A stretch of 64,000 nt of DNA, taken from contig JASAND010022912.1 in NCBI GenBank assembly GCA_030248195.1, positions 105,690 to 169,689 on the forward strand. The letters are read 5' to 3'. The notes under the pieces are model-generated. The model ran no database searches. It had not been told where the DNA came from and saw only the letters and a list, made by a program, of their open reading frames with translations. Position 1 is the stretch's first letter; every line of letters begins with the position of its first letter. This DNA is from Trissonchulus latispiculum (Eukaryota > Nematoda > Enoplea > Enoplida > Ironidae). Shown piece by piece: positions 1 to 64,000 of this stretch. The position numbers were made by a program, and so were the translations under genes.

Positions 1-1124
1 CTCATCTTTTGAAAATTATCTAAAATTACTTATTTAGGAGCGTAAACTTAACATTGCACGTATTTCCAATTCTTGTTGGCTTAGCGAAGATAGACCCTCC
101 CGTTCCCAACGCATAACAAAATTCTCCTTGAATGATGACATCATCCTTTCGTCAGTTGGGAGTTTTGTCAAGTCACAGAGCGGTCGGTTTCCTAGATTGG
201 GGGTCCCTCCTTTCGCGTTCCTACACCTAAAGCGTAAGTCTTTCTCTTTGTTTTTTTTTCCTTTAAAAACTTCTTTAACTCACCTTTTCTAATCCCCTGG
301 TTCTGTCTTAACCCCCCTTTCAATTTATTTTGCCCGTTAACTCCTAACTCCCCCTCCCCCTCTCCGTCCTAATTTGCGGGGTTGCCCCCGTTCCCCCTGG
401 GTCTAACTTTACTAGCTAACCCCCCTCCCCCCAGCTTTATTGTATTTTCCCATTGCCCGTACTGTTGCTGGTCCCCCTTCCCCTCTGTTTATATTCCCAT
501 TTGTGCCTTCTGTCCTTGTTTGTTTTGCGGGTAGCCCGCTATTTTGCCTGTCCTACCTGGGTAGCCCGGAAGGATTTCCCTGTTATAATTTGCCCTGCGT
601 TATCCCATTAAATCAGCCAGTTGGTCTTTTGCCTATTTAATTTAATTGTTATTACTAAGCTTTAACTAGATTTTGATCTCTTTTCCTAGCTAGGTAGAGC
701 TCTGGGATTAGCCCGGAGCTGATTTATATCTGAGTTTAATTTGTGTGTGTGATTCCCCATTTGGTTAGGCGCCCCGTTGGCGTCCCCCAAAAATTATCTG
801 TCCCCCATTGGCGAGGCAAGTCGGTGGAAAAGAGCCGCCTGGACTAAATATCTCCACCCGCAGTCGCTGGTCAGCGTTCTTGCGCACAGTTCCCTTGTAA
901 AATTTGGGGCGTGAGCTCAGAGGTTTAATTCCCTAGCTCCCCCATATTTTACATTGCAGCCTATATGATAGCAGATGTAATGATCATGCCTGTATTTATT
1001 GGCATTTGTGAGACCCTTAAAGTGACGGCCTTAATAGTTTAATTGTATAGCTTGCATATCTCTTGTTTTTCTCATTTTCACATATCCTGTATCTCCCAAG
1101 TCCCAAGGGTCCCAAAATGTGACA
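1..1124. other. Pyrimidine-rich region, possible LTR fragment
   Basis: No gene is recognised. Positions 240-620 are strongly C/T-rich. On the minus strand the segment ending at 1124 begins TGTCACATTTTGGG, which resembles an LTR 5' end (TG...CA rule), but I cannot find the partner end, a primer-binding site or pol sequence. A tRNA B-box-like string (GGTTTAATTCC) lies at 922-932. The open frame at 440-640 is Pro/Phe/Leu-rich, which the base composition would produce by itself, so I do not call it a gene. Confidence 0.2.
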
Positions 1125-4100
1125 GTTGCGTTTGTTGTTAAACATTCCCTATAATAATTCTTCATAGGTGGCTCCGACATGTGTTACACATAGGAAAACG
1201 AAAAGTTAGGAAAAACAAGGTTGAATGAAGTTCTGACTTACAACAATGTTAGCAAAGAAATATTTCATCATGGCCTGAACAAACCGTTCACTGCACAGGT
1301 TTCGTGTGTAAATATTAACACAGTACCAAAGTAGAAGTACAATTTGTATACGCTCATTCTGAATATATCACCCTCGTAAATAGTTCAGTTTTGTTACCGC
1401 TTTTGCGTTTTACCTCAAAATACATCAGTTTTCCAAATGTTTAGATATAATGCTCCAGAGGTCGGTTGCAACAAGAAAGCTGTGCCAATTCGCAGATATG
1501 CATCAAAGACGTGTACTAAGTTTTTCTCAAATTGCTGGTGTTTAACTGTGGATGCGTGCATCAGTAGCTAAAGTCAAAAACAGCAAATTTTTAATTTTTC
1601 CAAATATAGACATATTTAATATCAAATTATAGCTCTTGATGTCCTGGACATTCATCTTTTTATGCACCAAGTTTCTACAAACAGCATGTGAAAGTTAGAG
1701 CGAGTTCAAGTTATAAGACGAAATTAGCTTTTACCAAATCGCTCAAATCCCCGTTTCTTGCTCGGTGATTGGTTTGTCATTGTAATTTATATAGTAGGAA
1801 ATACATTACGCGTATATGCTGTAAATTGATGTATTTGGCATGCCGTAAACTTTTGTCATGCTATGTGCACGCGACTTGTAGCCCTCAGCGTGGCATACTG
1901 ATGTAAATACTAAATTGTACGGACTTGAATTGCAATGTCTCTTCACTGGCTGGACCCCGGTCCCTAAAAACGTTGTCTTGTTTTCGGGGACATATGAAAT
2001 ATACAGATCCTAGCTTGAAACTGGAAAAATGTTTTTTACAGAAAAGCGCATAAACCTAATTTTAAATGGAAACACAAAGTTGTTTATTTGATGTCTGATG
2101 TCGTGAGCAAACGTGATTTAAGCAAATACCTAGGTAATACTTTTTTCTATGTGGCTATCAAAATGGTAAAATTGAAAATGGCAGTGATTTGAAAACTCAC
2201 TCTCTCTTTACACCAGGGATTATTAGGAGTCAGTTGATAATCGTGTATTCGTACTATTACAATTTGTCTTTCCTTTGAAGTTCATCCCATTCATTACAAA
2301 TTTCACTGTCGCCTTCGTCAATTATTTTAATGTTTAATATGACGTATTATTAACTGGTCGAATTCTTCCGTGTTATTTCTTATAGTGCAACTTATCAAAA
2401 TTTTGAAAGGACTAGTCAAAGAGTAGAAATTTAAAACAAAACTACGTTGTCCATATTAAACCAAGTGCAACTTATCAAAAATTTAGCAATACTAGACAAA
2501 GAGAAGAAATTTCAAACTAAACTACATCGTCTGCATTAAACTAGGACACGTCATGTTGAAGTCTTAGAAAATATAAATTGTCTTAAAAGGAAATGCCGTA
2601 AAACTTGAACTTGATAAGGACAATAGTGTAACGTTTTTGCCCCCAGAGACTGGATATTGGGCGGCCAAAGACCTTTACTGGGGTTCTGTGCGCTAGAGGC
2701 TGGATACGCAACCTGGACTTGGAGATAGTTCCAAACCAACCTCGACAAGCCTCGCCAATAATACTATACCACCAGTTGTGTGACTGTGACACATAGTTCA
2801 TCCCCTAAAGACCAGAGACTAACCCCAATAATTTCCTAGGCGGACCTACCTACCGAACTAATACAACTAATTCTTAGCTAAAATACACAAGGCCAAGTGG
2901 CCGTATTACACGTATTACAAAATTTAATATAAAGAGAGGAGGGGGGAATTAATACCAGAATATAGGAAACAGTACAGGACTTACAAATTTATGAATCCAA
3001 AAATAAGCTTAGAAATCATCATAAATCGCACAAATATGGCAGAAGCAGGAGCATAAATTTATACCAGACCGGAATTAAGTTGGCGGAGGCCCCCTTAAGA
3101 CAACTCTACTATCCTAACCCGGATTTCGAATGCGCTGAGGGCCCCGACCAAAACTGGTAAAGCAAACACAATAAATTTTGAGTGAGAAATCGCGGACTAA
3201 AAAGCGACCGACCAGCGTGAAAGAATGAACCAGACTGACTGAAAGAAGGCTGGAGGCAGCCATAGTGATTACAAAATCACGTGACATGCCTCCAGCCAAT
3301 AGAATTTTGACAAACTTTTAGAAAAGAATTTTGAGCGTAACTAGGGAAATGCATGATCTATCTTTGCACAAATACTGACAATTACAACATTTCAAATTAA
3401 AATTATAGGTTATCGGGGCATTTTTGACGAAAACAAGATACATAAACTAGGATTAATTTTGAATGAAGAATCTTTTTAAATAATAAGCGAAATATGACAG
3501 TAGGGCATCTCCGCCCTACTGTACAATAGCACCCTCTGAAAATTGCAGACTTAGAATAAAGTGCTGAATCTAAATTTAAATTGGCTGTATTGTATGTAAC
3601 TTTATATAACCTAGGATTAGTCTATTACAGATTTCTGATGATCCAGACATCAGACACATCAGAATATATCTCTGGTATCAGATATTTCTGATATTTCTAT
3701 AACATAAGATTTCAACGTCGAAGGTTTCTGCATGCATGTTTTGTCAACTAAATCTCATTAAAATATCTTTAGCTTAACTCTACTTATAAATTTTGGTGGT
3801 CACAAAATAATTGGTCATTTATTGATTTGTGATATATTCAACAACATACTTTGACATAACTTAGTTCAAATGCTTTGACTAAGTTTGAATTTAGATTTTC
3901 AGTAAACCTTCAGACTATGGAACTAACAAGAGTAGCGTCTTTACTGTTGCGGTTGTCCTAGAATTATCAGTCTCGCGTGAATTCTCTCTGCACTGCGAGC
4001 TTCATCTTTAGTAACACTTTCTATTGAAGGTAGGAAATAATTATTTTTACCGTTATTTTATTATTTGACAGGACGTATCAGAATTGACCTTATTTGACCA

Positions 4101-5574
4101 GAGTGGTAGTATGTGGCCAATTGCTGTAGATAGACCATTGCATAATACTTAAATTAGGTGGTAACTAATGAAGGCCCTTAAACAAGGCAGTCATTTGATA
4201 GAATTCTAAACTGTATTCAAATTATAAACGATCATGTGTAGCCAAATCTGTTTTCACTGTATCACGTTGGCGTTCCTTATTTTGAATTCGAAATTTATTT
4301 ACAGTGGAGGAGCCAATCGCAATGCTACCTTGAAAACTGCGCTCGGTAAAGTCTCATTGACCACTTGAAGATGATAAGACCACCAAACACAGATGAAGGT
4401 TGCCTATTTACAAGGACAATTAATTAAAATTAAAGAAAAATACTAATTCAGCTGTTCTGGTTATTGAATGAGTATTTTTCATTTGCCGTTCCCAGTTTCT
4501 TTTTAGTTTCAATGAACGTACTAACACACATCGGATTAACTAAAAAACATCAGTTCTATGCGTCTTGGAAAATATACTGTAACACTGGACATACGTATTG
4601 TTGCAACATACAACTTACATAATTTTGTTTTTAATATAATGTCTTTAAAACTACAGTAAATGTACATGTAAATGTTGACGATGTTGACATAAATAGCGCT
4701 GACACAGATTACGTAAAAACGGGCTGTCGAGGCCCCTTGGTTTACTGATGAACTAATAAACTAAACTTTCTTAGAGAGGTGTCTAGTTGTTCATCCCTTG
4801 AGGACCCGCAACAGTAACTTGTAATACTGATCAAAACTACGCAGGTATACCTTTATGTATATAACTTGGAAAACATCACAAAATTAAAAACCTGACAAAA
4901 CCTCGAAGAATTTGACTAACCTACTTCATATTCTCGATTCTCCTTTTCTCTCTTTTCTAATTACCCTTTCAGGGGCCCAGGTTATGTAAAAAGGAAGGAT
5001 GAGTTGACGTCAAAACGCAGTTTGAAGAATAAAGTATCTTTTATCAGTCGTATTGCTCGTCGTTGTCGTCGTCTTTCAATCAATTCTCGTCGTCGCCTGT
5101 CAATTCTATTAACGTCCCCATTTAAACTAGTACTGAAACAAACTACTCATTCAAGATTGATCCATTCAGAACAAAATATATTAGAGAAATTACAAAAGCA
5201 ACTACAAATCCACACCTGAGAAGAAACACCTTACTCAAACGTAATTGTACAATCTGAAGCCTCGAACGTATTGTTCTAACTATTACAATAAACCGTTACA
5301 ATAACAAGATACATAGTGGTACTTTTCAAATTCTAAACTAATACTTTCCATGAATTTGGAGGAATCCCTACGACATATACATTGTTTAAGTTCACATTTT
5401 TTGGTTGAACGAAGGACACAAGCAAACCAACGCCCAACCAACCAAAAGTGATTCTGATACAGAAAGCTAAATAAAAATAAAATTTGCAGTGGAAACTTGA
5501 TGCAGACTTTAATATTTTTAAGGTAGTATTCTTTTGTAATGGAGAAGTGTAAGTTTTGGCAAGCGAACGTTATT
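1125..5574. other. AT-rich intergenic DNA, no gene seen
   Basis: I see no open frame with recognisable protein features on either strand. The only clear structure is the 80 bp tandem duplication listed separately. Short open frames at 2551-2801, 3114-3299 and 5004-5219 show no domain, signal peptide or splice context that would support them. Confidence 0.5.
2384..2542. repeat. Two-copy tandem repeat, period 80 bp
   Basis: Two adjacent units start with AGTGCAACTTATCAAAA at 2384 and 2464 and run in parallel to ATTAAAC. They differ at scattered positions, so this is an old local duplication. No function is evident. Confidence 0.8.
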
Positions 5575-6784
5575 ACTATAGTCTAGCAAACTTAAACTGG
5601 ACCAAAAGAGTGAGTTTTGTGGAGAGTTTATTATTCAAGTTAAGTATGACAATGTATATATTTTCTGAAAGCTGAGAAATCAGAGATTTCAAAAAATTTT
5701 AAAAATTCTAAAATTTTAGAATTTCAAATTTCAGAAATTTTAGAAACTGTAGGAAAAGAAAAAATATGCGAAACGTAGTCGAGTTTGGTATCAAATGAAA
5801 GGTCTCGTTCAGGAGAACGCGAATATGTATCAATTATGCGGATTTAGTGCGGCACGTGGATCCAGCGGGCCCATATCCCGAAAAATAAAAGTTGCTCCAA
5901 TCGCTACAAACTTGGGCTCATTTGAAAGCTCTCATCACGCTGAGTGAAAGTTATAATTGCGTCATCGCTCAAAAATGCTGTCTGTGAAAGTTATCCCTCT
6001 TTAAACCCCAAAAATGGGCTGTTTGGACACTTTTGGAGGGTTTAATCAGGGCTAGCGAAAGCTGTGAGCTGAATCAAGTCAAGCCAATGCGCTACATTTA
6101 GCGTCTCATCATTATCCACAACTGCGTAAAAATTGCAGCTTTGGATCTTCATGCATGCGTAAGATAAGCTAATTTAAACAAACTTCAAAGGAACCGACAC
6201 GGCATGAAGATGCAAAGCTGCAATTTTTACGTAGTTGTGTATAATGATGAGATGCAAAATGTAGCGCATTGGCTTGACTTGATTCAGCTCACAGCTTTCG
6301 CAAGCCTGGGTTAAACCCTCGAAAAGTGTTAAGACTACCTGGTTTTGGTGTTTAAAGAGGAATAACTTTCACAGACAGCATTTTTGAGCGATGACGCAAT
6401 TATAACTTTCACTCAGCGTGATGAGAGTTTTCAAATGAGCCCAAGTTTGTAGCGATTGGAGCAACTTTTATTTTTCGGGATATGGGCCCGCTGGAACCAC
6501 GTGCCGCACTAAATCTGCATAATTGATACATATTCGCGTTCTCCTGAACGAGACCTTTCATTTGATACCAAACTCGACTACTTTTCGTTTATTTTTTTCC
6601 TTTTCCTACAGTTTCTAAAATTTCTGAAATTTGAAATTCTAAAGTTTTAGAATTTTTAAAAAATTTTTGAAATCTTTGATTTCTGAGCTTTCAGAAAATA
6701 TATACATTGTCATACTTAACTTGAATAATAAACTCTCCACAAAATTCACTCTTTTGGTCCAGTTTAAGTTTGCTAGACTATAGT
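5575..6784. repeat. 1.2 kb near-perfect palindrome (foldback element)
   Basis: The left arm starts ACTATAGTCTAGCAAAC and the right arm ends with its reverse complement at 6784. The arms are about 590 bp each, nearly identical, and meet around 6150-6200 with a short non-palindromic centre. There is no open reading frame of note. The structure fits a long-inverted-repeat (foldback) transposable element or a recent inverted duplication. The outermost shared bases, with CGTTATT-like flanks, suggest the full ends may lie slightly further out. A single-stranded form would fold into one hairpin of about 590 bp. Confidence 0.9.
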
Positions 6785-8422
6785 TAGCTTCAAAATAACG
6801 GCAAAACTACGTTATCAAAATGTCGCCGGTAGTAATGCATTTCGGTTGCTTTGCGGTACATTAAGTTTTAACTTGAACAATTGCAAAACCCTTTTTACAC
6901 GATATAGATAAAAGTCTTAACACAGTTCGTATTAGACAGTTTAAACATTGTTGAAGCGTAATGGTTGGAATAACCCTTTTAACTACAGATTCTTTAATGT
7001 CTTTAATCATTTGTCTCAGTATTATCACATACAATTGCATATGTCTAGCATGTATTCCATATAATGCTTCAGCAGGACTACCATAATTTATTCCTTTATT
7101 CTCTGAGTGTAAGTCAGTTGGACATTTGTTCCTTGAGCATTGATGACGCAAATTAATAGGCAGACAATTGGTGATAAAGGATAGCCATTGAGCTGTCAAA
7201 TTTTGACATAGCGTAGCGTTTTATTAGAATAATGTACACAGTTGTTTCCAATTTTCCCAAAGCTTGCTTAGTTTGTTCGCAATTTCAATACAATAATGTC
7301 TTCAATTCAACAATGCCTGTTTATGAGGTGGAAGTTACAGAGATGTTCGTATCTTGAAACATCTGAAAACAATCACAAGAAGAGATGACAAGTGAATTTG
7401 GATGGATTTGTCCGCTGCAGACTATTTTCTGAAACAAGTTGGGAAACCAGATCAAATTGCATTGGATACGAGAAATTGGCAGAAAGCATGAGCTGTAAAG
7501 GTAGGAACTTCCAGCTTGGACTTGAGCGTTTTCACCACTTCCGGCGTGCATAAAACAGCTAATTTAATGGATTGACTAATTTATTTCCTTTTATAACATT
7601 AATTACAGCGAGTTGGAACTCTTGTGTCTTGAATGTGTTATTCGAGTGCTGAAAGCCAGGATTAATTGTCGATGTGCTCTATACCGTTCTTAACGAGATT
7701 TCAACTTTGCCTCAGTTCAGTTTGTACGGCCTCCATTTAGCGACCTGTTGTGTTGCTTTTTTATTGAATCGTCCGTTGCACAAATCTCAGCATAGACTAA
7801 ATAAAATTGCTTCTTGTCTAATTGCTTGTAGGTCTACTGAGCTTAGACTTTATTTCAGCTAATATTTTACTCGTTTGAAGTAGTTTTACCCAATATTTGT
7901 TGTTGAGCAATTCTATGCTAATGCGTAATTTAATTACCGGACAACACTTTGCGGTCCGCTCTATGCTTAGTTATCTCGTTTCTCGAAAATTATCCTGGTT
8001 TTATTGGGTAAATATAATTCACGCTCACTGAGCAGATGTAGACTTAGTTAACATAAGAGAACGTCATCGTAAGGTCAATTTGAACCCTGCCCGTTTAGTT
8101 CCCCAAGCCAACACAAATGAAACTTTAATTTTATTAAAACAATGTAAATAAAGTCAATTTACTGTTTTTTAGCAATTTTACATCAATGTGTATTTTGATA
8201 ATAGGCTAATTAAAATATAGACACGCAAAAACTAAAATCGACCCTACGCAATTTATTACACAACTTGAAACAATCCTGTTGGCTAGAGAAACTTTATTTT
8301 TAAACTAACAGAAAAGAACATTAAGGATTGCCTTTCGAAAATTTAGGTCAACGACTCTTATAACAATAAAAACTCTTTACCAATCTTTACCAACGACAAG
8401 AACAACGGGAGAGGACAAGTTA
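6785..8422. other. Intergenic DNA, no gene seen
   Basis: Open frames of 62-112 codons occur on both strands (for example 6861-7199 minus). They have no recognisable domain and no supporting splice signals or conservation within the window. Confidence 0.45.
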
Positions 8423-9865
8423 CGCATCGTTTGGAACCCAAAACCTACCGCTTATGAAGTTATAAACTATTAGCTGCTGACTCCAGCAGTAAGAGGTTAT
8501 TTTCCCGGTCTGTCTAACGTATGTTTCTGAAAGCGTTGAAATTTTTACTAGACTGTTACTCCGGTTTACTTAATTTTGACTGACCTAATTGAATTTTACA
8601 AGCAGCTGTAAGTTGGTTTGTATGTACAAACACTCATAGATACGAACTTAAAGTAACCACTCGCGACTTCATTAACATTGTCTTAGTGGTTTCTTGAATA
8701 CGTTAACTTCCACAGGGAATGCAGAAGATTTTCCGACAGTTAATCAACAAATTTTCAAAATTTTCGCATTCTATTGAAAGCTGTAACTAAAAGTTCGCAA
8801 TTTTCTTGAAACTTTGTCTCGAAATATTTTCAAACTTTCTCTGACGTTGTGCAATATTTCAGAAAACAGTCGTGTTTTCCATAAATTTGTATGGATTATT
8901 AGACAATTTTCAAAAATGGCCAGATGTAGCGAGTTTGACTTAGGAATACAATTTGGAAATGAGTTTTGAGTCTATATTTATCAAAAGTAATATTTCATGC
9001 ATAATTTCGTGCATACAATGATGTGAATTCATTGTTCAGGTGCAAACAATTCCGAATTTAAAAGGCATGGAACAAATATGTGAGATAAACTTTTTAAAAT
9101 ATTTTAAAGCGAATTGTGGTTCTGGCGGAATACAGTAGGTGGCTCGATATCTTTGACGTCTCTTGTGAATTTTTTCAAATTTTCAAAATTGAAGCAAATT
9201 TCATTCCGCAAGAATATAAATTTAATTTCAGTTAAGAATTAATGAAACAAATTCTCTGACTGTTTGCATTTTTTGCAAATACATCAGAAGAAGCATGAAA
9301 ACAGTGGTTATTGAAGAGGAGGTAATATAAAACAGTGTTACTGTGGACATTGATGATTTCAAATCATTTACAGTTAAAATTTTATAATTTTCAAAAATAA
9401 TTTTTTGAAAATACAATTATAAACCTAAAATACAAAACCCTGGCTTTCAAAGTAATTAGTAATAAAATGCCAGTGAAAGAGTTTGAAGTCGTATTTCGTC
9501 AGTGTAATACGCAATTGAATAATTGGAATTTCCTTAACCGAGCAAGTACACCTGACAATTTCGCTATAACAATTATAATCTAACGATTCAGACTGATTTA
9601 TTAGACAATTAACAACATCCACTCAAGCCCTGCCTGAATGTGACCAAAAATGCTACTTCAAAATTTATTCGGCATGCTTTTTGTAAAGCAATTGAAGTTT
9701 TTTGTGCTCTCAAAGGATTCGGAGGTTTAAATTCATAACTGCAATATCGAAAATCTCCATGTATATACTCACGTTTGTTCACTGATCAGAGGGTTGGATA
9801 ATCATTACTGTTTTGACGGCAAATCTCGTTCTCTAAAATTAGTGTTCAATTCAAATATGCAGACT
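8423..9865. other. Duplicated non-coding stretch with a conserved short frame
   Basis: No recognised gene. A minus-strand frame at 9425-9622 (65 codons) is kept in copy 2 (38133-38330) with two residue changes. The surrounding non-coding DNA is equally conserved, so conservation alone says nothing about coding here. Confidence 0.4.
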
Positions 9866-10645
9866 ATCAATCCAAATTCATATTTTCCTCTGCTTCAACG
9901 AATTCAGCTTGGCAAAATTTGGCTTCCTTATATAATGCAGAGCGTTTGAGGTTATGATAGTGAACGCTGTTCTTGCGCTCACCAAGCTTTGAATCAACTT
10001 CCTGCTAATAGAGGTAGTAGACAATTGACGAAACTTGAATGCTGTGCCAGGCAATCAAAAACCGCTTGTTAGGAGGTTGTACAGGATCTGTCCAACATGA
10101 TGAAACAACATAAATGAAATAGGAATCCACGATTGAACCAAATAACCGTCTGGGATCATTGGTACAGGAGTTAGGGGCAATCGCAAAACCGTGTTATGCA
10201 CACTAAGGATCTGCTGTGATGAGTTCAGCTGAGCCAGGATGAGCGAGCACAGTTGTCGTTGTCAGAATGCGAGGAGCAATCCCTTTTTCTAACATTTTAT
10301 CGACCGTTTCAACCGTTTCTAGCAAGAACAGTTTGATGCAAGTTTCTGAAAAACAAACATGTTTCCTCACAAAGGTCGTTAAAGAAACGATCCCTTCTCC
10401 CAGCCAGTCCGCATCCGCAAGAACCTGAAAGAATTGTCCTCGGGGATCGTTCTCCAGTGTGTTTCTGGCGAAGCCATAGTCTGCAAGATATGGGGCTCCA
10501 GGATGATTTTCCAGAATTTTCAGAAGTCTGGTTTCTTGTGGAAAAATTTCGCCTTCAAATTTATCCATTTTTTGGTCTTCTATGGGTGTAACCTTAATTA
10601 TTTCTTTTCGCTTATCAGATTTGGCCACACCAAAATAGAGCACGC
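9866..10645 (-). pseudogene. Kinase-like pseudogene, copy 1
   Basis: The minus-strand frame 10645-10203 reads like the N-lobe and catalytic-loop part of a protein kinase domain. It has a G-loop-like start, EIIKV in the place of the VAIK lysine, an E-rich helix C (GEIFPQETRLLKIL) and a segment EKGIAPRI where kinases have GI-HRD. It ends ITADP-stop where DFG would be. It probably follows an intron, since CCTTAG precedes the exon at 10645. A second frame downstream (10203 to about 9866) resembles a C-lobe (VGQILYNLLTSGF), but it is in another phase and carries an in-frame TGA at 10055-10057 where copy 2 has CGA. The HRD and DFG signatures are lost, so even an intact version would be a pseudokinase. 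Family assignment is by eye. Confidence 0.5.
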
Positions 10646-12646
10646 CTAAGGTAAAGCCGACTGAAATCTCCGGTTATTCAGCCAACATAAAGTCATCTTC
10701 TCTTAAGCTAATGCATACGAAATTTGAACTCATTCTAAAATAGGTTGCACATTTGTATAAAAGATACTAAATCTGGTATCTTGACCAGGTCAAAATAAAA
10801 AATCAAAAAATGGAGGAAAATCTATAATTATTAAATTTTAATTTATCGCTGAAACTAATTAATGTCTATGCATTTTTCCAACCACATTACATAATACGTA
10901 AGAGTATGACAAGAACTGTGTGATATATGTGTTGCGCAACGAAACCCATTCTCTGTTGGCCTATAATCTATGAATTCGCTGGTGTTCATAATGGCACTTT
11001 GCTTGAGTTTTCCATTAGACATCAATGGTGTGTGACTTCACCTGAGTGATGTCATTTTACAGATACTGGTAAATCGTGAATGCTTCTGTGTATCAGTGAG
11101 CTATCACGTCTGCCATACCTTTTATATCCACTACATCATCTTGATTTAACAGATTTCCACCAATTTCTTAATTTTTGACAACATTTATTGGCAAGCACTT
11201 TTCAAAGCTAACTGACAAAATTTCGGAAACCTTGTAAGTCTAACTTTTGTAGTGAATTTAAACGGGAATAATAAATAATGTCAGACAGCAGTCCTTGATT
11301 TGTTGAGAAGTCAGAGCACATTTTACTTTTAATGATTGATTCACTCCAGTGAATAAGTGATTTGAACGAGTACTTAGTGAGATTATACCATAAAAATCAT
11401 ACTGCTAAACCGAAACTGCGCTAAAACAAACAACAGTATTATTTTAATTGTGAGTTTACGCCAATAATTAATTCAACTTTTAAATTAAATAATGTTAGAA
11501 GGCGCAGTTTGACTCAAACTTTTTATTGCAAGAGACTAAAATCTCATTCTATGTTGAACCTACAATAAAAAATCTGCATAATCTATATATTAACTAGGGG
11601 TCGAGTCCGGTTTTGTCACAAGAACCCGAGAACTGAGGAGGTCTTTTAACTTGAACGGAAATGATCTTGTAAATTAGGCATCAATTTGTCGCAAAAGCTA
11701 CGTCATTTTTAAAAGTCTCAATAAAATCCTCTATCTTTGAAAGCAATCTTCAAATTTTGATCATATTTAATGAACCTTTATCTGAAAATGCCGATTAAGC
11801 AGAAATTTCAAAACAACAATACCTTTTTGTCTAGGACCTTGACCAAATTTTACTTTCTCTTTATTTTGACGGTACCAGGCATGTTTCTTGTTCAAACTGG
11901 AGTGTTACTCCAAGACCCAATGTTAACATATGGCCTGGCTTTTGCGAGCAAATGTAATAGCAAGTAAGACTACATTAAATAATTATATTTGAAAATGTAC
12001 AACTGGCAACTAAAACGGCAAACAAATTTCAAATGATTTGGACTGAGATTGTTGCTCTATTTAACTGAATAATATAATTCTGAAATAGATGTACAGAAAC
12101 TAATAAAATCTGTCAACCTTTGCTCAATTCACATTTGTCAACAATAATTGGAAATCTCTGATTTTACCAAGGCTATACTTGTATTCAATAAATCATATAC
12201 TACTGAATTGAATAATTCCAAAGTTATTAACTCTAGTAAAAGCTACGTTCTCTAGTTGAACTATAATAAAATGAATGATATTTTTGACATTTTCAGAACA
12301 CAGTCCTGATGACAATATTGAAAACTTTCCAGACAAAACGTATAGTGCTCGCTCTTAGTAATGAAATAAGTTTCCACGGTATGGTACAACTGACATTTAT
12401 TTAACTGACTAATTGGACACCAGATTAATATTAATTAATTAATACAAAATTGATGATAGAACCTTCTTGATTATTGGATTTGTGGTATAGATCCTTCGCA
12501 CTAGAAACGTCATAGGCTAAGATTAGGTGAGAAATACAAAAGTTTTGCTAAAAAATTTTGATCATTTATAAATGATTTTAGTTTAGAGACTGGAAGCTGT
12601 CACATAATTCCAGAAACAGCTCAACATCTGTACCGGAGATTTGTCC
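10646..12646. other. Duplicated intergenic DNA between kinase-like fragments
   Basis: I recognise no gene. The plus-strand frame at 11770-11967 is broken by a one-base difference in copy 2, so it is not treated as coding. The stretch could contain introns or missing exons of the neighbouring kinase-like sequences. Confidence 0.4.
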
Positions 12647-12934
12647 TCATTTTCTCATATATGGGGGACAGGGATATATATCCATCACTGGTGAAGTCAG
12701 GAAATACATTATACGTACGTGGTCGCGGATCTTTAGCGATGTAGTCAAGGCAAATACTTAATCAAGCAGTGGCACTTGCCCCGGCTTACATTCCAGTATT
12801 TTTATTATCTTGGTTTCAATAGGCACGATTTCTCCGTCTAACTCGTCAACTTTCTGGTGGTTTAGGTGGAAATCTTCATTATCACCCTTTTCGATTAACT
12901 TGACAGGGCTTAGAAATATAGCCCAAGTGTAAAG
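12647..12934 (-). pseudogene. Second kinase-like fragment, copy 1 (nonsense mutation)
   Basis: The minus-strand frame starting LYTW at 12934 aligns by eye with the kinase-like exon at 10645. KVDELDGEIVPIETKIIKIL matches KMDKFEGEIFPQETRLLKIL, and PLLD-VFA matches YLADYGFA. Copy 1 has TAA at 12758-12760 in that last motif, while copy 2 has TAC (Tyr) at 42127-42129. The frame ends with TGA at 12647-12649. It is therefore a dead paralogue of the upstream fragment, and the segment already held two kinase-like copies before it was duplicated. Confidence 0.5.
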
Positions 12935-13498
12935 CCTATGGATATGGGAAGTTTTTCATCTAGCAGTGGTTTATACTGACCATGTGTAAGGGAAATCTAT
13001 TCAACATTTTATTCTACCAGAGAGATTTTATATCCAGTTTTTGTTGAATCCTCTCTCTAGTTTAGTTATATACCAAAATAGAAATATTATAAGCTCTGAA
13101 CGAAGCTTATAAATAAATTAGATAGAGTATATATTCCTAATAAGATAGACTATTCCAAGTTGATCATTATCTCCAGACGTGTATGGTGTATTACTTTGCA
13201 GGTTGGCCTTGCATTCTGTACTACATGCGCGGATACTGTGTGATGTTCTGGACGCCTATCTATTTGTAACCTTGCCAAGACAGTATAGTTTGCGGATAGT
13301 TCCTGTGTGTCCTACCGAAGTTGTTCTAGAACAAAACAAAACAAACAACCAGCTGTATTAATTTGCCATATGCTCATGCCATGTCATGCCATTTATGCTT
13401 TCGAGGTATTCCATGTCTTACCTCAGGAAAGAGCTTATAAGAAGACTTGAGCATCCAATTGCCTTGATTAGTTAATCAAGAAAAGATCATTAGTTGTG

Positions 13499-13600
13499 AT
13501 CTGAGACTTATGCTAGGCAAGTGTCGACCCCGCTTAAATCAGAAATCACTGTTGCGATCTGAGACTTAGACTACCGGCAAGTGTCGACCCCGATTAACGA
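13499..13600. repeat. Direct repeat containing a 20-mer seen elsewhere
   Basis: Two units beginning GATCTGAGACTTA each carry GGCAAGTGTCGACCCCG followed by CTT or ATT (13516 and 13576). The unit spacing is about 60 bp. Copy 2 keeps both (42883 and 42943). The same 20-mer occurs inverted at 28365-28384 in the hairpin-rich block. Confidence 0.7.
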
Positions 13601-14380
13601 AATTCACTCAAGTCCTACCATCACTCAACGGACTCACGACAATGCCCCCAACCCAGGGTGGCTACAGCAACCCTCAAATTTGGACAAATCACCTTTTGGA
13701 AGTCCTGTGTCCTATAAATTTACTGATCTTGGTAAACGCGCTGACCATCCGTGTAATCGAAGAAGTAGTTTCCTTAGATTAACCTAGTCAGGTTAAAACA
13801 ACACGTTTTATTATAGATCGAATCATATCAATCACATACGAAAGAAACGAGCGAGGAAATTTAGCTTTAGCAGCCAAATCCAATTCACTTCATTGCACAT
13901 GGTCCAGTTCGTAAGCATGAACATCATTCAAAACACAACGCATAACAAAACATTTATATCAGCATCCTATTCAACCCAAAAAACCATTACTATCCACAGC
14001 AGTCGCTAAACAACCAATTAAATTACTCGAGAAACCTAACTCTTCAGCCATGTTGATACGGTATAGAGCATGTATCTGCTGTATTACTGTTAAATTTTGA
14101 ACTGAATCTTTTCCATTGTTTTGTAGCCATTGAAGTTTGGTAGAAGTTGAACTACTTTTAAAATAATATTTTGCAACATATTTTTGGTCAGTTTAAAGGA
14201 GCGTATTTAAATGGTTTTCATGGTCACAAGGTTGTTGGTTTAAGCCTTTCCCAAATTTATCAGCAGATCTCTTAAACACAAAAACATTTGTTCTAAGCTG
14301 TTCATTGTCTTGATAAAGTTAGCGAATCGTGATTCACATCAATTGAAAATATGTTAAGGCAATCTTGCAACGACTAGCAG

Positions 14381-15277
14381 TCAGTCATGGGCATTTCCCT
14401 GATGGGCACCCACTTTGCTCTGACGTCGTGCCATCCGCTTCACCATTGCCATTGCTGCTCTGCGATAGGATGGATTACACGTTATGTAGATAGGAAAGTT
14501 AATGCCTGAGTTTATTATAGTGAATGTATCAGCTGCAGAACAGCACATCGGATTCCATCGCGAATGCTCAACGCTTAAGTGCAGCAAACGATTAACCCAG
14601 TTACAGCACAACATGGTACAGGTTGATACAGCAAAACTTAGTGCAGTAATCATGAGCATCAGTGTTATATCTTTGGCAACGTCAGTCTGTTTATTGACTT
14701 GCTTTACCATTTTCCCTTTAACTCTAATGTAGGTAGTACTGATTGCGATGCAGAGAATAAAAATCGTGACGACATAACAGAGTCTTAGTCCCCAGTAGGT
14801 GACAAGAAAATAAGTTTGCCAAAGTTTATGCTCTGTGATCTCCAAGTTGACTTCTGCTTTGTACAGTTGCTTATGAGTTTTTACGACTCTCCGCTCAAGA
14901 CCTGCCGGTAACGAAAGCAAAACATTTCCCAACGTTAAGCCAGAAACGACAGACTTTGGATTAGTCGACATTGGTAGGTCATTAAATTTGTGTGGTATAA
15001 CCAAGGCCAGAAGCCGTTCAGCTGTTATCAAACACAGTGTGGAGCCAGCAAACATTTGTGACCAACGTTCAACAACCGGCCTAATGTAAGCTGCATAGAA
15101 TCGGTATGCAAACGTTTTCTCCAAGTTGGCAACGTGACCGACATAGACGGAGAAAAATACACTGATAAGCAGCAGATCGCTGATCGTAATCATACGCAGA
15201 TAAATCCATACGGGTTGTTTCCGTAAAACTGGAGATGCCAGGACAAAGAGATTGATAATGCCTACAATAAATAGCTT
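14381..15277 (-). CDS. Rhodopsin-like 7TM receptor, last exon (copy 1)
   Basis: This exon encodes most of a rhodopsin-family GPCR in the plasma membrane. It runs from the end of TM1 (GIINLFVLASPVL, with the TM1 Asn), through TM2 (ISDLLLISV, with the TM2 Asp) and the TM3 end (LITAERLLALVIP, where ERL replaces DRY). TM5 and TM6 follow, and then TM7 with NSGINFPIYITCNPSYR, a variant of NPxxY, and a basic C-tail. No Met starts the frame before TM1. The only early ATG (15193) falls after TM1, so an upstream exon with the N-terminus and the rest of TM1 must exist and was not identified. About 25 of 270 residues differ from the copy 2 receptor and both frames are open, so both may be functional. The ligand is unknown. 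Confidence 0.75.
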   Translation of the reverse strand, partial: KLFIVGIINLFVLASPVLRKQPVWIYLRMITISDLLLISVFFSVYVGHVANLEKTFAYRFYAAYIRPVVERWSQMFAGSTLCLITAERLLALVIPHKFNDLPMSTNPKSVVSGLTLGNVLLSLPAGLERRVVKTHKQLYKAEVNLEITEHKLWQTYFLVTYWGLRLCYVVTIFILCIAISTTYIRVKGKMVKQVNKQTDVAKDITLMLMITALSFAVSTCTMLCCNWVNRLLHLSVEHSRWNPMCCSAADTFTIINSGINFPIYITCNPSYRRAAMAMVKRMARRQSKVGAHQGNAHD

Positions 15278-17196
15278 GGAATATAGAAGATTGAATTTGA
15301 ATTAGTTTCTCAAGGAAAGAATAATTTTAGTTAAACCAGGCCAAATTTAATTTTAGCGGAGGAAATAAACATTAATTTGGCAAAATGCATCGAAATCACA
15401 AGCTACGAACAATCCAACATGATGCTTATACTCTCATTTTGCTCCAATCTCTGAAAATAAGGTGCCAAAGATATATTCTTCGGACAGAAAAATCGACGTT
15501 TTTTCTTTCATTATATACCATGAATTTGACTATGCAAATTAAAACTTATCTAAGTAATGAAACGCTCAACGTAGTGTCCGTTAACTTGCGAACTGCAAAC
15601 AAAAGCCAAAACCTAAAGTTTCCATCTGAACTGACACTGGTGATTTCTTTTGGAGGTACCTATCTTGGATACTTATTGAAGATTAAATACTTGGTATAAA
15701 ATGCCAATGATATGCCATAATGTAGCTTAAGATTTTCTCTTTTCAGAAGATACAATGAAACGTATTTATTGGCTTCTGGAGTTTTCTTAATTAAAATCAT
15801 AGAAAGAACGCAATATTTCATGTTTTTGCCGACTAAATTAAAGTTTCCGGTTATATCACTCGATATACCACTAATTACTGAAGGAAAATTTCCAGTTTTC
15901 AGACAATCTCTCGTCGCTTTGAAGGAATTAGCTTATTAGGTTGTGCAACTGCACCTTATCCACTTTTCTCAAGTTTGTCAAGCTACTACTTTGGCTAGAG
16001 AACAGTCATCAGAACAAAAAGAGGTCCTGAGGTAAACAGCGTTTTCTAGGTTTCATTGGTCAAATATGAGTTCGATACGTTTCTGTTTCGATAAGCTTAT
16101 CTAGTCAGAAAACAGAGAGATAAGCATTTTGCGATGTAGGCGTGTAATCCGACAAAACGAACAAACTACCACTAATCGTATAAACACATATTAAAGAGTG
16201 TGTCGATAAAGCAACACACGAAGGTACTTGCTTGACGCAAACGCAAAAGTACAGCAAATAGGATATCCGATTAAAAGGCGGTAACGCCAAGCGGCACCGG
16301 CAAATTCGATGTTATAGTAAATTTCTTTCGATTCTTCATCTAGAGCTGCTGTACAGTTGACATCACTTCGTTGATCTGTCCGGCTGCAATGAAAATCCAA
16401 AGACATTTACCTGTAATAATTGTTATGTATCCGTTATATTATCATCTTTGATAAGTGGTGATTTTCGTAACTGTATAAATTGCTTATAAAAGTTAAGTAG
16501 AAAGAAGCATGGCTACCAAAACTGAGTACTCAGAGTAATAATATTAAATGTTTTCGGTTTGCTCTTAGTTAGTTTACAGTTGCTTTGTGTTTGTTGCTTT
16601 GTTGTTTGTGTTCAGTATGAAGTCATGTTCAACTATTCTTTAAGGCATAACCGTAACAAATTATGATTCGTGAAAAATTACCACGTATCTTGTAGTCCAC
16701 GTCACAAGAAGTATTCAAGTTGCTCATCTGAAATCTTTTGAATATCTGGCCAAATTTTTCCAACAACGTTGGCGAGGATTAAAGCACAAATTCTAATTCA
16801 AATGCTAGAATCCTAGCACACCTTATCAAATATGTGTGTCATGGCCTTCCCATTTGCTTGACATCGTTAAACGAACTGCCGCAGAAACTTTGATTTCTGG
16901 AACTCTACGTATCAGAAGAAAGTTGAGAGTTCCAGAAATCATTTACATGAACTGGTTCACTAGACACATATGGTTGCACCTTTCACTAAATGTTTACAGC
17001 AGACTCAAAGTAAAGTACTTGACAACTGCGACAGCTCAGCTATTAGCAACATTGACATATTTGCATGCTCCCATAAAAGTGTTTCTGAATGTTGTGCAAG
17101 ATTTTGCACGGAACTATTTTTATAAAACTTGTCATTGGGGTTTCATTTATTTATTGACATTTATTGACTAAATTCTATTATCAAGTAATGATTAGC
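15278..17196. other. Intergenic DNA between receptor and lectin
   Basis: The duplicated block ends at 15698. Frames at 15385-15699 (plus), 16191-16406 (minus) and 16836-17171 (plus) show no recognisable domain. The first is not kept open in copy 2. A small inverted repeat built on TTTCTGGAACTCT lies near 16885-16945. Confidence 0.4.
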
Positions 17197-18229
17197 TCAC
17201 TTCGAAGAATTATCGCAAGCAAAAGTTTCTAAGTGCGGAATTTCACAGGCAAAGGGCAGTTTCTTATCGCAAGGTAAATCTTTCAAGATGTACTGGTTTT
17301 CTTGTTCCTTCATAGCAAAGCAGTCTGAACCGCAGAGTCCTATTTCCCTATTTCTGGGATGGTTCCAGCCCCTTTCGGAAAGTTTGTCGTAGAAATTGTC
17401 TGGTGCAGAGCAACCACTATCCAACTGCAGATGTCCTTCATTATTTCTGTCGTGCACTCCAATCCAAAAGTAGTTTTGGCAATAACCCAACGGTGGCCAA
17501 CAATCAGACGATAAATCATTTCTAAAATTACAATAATTACTACAACTAGTAAAAGCAATCAAAAGCAGTAAATTTAAAGCATTCAACATTCTAATAGCGA
17601 TAATAATGATAGTAAAATTCTTTTGAGATTTGGCACCAGGGCAAATCCAGCATCAGACAAATCTAACTACATTTGCATTTGCAACAAAAGTATATTAATA
17701 ACATTAACAAACATGTCAACGTTTTGTGTACGGTGTTCAAATAATCAAAATCAGCCGATATTACGTGATATGCCAAGAAGCAAAACCAACATAAATGTCA
17801 GTAGACGTCGACTAGAAAGTGAATGTTTTGGATTAGAGTTACCGGTAGTACAGCCCCAAGGCCGGAACTAAAAACAAATGGGTGAGCAGAAGCAAAAACC
17901 CTGACAGAGGCACACACAACACAACACGAGCACACACATTTGTGTGTATATGTATAAGAATCCTATGGTATCGACTCGTACAAAGAATATTGCAACCCAG
18001 CTTACGTAATATTCAGCAAAGCATTTTCAATTGCCGCCGTTGAAGGTGTTGCTAAATAGCCGCCATATTTTCGACACTGTTGACCAGCTTCGAGCCAGGT
18101 TAAGCCTTGGACAAAAATATTTAAACAAGCATGACTGACTTCCGTCCAATCTTTTCTGCAAGTTGATGTTTCATAAGTTTCAAGAAACAAAAGTAACCAA
18201 GTTATTGCTGTAATGTGTTTTCTGGGCAT
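17197..18229 (-). CDS. Secreted C-type lectin-domain protein, two exons
   Basis: Exon 1 is 18229-18006 and exon 2 is 17521-17197, giving 182 residues. The exon 1 donor GTAAGC follows ...ATT AC and the acceptor TTTTAG precedes A AAT GAT, so the phase joins exactly and gives a Thr codon. The start at 18229 yields a signal peptide (ITAITWLLLFLE). The single C-type lectin domain shows the N-terminal Cys and W-T-E-V, then a WLEAGQQCRKYGGYLA helix, the YFWIGVHD core strand, and the final C...LPFACE. In the Ca2+/sugar site the usual EPN or QPD is replaced by HPR (GWNHPRN) and no WND is seen, so Ca-dependent sugar binding is doubtful. Lectins of this size are usually extracellular recognition proteins. 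The gene lies in a stretch present only in duplication copy 1. Confidence 0.85.
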
Positions 18230-18469
18230 GGCATTGCTACTGCTGCAATAGAAAGACAAAATATTGCGTTGATGATTGACCAAACATCAATTAGAAATTA
18301 TTCTGATGGCCTGACCTCGCTGTGAGTCGTGTAAATTTGAAGCAAATTGTCAATTTTCCTATGATGCGACGGATTTCTCAACGTTAACATCGAAAGAAAA
18401 ATAAAACATGATAATAAACGAAAGAAAGAAGGATGTCACTACAGCACCTTTGATCCGAAAAATTCAGGC

Positions 18470-18545
18470 TTGAGGTGGGGATCGAACCCACAACCTTTGG
18501 CTATATCAACAAATGAAATAAGGGAAGTTTGTCTCAACTATCCTG
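18470..18545 (-). repeat. tRNA-like sequence (SINE head?)
   Basis: On the minus strand the B-box GGTTCGATCCC sits in a T-arm-like stem (GTGGG/CCCAC), with a weak A-box-like GATAGTTGAGAC upstream. No full cloverleaf with a paired acceptor stem is apparent, so a tRNA-derived SINE remnant is likelier than a functional tRNA. Confidence 0.4.
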
Positions 18546-18750
18546 CGTAGTGCGGCGATTTTCCGCTATATATAGTATATTTGAATAATCTAAGGAAAGT
18601 TCTGAATATTGTCGGTGGGTCATGCTGAATTTATATAAACATTTCTAATGGGTTTGAGTAGTGTCTAAGTTTGAATAGACAACAAACGCTTAATAGTCCA
18701 CGAATAGTGTTTGTGAATTTTTGCTCGTCTGGGGGGGGGGCGGCCTGCCT

Positions 18751-18839
18751 AGCACATCTCAATCGGTAGGTCGGGTGGCCTCACCGGTTCGGCCGGTCAG
18801 GAGGCGGCCTTATGACCCGGGTTATCTACCCGACGTGCT
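18751..18839. repeat. GC-rich nested hairpin
   Basis: Outer arms AGCAC/GTGCT enclose GTCGGGT/ACCCGAC, which enclose ACCGG-TTCGG-CCGGT. A run of ten G lies just upstream (18731-18740). It stands out from the AT-rich surroundings. Confidence 0.7.
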
Positions 18840-19286
18840 CAGCTGATGAAAGACTTCTTATACACTAAGATTTTTAAAATTTAGAGATTCAAGAAAGCTG
18901 CAAACTGCCAGGATTGCTATTTCTTGTTTTGTTTTGTGTTATGCGCCTAGCGATAGCGAAGTTTTCACAATAAGCTTTCTGTTTTGTAAATTGTGCGCCT
19001 ATCGGAGTATTGAGGGTTTCACAGCTATGTAGTATTCGGACCTCTCATAATTTTTGGAACCAATTTTGGTTCCGGTTCTACCTGTTCTAGAGGAGTCGTT
19101 CCCTTCTAAAACGCCATTTTACACTATAATGAATACACCTTAAGTCCTGCATTATGTTCACCTTCCAGAGACAGAGGATTTTTACCATCACAAAAATGAA
19201 TGGTGTGCACCTGCTGGATGCATCAGCAATAATTGCATCAGCTTATGTAGCATCGCAATTATTTTAGGGAACTGGAAATGAACGTG

Positions 19287-21024
19287 TATCCTACTTACAC
19301 CTATCCTACTTACGCCTAACGTTTGATGTTTCCGCCTAGAGATAACAAAACTCAAAATCCTACTTACGCCTAAAGCTCAAAACTGATATTCCTACTTACG
19401 CCTAAAATATTTTCTTGCAAAACTCACATTCCTACTTACACCTAAAACGAAAGTACTACCGTAATCTACTTGTATGTCTTTGTCGTATATAGACTTTATA
19501 CAATGTTACAATGTAAGTAATGCATGGAATTAACAATCTACTTAAAAATGCTCATTTAAAAATCAATGTAACGTTTCGACAAATAATCTTTCGTCAGCTG
19601 TGTAGTTATTTAACTTTCAACTAATTCCAAGGGGGAACCAAAAACTCGACCTTGCTGAACAGTTGTAGATAGGGGTTTTCTGTGCCGTCTAACTAATTTG
19701 AAGTTAGTTGTGCGATTCAGCGTTTATTTAGTTCAGTATAAGCTAAAGTTGTAAGCTTAAGATGTATATAAATTGATACTGAACTAAAAGCTAAATTGAA
19801 AGACTGTTTTAAAATTCGTGTTCTATGATCAAGACAACCCCTGGGTACAACCTCTGAAGAAAGATCAATAGCAAAAAATTTTCGGTTCCCCTTGGAAAGC
19901 TTAAGTATTTAAAAATTGAAAAATTTATTAGCAGTTAATCAGATAAAAGTTGAAAAGCATCCATACAAAATTTTAGTTAAATTGGTTAAGTTTTGCTGAA
20001 GTCAGCTTTTGGGGGGATAAAGTTCAATTGGGGACACTTTATATTAATAACATTCGTGTTTCCGCGTTTGAAATTAAGTTTATATTGTCGTTCGTTGCTG
20101 GTTTAAAGAAAGTTTCATGATAAATGGGCATAACTTAATTTTTTTAAATTTTTAGAAACTTAAACTGGAAGCGCAACGTCAACAAAAATTGTTTTTGCTC
20201 ATCGATTTTTGTTAGAAGAATTGATTCACGGTGCTTTCAAAGATTCTGAGCACGCATTTGAGGTTCGTTTTACAATCCAGCTTTTCATTAGCTTTGTGTA
20301 AGCTAAAGCTGTAAGCTTAGCATGAAAGCTTGTATATACTGAGCTAACGAAAAGCTGTATGCAAAAATGAATTTAAGATTTGATTAACTATTTTAACGAA
20401 ATATTTAAGATAGTAAATATCTGCTTAAGATTCGGAACAGCTAAAAATGCATACATAAATTAAAACCTGAAAAATTTTATAAATACTAAGTTTTTTAAGT
20501 TTTTGGATTTTCAATTTTTTAAAGCCATGACGTAGTGTAGCATATTCCCGCGGAAGTTGTAATGCCAGTATAGCATGCAGAAACCTTTAACTTAAATTTC
20601 TAGACACCTTCCAATTTGGGGGGGGGGATAAAGTTTAATTGGGTCTTTGGGGGGAATAAAGGTCAATTGATCCCAAGACAACAAACTCCACCCCTTCCAA
20701 ATTGCTTGTTTGATCCTGAAAAAATATAGATTTAACATTTAAAAAATTCAGGTGTGCTTTATTATTTCAATTTAGTTTGTTAATTTTTCAGAAAAAAGTG
20801 GAATTTTATTCCAATAAATAAACTTGAGTCGCAAATCTGCTATTTAAATCATATACGTAAGATAAATCCATCCTAACAAAAATTGAAACAACTTCAGAAA
20901 CAGATTCAGAAGGTGGTTTACTGTAATTTTAGGCTTAAATAGGAATCCGAGTTTTGCGTAAACATTCTTTAGGCGTAAGTAGGAATGTGAGTTTTGACAG
21001 AAAGAACTAGGCGTAAGTAGGAAT
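19287..21024. mobile_element. Foldback-type element with subterminal 15-mer arrays
   Basis: The left end carries five copies of TCCTACTTACRCCTA (about 19288, 19303, 19357, 19391, 19432). The right end carries three in inverse orientation (about 20930, 20970, 21008). The best pair is 19425-19452 with 20969-20996. The interior is AT-rich and has no coding sequence. The left boundary coincides with the point where homology to copy 2 stops (GGAAATGAAC, near 19283 and 45700), which supports insertion. Clustered inverted subterminal motifs resemble transposase-binding arrays of non-autonomous DNA transposons. Confidence 0.65.
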
Positions 21025-21237
21025 TGGGTTTTAACCCATTTGATTCAGTTCTAGGAAATTCGATTACGTGCGTGTGCTTTTATGTTGGACCTGGACATTT
21101 TTGATTTCTGACTGCTGGACTTGGAGAGCTACCATCGCAACCGGATTTCTGTATAACTCCAGAGTGAGGATTGCCATCGATCCCCCTGGACCCTGGTTTA
21201 TCTATTAATTAATTCTTGGTTTCGAAGTTCTCCCTAG

Positions 21238-22548
21238 ATGCCTGCTGATCATAACCCCCGACCTTGCCATAGTGACTGCGGTATGCCTATTGGAAAGATG
21301 GACCAGCAGGTCGTCTGCCACCAGTGCTGTCGCGCCCACCATGCGCGCTGCATTGGGCTTATCTCCCAACTCTTCATGAACTACGAAAAAATGCTTAAGT
21401 TGAATTTGAATGTTGTCTGGCTGTGCGACTCGTGCCTGAGATCCTGCTCACGACCGAGTCAACCCACAGGCCATTCTGACGTCGCAACCCAGGCGGATGT
21501 GGCTCCCCAGCTAAAGGATGCAATGACCCAGTCTATTCCTAAGCCCACATCTAGTTCCGGCAATATGTATTCCCTCCACCCTAACTCTCAAGATGCCTCT
21601 TTCCCCGGTGTAACTATTTTCTCTGGCGCCTCTGATCCTCTCTCCTGCTTTTACCTGTTTGATTTTGAATTTGATGGAAAAAAATTCTTGTCTGCTGAAC
21701 ACGCTTTCCAATATTACAGAGCTCTCTTTTATGGCTTGGATGAAGTTGCCGAAAGGATCCTTCAGGCTCCCACTGCGGCCAAAGCGAAGAAAATTGGTAC
21801 GCTTGCCAACATTGATTGCAGTCGTGATATGTCCTACGAATTCCTTCTCATGGTGGACATTCAGAAAGCCAAGTTAGAACAGTGTTGTTCATTTAGGGAT
21901 GCTTTGAGAAGCAGTGGTAATTCCCTCCTTGCTCATTCTACGTACCCCAGCAAAGACGCCTACTGGTCAACAGGCCTGCATAAATACGCCCCTGTACGAT
22001 CTGCTGTATTTCCTGGTCAAAACGTTCTAGGGGAAATCCTCATGGATCTACGTCGATTTATTGGCCCAGAGAAAGACTATACCTCTGCGTGTGATGTCCT
22101 GGACATGGGGGATTATGTTCAGATCCTGAAGGATGGCGAAGCTCCCATAAAGCCAGTGCCCAGAAAGTCAAAGCCTAACCGCCCAAGCCAAAGTCCGCGA
22201 TCAGCGGACCTGCCTGTATCCTCCAAGTCTGCTCCACTGTGTTTCCACTGTGGTGTAAGAGGCCATACCACCGGAACATGTCGTCTGCGGAAATTTGGCC
22301 CGATTCTGTGTTTCAGGTGTCAGACACCTGGCCACAAACACCGATATTGCCCATTTTCCGCCAACGAAGGGCCTGCTACCACCCAAATGGAGCAAGTGCT
22401 GCCAAGGAGATCTGCTATGGTTCCCCCATTCCTTGGCCCTGCAAAACCTCGCCGCCCTCTCCTACCTACCCCAAACTGCCAAGTACGGTCTTATTCAGAC
22501 GTGGTTTGTGCCCCAAACGACTATGCGAATTTCCCACCACTACGTTGA
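21238..22548 (+). CDS. Retrotransposon ORF1: PHD-like finger, NADAR domain, two CCHC knuckles
   Basis: 436 residues. Residues 9-66 hold a Cys/His cluster (CHSDCG, VCHQCCRAHHARC, WLCDSC) like a PHD finger. Residues about 124-275 match the NADAR/YbiA-like fold: a start with CFYLFDFEFDGK, then SAEHAFQYYRALF (the conserved Glu-His-Ala-Phe), ILQAPTAAKAKKIG, the YWSTGL motif, and NVLGEILMDLR at the end. Residues 334-347 and 358-371 are two C-x2-C-x4-H-x4-C zinc knuckles, typical of nucleic-acid-binding ORF1 or Gag proteins. ORF1 proteins package element RNA. NADAR proteins act on ADP-ribose-linked substrates, so the domain may process ADP-ribosylated nucleic acid or protein, but this is inference. 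The ATG at 21238 is the first in frame after the leader. ORF2 is in the same frame 18 nt downstream. Confidence 0.85.
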   Translation: MPADHNPRPCHSDCGMPIGKMDQQVVCHQCCRAHHARCIGLISQLFMNYEKMLKLNLNVVWLCDSCLRSCSRPSQPTGHSDVATQADVAPQLKDAMTQSIPKPTSSSGNMYSLHPNSQDASFPGVTIFSGASDPLSCFYLFDFEFDGKKFLSAEHAFQYYRALFYGLDEVAERILQAPTAAKAKKIGTLANIDCSRDMSYEFLLMVDIQKAKLEQCCSFRDALRSSGNSLLAHSTYPSKDAYWSTGLHKYAPVRSAVFPGQNVLGEILMDLRRFIGPEKDYTSACDVLDMGDYVQILKDGEAPIKPVPRKSKPNRPSQSPRSADLPVSSKSAPLCFHCGVRGHTTGTCRLRKFGPILCFRCQTPGHKHRYCPFSANEGPATTQMEQVLPRRSAMVPPFLGPAKPRRPLLPTPNCQVRSYSDVVCAPNDYANFPPLR

Positions 22549-22566
22549 GGATGTGGCCACGGTAGG

Positions 22567-25410
22567 ATGGCCGCTGAGAATGTAGATAGCAACGGTACTG
22601 TTGACACTATTCATAGCTTTTTCAACGTGGTTTTCTGTAATATTAGGAGTGTCTGTAATAAGTTCAGTCAGCTGCATTTCGAAGTTTGTCTACAATATAA
22701 CTTTCCAGAAATTATTATATTGAATGAAACGTGGTTGAAAGAAGAATATCCAAATAGCTTATTTTTCTGTAATGGCCAGTATAATATTTATCGCAGGGAT
22801 CGGGAAAACGGAGATAGGGGGGGAGGTGTAGCAATTTTGGTGAAAAAATGTTTGTCCAGCAGGGAGCTAAAAATACCAGATTTACATTCCATTGAAGGAA
22901 TTGCTGTTGAAGTGCGTGGGTTGGGAAGCAAAAAATATATATACAGCACTTTCTATAGAGCAGCTGTTTCCTGCACTGACTGTTTCTCAAGTTTGGAAAA
23001 ATGTTTAAAATTTTTGCTAAATAAGCAGGCCCCTCTTATTGTCACTGGTGATTTCAATTTACCCGGTGTGGATTGGAAGGTACCACACGCCGTTACTACT
23101 TTTAATCAGGATAAGTTTTTAAATTTGTTTCTGGAAAACGGTTTTTACCAAAAGGTTCATGAGCCCACAAGGGGAAGTAGTACGTTAGACCTTGTTTTCG
23201 AGAGCATTCCAAACCTGGTTTCTGATGTCAAAATTCAGCCTCCTGTCGCTACTAGTGACCATTGTTGCGTATGCTTTAATGTAGATGCAAGTTTCGTATC
23301 TCCTCACAGCCGGTCGTACTTCTGTTGGGACTTGGCGGACTATGCGGGTATGCTTACTAGCCTTGAAATGGTGAATTGGGGTAATTTATTTGCTCCGTAT
23401 ACTGCTGTGAACGATAAGTGGCTGGTTTTTAAGGAGTTATGCTTACAAATCATTGAGGAAAACGTACCAAAGAAAACTATTTCAGGCAAGAAAAGACCGA
23501 AATATCCTAAAAACATTAGGCGCCTTTTATCTCATAAACGAAAATTGCATAAAGTTTTGCTAAAGTCTCCCAGTAACGAAAGTAAGTTGCGATTTAATGA
23601 AATTTCTGCAAGATGTGACACGGAAATTTGCAAATTCAATTACAATTCTGAGTTAAGATATGTACAGAAACCTTCTAACCGTGCTTTCTATACTTATGTG
23701 AAACGTAAACTGTGCTGCGATGAGGATGTATCTGTATTGTGTTCAAATGATAAAATAGCCGTTGAAGATAAGGACAAGGCTAACTTATTAAACTGTCAGT
23801 TTGAGTCTGTTTTTGTGCGGGACGACGGGAGGGCCGTCCAACTGACGGAAAAAGAATTTGATTTTGGTTTCGAAAATGTGCTCTTTACTAGTACCGCTAT
23901 TCTTGAAGCTATTAATACTTTAAAAGTTACCTCTGCCGCTGGTCCAGATGAAATTCCTGCTAGGTTCTTTAAACTTTGCAAATATCAACTTTGCCGACCA
24001 CTTCAGATTATCTTTCAGCAGTCTTTCAATGATGGGATTTTGCCAGAAGATTGGTTAGTAGCGCACGTAGTACCTATTTATAAGGGGAAGGGTAGCAGAT
24101 CGTCGCCGGAAAATTATCGGCCAGTGTCATTGACTTGTATTTGTTGTAAGATTATGGAGAAAGTATTGAAGAGATTTTTGCTCGAGCATTTGATAAGAAA
24201 CAAGCTTATAAGTAGGGAACAACATGGGTTCTTGTCTCACCGATCAACTCAGACTCAGTTATTGGAGTGTGTAAATTTCTGGTCAGCCAAACTTAACGAT
24301 AAAGAGGGGGTTAAGGTACTGTATTTGGACGTAAGCAAGGCTTTTGACTCTGTTTCGCATGTCAAACTTAAGAGCAAACTTAGATCGTACGGGATACGCG
24401 GACAGGCTTTGACTTGGTTAGAGTCTTTTCTAACGGGAAGGGTTCAGTATGTTAGGGTAAGGAATGTGCTTTCCGATGTTGCTGAAGTGTTTAGTGGGGT
24501 ACCCCAAGGCAGTGTTCTTGGACCCGTGCTCTTTCTTATTTATATTAACGATCTCCCTGATGTTTGTGTGAACTCAAAAGTAAAGATTTTCGCTGACGAT
24601 ACTAAAATTTTCTCCTCAGGAGCTTCTCTAAACCTCTTTTTGAGTTTCCGAAATGACTGTGGTGGTGTCTTTGACTGGGCATCAGAAAACCAACTTTCGA
24701 TAGCGTCCAACAAAAGTATGCTTCTTGAAATTGGTGCTCCTTATATTGCTTCCGATTTTGAAATCAATGGATTAAAAATACCAAAAGTTGAATATGTAAA
24801 GGATTTAGGGGTTTACATTACCTCTGATCTGAAGTTTTCTATGCATGTAGATAAGATATGTGCTAAAGCTTTTCAAAAGACTGCTGTTATCTTTAAGTCC
24901 TTCTGCTGTCGTGATCTTAAGTTTTTATTAGCTATGTATACACTTTATGTCAGACCAATTTTAGAGTATAACTGTTGTGTCTGGTCTCCTTATCTAATGA
25001 AGGATATTAATAAGTTAGAATTAGTGCAGAGGCGATTCACGAAAAGAATACCTGAAATTCGGGATCTTTCCTACAGTGACCGACTCAAAATTACGGGCCT
25101 TGAGACACTTGAGAGTCGTAGACTTAAAGCGGATCTAGCTCAAGCTTACAAAATTATCCACGAAATGGGTAATGTAAATTCTGCAGAATTTTTTTCTTAC
25201 GCTGTAGAAACAGGTACACGTGGTCATGAGTTGAAATTGCGAAACTGCAGGTCCAGGCTTGATTGTCGCAAGCATTTTTTTGCAAACAGGGTAGTTCCAG
25301 TTTGGAACAGTTTAAATTCTGGCATCATATCCGCCCCAAACATTAGTGTATTCAAAAAGAGGCTTGATTCTGTTAATCTACGCAATTTCTTAAAATACAA
25401 GCCTGATTAA
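22567..25410 (+). CDS. Retrotransposon ORF2: APE endonuclease and reverse transcriptase
   Basis: 947 residues. The AP-type endonuclease occupies about residues 20-240: NETW near 53, RRDR followed by GGGVAILV, TGDFN near 159, and SDH near 231, which are the catalytic signatures of non-LTR endonucleases. The reverse transcriptase covers about residues 460-740: LYLDVSKAFDSV near 583, GVPQGSVLGP near 643, and the catalytic FADD near 674. The C-terminal region (RPILEYNCCVWSP, LELVQRRFTKRI) matches the conserved tail of CR1/L2-like proteins. There are no internal stops. It nicks target DNA and primes reverse transcription there. The start codon at 22567 is in frame with ORF1 across one TGA. Confidence 0.93.
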   Translation: MAAENVDSNGTVDTIHSFFNVVFCNIRSVCNKFSQLHFEVCLQYNFPEIIILNETWLKEEYPNSLFFCNGQYNIYRRDRENGDRGGGVAILVKKCLSSRELKIPDLHSIEGIAVEVRGLGSKKYIYSTFYRAAVSCTDCFSSLEKCLKFLLNKQAPLIVTGDFNLPGVDWKVPHAVTTFNQDKFLNLFLENGFYQKVHEPTRGSSTLDLVFESIPNLVSDVKIQPPVATSDHCCVCFNVDASFVSPHSRSYFCWDLADYAGMLTSLEMVNWGNLFAPYTAVNDKWLVFKELCLQIIEENVPKKTISGKKRPKYPKNIRRLLSHKRKLHKVLLKSPSNESKLRFNEISARCDTEICKFNYNSELRYVQKPSNRAFYTYVKRKLCCDEDVSVLCSNDKIAVEDKDKANLLNCQFESVFVRDDGRAVQLTEKEFDFGFENVLFTSTAILEAINTLKVTSAAGPDEIPARFFKLCKYQLCRPLQIIFQQSFNDGILPEDWLVAHVVPIYKGKGSRSSPENYRPVSLTCICCKIMEKVLKRFLLEHLIRNKLISREQHGFLSHRSTQTQLLECVNFWSAKLNDKEGVKVLYLDVSKAFDSVSHVKLKSKLRSYGIRGQALTWLESFLTGRVQYVRVRNVLSDVAEVFSGVPQGSVLGPVLFLIYINDLPDVCVNSKVKIFADDTKIFSSGASLNLFLSFRNDCGGVFDWASENQLSIASNKSMLLEIGAPYIASDFEINGLKIPKVEYVKDLGVYITSDLKFSMHVDKICAKAFQKTAVIFKSFCCRDLKFLLAMYTLYVRPILEYNCCVWSPYLMKDINKLELVQRRFTKRIPEIRDLSYSDRLKITGLETLESRRLKADLAQAYKIIHEMGNVNSAEFFSYAVETGTRGHELKLRNCRSRLDCRKHFFANRVVPVWNSLNSGIISAPNISVFKKRLDSVNLRNFLKYKPD

Positions 25411-25708
25411 CAATTTCATATAATGTAGTTGGTTCTTGTATATACTTACGTATTTATACATACGTTGCGTATAGTTATGTATTCACACTTTAGACCTATA
25501 TGTGTATGTTTTTGTAGGTTTTATAATATTGCTGATTTGTTGTTGTGGTTGATTTACGGATATATATGACATTTTGTAGCTATTGCAGGGGCGTGCAGAT
25601 TCTTGTGCGTCTCCTTTTTGGCCATTATATATATGCGATGTGTATTCACTTTGAAATTGTATTGACAGTGCTGATTGGCCAAATAAACATTTTTGATTTG
25701 ATTTGATT

Positions 25709-26862
25709 TGAACCGTCATGGCATGAACTTTCTATTGGTTGAAAAAAAATTCTTAAAAAATTAAAATTCATCAAAAGAAGCCGATTTTTTAAGTTTTGAA
25801 AGATCAGTAGAAGCCAGGAACTAGCCGTTCGGTGGAACATTAGCCCATGTCCCAGACATTTTGAATCCCGAATATCAGCTGATTTCGTCAAAAATTGCGA
25901 TAGTTATTCAATTTTTTCGATTTTCAAAATCCTTTGATCTTTGCCGTTTTTCCAACTTTGACTGGCTATTTCTCGCGACTCACTCAATGCAAAAAATTTT
26001 TGATTGGATTTTCAGGACCGCTTACGTGTCAGCTTTCATGTGATATATGTGGTTTTTCAAAATTTGAAAATCGATTTTTTCGAAAAATACCACTTTTTGA
26101 CCCAAAAGTTCGACAATACGAATCCAGCAAAAGTGGGTAAAAATAACATTATCATAAAGTTTAATCTGAGCTGAATCCAACGATATAAATTTTTCGTTGC
26201 TACGGCTTAAATTACCACAGCAACGAATTTTTAAACAATTTCCTATTTCAGCTGATTTCTGACAAGTTGTGCTATATTGTGGATTGATTTGCCGCAAATA
26301 GTGTAAACTAGCCAAAAACCGGCTAAAAAGCGAAATTGTTTAAAAAATTCGTTGCTGGGGCAATTTAAGCCGTAGCCACGAAAAATTTATGTCGTTGGAT
26401 TCAGCTCAGATTAAACTTTATGATAATGTTATTTTTACACACTTTTGCTGGATTCGCATTGTCGAACTTTTGGGTCAAAAAGTGGTATTTTTCGAAAAAA
26501 TCTATTTTCAAATTTTGAAAAACCACATATATCACATGAAAGCTGACACGTAAGCGGTCCTGAAAATCCAATCAAAAAAATTTTGCATTGAGTGAGTCGC
26601 CAGTAATAGCCAGTCAAAGTTGGAAAAGCGGCAAAGATCAAAGGATTTTGAAAATCGAAAAAATTGAAACTATCGCAATTTTTGACGAAATCAGCTGATA
26701 TTCGGGATTCAAAATGTCTGGGACATGGGCTAATGTTCCACCGAACGGCTAATTCCTGGCTTCTACTGATCTTTCAAAACTTAAAAAATCGGCTTCTTTT
26801 GATGAATTTTAATTTTTTAAAAATTTTTTCAACCAAAAGAAAGTTCATGCCATGACGGTTCA
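25709..26862. repeat. 1.15 kb palindrome directly 3' of the CR1 element
   Basis: The arm TGAACCGTCATGGCATGAAC at 25709 recurs inverted at 26843-26862. The arms are about 530 bp with few differences and a centre of about 90 bp near 26250-26330. The right flank CAGAAAATATATACATTG (from 26861) is the same string found just inside the right arm of the 5.6-6.8 kb palindrome (about 6692), hinting at a shared family. There is no credible ORF: frames at 25646-26641 are mirror images of each other. Confidence 0.88.
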
Positions 26863-27034
26863 GAAAATATATACATTGCTGCAGGAAAAATGTAAAGGTA
26901 ATTCAGTATAAACAAAACAATTTCGCTCCCTACATTTTATGGTCAGACTTTAGGTACTCATTTGTGGGAGGGGTCACTGGGGTCCAATTTGTGTAGGGGG
27001 TCAGCCGTTATTGTGCAGATGATGTCCCCAACCT

Positions 27035-27074
27035 AATAACTAAGAGTGTGACGCTTGTCACACTCTTAGTTATT
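27035..27074. repeat. Perfect 17 bp stem hairpin
   Basis: AATAACTAAGAGTGTGA pairs with its inverse copy around a short loop. The right half (CTCTTAGTTATTATGTACTCTTG) resembles the right terminus of the foldback MITE at 33487-33805, so it may be a deletion derivative of that family. Confidence 0.75.
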
Positions 27075-27269
27075 ATGTACTCTTGCTAATATTTAGCTTG
27101 GGTTACGAGGTTGCCATTGATCATGGCAGCCTACCTAAGCACCTTTTATGTTTAAATAATAACCAGGTTAAAAGGGTATGTAGAGTGTAGAGTAGAGTTA
27201 ACATTAACTCGATCCTTTACATAATGGGTTAAGAGGAAAACTGAAGCTTGAGTGGAGCTAAGCGAGTTA

Positions 27270-28009
27270 GCCCATTGCGTGTTGCCAAGGAAAAGACGAA
27301 AAATCCATGGCATATTGTACATCACACAGAAACATTATGTAAAAATAGTCATTTCAGCTGATATTAATTTTTCCGAAACATATATATAAAATACACTAAT
27401 GTTTGGGGCCATTTGGACCCATAGATGCAAAGTTTCTGTCTAAGCAACTAAACGTGTGGGTTCGCATGGACCCACGCAACACGTTGTGAAGTTAGCAGCG
27501 ACAGGAAAGATATAAATTATTTACGAGATGCGAAGTCTAAGCAAGTTTAATTGTAAATTCAGACAAATGGTCAATGTTTCTCGTTTCTCTTGACTAAATT
27601 CGTAAGTCAGTTAGCTAATATTCGATATTCGCCATGTTGGGAAAAATCTAAGTGAGTTGTGGTCGGGTGTGGTTCGAAGTAGGTTGGGTTGCGTAAGTTG
27701 AGTTTCGTCAAAGTTTGGGTAGGTTTATAGTTAATTGCGTCAATTTGGGGGTGCTCGCTAATTTTGATTAAGTATTTCATTTTGTAGTAACTTTTGTATT
27801 TTGGAAGATTTGTCTTCGAGTTTTGTTAAAATTATTGAATAAACCGTTGTAATCGTTTCGTTGAGTTTCAGTTGGTCAGGATCGTTCTCGCCTCCAATAT
27901 CGCGCACCACGGCATTTCACCTGTAATTTAGGACTTAATCTAACTGGTCAAAAGGAAGACAGCAGCATTTTACTATTTCTCATAGAGTCAAACTTCACAA
28001 CGTAATGGA
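27270..28009. mobile_element. 221 bp MITE split by a solo LTR
   Basis: After removing the LTR, terminal inverted repeats CCATTGCGTGTTGC (left) and CCATTACGTGTTGC (right, reverse complement) bound a 221 bp element flanked by TTA (27267-27269 and 28010-28012). The orthologous site in copy 2 (CGAGTTTAACCAGTT, about 46432-46446) has a single TTA. TA or TTA duplication fits Tc1/mariner- or Harbinger-type elements. It encodes no protein. Confidence 0.75.
27485..27999. mobile_element. Solo LTR, 515 bp
   Basis: It begins TGTGAAGTT and ends AACTTCACA (a perfect 9 bp inverted terminal repeat, TG...CA). It is flanked by the 4 bp direct repeat ACGT (27481-27484 and 28000-28003). AATAAA at 27838-27843 fits a polyadenylation signal. 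There is no internal retroelement sequence, so the internal region was lost by LTR-LTR recombination. It sits inside the right terminal repeat of the MITE, so it is the younger insertion. The 4 bp duplication is typical of Ty3/Gypsy-like elements. Confidence 0.8.
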
Positions 28010-29047
28010 TTAAAACGGTTATTTTTAACTCTATTCTACTATACCATATCTTGAAAAGGTCCTTAATTTGCCAAAGTTTTAGAGGAAAGGAGCGCAACTA
28101 TTTCTATGTAAATATCTTCAGCATTTGCAATGAAGTGGGTAGGATTGGGGTTCCAAATTTCACAACAGTCTATCACGACTGACTCTGGGTATCAACCACT
28201 TCGAGTACACGGAAGGTCGACTCGTTTATCGGCTGGGATAAACTTAGGCACAGGATCTTTGGAAGGTGATTTGTCCAGAACCAAAGATTCCTTGCGGTCA
28301 ACCTGGATGGGGTCTAGGCGTGAGTTCGTTTGAAGAGGGCAGGGATCCAAGAGTTATCAATGGCAAGCGGGGTCGACACTTGCCGTATCTGGATAGATGA
28401 ATCTGGTCTGTATCAAAGAACACTGATTGAGAATCCTGATTACCAAATCAAGATTCTGGAACGATGATGATGATGTCTTTGTCGGGACCGAGGGTGCAAG
28501 TTTAATCACTCACCTGTGCTGGGGCTATGAATCCAAATCTTGACCTGAACCTTATGTCCTAGTAGATGGGTTCAGTATTAGGACACAGTAATTTAATAAT
28601 GACAATTATAATATTAACAGTGATAATGATGACAATAAACAACAAGAGTGATTACTACAGTGCGTACAAGGAGTAAGATAAGCTACAAGTCACAAACTGC
28701 ATGCTGTATGAACAATTAGACAAACAAAAGTAGTTTGTCAGAGTTGCCAGTATTTGGTTTACCCAAAATATTAATAGGTAATAGGGACAAGGTTTTGAAA
28801 TCTAGACTCAGTTCCGCTATATTCCTCTTTCTTTCCTTCCTAACTAACCAACTGACAAAGTATTTGACCTATTACTAAACTCTATCGTGCGATTCCTATA
28901 TGCTTGTGTTCGTGTCGTTAAGTTATGACTCTTTTTCCGTCCTCCTTAACAAGGACCATATAATATCAATAAAGAAAGCTACTAAACAATTTAAATTAAC
29001 TAGATTAAAGGAGTTAGTAGTACAGTGGTTCCGGTCTGTGGGTGAGC

Positions 29048-29077
29048 CCGAAATGCTAGTAACAATAGCACTTTCGG
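29048..29077. repeat. Hairpin with GTAACAA loop
   Basis: CCGAAATGCTA, then GTAACAA, then TAGCACTTTCGG, with one bulged base. It has the same loop as the hairpins at 30049, 30168, 30287, 32951 and 34590, but an unrelated stem sequence. Confidence 0.7.
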
Positions 29078-29589
29078 ATGCTATACGGTCGCCAAGGGTC
29101 AAACACAAGGGGGTCCGGTTGGGGAGTTTCCTGGTCCGTTTATGGGGTTAGTACAAGTGTAGTTTGATTTAATCTCTTCTTTAAGTCTTCTACTGCCGAC
29201 TGACTTGAAAGACCACTGAACCAATTAGACCAAAGACAGGGGGTGACAACCCCTTCGATAAGGCTGATGATTAGCTCGAAAAGATTCATCTTTTGTAGTG
29301 AAAGAATAAGAACCACTTTGGATTAGTTGAAAACGATATCAAGTTCTCTTTGTTAGGTTTTAGGTCCCACACTAGATTCTGGTGCTGTATCTGCAATTGT
29401 CTCTGCCTTAATCGTTCCCCAAAAAGTCTGAACTGACTCTCAAAGTACCTTGGCAAAACTGATTCTGATCCAAACAATTATCCACAATATCCGTATCCTT
29501 CGACTGAACTGACTACTGATCAATTAATGTAAGCACTGAGACTCCGATGACTGACAATCTGACTTTGATTCCGGCAGGACAGATGAGAG

Positions 29590-29655
29590 CTCCGCACCTG
29601 AATCAAATGGGTTAAAACCCATTAATACAAGTTATAGGTGCGGGATTCGAACCCA
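29590..29655 (-). repeat. tRNA B-box with nested hairpin (SINE-like)
   Basis: CGCACCT/AGGTGCG arms enclose AATGGGTT-AA-AACCCATT. On the minus strand GGTTCGAATCC (29643-29653) precedes it. The inner string TGGGTTTTAACCCATTTGAT recurs at about 21027-21046, just 5' of the retrotransposon, so it is a dispersed element. Confidence 0.55.
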
Positions 29656-30007
29656 GCATCTATTACTCACATTTTGGCTTTCTGAACTTGAAATAAACTT
29701 GTACAAGTTGAAATTGCTGTGAAAGTTTAAGATTTAAGTGGATTGAGACAAGTTCTGAATGATTTGAGTAAGATCACAATACTTAAAATCGGTTTTAAGC
29801 AAAACGCTAGTTTTTAGGGCAATTTCTTGCATTCTTACGCAAGAAACAACTTCAATGTGGAACTATGATTTCAGGTTGATTTCTCTTTGTACAGTCTGCT
29901 TCTATACGATTAAGACCTATTACTCGAAATTGACACACTTTTGGGTCCTTTTAACAGCAGATAGGTACCCATTTACTCAGCTAACGCGAGAAACATTAAA
30001 TTGGTTA

Positions 30008-30310
30008 AAATGATCGAATCTAGGACCTTTGTTTTCCGAGTCCTAGCAAGGAAGGTAACAACTTCCTATCTTTGATACGAATTGATTAATTAGAAAATGA
30101 GTAACACGTGAGTTTGTGAAAACACGGTATTTGGTTGCAGAACTTTTAATTTCACGATTCTAAATGGGGAAGGTAACAACTTCCTGTTTTAACAAGCATT
30201 AATAATTTAGAGGACGGTTAACGCACGATTTTAACGAAAACATCATAATTTAACGTAGAACCTTTGCTTTCAGTAGGTTCTACCTAGGGAGATAACAACT
30301 CCCCTATTTT
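30008..30310. repeat. Three-unit tandem array, each unit with paired hairpins
   Basis: The period is about 120 bp. Each unit has a first hairpin with a loop like CTTTGTTTTCCGA (stem CTAGGAC/GTCCTAG at 30020-30046; stem GTAGAACC/GGTTCTAC at 30255-30283; degraded in the middle unit). Each then has a second hairpin with loop GTAACAA or ATAACAA (stems AGGAAG/CTTCCT, GGAAG/CTTCC, GGGAG/CTCCC). Loops and spacing are conserved while stems differ in sequence and stay paired. Confidence 0.75.
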
Positions 30311-30893
30311 GGCAAGTACCGGATGTTGAAAACAAATTGACTTCATAAATCTGGTGGTTTTGACCTTTATTAGAAGATGGTTCTGGTACCCTATCCATAA
30401 TACTTACGTAACTAATCGTTAATTTGCTTATTTCAGGTATAGTATTGATTATTACTTGATATCAGTCAAAATTACCAGATTGCTGAGACCTATTATTGCC
30501 ATTTTTGGATAATCAACATGGATGAGCTTTATATTAGTCGTAGAATGAGTGAGGTTGATTTTTCAACCTTGCTAACCTTTACATAACGGGGTTTTGTTGT
30601 TTTTTGCCTTTGAACGTGAACACCGACATGAAATGGTGTTAGACCGCGGTTGCGGTCATTATTAGTAACGAAACATGGATCAGGCATGGTTAATTTAACC
30701 AAAAATGGCGATAATAACGTGTTCCGACAGTAGAAACAAAAATACAGTAAATAGAATTAAAAACCAGGTTCACTTCAGCTTCTTACGTAATGCCACTATA
30801 CCTTTTAGACAAGAATTCTGAAAATGATAATTTTAAATAGAAATTGCATTAATTTGGCGATGAGACCGATCATTTGACGGATTCCTTTCCTTG

Positions 30894-30940
30894 CGATTCG
30901 TCCGCACTCTTAACAAAGAGTGGCTTACGCGGACGAATCG
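30894..30940. repeat. Cruciform-like double hairpin with TAACAA loop
   Basis: The outer stem is CGATTCGTCCGC/GCGGACGAATCG (12 bp, perfect). The inner stem is CACTCT/AGAGTG around the loop TAACAA (30911-30916). Confidence 0.85.
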
Positions 30941-32579
30941 AGGACATCCTGATTCCGGCTAATAAAACCTAATACTACATCCCTATGACCCTAGATCCTA
31001 TAGCCCTAACCTCATTTGCATATTTACTAAACTGAACCTAAACCTGGATTTCCTACGTAACTATGTATTCACAAACTTCCAGACGTACATACAAGACTAG
31101 CAACCTAGAACTACATTACTTATTACTATTGTCCTGCGTAGTATAGGAGTTCTAGTATAATTTTGGCACTTCATACGGATCATGCACACAGAGAATCATT
31201 AACCATTTGGACGGTCACTTGCTCGATTATAACTGACAACTACATTACATAAAACATTCATACAAAAATCCTAGGTAATCTAATATTGAACTACGTGACC
31301 CTATTTGCTAATTATACGCAATCAAGTAACATCTGTACAATACTTAAATTAATAACCACTTATGCCTCACTCATGCAACATTTGGACTAGAATACACTCC
31401 TATTAGCAGAAATGCAATCTTTCATACAAATCACACATACACTTCATTCCTGCTTAAGGTCTGAGTCTTGATCACTCCAGCGATGCTCACAACCTTCGTC
31501 GAACAGAAGGAGTTTCTGCGAGTCAACGCGCATACAATCATAAAAACCAATATACAATGCCATTCATACAATTCGTACACACATACAAACACACAACTTC
31601 TTAGGCAATTACTTATCTAACTAATCCTAAAGACAAACATAATTAAAAGACACAGTTAACAATGCCTAGCTATGAATACGATTAACGCTGTAATTTCCTT
31701 AGCTACTATTTTAATTTTGCGTTTGTAATGTAATTACTAATTAATACTGATTTAATGAGACTTTTTTTGAAAAAATGGTGCAGGTTTTAGAATTCTAGAA
31801 CCTGACTTTTAGCACGTAAGTTTAGTAATCTTAGGAGACTTTGGAATTTTAGAAAGCCGTGTGAATAATGATTGCCAAGCAATCATTACAAAACAAAACC
31901 ACTATTACCAGACAAAACTGAAGCCGGTCATTTCCCCGTGAAATGCTTGATTATTAATTATTTGGAAAGAAAAGAACAAGAGATTATTTTGGAATTCTGT
32001 TTTAAAACTGGTTCGTGTGTTTTTGATAACCTATTATTTTCAGTTACCGACCTATGACAAACAGTTACAGATTACAAACAGTAATTTTATGGCTTAACAA
32101 AGTCTGAGATTAAAACAATATGGCCGGCAACTCCTAGTTGCCGGCTGTGGGGTAAATATTTCTATTAATCAACTCAATAAAAAATAGGGTCGTAGTAAAG
32201 GAACCCTCTAGCTCAAACTTAGGGGTTGGGTCCCCACTTAAATATCCCAATGCTCTACTTTAAACCCCAATTTTAGACCAAAAAAGGGCCTTACTAAAAA
32301 GGTAAAAAACATGGTCGTGGCTTGACCAAAAAATGCAAATAAAAGATAACTAAATGAATGAAATAATAGGAGGTGGAGGTCAGCAAACCTCTATATACAG
32401 AGAGTGTCGGTACGAAAAACAGAAAAACAGAAGTAGAGGCAATTCTCAAGACCTCCATCGAACAGGAGGGGTTTACATGAGCTGCCCCTTTATTGAAATA
32501 ATAAAATAATAATAAAGAAGAGAAAAAATGAAATAAAATAAAATAAAAGTGGCTCAAGGCCCACACATGCTATCATAAC

Positions 32580-32810
32580 TAAAATATGGCCTCAGGCCCA
32601 AAATGTGGAGTAAAGATGGGGCTCCATGGCCCAGAATCGTATAAAAAAGCTGGCCCAATGGCCTCATAAAATACGAAAAAACATGGCCTGAAGGCCTCCA
32701 AAAGTGCATATACAAAGATTTGGCCCAATGGCCTCCAAAATAGGGAAAAAGTTGGCCCATAGGCCTCCAAAAATAGGGCCACAAAGGGCCGAAAAATGCT
32801 GATTTGGCCG
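32580..32810. repeat. Degenerate minisatellite built on TGGCCCAATGGCCTCCAAAA
   Basis: Five or more diverged units, each with two GGCC cores, are spaced roughly 40-50 bp apart. The long minus-strand frames here (32554-32826) encode only the repeat and are not credible genes. Confidence 0.7.
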
Positions 32811-32874
32811 GGTATAACAAACCCAAAAAGGCCCCTAAAAAAGAAGGTAGTGTTCGTGTTAAAAAACTCTATTT

Positions 32875-32981
32875 CTTTTTCTCTGACCAGTGTGGGTCAG
32901 AGAAAAAGTCCCTATGCGTCCTAACCTGGGAAGGTGCGCTGAATTCCCTATGCAGGTAACAACTGCACTAGGGAACGCACC
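32875..32981. repeat. Two large consecutive hairpins
   Basis: The first is CTTTTTCTCTGACC paired with its complement at 32895-32908. The second has nested arms GGTGCG/CGCACC, TTCCCTA/TAGGGAA and TGCAG/CTGCA around GTAACAA (32956-32962). Confidence 0.85.
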
Positions 32982-33486
32982 GAATGGAGGGGGAAGAAGC
33001 AATCTACTTCGGCTGCAACTCAACGAACACTGATTTGAAAATCAAATTTTGGGACCGAGCTGACAGTTTTGCTGACAGCTCGGTGACAGGTCATTAGCGA
33101 ATTTGGGGCGGAATTTTGCTTTGACTTTAAGGCAAAGCTTCTAGAAGGTTCTAGAACCTTCTAGAAACTTGCCACCTTTTGTATGTGAGGCGCAGCGGCG
33201 GGCTGAGCCAGCTGGCCATTAGTGGTCGAAATTAATGAGATTTTGAAATTATTGCCCCCCAACTGACCCATTTTTGATATATTTCCAGTGCCGAAACTTG
33301 GCGAAACTTTGCGAAACTTTCTTTAACACATAAGCGTAACCAAAGGGGAAATTTCGTGAATTTTTGCAACTTTATCGAATTATTACACAAGATATACAAT
33401 TTTCTATAATTTAAAATTTATATCACAATAATCTACGTACCTATCTACTTATACTTAGCTACTTACATTAATATTATTATTATTAT

Positions 33487-33805
33487 CAAGAGTACATAAT
33501 AATAAGAGTATGCCACTAGGCAAGCTCTATGTTATCAGAGCAAAAACTATGCTCTGCACGCTAACGGCCCACCCCCCCCCGCAAATCAGTACAAATCAGT
33601 ACCTGGTCGAAATACGCTCACTCCTTATTTTATGTCTTAAGCTCGAAAACACAAACAGTGCGGGCCGAATTTTGTGCCTGCTTGTAGGTTTCGAACACCA
33701 ACATAGCGCACTATATTCATTGAAGTGATGGGTCTAATTTGGGGGGGGGGAGTTTTTTTTTTTATAGTATGCCTAGTGGCATACTCTTAGTATTATGTAC
33801 TCTTG
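33487..33805. mobile_element. Foldback MITE, 319 bp
   Basis: The terminal inverted repeats are about 34 bp (CAAGAGTACATAATA...CCACTAGGC; inverse at 33771-33805). Flanks are TTATTAT-like on both sides. Non-coding, with homopolymer runs inside. Confidence 0.75.
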
Positions 33806-33918
33806 TTATTATTAAGGGAGATAAGCCCTCTCTAAGTCCAATGACTTGGGCTAATCCTACTATTTTCTTTTCCTTTTCTTTGTTGGCCTTGTTCTCGGCC
33901 AAAAGTTCAGGTGAGGAC

Positions 33919-34137
33919 AACTGCTAGGCCTTGGAAGAAAGAGGCCTAGCAGATAGAGAAAAAGAAAGATAGGAAGGGGAACAACACCTGACTCAGGTGT
34001 AGTCTGGGAGGTAGACAACCTCCCAGACAATGGGAAAGGAAAAAAGGTTTGACTTAAGTCAAACCTAAAAGAAAACCAATTTTAGAACACTCCTTTTTGG
34101 AGTGATAAGATTACGAATCAGAAAGTAATCTTATAAA
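33919..34137. repeat. Run of six consecutive hairpins
   Basis: In order: CTGCTAGGCC/GGCCTAGCAG; ACACCTG-A-CTCAGGTGT; GTCTGGGAGG/CCTCCCAGAC with loop TAGACAA (34002-34028); GGTTTGACTTAAGTCAAACC; CACTCC/GGAGTG; ATAAGATTA/TAATCTTAT. All stems differ in sequence. They lie within about 220 bp. Confidence 0.8.
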
Positions 34138-35013
34138 AACATTTTCGTTCATAACTTCCTTATTTTTGAGAGTTGAAATGTCGGGTTTGGATTTTTGGAA
34201 TCAGAATCAAATTCTCTTTCATATTAGCCCAAGTCATTTTCTAACCAAAAATACTAAAATTAACTAATTATTATCTAATTAACACTTAATTATCACTAAT
34301 TAACCCTACCTAACTACGTACTTAGTTATTTTGTACCTAATATTGAACCATCTTCCAATATTTGCTGTTTTAGATGCACATTTCCACTTTATAGGCGATT
34401 TTACGACTAATTTTCGGCTTAATTATGCACATAAACCTCATGTTTTGGGTTTATGACTTCCTGCTAACTAGTATGCGAGCACTAGTGGTTGTACTACTTT
34501 ACGAGAGAGGCTGTACTTGACTCAAATTATGGACGATACTCACTAATTCATCTAAGTTTAGTTTAAATGTCGATTTTTATCTTCGTGTGGGAGTAACAAC
34601 TCCACTTACTAAAGGGATTAAGATCGAATCACCCTCTTTTTACACAATTCCTGGATTAGTATTGTTAATAAGACACACGTTAGTAGGACTTAATTAAGCC
34701 TAAAATCATAATTAAGACTAAAATTTATATCTTAATCGAGTATCAACCTTGGGCTCTATTGATAAACTTCTTGATTTCTACTGAATACTGGCAACTCTAG
34801 CTAGACAAATATAAGATAATCTATACAATTATTGCTTGGACATTATTTGATAAATACATTCCATGTAAATGATCTTCGTTCTTCTTCACAGATCCATGGC
34901 ATAAAATTCTTCCTTGTAGATTAATTACTTTGAGATACTTTTAGACCAATTTCTGTTATTTTCAAAACCTTGTTTTATTAATTCCATTACACATTTCCAC
35001 ATGACTAGTTTTA

Positions 35014-35667
35014 GGGTAAACTTGGCATGTATTGACGATGTCGACCTCAGGCTACCTTTACATGCTTTCCAACTTGGCTTGTATGAACACTGAATGTTTG
35101 TTGTATGGACGCTAACTTGGCATGTATGGACGCTCTTGGCATGTATGGACACAAAATTTACAGGAAAATCATAGGAGATCCTCAGCTGTCCTGCTGAAGT
35201 TCCACTTTGCTTGTATGACGATTTAAGCTGTTTCGAACGGTCTATGCTAAATTAAGCAAAATAAATGAAAAGATTCCGCCATAAATAAAAGAAAAAGTAT
35301 TAGTTTTTCTCTAGTTAATTTTTATTTTGTAAAATTGGTACCAAAGAATAGAGAAATTATCATACTTTTCAGCAATATAAAATTCAGAACAGTTTAGTTT
35401 GTTCCTGAATTCGCGGAAGCCTTTAAACTTAGGCCAAAACTTATTGAATAATCAAGCAAAATGCTATTTTGATAAAAACCGGCAAATAGCGTACGACAGA
35501 AACATCCTACACGGATGAAGTTTAGTTTAGTTGATTAGAGTCATTTTGGTACCAGCTTTCCGATGGGGTTATCAATTTTTCTGTTGGCCGAATATTGAGT
35601 ACACTAGCTTATCAAACCCAACCCATCGTCGATACAAAATTATCGTCCATACATGCCAAGTTTACCC
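35014..35667. mobile_element. 654 bp MITE with TA target duplication
   Basis: The terminal inverted repeats are GGGTAAACTTGGCATGTAT. TA flanks both ends (35012-35013, 35668-35669), and the copy 2 site has a single TA (46569-46570). The terminal motif CTTGGCATGTATGGAC is repeated inside near the left end (about 35115 and 35134, with weaker copies nearby). The TA duplication suggests a Tc1/mariner-type transposase in trans. No protein is encoded. Confidence 0.88.
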
Positions 35668-35822
35668 TATTTCCCCACCTCTTATTATTTCCGGGTTCAA
35701 AAAGGTACAGTACTTTGTTAAAAGCAATAAAGTAAAAACACATCTTCATCAACCTCGCAGACATTCAAATATAATGGAATGGTAAGGTTATGTAACAAGA
35801 TCCTTTCCAAACAATTCAATTT

Positions 35823-37137
35823 CAAGCACGAGAAGAAACCTTTTCGAAAAGCCCTACACTTCTATTCATACCTATCTGCACCACTACTATTATTACCTCT
35901 TCAGAAACTGTCAGTCAGTACTGTACAGTATTCCCTGGCCTGGCCTAGTGTTGGCATCTGGGATGGGATCCCATGGGATCCCATGGGATGGGATGGGATG
36001 GGATTTAAAACTCATCCCACATGGGATTAGTGGGATTCAATGGGATCGTTTATCCCTGCACTCATTTAAAGGGAGGCCAGTTTTGGCCGATTTTACGAAA
36101 ATCTCCGATTTTGCTCATTGTCACATATTTTGTATAGTCTAGTAATGTTTTAACGAACTCATAAAATTTAAGTCGGATCTGTTGAAGAGTAATTTCAGCT
36201 GAAAATGGAGGTATTCATGTGTTAAACATAGGAAACTAAAAAAGTGATGATTGTTCCGTGAGCGAAAGAAGTCTTGTCAATGACAGAATAGAGCAGTACA
36301 ACGTTCATTTCATAAAGACTCTATCGGAGTGCGCGGAATTTTAATTTAGATGATTAAAATTGTTTAATTAATTTTTGAAGTTTGAGAACATCCAAATCTG
36401 AGTATTTTGCAACGCTGAAACTGGGGTTCAGCAAATTTGACGAGATATTTTGAAAACTGTGAGGCCTATTTGAACGTTCTAATTCCTACAGATCATGCCT
36501 TATGACAAGACATTTCAAGCAATGCCAATTGATCCTGGTCTGCTCTGCCTGATTTTGAGATTTCTGTGGCGCAGGAATCTGAATTTTTAGCTACAAATTT
36601 TGGAAATTTGCGTTTGTTTGCAAATAACATAGAATCATGACAACAAAGACCGACAAAACATGCGCACCATGACCATGATTGATACCTAACTTTAGGTCCC
36701 TTTTGGGTACAATTGTTGCAGATGAGGACACCAAGTTGGACACTGTGGTCAGACATGAGAGTGACAAGCTTGACAAACAATTTTCTTTTAACTTTTAACC
36801 CTTTAATATCCGAACGTTCCATTTGGCCCAAGTATTTGTGAAATCAATTGGTCAGTTACCGATTGCCAATCCGGACATTTGCTCCGTTTTTCTTTAACAC
36901 GTCGACCCCATTTTAGAAACATATTTCCACGCCAGCTGGAAAGATGGAGTTTCTATTGCTTTCCGTCGACAATGGAAAATTTATAACTTTCAAATCACGC
37001 CCTGTTCGATCGCACGATTCAAATGTGTCCTGGCGTTGCCTGTAAATTGCCGGCGGCAAAGCCACTTCACCGGGTTGTAGGGAAGGTTATGCAGATTAAT
37101 AAGTTAGCGCTAGTTTATGTTTGGATCGTGTGGATCG
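35823..37137. other. Spacer between the two duplication copies
   Basis: No gene is recognised. A GGGAT/GGGATCCCAT microsatellite occupies about 35960-36050. The minus-strand frame at 36493-36831 (112 codons) has no recognisable features. Confidence 0.45.
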
Positions 37138-38585
37138 CGCATCGTTTGGAACCCAAAACCTACCGCTTATGAAGTAGCTGCTGACTCCAGCAGTAAGAGG
37201 TTATTTTCCCGGTCTGTCTAACGTATGTTTCTGAAAGCGTTGAAATTTTTACTAGACTGCTACTCCGGTTTACTTAATTTTGACTGACCTAATTGAATTT
37301 TACAAGCAGCTGTAAGTTGGTTTGTATGTACAAACACTCATAGATACGAACTTAAAGTAACCACTCGCGACTTCATTAACATTGTCTTAGTGGTTTCTTG
37401 AATACGTTAACTTCCACAGGGAATGCAGAAGATTTTCCGACAGTTAATCAACAAATTTTCAAAATTTTCGCATTCTATTGAAAGCTGTCACTAAAAGTTC
37501 GCAATTTTCTTGAAACTTTGTCTCGAAATATTTTCAAACTTTCTCTGACGTTGTGCAATATTTCAGAAAACAGTCGTGTTTTACATAAATTTGTATGGAT
37601 TATTAGACAATTTTCAAAAATGGCCAGATGTGGTAGCGAGTTTGACTTAGGAATACATTTTGGAAATGAGTTTTGAGTCTATATTTATCAAAAGTAATAT
37701 TTCATGCATAATTTCGTGCATACAATGATGTGAATTCATTGTTCAGGTGCAAACAATTCCGAATTTAAAAAGGCATGGAACAAATATGTGAGATAAACTT
37801 TTTAAAATATTTTAAAGCGAATTGTGGTTCTGGCGGAATACAGTAGGTGGCTCGATATCTTTGACGTCTCTTGTGAATTTTTTCAAATTTTCAAAATTGA
37901 AGCAAAATTCATTCGGCAAGAATATAAATTTAATTTCAGTTAAGAATTAATGAAACAAATTCTCTGACTGTTTGCATTTTTTGCAAATACATCAGAAGAA
38001 GCATGAAAACAGTGGTTATTGAAGAGGAGGTAATATAAAACAGTGTTACTGTGGACATTGATGATTTCAAATCATTTACAGTTAAAATTTTATAATTTTC
38101 AAAAATAATTTTTTGAAAATACAGTTATAAACCTAAAATACAAAACCCTGGCTTTCAAAGTAATTAGTAATAAAATGCCAGTGAAAGAGTTTGAAGTCGT
38201 ATCTCGTCAGTGTAATACGCAATTGAATAATTGGAATTTCCTTAACCGAGCAAGTACACCTGACAATTTCGCTATAACAATTATAATCTAACGGTTCAGA
38301 CTGATTTATTAGACAATTAACAACATCCACTCAAGCCCTGCCTGAATGTGACCAAAAATGCTACTTCAAAATTTATTCGGCATGCTTTTTGTAAAGCAAT
38401 TGAAGTTTTTTGTGCTCTCAAAGGATTCGGAGGTTTAAATTCATAACTGCAATATCGAAAATCTCCATGTATATACTCACGTTTGTTCACTGATCAGAGG
38501 GTTGGATAATCATTACTGTTTTGACGGCAAATCTCGTTCTCTAAAATTAGTGTTCAATTCAAATATGCAGACTATCAATCCAAAT

Positions 38586-39360
38586 TCATATTTTCCTCTG
38601 CTTCAACGAATTCAGCTTGGCAAAATTTGGCTTCCTTATATAATGCAGAGCGTTTGAGGTTATGATAGTGAACGCTGTTCTTGCGCTCACCAAGCCCTGA
38701 ATCAACCTCCTGCACATAGAGGTAGTAGACAATTGACGAAACTTGAATGCTGTGCCAGGAAATCGAAAACCGCTTGTTAGGAGGTTGTACAGGATCTGTC
38801 CAACATGATGAAACAACATAAATGAAATAGGAATCCACGATTGAACCAAATAACCGTCTGGGATCATTGGTACAGGAGTTAGGGGCGATCGCAAAACCGT
38901 GTTATGCACACTCGTACATTCTTCTAAGGATCTGCTATGATGAGTTCAGCTGAGCCAGGATGAGCGAGCACAGTTGTCGTTGTCAGAATGCGAGGAGCAA
39001 TCCCTTTTTCTAACATTTTATCGACCGTTTCAACCATTTCTAGCAAGAACAGTTTGATGCAAGTTTCTGAAAAACAAACATGTTTCCTCACAAAGGTCGT
39101 TAAAGAAACGATCCCTTCTCCCAGCCAGTCCGCAAGAACCTGAAAGAATTGTCCTCGGGGATCGTTCTCCAGTGAGTTTCTGGCGAAGCCATGGTCTGCA
39201 AGATATGGGGATCCAGGGTGATTTTCCAGAATTTTCAGAAGTCTGGTTTCTTGTGGAAAAATTTCGCCTTCAAATTTATCCATTTTTTGGTCTTCTATGG
39301 GTGTAACCTTAATTATTTCTTTTCGCTTATCAGATTTGGCCACACCAAAATAGAGCACGC
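38586..39360 (-). pseudogene. Kinase-like sequence, copy 2 (less damaged)
   Basis: Same organisation as 9866-10645. The N-lobe-like frame (39360-38924) ends IIADP-stop. The C-lobe-like frame (38909-38586, 107 codons, with SWIPISF and VGQILYNLLTSGFRFPG) is fully open here, lacking the TGA of copy 1, but lies in a different phase. An unrecognised short intron or a frameshift separates the lobes. HRD and DFG residues are absent, so catalysis is unlikely. Copy 2 keeps 12 extra bases after the stop. It is either a recently dead gene or an expressed pseudokinase whose exon boundaries I cannot place. Confidence 0.45.
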
Positions 39361-41339
39361 CTAAGGTAAAGCCGACTGAAATCTCCGGTTATTCAGCCAA
39401 CATAAAGTCATCTTCTCTTAAGCTAATGCATACGAAATTTGAACTCATTCTAAAATAGGTTGCACATTTGTATAAAAGATACTAAATCTGGTATCTTGAC
39501 CAGGTCAAAATAAAAAATCAAAAAATGGAGGAAAATCTATAATTATTAAATTTTAATTTATCGCTGAAACTAATTAATGTCTATGCATTTTTCCAACCAC
39601 ATTACATAATACGTAAGAGTATGACAAGAATTGTGTGATATATGTGTTGCGCAACGAAACGCAATCTCTGTTGGCCAATAATCTATGAATTCGCTGGTGT
39701 TCATAATGGCACTTTGCTTGAGTTTTCCATTAGACATCTATGGTGTGTGACTTCACCTGAGTGATGTCATTTTACAGATATTGGTAAATCGTGAATGCTT
39801 CTGTGTATCAGTGAGCTATCACGTCTGCCGTACCTTTTATATCCACTACATCATCTTGATTTAACAGATTTCCACCAATTTCTTAATTTTTGACAACATT
39901 TAATGGCAAGCACTTTTCAAAGCTAACTGACAAAATTTCGGAAACTTTGTAAGTCTAACTTTTGTAGTGAATTTAAACGGGAATAATAAATAATGTCAGA
40001 CAGCAGTCCTTGATTTGTTGAGAAGTCAGAGCACATTTTACTTTTAATGATTGATTCACTCCAGTGAATAAGTGATTTGAACGAGTACTTAGTGAGATTA
40101 TACCATTAAAATCAATACTGCTAAACCGAAACTGCGCTAAAACAAACAACAGTATTATTTTATGTGTGAGTTTACGCCAATAATTAATTCAACTTTTAAA
40201 TTAAATAATGTTAGAAGGCGCAGTTTGACTCAAACTTTTTATTGCAAGAGACTAAAATCTCATTCTATGTTGAACCTACAATAAAAATCTGCATAATCTA
40301 TACATTAACTAAGGGTCGAGTCCGGTTTTGTCACAGTCAGTCAGTCCGGTTTAACTTGAACGGAAATGATCTTGTAAATTAGGCATCAATTTGTCGCAAA
40401 AGCTACGTCATTTTTAAAAGTCTCAATAAAATCCTCAATCTTTGAAAGCAGTCTTCAAATTTTGATCATATTTAATGAACCTTTATTTGAAAATGCCGAT
40501 TAAGCAGAAATTTCAAAACAACAATACCTTTTTGTCTAGGACCTTGACCAAATTTTACTTACTCTTTATTTTGACGGTACCAGGCATGTTCTTGTTCAAA
40601 CTGGAGTGTTACTCCAAGACCCAATGTTAACATATGGCCTGGCTTTTGCGAGCAAATGTAATAGCAAGTAAGACTACATTAAATAATTATATTTGAAAAT
40701 GTACAACTGGCAACTAAAACGGCAAACAAATTTCAAATGATTTGGACTGAGGTTGTTGCTCTATTTAACTGAATAATATAATTCTGAAATAGATGTACAG
40801 AAACTAATAAAATCTGTCAACCTTTGCTCAATTCACATTTGTCAACAATAATTGGAAATCTCTGATTTTACCAAGGCTATACTTGTATTCAATAAATCAT
40901 ATACTACTGAATTGAATAATTCCAAAGTTATTAACTCTAGTAAAAGCTACGTTCTCTGGTTGAACTATAATAAAATGAATGATATTTTTGACATTTTCAG
41001 AACACAGTCCTGATGACAATATTGAAAACTTTCCTGACAAAACGTATAGTGCTCGCTCTTAGTAATGAAATAAGTTTCCACGGTATGGTACAACTGACAT
41101 TTATTTAACTGACTAATTGGACACCAGATTAATATTAATTAATTAATACAAAATTTATGATAGAACCTTCTTGATTAATATTGGATTTATGGTATAGATC
41201 CTTCGCACTAGAAACGTCATAGGCTATAAGATTAGGTGAGAAATACAAAAGTTTTGCTAGAAAATTTTGATCATTTATAAATGATTTTAGTTTAGAAACT
41301 GGAAGCTGTCACATAATTCCAGAAACAGCTCAACATCTG

Positions 41340-41994
41340 GGCCGCGTTTCACAAAGCCCTCCTAAATTTTGCTCTTAAAGCTGCTCCTAAGTCAAAAGTT
41401 AAGAGGGTTTTCCAAGCAACTTAGGAGGACCTCCTAAACTGTTTCACAAAACTACTTGGAGATTGCTCTTAAATTTTAACGCTAAGAGCGCTCTTAACAC
41501 CATTTTCAACTAAAATTTAGGAGCCCTCTTATGTTTGCTCTTAAGTTTGTTACTACATAACACATATTTTTGGTAATTTCAACGTAAAATAATTGATGAT
41601 AACTAACTGAAATTAATTGAAGCCACGTATACTATATAATTAATCCCATTAATAGGGCAAAAAATCTTTATTTAAAAATGTAAGTTTAGTGACGAAAAAT
41701 AAACATTTTAAATTTGAGAAATTTCATGATATTATCCATCGCATTTACTGAAAATGTGTTTCTTGGAATTATAGTTGCGTATTGCATCATATTTATGGCA
41801 AAACAATAACAAACAGTGCTGTTTTGAACTTAGGAGGGGGTTTAGGAGTGCTAAAACGGGCTCCGATTTTAGGAGCGAACTTTAAGAGCTCTCCTAAACT
41901 AGGAGCCCTTCATGAAACAGCAAAATCTTAACTTTGCTCTTAACTTGTAAATTTAGGAGCTCCTAAAGATAAGAGGGCTTTGTGAAACGCACCC
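41340..41994. mobile_element. 655 bp MITE with 3 bp target duplication
   Basis: The terminal inverted repeats are GGCCGCGTTTCACAAAGC (left) and GGGTGCGTTTCACAAAGC (right, reverse complement), continuing CCTC. CTG flanks both ends (41337-41339, 41995-41997). The sister site CATCTGTACCGG (about 12626-12637) is uninterrupted with a single CTG. The interior repeats TCTTAA and CTCCTAA motifs and has no ORF. A 3 bp duplication fits PIF/Harbinger. It arrived after the duplication, or was precisely lost from copy 1. Confidence 0.92.
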
Positions 41995-41997
41995 CTG

Positions 41998-42303
41998 TAC
42001 CGGAAATTTGTCCTCATTTTCTCATGTACGGGGGACAGAGATATATATATCCATCACTGGTGAAGTCAGGAAATACAATATACGTACGCGGTCGCGGATC
42101 TTTAGCGATGTAGTCAAGGCAAATACGTAATCAAGCAGTGGCACTTGCCCCGGCTTACATTCCAGTATTTTTATTATCTTGGTTTCAATAGGCACGATTT
42201 CTCCGTCTAACTCGTCAACTTTCTGGTGGTTTAGGTGGAAATCTTCATTATCACCCTTTTCGATTAACTTGACAGGGCTTAGAAATATAGCCCAAGTGTA
42301 AAG
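41998..42303 (-). pseudogene. Second kinase-like fragment, copy 2
   Basis: The counterpart of 12647-12934, but open throughout: LLDYVFA is intact (TAC at 42127-42129) and the frame continues up to the MITE at 41994. It is homologous by eye to the first half of the kinase-like exon at 39360. It has no catalytic-loop segment, and the MITE now sits right behind it, so it is probably a fragment rather than a working exon. Confidence 0.45.
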
Positions 42304-42882
42304 CCTGTGGATATGGGAAGTTTTTCATCTAGCAGTGGTTTATACTGACCATGTGTAAGAGAAATCTATTCAACATTTTATTCTACCAGAGAGATTTTAT
42401 ATCCAGTTTTTGTTGAATTCTCTCTCTAGTTTAGTTATATACCAAAATAGAAATATTATAAGCTCTGAACGAAGCTTATAAATAAATTAGATAGAGTATA
42501 TATTCCTAATAAGATAGACTATTCCAACTTGATCATTATCTCCAGACGTGTATGATGTATTACTTTGCAGGTTGGCCTTGCATTCTGTACTACATGCGCG
42601 GATACTGTGTGATGTTCTGGACGCCTATCTATTTGTAACCTTGCCAAGACAGAATAGTTTGTGGATAGTTCCTGTGTGTCCTACCGAAGTTGTTCTAGAA
42701 CAAAAATATTAGCCAACCAGCTGTATTAATTTGCCATAAGCTCATGCCATGTCATGTCATTTGTGCCTCGAGGTATTCCATGTCTTACCTCAGGAAAGAG
42801 CTTATAAGAAGACTTGAGCATCCAATTGCCTTGATTAGTTAATCAAGAAAAGATCATTAGTTGTGATCTGAGACTTATGCTA

Positions 42883-42962
42883 GGCAAGTGTCGACCCCGC
42901 TTAAATCAGAAATCACTGTTGCGATCTGAGACTTAGACTACCGGCAAGTGTCGACCCCGATT
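42883..42962. repeat. GGCAAGTGTCGACCCCG direct repeat, copy 2
   Basis: Two units, at 42883 and 42943, identical in arrangement to 13516 and 13576 of copy 1. Confidence 0.7.
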
Positions 42963-43744
42963 AACGAAATTCACTTAAGTCCTACCATCACTCAACGGAC
43001 TCACGACAATGCCCCCAACCCAGGGTGGCTACAGCAACCCTCAAATTTGGATAAATCACCTTTTGGAAGTCCTGTGTCTAAATTTACTGATCTTGATAAA
43101 CGCGCTGACCATCCGTGTAATCGAAGAAGTAGTTACCTTAGATTAACCTAGTCAGGTTAAAACAACACGTTTTATTATAGATCGAATCATATCAATCACA
43201 TACGAAAGAAACGAGCGAGGAAATTTAGCTTTAGCAGCCAAATCCAATTCACTTCATTGCACATGGTCCAGTTCGTAAGCATGAACATCATTCAAAACAC
43301 AACGCATAACAAAACATTTATATCAGCATCCTATTCAACCCAAAAAACCATTACTATCCAAAGCAGTCGCTAAACAACCAATTAAATTACTCGAGAAACC
43401 TAACTCTTCAGCCATGTTGATACGGTATAGAGCATGTATCTGCTGTATTACTGTTAAATTTTGAACTGAATCTTTTCCATTGATTTGTAGCCATTGAAGT
43501 TTGGTAGAAGTTGAACTACTTTTAAAATAATATTTTGCAACATATTTTTGGTCAGTTTAAAGGAGCATATTTAAATGGTTTTCATGGTCACAAGGTTGTT
43601 TGTTTAAGCCTTTCCCAAATTTATCAGCGGATCTCTTAAACACAAAAACATTTGTTCTAAGCTGTTCATTGTCTTGATGAAGTTAGCGAATCGCGATTCA
43701 CATCAATTGAAAATATGTTAAGGCAATCTTGCAACGACCAGCAG

Positions 43745-44641
43745 TCAGTCATGGGCATTTCCCTGATGGGCACCCACTTTGCTCTGACGTCGTGCCATCC
43801 GCTTCACCATTGCCATTGCTGCTCCGCGATAGGAAGGATTACACGTTATATAGATAGGAAGGTTAATGCCTGAGTTTATTATAGTGAATGTATCAGCTGC
43901 AAAACAGCACATCGGATTCCATCGCGAATGCTCAACGCTTAAGTGCAGTAAACGATTAACCCAATTACAGCACAACATGGTACAGGTGGATACAGCAAAA
44001 CTTAGTGTAGTAATCATAAGCATCAGTGCTATATCTTTGGCAACGTTAATCTGTTTATGGACTTGTTTCAGCATTTTTCCTTTAACTCTGATGTAAGTAA
44101 CACAGATTGCGATGCAGAGAATAAAAATTGTGACAACATAACAGAGTCTTAGACCCCAATAGGTGACAAGAAAATAGGCTTGCCAAAGTTTATGCTCTGT
44201 AATGTCCAAGTTGACTTCTGCCTTGTAAAGTTGCTTATGAGTTTTCACTACCTTCCGCTCAAGACCTGCCGGTAACGAAAGCAAAACATTTCCCAATGCT
44301 AAGCCAGAAACGACAAACTTTGGACTAGTCGACATTGGTAAGCTATTAAATTTGAGTGGCGTAACCAAAGCCAGAAGTCGTTCAGCTGTTATCAAACACA
44401 ATGTTGAGCCAGCAAACATTTGTGACCATCGCTCAACTACTGGCCTAATGTAAGCTGCATAGAATCGATATCGGAACGTTTTCTCCAAGTTGGCAACGTG
44501 ACCAATATAGACGGATAAAAATACACTCGTAAGCAGCAGGTCGCTAATCGTAATCACTCTCAGATATACCCATACAGGCTGTTCCCGTAAGAGCGGAGAC
44601 GCCAGGACGAAGAGATTGACAATGCCTATAATAGTCAACAC
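43745..44641 (-). CDS. Rhodopsin-like 7TM receptor, last exon (copy 2)
   Basis: 298 codons are open from GTG at 44641. It begins within TM1 (GIVNLFVLASPLL), so the first exon is missing here too. Features are TM2 ISDLLLTSV, TM3 end LITAERLLALVTP, a long TM4-TM5 loop with conserved Trp and Tyr, TM7 NSGINLPIYITCNPSYR, and the C-tail RRQSKVGAHQGNAHD, identical to copy 1. Differences from copy 1 cluster in TM2, intracellular loop 2 (SPKF versus NPKS), TM5 and the loop after it. The last 60 residues are nearly identical. Both paralogues are intact in this exon, so they could be a tandem pair with diverging ligand or coupling properties. Confidence 0.75.
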   Translation of the reverse strand: MLTIIGIVNLFVLASPLLREQPVWVYLRVITISDLLLTSVFLSVYIGHVANLEKTFRYRFYAAYIRPVVERWSQMFAGSTLCLITAERLLALVTPLKFNSLPMSTSPKFVVSGLALGNVLLSLPAGLERKVVKTHKQLYKAEVNLDITEHKLWQAYFLVTYWGLRLCYVVTIFILCIAICVTYIRVKGKMLKQVHKQINVAKDIALMLMITTLSFAVSTCTMLCCNWVNRLLHLSVEHSRWNPMCCFAADTFTIINSGINLPIYITCNPSYRGAAMAMVKRMARRQSKVGAHQGNAHD

Positions 44642-46181
44642 TACTAATGTGATTCAAATAGAATTAGTTCATCGCGGTAAGGTAAATTTTAGCTTTAGAG
44701 CAGCAGACTACATTAATTTGGCAACACGTATCCAAATCACAAGCTACGAGCAATCAAACGGGATGCTTATACTCCCATTTTGCTCCAATCTCTGAAAATA
44801 AGTTGCTGAAGATTTTCTCGTCCGACACAAAAATCGACATTTTTCACTTTATTTCATGAATGGGATTATACAGATTAACACTTAAATGATGAAAAGTTCA
44901 ACGTAGTTTCCGTTACCTTGTGAACTGCAAACAAAAGCTAAAAGTTAAACTTTCCATCTGAACTGACACTGGTGATTTCTTTTGGAGATACCTAACTTGG
45001 ATAATTATTGAAGATTAAATACTTGGTATAGAAAAATGTAGAGGGCCAGAAAAATGTAGTCCGGGACAGGGAAGGCCCGGCTTTACATGGCCCGGCGAAA
45101 ACATTAAGACTGTTTAAAATTTAGAGATTCAACAAAGTTGTAAACTGCCAAGAATGCTATTTCTTGTTTTGTGTGCGCCTAGCGATAGCGAAGGTTTCAG
45201 AGTAAGCTTTCCGTTTTGTAAATTGGGCGCCTATCGGAGTATATATAGAGGGTTTCACAGCTATGTATGGTTCGGACCGCTTATAATTCTTTGAACCAAT
45301 TCAGGTCCCGCTTTCACCTGTTCTAGTGGAATCGTTCCTTTCCAGGACACTATTTTACAAAATATTTAAGTAAAGGGACTGAAAGTGGGTCACTTTTTGG
45401 AAACGTGCAAAGTAAACCAACCATAGCCAATCAGCTTATATCTGGCTCAAAATCAACCAATTATTTAATAGATGGGCGGGGATTGTTTCAGGCGTTCCGC
45501 GAATATAAACATAATTGTTTCACGTGATGTAACGGACTTGCTATACTCAAAACATTCTATATTGTGCTCACCGTCCAGCTTCCAGGGACAAAGGATTTTT
45601 GCAATCACGAAAAAATGAAGGGTGTGCGTGCACCTAGTGATGATTGCATCAGCTTATTTAGCATTGCAATTATTTTATGGAGCTGGAAATGAACCTAGAA
45701 TTGCCTTATGTATAATAGGAATCCTCCTCGACGAGATAATGATAATCTAAGTGATATACTTAACATAGATATTATTCCAACTTAGAAAAAACATTTATAG
45801 GACATTTAGTGTGAAGTGTGTTATTATATCTCTATTATCGGGAATACTTCAAACAGTAGATCAGGTCTAAATATAGGTCAGATGAAGTAAGCAAATCTCA
45901 AACTCATACCGTATGAAATCTTTGAAATTCTCAGCAGACACGAAAAGTCATTGGCTTGAGGAACTTATCTTGCCTTATTTCTGGTTTCAAAACATTATGA
46001 ATTACAATTTCGTGCAATATTACAAATTGTAATTGTCTGCTATATGAAAGCTGAGAAGTTTCGGTTCGGAAGCTTAATCATTTCGAAATTACCAGATATC
46101 GTCATTCATCACATTGAAGTTCCAGCAAGCCTGTTGTTTTTGCTAACAATTTGTTATTTTGTCAGAACAATTTGTTAAGAT
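44642..46181. other. Diverged remainder of copy 2, no gene
   Basis: 44642-45030 matches the receptor upstream region at lower identity. 45108-45703 matches 18866-19286, with an extra stretch at about 45365-45575. 45704-46181 has no match noticed in the window. No gene is recognised. Confidence 0.5.
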
Positions 46182-46535
46182 TAATATTTAGCTTGGGATA
46201 CGAGGTTGTCATTGAGCATGGCAGCCTAAGCACCTTTTAAGTTTTACGATTAACGAGGTCATGGATGCGTTGGGGCCTTTTCAAGAAAGTGTAGAGTTTC
46301 ACGTTTTACGATTAGGTCAAGGATGTATTGGGGGGTCTTTTCAAGGAAGTGTAGAGTATAGTTAAAATTAACTCGATCCTTTTCATGAAGGAATTAAAAG
46401 ACAAAATTGAAGCTTGAGTAGAGTTAAAGCGAGTTTAACCAGTTATTTTTAACTCTATTCTACTCTACTATTTCTTGAAAAGGCCCTTAGTTTGCCAGTT
46501 TTAGAGGAGAATGAGCGCAAGTATTTCTATGTAAA
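46182..46535. repeat. Uninterrupted counterpart of 27087-28112
   Basis: It contains a local tandem duplication of about 67 bp (TTTTACGATTA...GTGTAGAGT at about 46240 and 46305). It provides the empty site for the nested MITE and LTR. Confidence 0.75.
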
Positions 46536-46702
46536 CAAACACCTTCCCCATTACCACATGACTAGTTTTATTTTCCCCACCTCATTTCCGGGTTCAAAAA
46601 GGTATACTACTTTGTTAAAAGCAATGAAATAAAAACACATCTTCATCATATAATAGAATGGTAAGGTATGTAACAGTATCCTTTCCAAACAATTCAATTT
46701 GG

Positions 46703-48286
46703 AGATCTGATCCGACGATGTATGGCAGCTAGCTGCTATTTTAAAGAACTTTTAGAAGACTTTTAATGTTTTGCTTGGATCTCAGTTTTTGGCTTCCTCC
46801 TACGACGTACTCACCCAGTCCCTTGGGCTAATTTCAAATTGCATTTGTCTGGTCTGTGGGGATGAAGAGGCCTTGTTTCTGATTAGCGACGTCAAATCCA
46901 GAAAGAGATAATCCACCGCTACCGTCAGAATCAAATGAGTTCCAAACCCTTGGAGAAGCCTATGTCATGGATTCGCGATGAGCTCGGCTAAGTTTAACTA
47001 AATTCTTTGCGATTCACTGATACATATTATTAAGAAATCGCAAGTGTATTTGAAATAAGCAATGTGTTGAAATACGAGTTATAGAATTGGAGAAAGTGAA
47101 AAGTAATGTACACAGGACCCTGCGGGGAGGGGCGCCGGTTATTACTATTGCGGGCTGGGCAGAAACTCGCCATCTTCGAATGTATGGTCAACTTTCCTTA
47201 AGCGGGTTTCCACCGGTCTCGCTGACTGTTGCCCTTTTAGTGCAGGGTCCAGGGTCCTGTAATCTATACAGTAAGAGCTGAGACAACGATTGGTCGTTTT
47301 GCGATAGAGTTTTGCCTTATAGATTACAGATTAGTCCTACTTGTTTTAATCATTCCACTTTGCAGACTCTACAATCATGGAATCAGACGAAATAACCAAA
47401 CCTCCCACAGCAGCTACAAAAATCTAATAACCCGTGGACCCCTTTTTTTTTACTCCCCATGATTCTGACTGGACTAACAAAAACGAGATGTTGCAATCCA
47501 TTCCTACCCTGAATAAAAAGACAGCGCACCTGTTACTACAACGAGACGACTCATTCAGCAAACACCATAAGAAGCCTGCTCAAACAGTTACAATGATGAA
47601 ATTAGTCTAAAACAAAAAAACAAAAACCTATAACCTACAAAAAGGAAACCTATGTACTAAAATGGTATACAATGCTAGAAACTCCATTAAAACGTGTTTT
47701 TATACTGCGAAAACGTAGATTTCAGAGAAAACACAAATGTGAAACATAAAAAAGCAAAGGTGAAATTTTGAAAATCCTCAAAGGCACATCCGTTTTAAAA
47801 CGTGGGCACTGGTGGACAACATTTTAGAGCGTGGACATGTGGACATGTGCGGGCGGACGTGGGCAAGACCTGCGTGGACAAACGTGGACGTGGACACTGA
47901 AATTCTTGTCCACTTCCAACTCTGCCGGTGCTTGCCTACTTACTCTGGCTTAGTCACAATTTAGGCTTAAATATGAAATATCTGACACTCTTGAAGGCAA
48001 TTATATAGTCAGTGACTAATAGTCGTCAGTGTTAAGGAACCAGACCAGTTAAACTTCCGCGTCGCGTACCAGCCAGCCGTCCCACCACTGTTTCACCGCT
48101 TAGTTGACAGTTTAATTTTAAATTAAATTCTACCCAGTCATCTATTTCTATAGGACCAGCGCCGGTCGCAAAACTTTCCAGCTGCCTATATGCGTACAAG
48201 TATATAAGTATAACTAGGAGTTTGTAATAGGATATAACTAAGAACACATGTATATACACAACCTATAATAGCAGTACACTTTATTT
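46703..48286. other. Intergenic DNA, no gene seen
   Basis: The only notable sequence is a GTGGAC-rich degenerate simple repeat at about 47797-47905 and a small inverted repeat around AGGACCCTG (47110 and 47246-47262). Short open frames lack support. Confidence 0.45.
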
Positions 48287-48294
48287 ACACAAAC

Positions 48295-49399
48295 CAGAGA
48301 TGAAACCGGGTCACCGGGTCACCGGGTCAGTTCGGGTCACTATATTGACCGGGTCACCGGGTCAGGAGCTCTGACCCGGTCTTGACCCGGTATTTTTGGT
48401 TGTGGTGAAGTTTTTGACTGTTAAAGAATATTTTTCAAAATTTTCACCAGTTTTTACCACCTGAAAACTTCAATAGTTCAAAAACTAGCAATGGAATAAA
48501 TATATACTACACTTAATAGTCCAGTTTTATTAAATGCTTGTCGCTGTCCTGTCGTCATAATATTTGTACTTCCCTGTGAAGCTTGGATCTAGTTTTGAAG
48601 CAATGATTTCCTTGGATTTTAACTAGAAAAATGAAAATTAGTACATGGACCGATGGACCTAACTCCTGAGAGTCCAAAATCTGTATTTTAAAATCTGAGA
48701 TTTTCCATGCCCGATCAAATGTAGGTGACATAATGTATGGCGAATGTAGGTGCACAGCTGCTATCACATTTTGGAGTGGGGAGAGGGGTCAGACTACGTG
48801 GATTTCAAATTCGGGTAAGTAGGAAAATCTCAGCAAAGTTTCACTCACTTTGAGTTTTGATTTGGATTTTTCCTTATTGTTATGAATATATTTAGGGACT
48901 AGTGGATTTTGGTTTGATTTTATTTGTGGCATATATTTCCAAATCCTAGCCATAAGGAAGAATAATTCTAAAGAATCTACTCTGAGTGAAAGTCTCAAAT
49001 AAAATATTTTAATACTGTAATAATGAAATACAAACGTGTTTTAATTAGAATTAAATTGTTTGATTTTGAATGATGTGCTAAACTTTGTCAGAGTCTTTTG
49101 TTCCAAACTGATTCAACAAGTTATGTAGTTCACTTCATAAGTTTTAATTCAGTTTTAAGCCAGTTTAATACTTACAATATTTACTACCCAAAGTTGCTTT
49201 AAGGAAAGCAAAACTTTTGCCCAACTTCTTATTTTAGAAGCCAAAAATGTCTAAAAAGATCAAAAACACCCACAGCACCCAACTATAAAGAATTTTAATT
49301 TTTCCAAGCTTAAACCTGAATTTTTAAAAATACCGGGTCACCGGGTCAGGGGTCGACCGGGTCACCGGGTCAGTAAATAGTGACCCGGTTTCATCTCTG
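48295..49399. mobile_element. Non-autonomous hAT element, 1105 bp
   Basis: The terminal inverted repeats are CAGAGATGAAACCGGGTCAC at 48295-48314 and its exact reverse complement at 49380-49399. The perfect 8 bp target duplication is ACACAAAC (48287-48294, 49400-49407). The CAGNG start and 8 bp duplication are diagnostic of hAT. Both subterminal regions carry tandem ACCGGGTC units (three or more on the left, four on the right). No transposase frame is present, so it depends on another element. Confidence 0.95.
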
Positions 49400-49498
49400 A
49401 CACAAACCAGTTGCATGGTAACAAACACATAGTTCAGAAAAACAATAACAAATCATGAAGAAATAAAACCAGGATTTCTTCAGAAACCAATCCATTTT

Positions 49499-50454
49499 TC
49501 AGCTTTTGGTCCGGCGACCTGACGGCACTGATTGAGAAGGCGGACTGGCAGGTCTACTGGACGAGGTGTCCACAGAACTTTCGCTCAACTTCCGGTCCTT
49601 TCGATCAGATCCGGCGATACCGGGAATTCCCGGATTTCCGGCGGGCGGATTGGATTCGGCTAGAACCGAATCACCGGACAAGATGTCGACGGAGGCCGCA
49701 GTCTGGCTGTTGTTCACCTCCTCTTCTTTGGCATGAAGCAGCTGGCCGAAATCGCCCTCCGGGAGGAAGAAATCACACTCCTTGTTGGGAAAGGGCAAGA
49801 TCTCAGATTCATGTAAAGCCTAAAATAAAGCACAAACTGATCAGATTTTCAACAGAAGAAACCATTTAGAGCTGCTTGAAAAAAGCAAAAATCAACCTAA
49901 GGCAGGCCATCTACACACTCGGACGGAAACAGGATAACGGACATTCAATATCAATGGCACATACCTTAAGTGGAAAACGTTGAAGTTGGCGCAAGACAAG
50001 CCAAGGAAAAACTGAAACTGATTTACCTAAGCCACACACTTAAAACAGGTTAGAATGCGTTTATTCCAGTTACACAGATTAGAAAAAACATCTATGCTCC
50101 CCTCTCAGGAGTTGTTTTCAAACGTGAAGAGATGGAAAAATCACAAAAACTTCCCCATCCAGAAATACAAACTTTTACAGTACCACTTTACAACAACAGG
50201 ACCCCCACCTGCATTTCATACAGTCTCGCCAGATAGGCCCAGATCTGATCCGTGGTGAGATCTGGGCGAGCTCCGCCTTCGGTCATCAGGGCATGAATGG
50301 ACAGCATCTGAAAGTGTCGATTCACACCCACCGGTTTGTGACAGCAAACCGCTGAGAAGAGCTGAATTTCGTCCTCAACGGACCAGGGATCCGGTTTCGG
50401 AGATTTTTCGGGACTTCCAGAGGCCGGAGATTCGGTCTGCTTCAATTCCGGCAT
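49499..50454 (-). CDS. MRGBP: MRG/MORF4L-binding protein (Eaf7 family), two coding exons
   Basis: The coding exons are 50454-50209 and 49819-49499, joined in phase 0 (ATGCAG|GTGGGG to TTTTAG|GCTTTA), giving 188 residues. The start MPEL at 50454 places 28 residues before the conserved region. Family hallmarks are WSVEDEIQLFSAVCCHKP, then VGVNRHFQM (near-invariant in animals), then IWAYLARLYEMQALHESEILPFP across the splice site. The acidic and Ser/Pro-rich tail (ESSVDTSSSRPASPPSQS) ends in basic GRRTKS. Human MRGBP is about 204 residues, so this looks complete. MRGBP is a subunit of the TIP60/NuA4 histone acetyltransferase complex in the nucleus and binds MRG15-type proteins. A 5' untranslated exon is likely because acceptor-like TAG sites lie just before the ATG. 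Confidence 0.95.
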
Positions 50455-53400
50455 TTGGCTATAAAATCTAAAAATAGACAAATGATGATGTTAATTCGGT
50501 TTTCCCATAATTAGGTAAAGCCAGCACATTGTAAAGGGTTTTGTTGTTGCCAATAAACGATAAATTTGAATTAACAAAAAGAATCACAGGTCCTAGAGTG
50601 TGCGCATGTCAACCTCATCCCTAACTCGCTCATTCCCTAAACAACTACAGCAGGCGCCGGCAATCTATTAAGTACCGTGAGTTTACTTTTTGTAACAAAA
50701 TTATAGGTTTGACAAAAACAGAGAAGACAAAATTTCAAGAAATGTACACAACGAGTTGAAACAAAATTACTTGTACAAAAGAGGGGGTTCTACAAAATAC
50801 TACAACGAAATACAGAAGAAACAAACCCAAAATCCTGTTGCTAGACTAAATCGGGGTCCCCAACCCAAGGCAACGTGGTCGCAGAATCCTAAGGGAGAGG
50901 TGACACTAAACACCCGACCTCCCGACACAGAGAAACTTTCAAGACTGACTGAGCGAGCGCTCAATTTCAATGGCGGATCAAATTAGCTAAGGAACCGAGG
51001 TTCCTACACGAGAGTACAATTTTTCATTTATCGTTCATAAAGATAACACTTCATTTTAAGTAATTTTGATGAAAATCAGAGAATATCAGAAAATAGTTCA
51101 CAACATGTTCAAAGGAATATACAGTGAAAAAGAAATAGGAAAATACAGTAAAAACGAAATAGAAAAAACAAACTGCTATAATTCATTGGGTGAGCCACCA
51201 CAAGGACTCGTGAAAGACGCTGGGGATGCAAATATTCGAATATTTTTTATCAGGATAAGACCCAATTTGAAAAAATATCCAAATTCCGTTTATATTTCAA
51301 AGTAAAAAGTTCGCAAATTTCTGACAAAAATTAAATGTTGAAAATATGCTGCAAAACTTCTGCTGAAAATTTTGTAGAAATCAAGACTGCAGCTTGGCTG
51401 TAGATAGCAGGCTACGCTACAGCGCACCAAAAAATTGACGAATTGAAATTGTAACTGTGAAACGAAAAATTTTCTTGAACGTTAATTAATAGATTGATAA
51501 CCGGATATCCGATATAAAAATGCCCGGTCCCATCCCTTGCTCGGACATATACTCTAGATTGGAGAAAATTCTCCAGTCGGGCAGTAGACTAGCAGTAGAT
51601 TTTAAGTTGGAGTTTAGCACATTAAAAAATCCTAGGTTCGGACATCTAGAAAATACTGATCTCAGGCACGACAACCAGCCAAGAACAGAGTTTACGACTA
51701 GAAAAGCCAGAGCGAAACTGCAACAACGCAACGTTCCGCATCTAAACTCAAAATCGCAACATTGCATCAGTGAAGCAAACGGTTGGAGTGAGCACGTTAC
51801 GACCATATATACCTGTATATTTACTTTTTAAGGCTCCCTCCGGTAGAAAATAAACATTAGTATTGTGGAAATACAAAGAGCTCCGCTGGTGACTATGTAG
51901 TAGCCTCACAGGAACACTTTTGTAAAAACAACAATATATATTTGGCTGAAATTTCCACACCTCTTGAAATAAGTAACTACAAAAATTCACCTAAACTACT
52001 GTGGCAGTAAGGAGGTAAACCGCAACGCAAACCTATATACTTTCATTCGAAAAAATTATTTATTAACAATAAATAGCTTCAACCTAAATATTTGTGGAAT
52101 TAAAGCGAGAGGGGATTATAGATCCCGATTTCCGAATACGACGAGTTAAAGCCAAAGCGAAAATCGAATTACGAATCTAAACCGTTCCATACACAGAAAT
52201 AGCATTTAAGCCGAAAATAATGGGAGCACGGTTACTTGTTTGATTGACCAAGACGAGAAATCGTTTCGAGAACTGCAACTACACACTTAAAATCAAAGCT
52301 TAAAAAGGATAAAACACTTTAATCCTGCACCTAGATTCATCATCACGGGTCACTACATTCAATCCAGTATGCTGAATTTATTTACCATATAATATGCTGG
52401 CAAGATAATAACAGAAACTACTACTGACGGCTACACAAGGCAAATTAAACTAAAAACTAACAAAGGCTAAAAAATGCTAACATATGAAATGGATAATTAT
52501 ATACAAGGAAAGAAAGCAAAAACATTGAGCTGGTTTGCGGCTGAAGACAAGACCTCTAGCTTAATTCTAATTCTTTGCAAGCAAGAAGTTTCTTAATGAC
52601 CTATCCAAATGCCCAATTTCACGAAACCACCCAAGATTCCTCAAAGTTCTTGGATTATTCCAAAACAGACACTACCAACAAAAATTGAAGAATCTCGACC
52701 ATGTCCTACAACTTAATCCCATCTAGAGTTACATTTGAACAGTTAAACTCAGTCCCAATCCGTTTTACTAACGAAATCAAAGAAGATAAACAGGTAATTT
52801 TTAATTCGAATTCTTAACCAAATTAAGACATTGAAAATGTTATTATAACGGCAGCGCAGAAATTTAGTGGGCTAGCTCTGGGAGGTCCTGCGAAAGCTAA
52901 TTACAAACTTAGGTCAATCAGTAATTTTGACGACTAAGTTATCGGTTTATTGTGAAATATATATACTCTGTATGTACACAAACCTACAAAAAACAGGAAA
53001 ACAGAAACACTAACCATAATTAAGGGCGGAATACAGTTACACAACAGCTTAAAAAATACCGCAATCCACAAAAACACACAGTGGCAAACTGAGGCGAACA
53101 AAGCACAATTTGAGCAGTTACACGGCAAGAAAGGATAAACGGAATGCAGTAAGCTGAAGAAATTAAGGACGACATTTGAAGAAATTTATAATTTAATGGT
53201 AAACCAATAAACTTTAGACGCAAAATTTATTTCCTAAACCTTCCCTAGTTTTTGGAACCGGACTGGACCTTCTTTTGCATCGGCTGTCTGCCCGAAAACC
53301 CGGTTGGGCAGCAGGTCTATCAATCTACACCATTAGCTAACATATGACACTGAAAGAGCAGATGAAATCAGACCAAAGCAAGTTTAGGTAATCGACTTTA

Positions 53401-54290
53401 CATAGTAGTAAACCTAGCCCAGATTTATAAGACAGGGATATGAAGCAAAAGGCCATTTAACAGTTCAAATAATTTTAAATGAAAAATTCGTTCCATTTGT
53501 GACAGACAGCACTCTAAAATTTGCCAGTTTGCCTAAAATTCGGCCGGCCGCCAAAGCACTAGATGGCATGCCCAGGGTAAGGCAGAGGCTTGGTGGCCGG
53601 CCATTCTCAAACACTACCTATCCGTCTTAAACCTAACCTACAAGACACGTACATGTAATTGTAAAGAGAGATGTAAAGGATGAACGCCGAAACAACAAGA
53701 AAACAGGTAGAAACATCTAATATAACAGTTACATTAATGCGTTGTATATATACTGTACGGATTCGTAGAAGTCTGACTAAAAACCAAAAACTGTACATGA
53801 GCAAATAAATTGACCAAAAACAATACCCACAGGATAAGTCAAGAAAATGACAGACTTAAAAACTATATATATATATATATCTATCTACTTTCAAATTTCA
53901 TACCGTTAAAATCACCAAACTAGAAATTCACAAAAAATAACCGTAAACCGTCCAGGTACCCGAAACTACGAACAAACATTGGAAAAAACAAAAACAAATT
54001 AGCAGCAACAACAGCAACAGCAAAACAAGTCAACAAAACATAGCTTCAAGTTTCATCAGTCAACCAACAGTGCAAGCAAAGCAATTGTATCAGTAATTAC
54101 ATAAACACAGACATTAATGCAATTAGCATATAGTTGATACACGATTTACGTTACATTACAATAAAATTTTATTTGCCATAGAAACTGACAGAACACAACA
54201 CAACAGAATAGAACTTTCTTGGAAAGATTTCTTCATCAATCTGTCACAAAAAATTGATACAGAAAATCAATGGAGCAGTGGTCTGATTTT
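50455..54290. other. Interval between MRGBP and the Deltex gene
   Basis: No exon is recognised. The overlapping frames at 51486-51831 (about 100 codons on each strand) have no domain I know. A TA microsatellite lies at about 53863-53882. The upstream part should contain the MRGBP promoter and first exon, and the distal part the Deltex 3' UTR. Confidence 0.45.
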
Positions 54291-57200
54291 TCAGCCATCC
54301 AACTGATCGGATCTATCCGAGACCATATTTCGATAGATGCCAAAACTGTTCAGCTTTTCCTCCACACGCTTCAGATAGTCGGACCAGTAGTCTTCCCTGA
54401 AATAGAGCTACTACTGACTACAATAGAGATAACTACAATACTCGTAGAATGTAGCGAAAAATTTTGTACAAGTAACAAAAATGCTCCGCACAAAAGAGGA
54501 TAATATATATGTGTGTTGGCTGTGTCTATATTATATCCTTTACATTCCGGTTGAAGAAGTAAAGACAAAAGTTTCATAGGCACGTGACGTTATTTGGCAC
54601 AGCACGTTTGGGTGGGTGGCTCCATGACAAAAGTTCGCATAGGACTTTCATTTGACACAAATTTGACGACTTTTGAAAAATTTTATTTTTGACCCAAAAT
54701 CGCCTAAGTCACCACCCCACCCCACCACAGCACTCTACAGCCACTTTGGGTATGCAGTTCTATGACAAAAGTTGCTCATCTCACTTAGGGCTTTCAATTG
54801 ATACCAAATTTGACCACTTTTGAAAAATTTTATTTTCGACCACTTGACCCTCCACCCGACTGACCCTTCAAACGGCAAACTGGAACCAGCCCAGCAATAT
54901 AGGCATGTCGGACGGCAAAACGGATACCGGGAATGAGCTGGGCACACCAGAAAACCCCTATAGACAGAGTTTTGACGGACCAGGTAGAGCCTACCATGGA
55001 CCTCCAGAAAGCGGTTTCCGACTTGACCCTCCTGACGGCAAAGTGGAACTAGCCCAGCAAGATGGGTAAGTGTTACGGTAAAACTGACTGCGGGAATCGA
55101 TTCTCCGTGCCAGAAAATCATTGTATGGAAGGTCTGAGTTTTTACAGTTGAATAGATGGCGAGAAATTTCGATTTTTCCTTTTTTCGAATTTTCGCCATT
55201 TTTGACGGGTCACTGTGGTCGCTAGGGAAGTGATAGAGAAACGCAACCTGGACCGTTAGTTAGTTCAATATATGTAATTTCTGAATATAAAAAGAAATCA
55301 GCTCCAGCTCGTAACGTTCGACCTGAGCAACGACCACAAAAATGGTCACTTTTCGCTATGAGCCGACTTTGCGGCGCCACTGCGGCGCTGTGGCGCAGCT
55401 GCGGCGCAAAAAAGTTATGATTCTTAAATTCTTTAGAGGGTACTACTAGACCCTATAGCCCTTTAGGTTGGCCCATCGCTGCAGTTTACGTGAAAACGGC
55501 GAACATTATGTACAATACAACCATCAAATAGGAGAAACCGGGAAAAAACATCGCCGCCTTAACCGGTCCGGGGCGCAACTTTTTAACGGTAAGTGATACG
55601 GGGCTGAAACTTCACAGATATACTAAACTCGATGTGCTCTACAATTTGCGCATGAAATCTGCGCAGGATCTGCGCAGGATTTTGCGCAGCTTATTTTACA
55701 CTGTCTCCAGCCACTTCTCACACATATTATAGGGGTCGCTGCCGCGACCCCTATGATATTGATTCACGACACATTCCAAGAAAACATATAAACTGTTACA
55801 GAAGAAAAATATACCATAAAGCATAAAGCATGGTTTATTAACGAAGGATTCAGCTACATCTTAACCCGTTTAACCTCCTTTTAACTACCCGCACGATAAA
55901 AGCCCTTTCTTGTAAATTACGAACAGCATAGAAGAGATTGACTTAAAAAGCTTAAAGATAACATCTACACGACGTGGTACGTACGTTAGCCCAGCCTTCA
56001 GATTAGAGACATGCTCCAGTCCGGTCCAGTCCAGGGTCCACAGAAACCCGGACCCGGGCGCCGGGGGTCGAAAGGAAAAGACCAGACGATTCTCAAAGGC
56101 AATCTCCAGCATTCCCATGATCAGGGCGCCTTCGGCCGTCTTGGGCAGATAGGCATGACGAAAGGTGCCCATGTAGGACGAGCCAGGGTCGGGGGCATTT
56201 CTCTGGAAAAGAAGACGAGGAAGATGAAATTAAAGTTTTTCAAAAAAAACAGAAAATACAAGGCAACTCGTAAAGAATCAATGTACAAAATTGTTGCGTG
56301 TAAAAGACATCCTCCAATAATATTATGAACGTGAACATTTTTTCCAATCATTCTTCAACTATTTCTACCAAAAAAAGCCATGAAGATATCCATAATTCTA
56401 ATTACGTATGAACGACGATGCTTTCTACAAAAAAATCAACTCCTCCTACTACAAGCATTTACCAAATCTGTAGCTTCTGGAATCTTTTCAGGGAATTAAA
56501 CGAGGGAAAGTCAAGCTCAAGTGGTGTAAAGGGAGGTCCATTTTTGGTCATGTTTTCTTTCTCTGATCTCGCTGAAATTTTCCATTTTTATTGTCCAACG
56601 ATATATGTTAACGAGTTTTAAAAATTAATGTCGTAAATCTTACGGCTATTGAGTTATTTCACCTCAAAGTTGAGATCTCATGTCTTAAACAAAATTAATT
56701 AAAAAGGAAAAGGAAATTAAAAAGTTATTACTTTTCGCGTGCGCCAAAGAAACCTCACGAATGGCAAAATATCAAGCACCAAGCGTCCAAGCTTAATATC
56801 ATTATCTATGTTCATGTTTTTCAAGTATTAAAATTTGATACTTTACTCTTTCCTGAAAAGGCCCCTAAAAGCCAATCCCCAACTACTCTCCAGTTTAATC
56901 ATTATTTTTAGTACCAAGAAAACTTGATCTTACCCCCTGCAGTCCACCAGGAAACTCATAGTGAACCTTATACCATTCAGCCCAGGACACATTTTTCAGT
57001 CGTCGGTGCACCGTTTCACACCACATATTGCCCTGTGGGGGCTGGGTGCCCTGCTGTATACCGTAGGGCTTTCGGCACTTGGGGCAGAGGAGGGGCACCT
57101 CCGACTGCCGCCCTTCCAGACACTCTTCGTGGAACCGGTGCCCACAGACGGGCAGATAGACCAGGGCAAGGCCGGGCGGGGGCTGGACCTCCGGGGGAAA

Positions 57201-60200
57201 TTTGTCCAGCAGGGGTCGCTGACACAGAAGGCACAGTTCGATGTAGGCGTCGGAGACCTTTCGACATCGATCTGTGCTGGACGTCGGTCCGGCCGCTAGC
57301 GTGGACGGGGAGGTGTCAGTGTCCTCTGAAAAAGATACCGTACAAATAAATAAAAATAGTATGAAAAATCCCTTCATAAAAATATGATTAAAGCACTGGC
57401 TGGCATCCGTTCCGGCTGCGAGCCTTTACTTCTTCTTGTTGTAAAAAAAACTCCCCATCCTAACATAAGTCAAGTCAGGGGCGTAATCAAGTTTTCGACA
57501 GACAAAGGCGTTTTCCAAAAAAAGAAGAAATAAGCGCTACTTTTTGACAGGAATAGCTGTGTACTACATACAATAGGAATTTAGTCAGGACACAGGCTTA
57601 GGTCAGCCTTACAAAAATGTACCATAGCAGCAGTCCGCAAACCCAGAGTTGAATTTACCCATTAAATTTAAATTATAAATTTAAGTGCAAATTAAATTTA
57701 TCAAAAAATAATTAATCAATAAATCACAAATCTACACAAGTCAGCCGATATTAAATAAAGATGTACCTCTAGCAGTGTCCGACGTATCCTCAGAGGTATC
57801 AAAGGAGTCTTCTGCCGGCGTAACCTGCCATCGGGTACTGGTCGTGACAGACTTCCCGGCCCCGGTTGCCGGGCCAGCGGCCAGCCCACCGGTTGTACCG
57901 AAACCGGAACTCTGCGCGGGTTGACGGAATTTTGAAAAATCCGTACCACGAATTTGCGACTCCACCAGCTGCACTTCTTCGCTAGGATTTCGAATATCCG
58001 TCCAACAGGCAGCTGCCGACGGCAAGCCAGATCGGTCGGGGCAAGAAATCAATTCCGTAGCAACTGATCGATCAATCTCATTGATCGCCGGTATCGATGA
58101 TCTGTCGATTTTTGAGGTCGGACAGGCCGCTTGCGGCTGCTGAACTTGTCTTGGACTCGAGCCAGTTGGCGATGGCTGCTCGAGAACCGAATTTACCGAG
58201 GCCTCCAGGAAAGCATCCAGTAGGAAACTGTTACCCGTACCTTCCGCTTCCACCGAACCCGGACCCGGAACCGGGGAAGGGGATTCATGCCGGGTAGCGG
58301 AAAAGGTAATCCCCGGCGACTCGGGGGTGCTGCGTCCGTCCAGATAGTCCGGAAAACTGGTCACCGACGACTGATGAGAGCACCCGTAGTCGTCCGGATT
58401 TTCGGTTTCCGGCGGCGGCAAAAACGGATTCGGCCGGCGCCGAGGCGAAGAATCCGGTCGCGGAAATTGGGAACGGAGCTCCCCCACGCTGGCAACCTCA
58501 TCCCCGTCCCCGTCCGTTAGCAGTTCGTCGGTTGACACATAGAATTCCACACAACCAGAGGAGCTGAGGCGCAGTAGCGCGTCTTCTTGCTCTAGAGCCG
58601 TTTCAAACAGTTCCGCATCATTGCGCCGCATTGTGACAGCAGTATCGGCAGTTGCCACTGTGGTAGGGCTGGTTTGGTTCGTCGTCGTATATTTGGGACT
58701 GTTAGCCTCAGTTAGAGTCTGAGTGGGGGTTAGATCATCCTTTGCAGCGATCACTGGGGCAACCGGATGCGAGGCCTTATAGGGCGGTGGTTTTCCGGGT
58801 CGCCCCGTGCCTTGGGAAGCATGATTCCTGGGCGGACTACGACTCGAAGCAACCGTTCGTACCACCGACGAATGCGACCCTTCCGATCCACTACCCGCTG
58901 TAGAAGACTGAGAAGAGGAAACGTTAGCCTTCCCGGGGGCAGTTTTGTCTGGGGCTGCTTCGCTGCTGACCTGGGCAAGATGATCCAGGATTCGATCCAG
59001 GGAATCGGTGCCCTTAAAGGGTTGGCTGAGCTCTTCCTGGGCAGCTTCGGGAGGCAGGGCCTCAGACCAGAGCACCGGGGAACGGAGCGTAGCATTGGAG
59101 GGCGTTTCAGTTCTGGAGACAGGTTTGTGCACAGCGGCAGCAGTGATAATGGAAATTGGCTTGAATAGGGCCGGTTCGGAGCAGGAATGCGGGTGATTGG
59201 ACGGAGAACGGGACGGACTGGCGCCGTGGCCCAAACGGCCACCAATGGGCGAGCCGTAGACGAGGCTGCCCTCCTCCTGTGAGGATATTTCGTCACCGAC
59301 GCAGCTGAAAAGAGAAGAATGAACAATGGAAATAAAAAACAGAACGTTCGCCCAACAGAATATTAAAAGGGTATATACATACATAGTTTCTAAACGTTTT
59401 CTGGGTTTGACAGAATGCTATGCTTACTCTCTACAAACATGTGGTTCGTAAAACATTGAGCTTTAGGGTCGAAAACAATACGTTCAATTTAGCTTTTTAG
59501 CCCCCTTCCCCCATTTAGCCTGAAAAACTGCAAAGAAAAAGAAGATAATTCAGTAGTCAGCACAGAAATCCATCCCTTACCCACTGTCCTGATTAGTATG
59601 CTGCCCATGGGGCCAGGCAGGCATCAAGTGTTGTCGTTGCGATCTACGCTGTTGTTGTTGTTGTTGTTGTTGCTGCTGGCTGGGTGTCAGCTTTCGCAGT
59701 GGGGGACTGCGAGCCGGAGGCGAGCGTCCCCCAATCCCAGCGGGGGGTTTATGGCGTCGCATGGCCACCGTTGCCGGTGACAGCAGGGTGGCGGTCAAAG
59801 GTGAGGGGTCAGCACCTTCGGGTAGGCTTTCCGCTCCACTCTCATCGCAACTGCTGTCTTCGTATTCTTCGGAGGTATAGCGATGTAGGAAGGACCCGGC
59901 GTTGCCCAGCAGCAAATCCGGACCACCGTGACGCGGCGGGGCGGCACCGGCACTGCCCGGTCGGCCCATCATCAGTAGGCGGCTGCCGACACCACCGGAT
60001 TCCGTGAATCCTGAAAAAGCAGAGACCGGAAATAAGAAATAGAAATTCGCGAAATTTTCAGAGAAAACCTTGTACAGTCTTGGAATTATAATACGTACTG
60101 AAGATTAAAAACAGCAGACAAACAGGATGCACTGGGGCCTCGCACCGGTACCGGTAGTCAGGTCCGATCCCGACCGAGGCCGAAATTTTGCAAATTTTTT

Positions 60201-62049
60201 AATATTTTCGACCGAAGTTTTGGCATTTTGTTAGTCAAAAATAAGTCCAATTGGTTCAAATCGTTGGCGTTCTCATAAGGTCGAACTAAAACAGCACTAG
60301 AAATTTGTGTATATATGCCTAAAATTATTAAAAATCTGAATTTTTCAGAAAAAGTTCAATTTGGGCCCCCCCCTAATATTCAGTCCCCGGCTCCGGCCCA
60401 TCCCTGCCGACAACCATTCAACCACAACAAAGCCTTTGGTAAAAATTTATGTAGAAGAAGAAGAGTTCATCAAGACTGGAAGAAGAGAATGTATAAAAAA
60501 AGAATGATGGAAACATAAAAAATAAAAAAAATTGGTCGCTCATGGGAATCAAACGACTGACCTCCATCCCCATAAAAGAGCGCACTATCCTAACATTATA
60601 TACAGTGTGACCATAGGTGAGAAATTGTACAAACACTGATTATTGCCCTCTCTGTCTCTCCAAAGACAAAAACCAGCAAAAAATAGAAATATATCACTCA
60701 ACAAATTACTAGGACTCTACACAAATCTGACTGCCCTTGCCGGGGATTCAACCCAGGACCTCCGGAGCGAAGCTCCGGACAGACTACCACCTATGCTAAG
60801 AAACTTGACTGACCTACGGCAGCCGCAACTCGTTCCAGGAACTCTTGATAGAGATAGACCACGGCCGGAAACGGTCCCTTCAGTTTCCAGGAGGTTCGAC
60901 CCCCGCCCTTGACCAGGCGGAGGCCGCTGCCAGAAAATATCTCCGAGTCGGAGATGAAATTCTGAACCAGGGGGACCATCTTGTCGTTGACGGCAATTTC
61001 GGCCTGTCCCAGAATCTGAAAACAAGAGAACGGAAAAAATTAGAAAACACATTGCGGTTTATGTGTAAGCGCAGTATGTCCTGTTCCTCAGAGGGGCCTC
61101 TTATATCAACGTCTATGACAGAGAAACAAGTGAAGTAATAAAAACACAGCTCCAGCAGGGTATTTTTCAGGGTTTTGTCCGGGGGGGGCGGGGATTTTTT
61201 TGCAAAAATGAGCTAAAAATGGTATTTTAGCAAAAGGGGGAAGCAAAAATCCCGGAGGGGGCGATTTCGGGGGGGGGGAAGGCATTTTCGGAGGCAAAGG
61301 TCAATTTCCCCCCCCCCCCCTGTAAAAAATATCCTGGCTCCAGCCTGTTTAAAAACATAGTCTGGAAATTTATACTCATAAAAGGGATGAGTTACAGGTA
61401 TAAAACTGGGTGGGTCTAACCAGGGGTCAGTTTTATAAAAAACTTTCTCGAGTAGTCTGTTTGAGATGACAGCAACCTCTTCTGTATTAAAAGTTATAAA
61501 TGTATCTACGGAATTTGTAAAGTAAATGTATCTACGGACAATTTTATGGTGATTTATTTAGTCAACTATGCTAATTAGTGAAGCAGGAAGAAAAAATCTA
61601 TAAATTTATATTTTCAAAAATTTCGCGACTAGGTCTCAAGTTGGCAAAAATGTCTCTCGTCGATCAGAGAACTTGACTCGAGAACTTTTTCAGCGTGACT
61701 TGCAATGCGACTAGCAGCGGATCTCGAAAACTTTCAGCGTAGATTAGCTACTAGACTCGAAAACTCGAGATTGTTATTACGAAAGTGGCCCCAGGTATGT
61801 ACTGTACGATACGTATATACAAACAGCAGCACTACGTATCTTATTTAATGATAAAAGTAAACTTGTGCACATTTACTTGCATACAACGTACTGTGAACGT
61901 GATTTGCTTACACGACTGACAGAATGAACGCCCAACTTGGCCTCTCGGTCGCCCCAGCGCAGCACATGGTTCCTCTTCAACACACGGCTCACAGCTAAAA
62001 ATAAAACAGCAGAATGATATCTAGAGTTATTAATATATATATACGCCAA

Positions 62050-62081
<32 letters not shown>

Positions 62082-62593
62082 TACCATTCATCTTAATTTA
62101 CGTAGGTACACATGTAATTGATATGCACTGTGCAGAGCCTTAAACAGAAAATTACTACCAATTTTCGTGAGGCTAGAGGCAGAATGCTACACACAGCACA
62201 CAATCTATAGAAGTTTACAATATATATAATGCGCGCATTAGACAAGCGAATCGTATCTAAATCTTGTACTCAAGCATTCACTTATCTACACAAAATCCTA
62301 AATAGAAATTCCTGCATAACCAAAAAAATCTCTACACAGATTAACCCCAGCACTTTAACTTATCATCCATTCCTAAGCAGCATTACGTAATACCTACTTT
62401 CAGGATGCTCAAACAGGACCAGGGCCGTTTGGGTCATCGGATTCCCGGCGGCTCCAACCCACCAGGCAACCCTCTCCACGTCGCCCTGACCTCCGTGCTT
62501 GGCCCGAAGGAAATGAAGCTCCAGGTCGCCCAACTCAACTCCGGTCGGCACGCCGTCCACCAGAACGGCACGTGACAGCAGACTTGGTAGCAT
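54291..62593 (-). CDS. Deltex-family E3 ubiquitin ligase with RRM- and KH-like N-terminus, eight exons
   Basis: Exons are 62593-62398, 61994-61912, 61015-60814, 60010-59581, 59304-57767, 57325-56934, 56202-55985 and 54396-54291. All have GT-AG borders, and phases agree at all seven junctions. The total is 3165 nt, 1054 residues. Residues 1-93 resemble the RRM of PARP10/14 and DTX3L-type proteins (AVLVDGVPTGVELGDLELHF, VERVAWW). Residues 94-160 are KH-like (ILGQAEIAVNDKM). A poly-Gln tract and about 550 Ser/Pro-rich residues follow. The RING lies near 849-896 (CLLC, CGHRFHEEC, CPKC) and leads directly into the DTC domain (YGIQQGTQPPQGNM, GTFRHAYLP, ENRLVFSF, DYLKRVEEKLNSFGI). RING recruits E2-ubiquitin, and DTC domains bind NAD+/ADP-ribose. 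The family HHKT motif reads LEHVS here, so that pocket may be altered. DTX3L is the closest analogue. Confidence 0.9.
54590..55180. repeat. Diverged tandem repeats in Deltex intron 7
   Basis: ATGACAAAAGTT...TTTTGAAAAATTTTATTTT occurs twice (about 54627 and 54762). A second unit starting CTTGACCCTCC with a GGAAC-AGCCCAGCAA core occurs at about 54843 and 55022. The 154-codon minus frame spanning them encodes the repeat and is not a credible exon. Confidence 0.65.
55729..55754. repeat. Perfect 11 bp stem hairpin in intron 7
   Basis: ATAGGGGTCGC and its inverse complement flank TGCC. GC-rich in an AT-rich intron, and preceded by repeated TGCGCA motifs (about 55648-55690). It recalls the hairpins at 28-35 kb but has a different loop. 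Confidence 0.75.
59650..59682 (-). repeat. Poly-glutamine codon tract in Deltex exon 4
   Basis: About ten CAG/CAA codons in a row, mostly CAA. It is likely length-polymorphic, and the coding frame depends on multiples of three here. Confidence 0.85.
60537..60600 (-). repeat. tRNA-like SINE fragment in Deltex intron 3
   Basis: On the minus strand, TAGGATAGTGCGC (A-box-like) is followed by GTTTGATTCCC (B-box-like) and ends near GCGACCA. The next sequence is A/T-rich. No canonical cloverleaf was verified. Confidence 0.45.
60731..60806 (-). repeat. tRNA-derived SINE head abutting the exon 3 splice donor
   Basis: On the minus strand, TTAGCATAGGTGGTAGTCTG (A-box region), an anticodon-like hairpin TCCGGAG-CTTCG-CTCCGGA, and GGTTGAATCCC (B-box) form a good tRNA-like unit. 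It begins immediately beyond the exon 3 donor (GTCAGT at 60813-60808) of the Deltex gene on the same strand. A B-box this intact suggests a recent insertion. Confidence 0.65.
61149..61345. mobile_element. Possible short hAT-like MITE in Deltex intron 2
   Basis: The ends CAGCTCCAGCAGGGTATTTTT and CAGGCTGGAGCCAGGATATT (reverse complement of the right end) are imperfect inverted repeats, with G/C homopolymer runs between. No clear target duplication was found, so the call is tentative. Confidence 0.4.
62040..62092. repeat. AAT/ATT microsatellite forming an inverted repeat
   Basis: About six AAT units followed by about six ATT units, in Deltex intron 1. Confidence 0.8.
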
Positions 62594-64000
62594 GGTTTAC
62601 AGCAAAGGGTTAAAGTGGAAAAATCATATTCTTCATACCAAAAAAATGTGGAACATTCAGTCAATAAAGTAACGCAGTATGGTTGGTTAAGTGTGTAAAG
62701 TCTGAAATATAAGTCGACAAACGTGTGATACAAATACAGTGATCAGGATTGCGGCATTTTTAGGGTTTTGAAGGTGGAGGGGAAGTTGGGGGCCTCCGAA
62801 AAGTTGGGAGGGGGGAGCCCAATGTCTAAATTTACCTAAATTTTTTGCGACAAATTACGTAACATTTTTAAGGTAAAAACGCAAAAAATCGCTGTTTTTA
62901 AGGTTAAAATGAAGTTATAAGTCCATAAATTAGCCAAAAATAAAGAAAATTTTTGAAAATTTGACCTCAAAAACCTTAATTTTTTGACACTTTTGGGCGA
63001 CCAACAAAAAAGTGGAAGGGGGCTTGTCGAAAATGGGGAGGCTCCGAAAAGCGAAGGGGGAACCAAAAAGTGGGGGGGCCTCCCCCCACTAAATAATGCC
63101 AGCCCAAACTGGACCGTAGAAACGCCAAAATTGTGGCCTGCATTCTTTCATAAATAACAATTTCAGTTTATTATATATTTATTATTTATGATTATTAGTT
63201 TAGTATTACTTAAGTATTATTTAATTAGTCAAAAATTGGACAAAAACAAAACAAAAAATCTGGATTATGGTTGCCTCCGTGTTGTCGGTTTGCCGACTCA
63301 AATTCCAAAAAATTGGCTTCCGCTCCCAAGTTTTTCTTTGGAAAAATGGATTGGACACTGAAAAAAAGGTGAACAACACAGAGCAAAGTAAAAGAAGAAG
63401 TATATAAAAAATTCCATGTTCAAAAACTAATAACAAAGAAACAAAAAATATATAATTCTATCTCGCGAATTAAATTTCCTACATTCATTTGCTGGAGCAA
63501 AAATTATATATACACAACCGCTGACTAGGGCTTACACGTACACCTCCCCGCCTCTAAGACAAGAGCAAAGTAGAGACGACGCTATATTTATATAAAATCC
63601 CGGTTAAGCTAGCACATCCTGGCACGAAAATCCCTTTCCCGCCCATCGCAACCCTATAGTGACATCAAAATGAAAAATACAAGCCTTTAATAATGACTTA
63701 ATGAGCAATCACCACTTATTATGAACAAATAAGGGCAGGCAACCTTCTTTAGGTAATTCCAATTTCCCTACGACAAATTATGACAAAGAGCTATATATAT
63801 ATGTAAAAAGGATAACAGCAAAAACAGGGGGATTTCGGAACAGAAAGATTTAGTGATCCGAAGCGCTAATCACAACCTACGCACACTGCTTATAATAGTA
63901 CTAACCCACCTACACACATTTAGATTAGTTTAGCAAAAAAAGTCCTACTAAAAATGTTCCCCACTCACTCAAAAGCTTAACTCTAAGTACAAGGGAGGAA
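62594..64000. other. Upstream of the Deltex gene, no gene seen
   Basis: This should contain the Deltex promoter and any 5' untranslated exon, but no convincing TATA box or initiator was identified. 62755-63110 is a G-rich block bounded by GGCATTTTTAGGG and, inverted, GGCATTATTTAGTGGGG, possibly another MITE. The rest is AT-rich. Confidence 0.4.

Follow-up and report, generated by a model that had tools for sequence, protein, structure and literature searches.

A NADAR domain under selection in ORF1 of a CR1-like LINE from the nematode Trissonchulus latispiculum

Results and discussion

A nearly full-length LINE with two intact reading frames

The DNA analysed, hereafter the window, is a stretch of 64,000 nucleotides from T. 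latispiculum (contig JASAND010022912.1). It contains a nearly full-length CR1-like LINE, delimited by alignment with other genomic copies, in which ORF1 and ORF2 are both intact and adjacent. The features of the element, all on the plus strand, are as follows.

About 21026..25712, plus strand: nearly full-length CR1-like LINE (alignment with other genomic copies)
21026..21237, plus strand: 5' end (GGGTTTTAACCCATTTGATTCAG...) and 5' UTR (CCCATTTGATTCAG after unrelated flanks)
21238..22548, plus strand: ORF1, 436 aa, ATG to TGA, with PHD-like finger, NADAR, CCHC, CCHC and FPPL (ORF list, Pfam, alignment)
21265..21435, plus strand: PHD-like C4HC3 finger, residues 10-66 (Cys/His ligands, profile matches)
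21601..22074, plus strand: NADAR domain, residues 122-279, Pfam 138-274 (Pfam, hhalign, PDB profile matches)
21697..21699, plus strand: Glu154, at the Glu43 position of the P. nicotianae NADAR (alignment)
21718..21720, plus strand: Arg161, at the Lys50/Lys95 position (alignment)
21934..21936, plus strand: His233, at the Glu125/Asp171 position (alignment, hhalign)
22240..22350, plus strand: two CCHC zinc knuckles, residues 335-371 (ligand conservation, Pfam, PDB)
22531..22542, plus strand: C-terminal FPPL motif (alignment of 21 ORF1s)
22546..22573, plus strand: stop codon of ORF1 with the conserved junction TGA-N6-GGCCACGGTAGGATGGCCG; ORF2 follows in frame (copy comparison)
22567..25410, plus strand: ORF2, 947 aa, with endonuclease (residues 45-232) and reverse transcriptase (514-721) (Pfam Exo_endo_phos, RVT_1)
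25692..25711, plus strand: 3' (TTTGA)n tail (sequence; similar tails in L044, L047 and L049)

Alignments with other copies begin between 21022 and 21053, and CCCATTTGATTCAG is preceded by unrelated flanks in nine of the ten copies compared besides that of the window, with ends differing by some bases. At the 3' side, the four copies that read through to the tail (L043, L044, L047 and L049) finish at 25699-25712, and the alignments of L046 and L048 break off at 25629. No convincing target-site duplication was seen around the LINE, and tblastn (E ≤ 1) revealed no further ORF1 or ORF2 copies in the window. The closest copy, L043, starts at 21053 and is 99.6% identical over 4656 aligned bases, with zero synonymous differences across the 947 codons of ORF2, indicating that the family moved recently.

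A short-repeat 3' tail instead of poly(A) is a trait of the CR1/L2/Jockey group, and the window element combines its (TTTGA)n tail with two further traits of that group, an APE-type endonuclease (EN) joined to a reverse transcriptase (RT) and the lack of a Pfam RNase H match in ORF2 at E ≤ 1. Window ORF2 also matched a C-terminal CR1 fragment (43% identity across 91 aa), scoring 72.8 bits where 200 shuffles reached no more than 27.7. The CR1-like label fits the EN and RT, the PHD-like finger of ORF1, the TTTGA tail and the CR1 C-terminus match, and the element is probably a recently active CR1-like LINE.

Past the ORF1 stop, frame 0 is the longest open frame in all 27 readable copies (from 30 loci, leaving out L016, L020 and L030), and the stop codon is TGA in 26 and TAA in one of these, near-identical copies counted. 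The junction motif is also present in 18 of 20 longer loci. The ORF2 ATG is altered in four of the 27 (ACG in L031, AAG in L032 and L039, GTG in L038), and L031, L032 and L039 are still open over all 498 codons examined. The junction might act as a readthrough or a termination-reinitiation element. The stretch N6-GGCCANGGTAGGATGGCCG is conserved after the ORF1 stop and allows GGCCA/TGGCC pairing, with a mismatch in L023, L031, L032 and L039.

ORF1 joins a NADAR domain to a PHD-like finger and zinc knuckles

The sequence-only reading had described an intact frame at 21238-22548 with a NADAR domain lying between a PHD-like finger and two CCHC knuckles. The frame is intact, running over 436 aa from ATG to TGA, and the domain assignment held up under profile comparison. 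Pfam NADAR (PF08719) matches residues 138-274 with 58.9 bits (E 9.6e-16; cut-off 35.1), PHROG 1017 matches at E 1.3e-20, and TIGR02464 (NCBIfam) gives E 5.1e-17, yet its 62.5 bits lie below its own cut-off of 73.7. A profile of 14 own-genome NADAR domains retrieved E. coli YbiA (2b3w, E 9.3e-10) and NADAR 8bau (3.6e-7) from the PDB, and hhalign of the LINE NADAR against six phage/bacterial NADARs gave 99.7% and E 3.5e-27. The domain is present in all 21 aligned ORF1s, 14 from the host genome and seven metagenomic (Pfam, E ≤ 0.05). Pfam Phage_30_3 matches 3/21 (best E only 0.0038), and PADLOC PDC-M42C matches the window protein (E 1.2e-11) but not three metagenomic relatives. The Pfam, hhalign and PDB profile scores rule out a chance match, and the domain is confirmed by these comparisons as a member of the NADAR superfamily.

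In the N-terminal finger, ligands C10, C14, C27, C30, H35 and C38 are invariant in 23/23 own-genome ORF1s, and the last two Cys are visible in the alignment, outside this count. Pfam calls no PHD in window ORF1; across the 21 ORF1s, PHD-type models match a minority (PF15446 in five, PF00628 in three; E ≤ 0.05), and the finger has a weak PDB match to the Pygopus PHD (E 0.058). All eight knuckle ligands are invariant in the same 23 sequences, Pfam zf-CCHC is found in 14/21 (E ≤ 0.05), and the PDB matches are nucleocapsid and Lin28 knuckles. P433 and L435 of the C-terminal FPPL are invariant in 21/21.

The known CR1/L2 ORF1 types I-IV are recognized by an RRM, Tnp22 or esterase, none of which occurs among the 15 Pfam families matched by the 21 ORF1s at E ≤ 0.05 (remote RRM-like folds are possible), and the PHD-like finger is present. 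Here and below, statements from papers cited by PMC number refer to the parts of those texts available to us. ORF1 types of the CR1/L2/Jockey group have been described with PHD, RRM, CCHC, Tnp22 and esterase domains, type III of CR1/L2 carrying a PHD and an occasional RRM (Metcalfe and Casane 2014, PMC4120745). Similar to the window ORF1, many of those groups have an N-terminal PHD and some have knuckles, and domain shuffling and reticulate ORF1s are reported; the window ORF1 differs in having a NADAR instead of an RRM or esterase, and the available text describes no NADAR type.

NADARs as such are already known in retrotransposons, having been reported in 2025 from a Gypsy lineage of Ectocarpus and from ORF1 of several Tx1 LINEs of Crassostrea gigas (PMC12477816). 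These YbiA-family NADARs are likewise retrotransposon-borne, with RNA-intermediate processing as the suggested role, but the oyster Tx1 elements belong to another LINE clade and the Ectocarpus NADAR to Gypsy Pol of LTR elements, both compared here by description and not by sequence. The available parts of that paper make no mention of a PHD-NADAR-CCHC architecture, pocket residues, dN/dS or Polintons. In the literature searched, mostly outside subscription journals and without Repbase, we found no earlier report of a CR1-type NADAR ORF1 or of the PHD-NADAR-CCHC architecture.

The fusion recurs in relatives, with signs of module exchange

At least 99 ORF1 matches, 42-100% identical, were found in the host genome (733.8 Mb) from the best 96 of 1640 first-look candidates. 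Of these, 58 cover the full frame (start at or before residue 10, end at or after 413), and 52 of the 58 are stop-free. The NADAR domain is covered by 89 of the 99 matches, with no stop in the matched part of 79. The copies scored were the best ones, and intactness is therefore overstated by these counts. Seven metagenomic ORF1-like proteins, called LINE-type by architecture alone, are 27-36% identical to window ORF1 and share the NADAR and the knuckles; the finger is found in the three that reach far enough upstream, partly cut in P0003. The search for the same fusion in related elements thus agrees with the sequence-only reading, the domain being kept in genomic copies and in the seven metagenomic proteins alike. 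In L058 (G000:C12287), ORF2 is 75-77% identical to those of the window and L047 and ORF1 only 50-51%; together with the disagreement between the ORF1 and ORF2 trees, this indicates module exchange between subfamilies.

Constraint on the NADAR domain is comparable to that on endonuclease and reverse transcriptase

Selection was measured on 23 own-genome ORF1s, several of them near-identical, after leaving out seven partial or broken loci of 30 (L014, L015, L016, L020, L027, L030 and L036). Between subfamilies, NADAR dN/dS is 0.12 (L012-L017), 0.15 (L012-L019) and 0.17 (L017-L019); very distant pairs have saturated dS and are given no ratio. Pooled over eight non-independent pairs, dN/dS rises from 0.051 in the CCHC region through 0.137 in NADAR, 0.198 in PHD and 0.268 in linker 2 to 0.536 in linker 1 and 0.599 in the tail. 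For comparison, ORF2 of the window and of L047, the element with ORF1 L018 of the L017 subfamily, gives 0.104 for EN and 0.139 for RT. Mean amino-acid identity over 229 pairs follows suit, at 0.685 for NADAR, 0.686 for the knuckles and 0.213 for linker 1.

The domain is thus constrained like the core enzymes, and the selection that the sequence-only reading had presumed is borne out by dN/dS across the genomic copies. The only signs of a relic, that is, of a captured NADAR hitch-hiking and kept by chance, come from near-identical pairs with few changes, in which whole-ORF1 dN/dS is 0.96 (L012-L013) and 1.30 (L028-L033); dead copies are expected to show no constraint after insertion, which accounts for such values. 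Against these stand the 0.12-0.17 between subfamilies, the 52 stop-free frames among 58 full-span copies (the best ones having been scored) and the presence of the domain in seven distant metagenomic ORF1-like proteins. Since NADAR dN/dS resembles that of EN and RT and lies far from the ~0.5 of the linkers, the domain is selected, and the relic explanation, rejected on dN/dS, is very improbable.

A remodelled pocket of the His type

In the P. nicotianae NADAR, roles have been assigned to Glu43, Lys50, Glu125, Asp130 and Trp133, and the residues that contact the pyrophosphate include Trp89 and Arg93 (PMC11543638). Residues were mapped with three MAFFT settings, the pairing of His233 also with hhalign, in 23 own-genome and seven metagenomic LINE-type NADARs (near-identical copies counted) and 10 phage/bacterial references. 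The sequence-only reading had pointed to a Glu/Trp/Asp pocket, of which the Glu stands in full and the other two residues in part. Glu154, at the Glu43 position, is found in 23/23 own-genome and 7/7 metagenomic sequences (references: E 9/10, Q 1/10). Trp243, at the Trp133 position, is kept in 23/23 own-genome sequences but is Phe in 7/7 metagenomic ones, and residue 240, at the Asp130 position, is Asp in only 12/23 own-genome sequences and in 7/7 metagenomic ones.

The remaining positions are changed. Lys at the Lys50 position, which like Glu43 is largely conserved across the NADAR superfamily and is universal in the references (10/10), occurs in 0/30 LINE-type NADARs, which have Arg in 27 (23/23 own-genome, four metagenomic), Ser in one and Gln in two, the last three all metagenomic. 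The Glu or Asp expected in the last strand of YbiA-/BC4488-family NADARs is absent, His233 taking its place in 30/30 (references: E 8, H 1, L 1), and HSTY (233-236) is kept in 21/21 aligned ORF1s. Matched through spacing and the alignment, and not directly to the P. nicotianae protein, the Trp89 position corresponds to Asp197 in 23/23 own-genome sequences and a gap in 7/7 metagenomic ones (references: W 10/10), and the Arg93 position is Glu201 in 23/23 own-genome sequences and D in six and R in one metagenomic (references: K 4, R 4, S 2). Two ADP-ribose contacts thus seem to be lost. The LINE NADARs share with DarT1-linked and YbiA-family NADARs (PMC11543638, PMC11125620) the profile family, Glu43 and, in the own-genome set, the Trp133 position, and differ in the His at Glu125, the Arg, Ser or Gln at Lys50 and the changed Trp89 and Arg93. 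Because the Glu/His pair is kept and the phosphate contacts are altered, we regard them as a distinct His-type subgroup. The Glu125 position is reported to hold Asp in DarT1-linked NADARs and His in phage ones (PMC11543638), including the gp30.3 type (PMC11125620). Of our seven phage references, five have Glu and one Leu in this column, and the only His belongs to L001, which aligns poorly and is without the DxxW stretch.

Hydrolase activity of the LINE NADAR is plausible, and the changed pocket calls for caution on mechanism. The loss of the aligned ADP-ribose contacts and the variable Lys50 position would suit a module that hydrolyses little or nothing and instead binds a ligand or protein, in the course of RNP assembly or the processing of RNA. 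There are parallels: nematode SNA-3, also a NADAR protein of animal nuclear RNA processing, acts in trans-splicing and contacts the CBC-ARS2 complex (PMC9303266). SNA-3 is a cellular gene product with three NADARs, likened to the LINE protein by description and not by sequence, and mutations at its catalytic positions impair function, an effect on folding being allowed by the authors (PMC9303266). Roles in RNP assembly and in targeting to membranes have been suggested for the esterase domain found in other ORF1 proteins of CR1/L2 elements. Glu154 and His233 fixed in 30/30 and HSTY in 21/21 are more than a scaffold seems to need, and we consider a pure binding role rather doubtful.

The remodelled pocket could also reflect another substrate, the domain serving as an N-glycosidase or ADP-ribosyl hydrolase on a small ADP-ribose signal, on NAD-capped or otherwise 5'-modified RNA, or on a protein adduct of ORF1p or ORF2p. 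NADARs do act on riboflavin intermediates, and soluble ADP-ribose derivatives have been proposed as substrates (PMC9503650). The neighbouring modules, RNA-binding knuckles and a PHD-like finger, suggest nucleic acid or chromatin instead, and RNA adducts at phosphate ends were not removed by the NADARs assayed (PMC11833690); we consider an alternative substrate of this kind unlikely.

Further NADAR-bearing elements of the host genome

A PF08719 search of the host genome returned 2478 candidates, and each of the 150 that were scored passed the cut-off with 124-150 bits, well beyond the LINE-type scores. Ten loci among these 150 were read. L063 encodes a 180-aa NADAR (150.4 bits, Pfam) in which the Glu, Lys, Glu, Asp and Trp are all present by reading, flanked by an A32-like packaging ATPase ORF (Pox_A32, 37.4 bits) and a TATA-binding protein (125.9 bits; TATA-box-binding proteins in the PDB, best E 6.5e-21). 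Upstream on the same contig, C11883, lies an rve integrase (38.6 bits) with a chromodomain (49.1 bits), and one short ORF matches DNA_pol_B_2 with 18.1 bits, below the cut-off of 25.8. No capsid profile matched among the ORFs scanned on C11883.

Polinton/Maverick elements are marked by an rve integrase, an A32-like packaging ATPase, DNA polymerase B and capsid genes, and the carrier on C11883 looks like an element of this type. Gene orders are alike in L062-L067. Polinton-like NADAR loci comprise L062-L067, L072 and L073 (G000:C11883, about 60000-70113), with similar copies on other contigs. A further repeat family, L068-L071, has an open frame of at least 645 aa that ends in a canonical C-terminal NADAR (142.1 bits in L069), followed downstream by an ORF of up to 205 aa; in L069 the open frame has no Pfam domain besides NADAR. 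In addition to the LINE, NADARs therefore occur in two or more types of element or repeat. The literature searched, mostly outside subscription journals, yielded no NADAR-bearing Polinton.

Probable captures of the domain

The LINE-type NADARs (14 own-genome and seven metagenomic) are split from the 10 phage/bacterial references with support of 100/99. The split remains at 100/98 in an extended tree of nine own LINE, seven metagenomic and four other own-genome NADARs with nine references, the Lactobacillus phage row being left out. A single capture of the LINE-type domain is likely within this sampling of own-genome, metagenomic, phage and bacterial NADARs. The other own-genome NADARs form a separate group (99/97) beside the bacterial ones (81/74), and repeated capture by mobile elements of the host genome is therefore likely. 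L001, the sole His-type reference, groups next to the LINE-type NADARs (90/75 and 92/82), a placement flagged as a possible long-branch artefact. It was the one phage-type NADAR obtained when viral contigs were searched with the ORF1 alignment; single ORF1 and ORF2 queries confirmed nothing there, and prokaryote contigs yielded one Clostridiales NADAR piece, L002. With the domain alone as query, a protein search for the nearest cellular NADAR gave no match at E ≤ 1e-3 among 1173 candidates.

A possible role in counter-defence

The best explanation of the combined results, which we hold with somewhat less than even confidence, is a CR1-like LINE whose RNA-binding ORF1p has captured a NADAR that erases an ADP-ribose-type adduct as a means of counter-restriction. 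The captured domain would occupy the slot of the RRM or esterase of other CR1/L2 elements, and the PHD-like finger (chromatin) and the CCHC knuckles (RNA) would carry it to the RNP and the target site. There it might clear element RNA, cDNA or target DNA of an N-linked, ADP-ribose-type adduct, with guanine the most likely site of attachment, and so lift an obstacle to reverse transcription. The host would in this model impose a restriction of the PARP/ART type, faced also by the other NADAR-holding mobile elements of the genome.

This eraser role is supported by the low NADAR dN/dS, by the fixation of Glu154 and His233 in 30/30, by the reported His of gp30.3-type phage NADARs (PMC11125620), by the NADARs of other retrotransposons (PMC12477816) and by a K95R mutant that retained activity in vitro (PMC11543638). 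It is weakened by the replaced Trp89 and Arg93 contacts, by the Ser or Gln at the Lys50 position in three of seven metagenomic proteins, by the rarity of His at the Glu125 position in phage references (1/7, L001) and by the failure of the K95R mutant to rescue cells from DarT1 (PMC11543638). NADARs are the sole hydrolase family found to reverse guanosine ADP-ribosylation of RNA, a T4 phage NADAR being active (PMC11833690), and a shellfish enzyme that ADP-ribosylates guanine in DNA has a proposed role in antiviral immunity (PMC8053099). NADARs in polyproteins of animal RNA viruses, likened here by description and not by sequence, similarly belong to RNA-based genetic elements and have been proposed to counter host ADP-ribosylation, though in a virus polyprotein and not a LINE ORF1 (PMC9503650).

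An anti-defence role gains weight from the separate branch of NADARs borne by the genome's other mobile elements. Constraint and the presence of NADARs in unrelated elements together argue for a function tied to mobility, and the relatives in unrelated elements hint at a shared obstacle; counter-defence is the leading, though unproven, reading of the NADAR's role. More speculatively, and with clear doubt on our part, nucleic-acid ADP-ribosylation may stand in the way of mobile elements generally in this animal lineage; NADAR erasers would have been acquired more than once, by CR1-like LINEs, by Polinton-like elements and by one or more other repeat families, and the LINE version would have evolved a distinct Glu/Arg/His pocket tuned to the adduct on its own RNA or cDNA.

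Roles of ORF1 beyond RNA coating are poorly known, and animal erasers of ADP-ribosylated DNA and RNA have few known roles. The constrained NADAR ORF1 and the other carriers offer a direct way of testing whether transposons are restricted by ADP-ribosylation of nucleic acid, and the NADAR-bearing elements of this genome are natural candidates for such tests.

Other features of the window

A long fold-back at 25709-26862 abuts the LINE tail, with arms of 342 bp (94%) and 162 bp (99%), and another lies at 5575-6784. On the minus strand, a piece at 29560-29660 contains 24 bases of the LINE 5' end and GGTTCGAATCCC, which we take to be a tRNA B-box-like motif; it is perhaps a SINE sharing the LINE start. 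The minus strand also encodes a RING-like finger (56895-57425, below cut-off) and a C-type lectin domain (17197-17652, 24.2 bits, just over cut-off). A large duplication links 8471-15701 and 37175-45033, with listed blocks 84-100% identical, and includes a GPCR-like ORF at 14381-15301 and 43745-44653.
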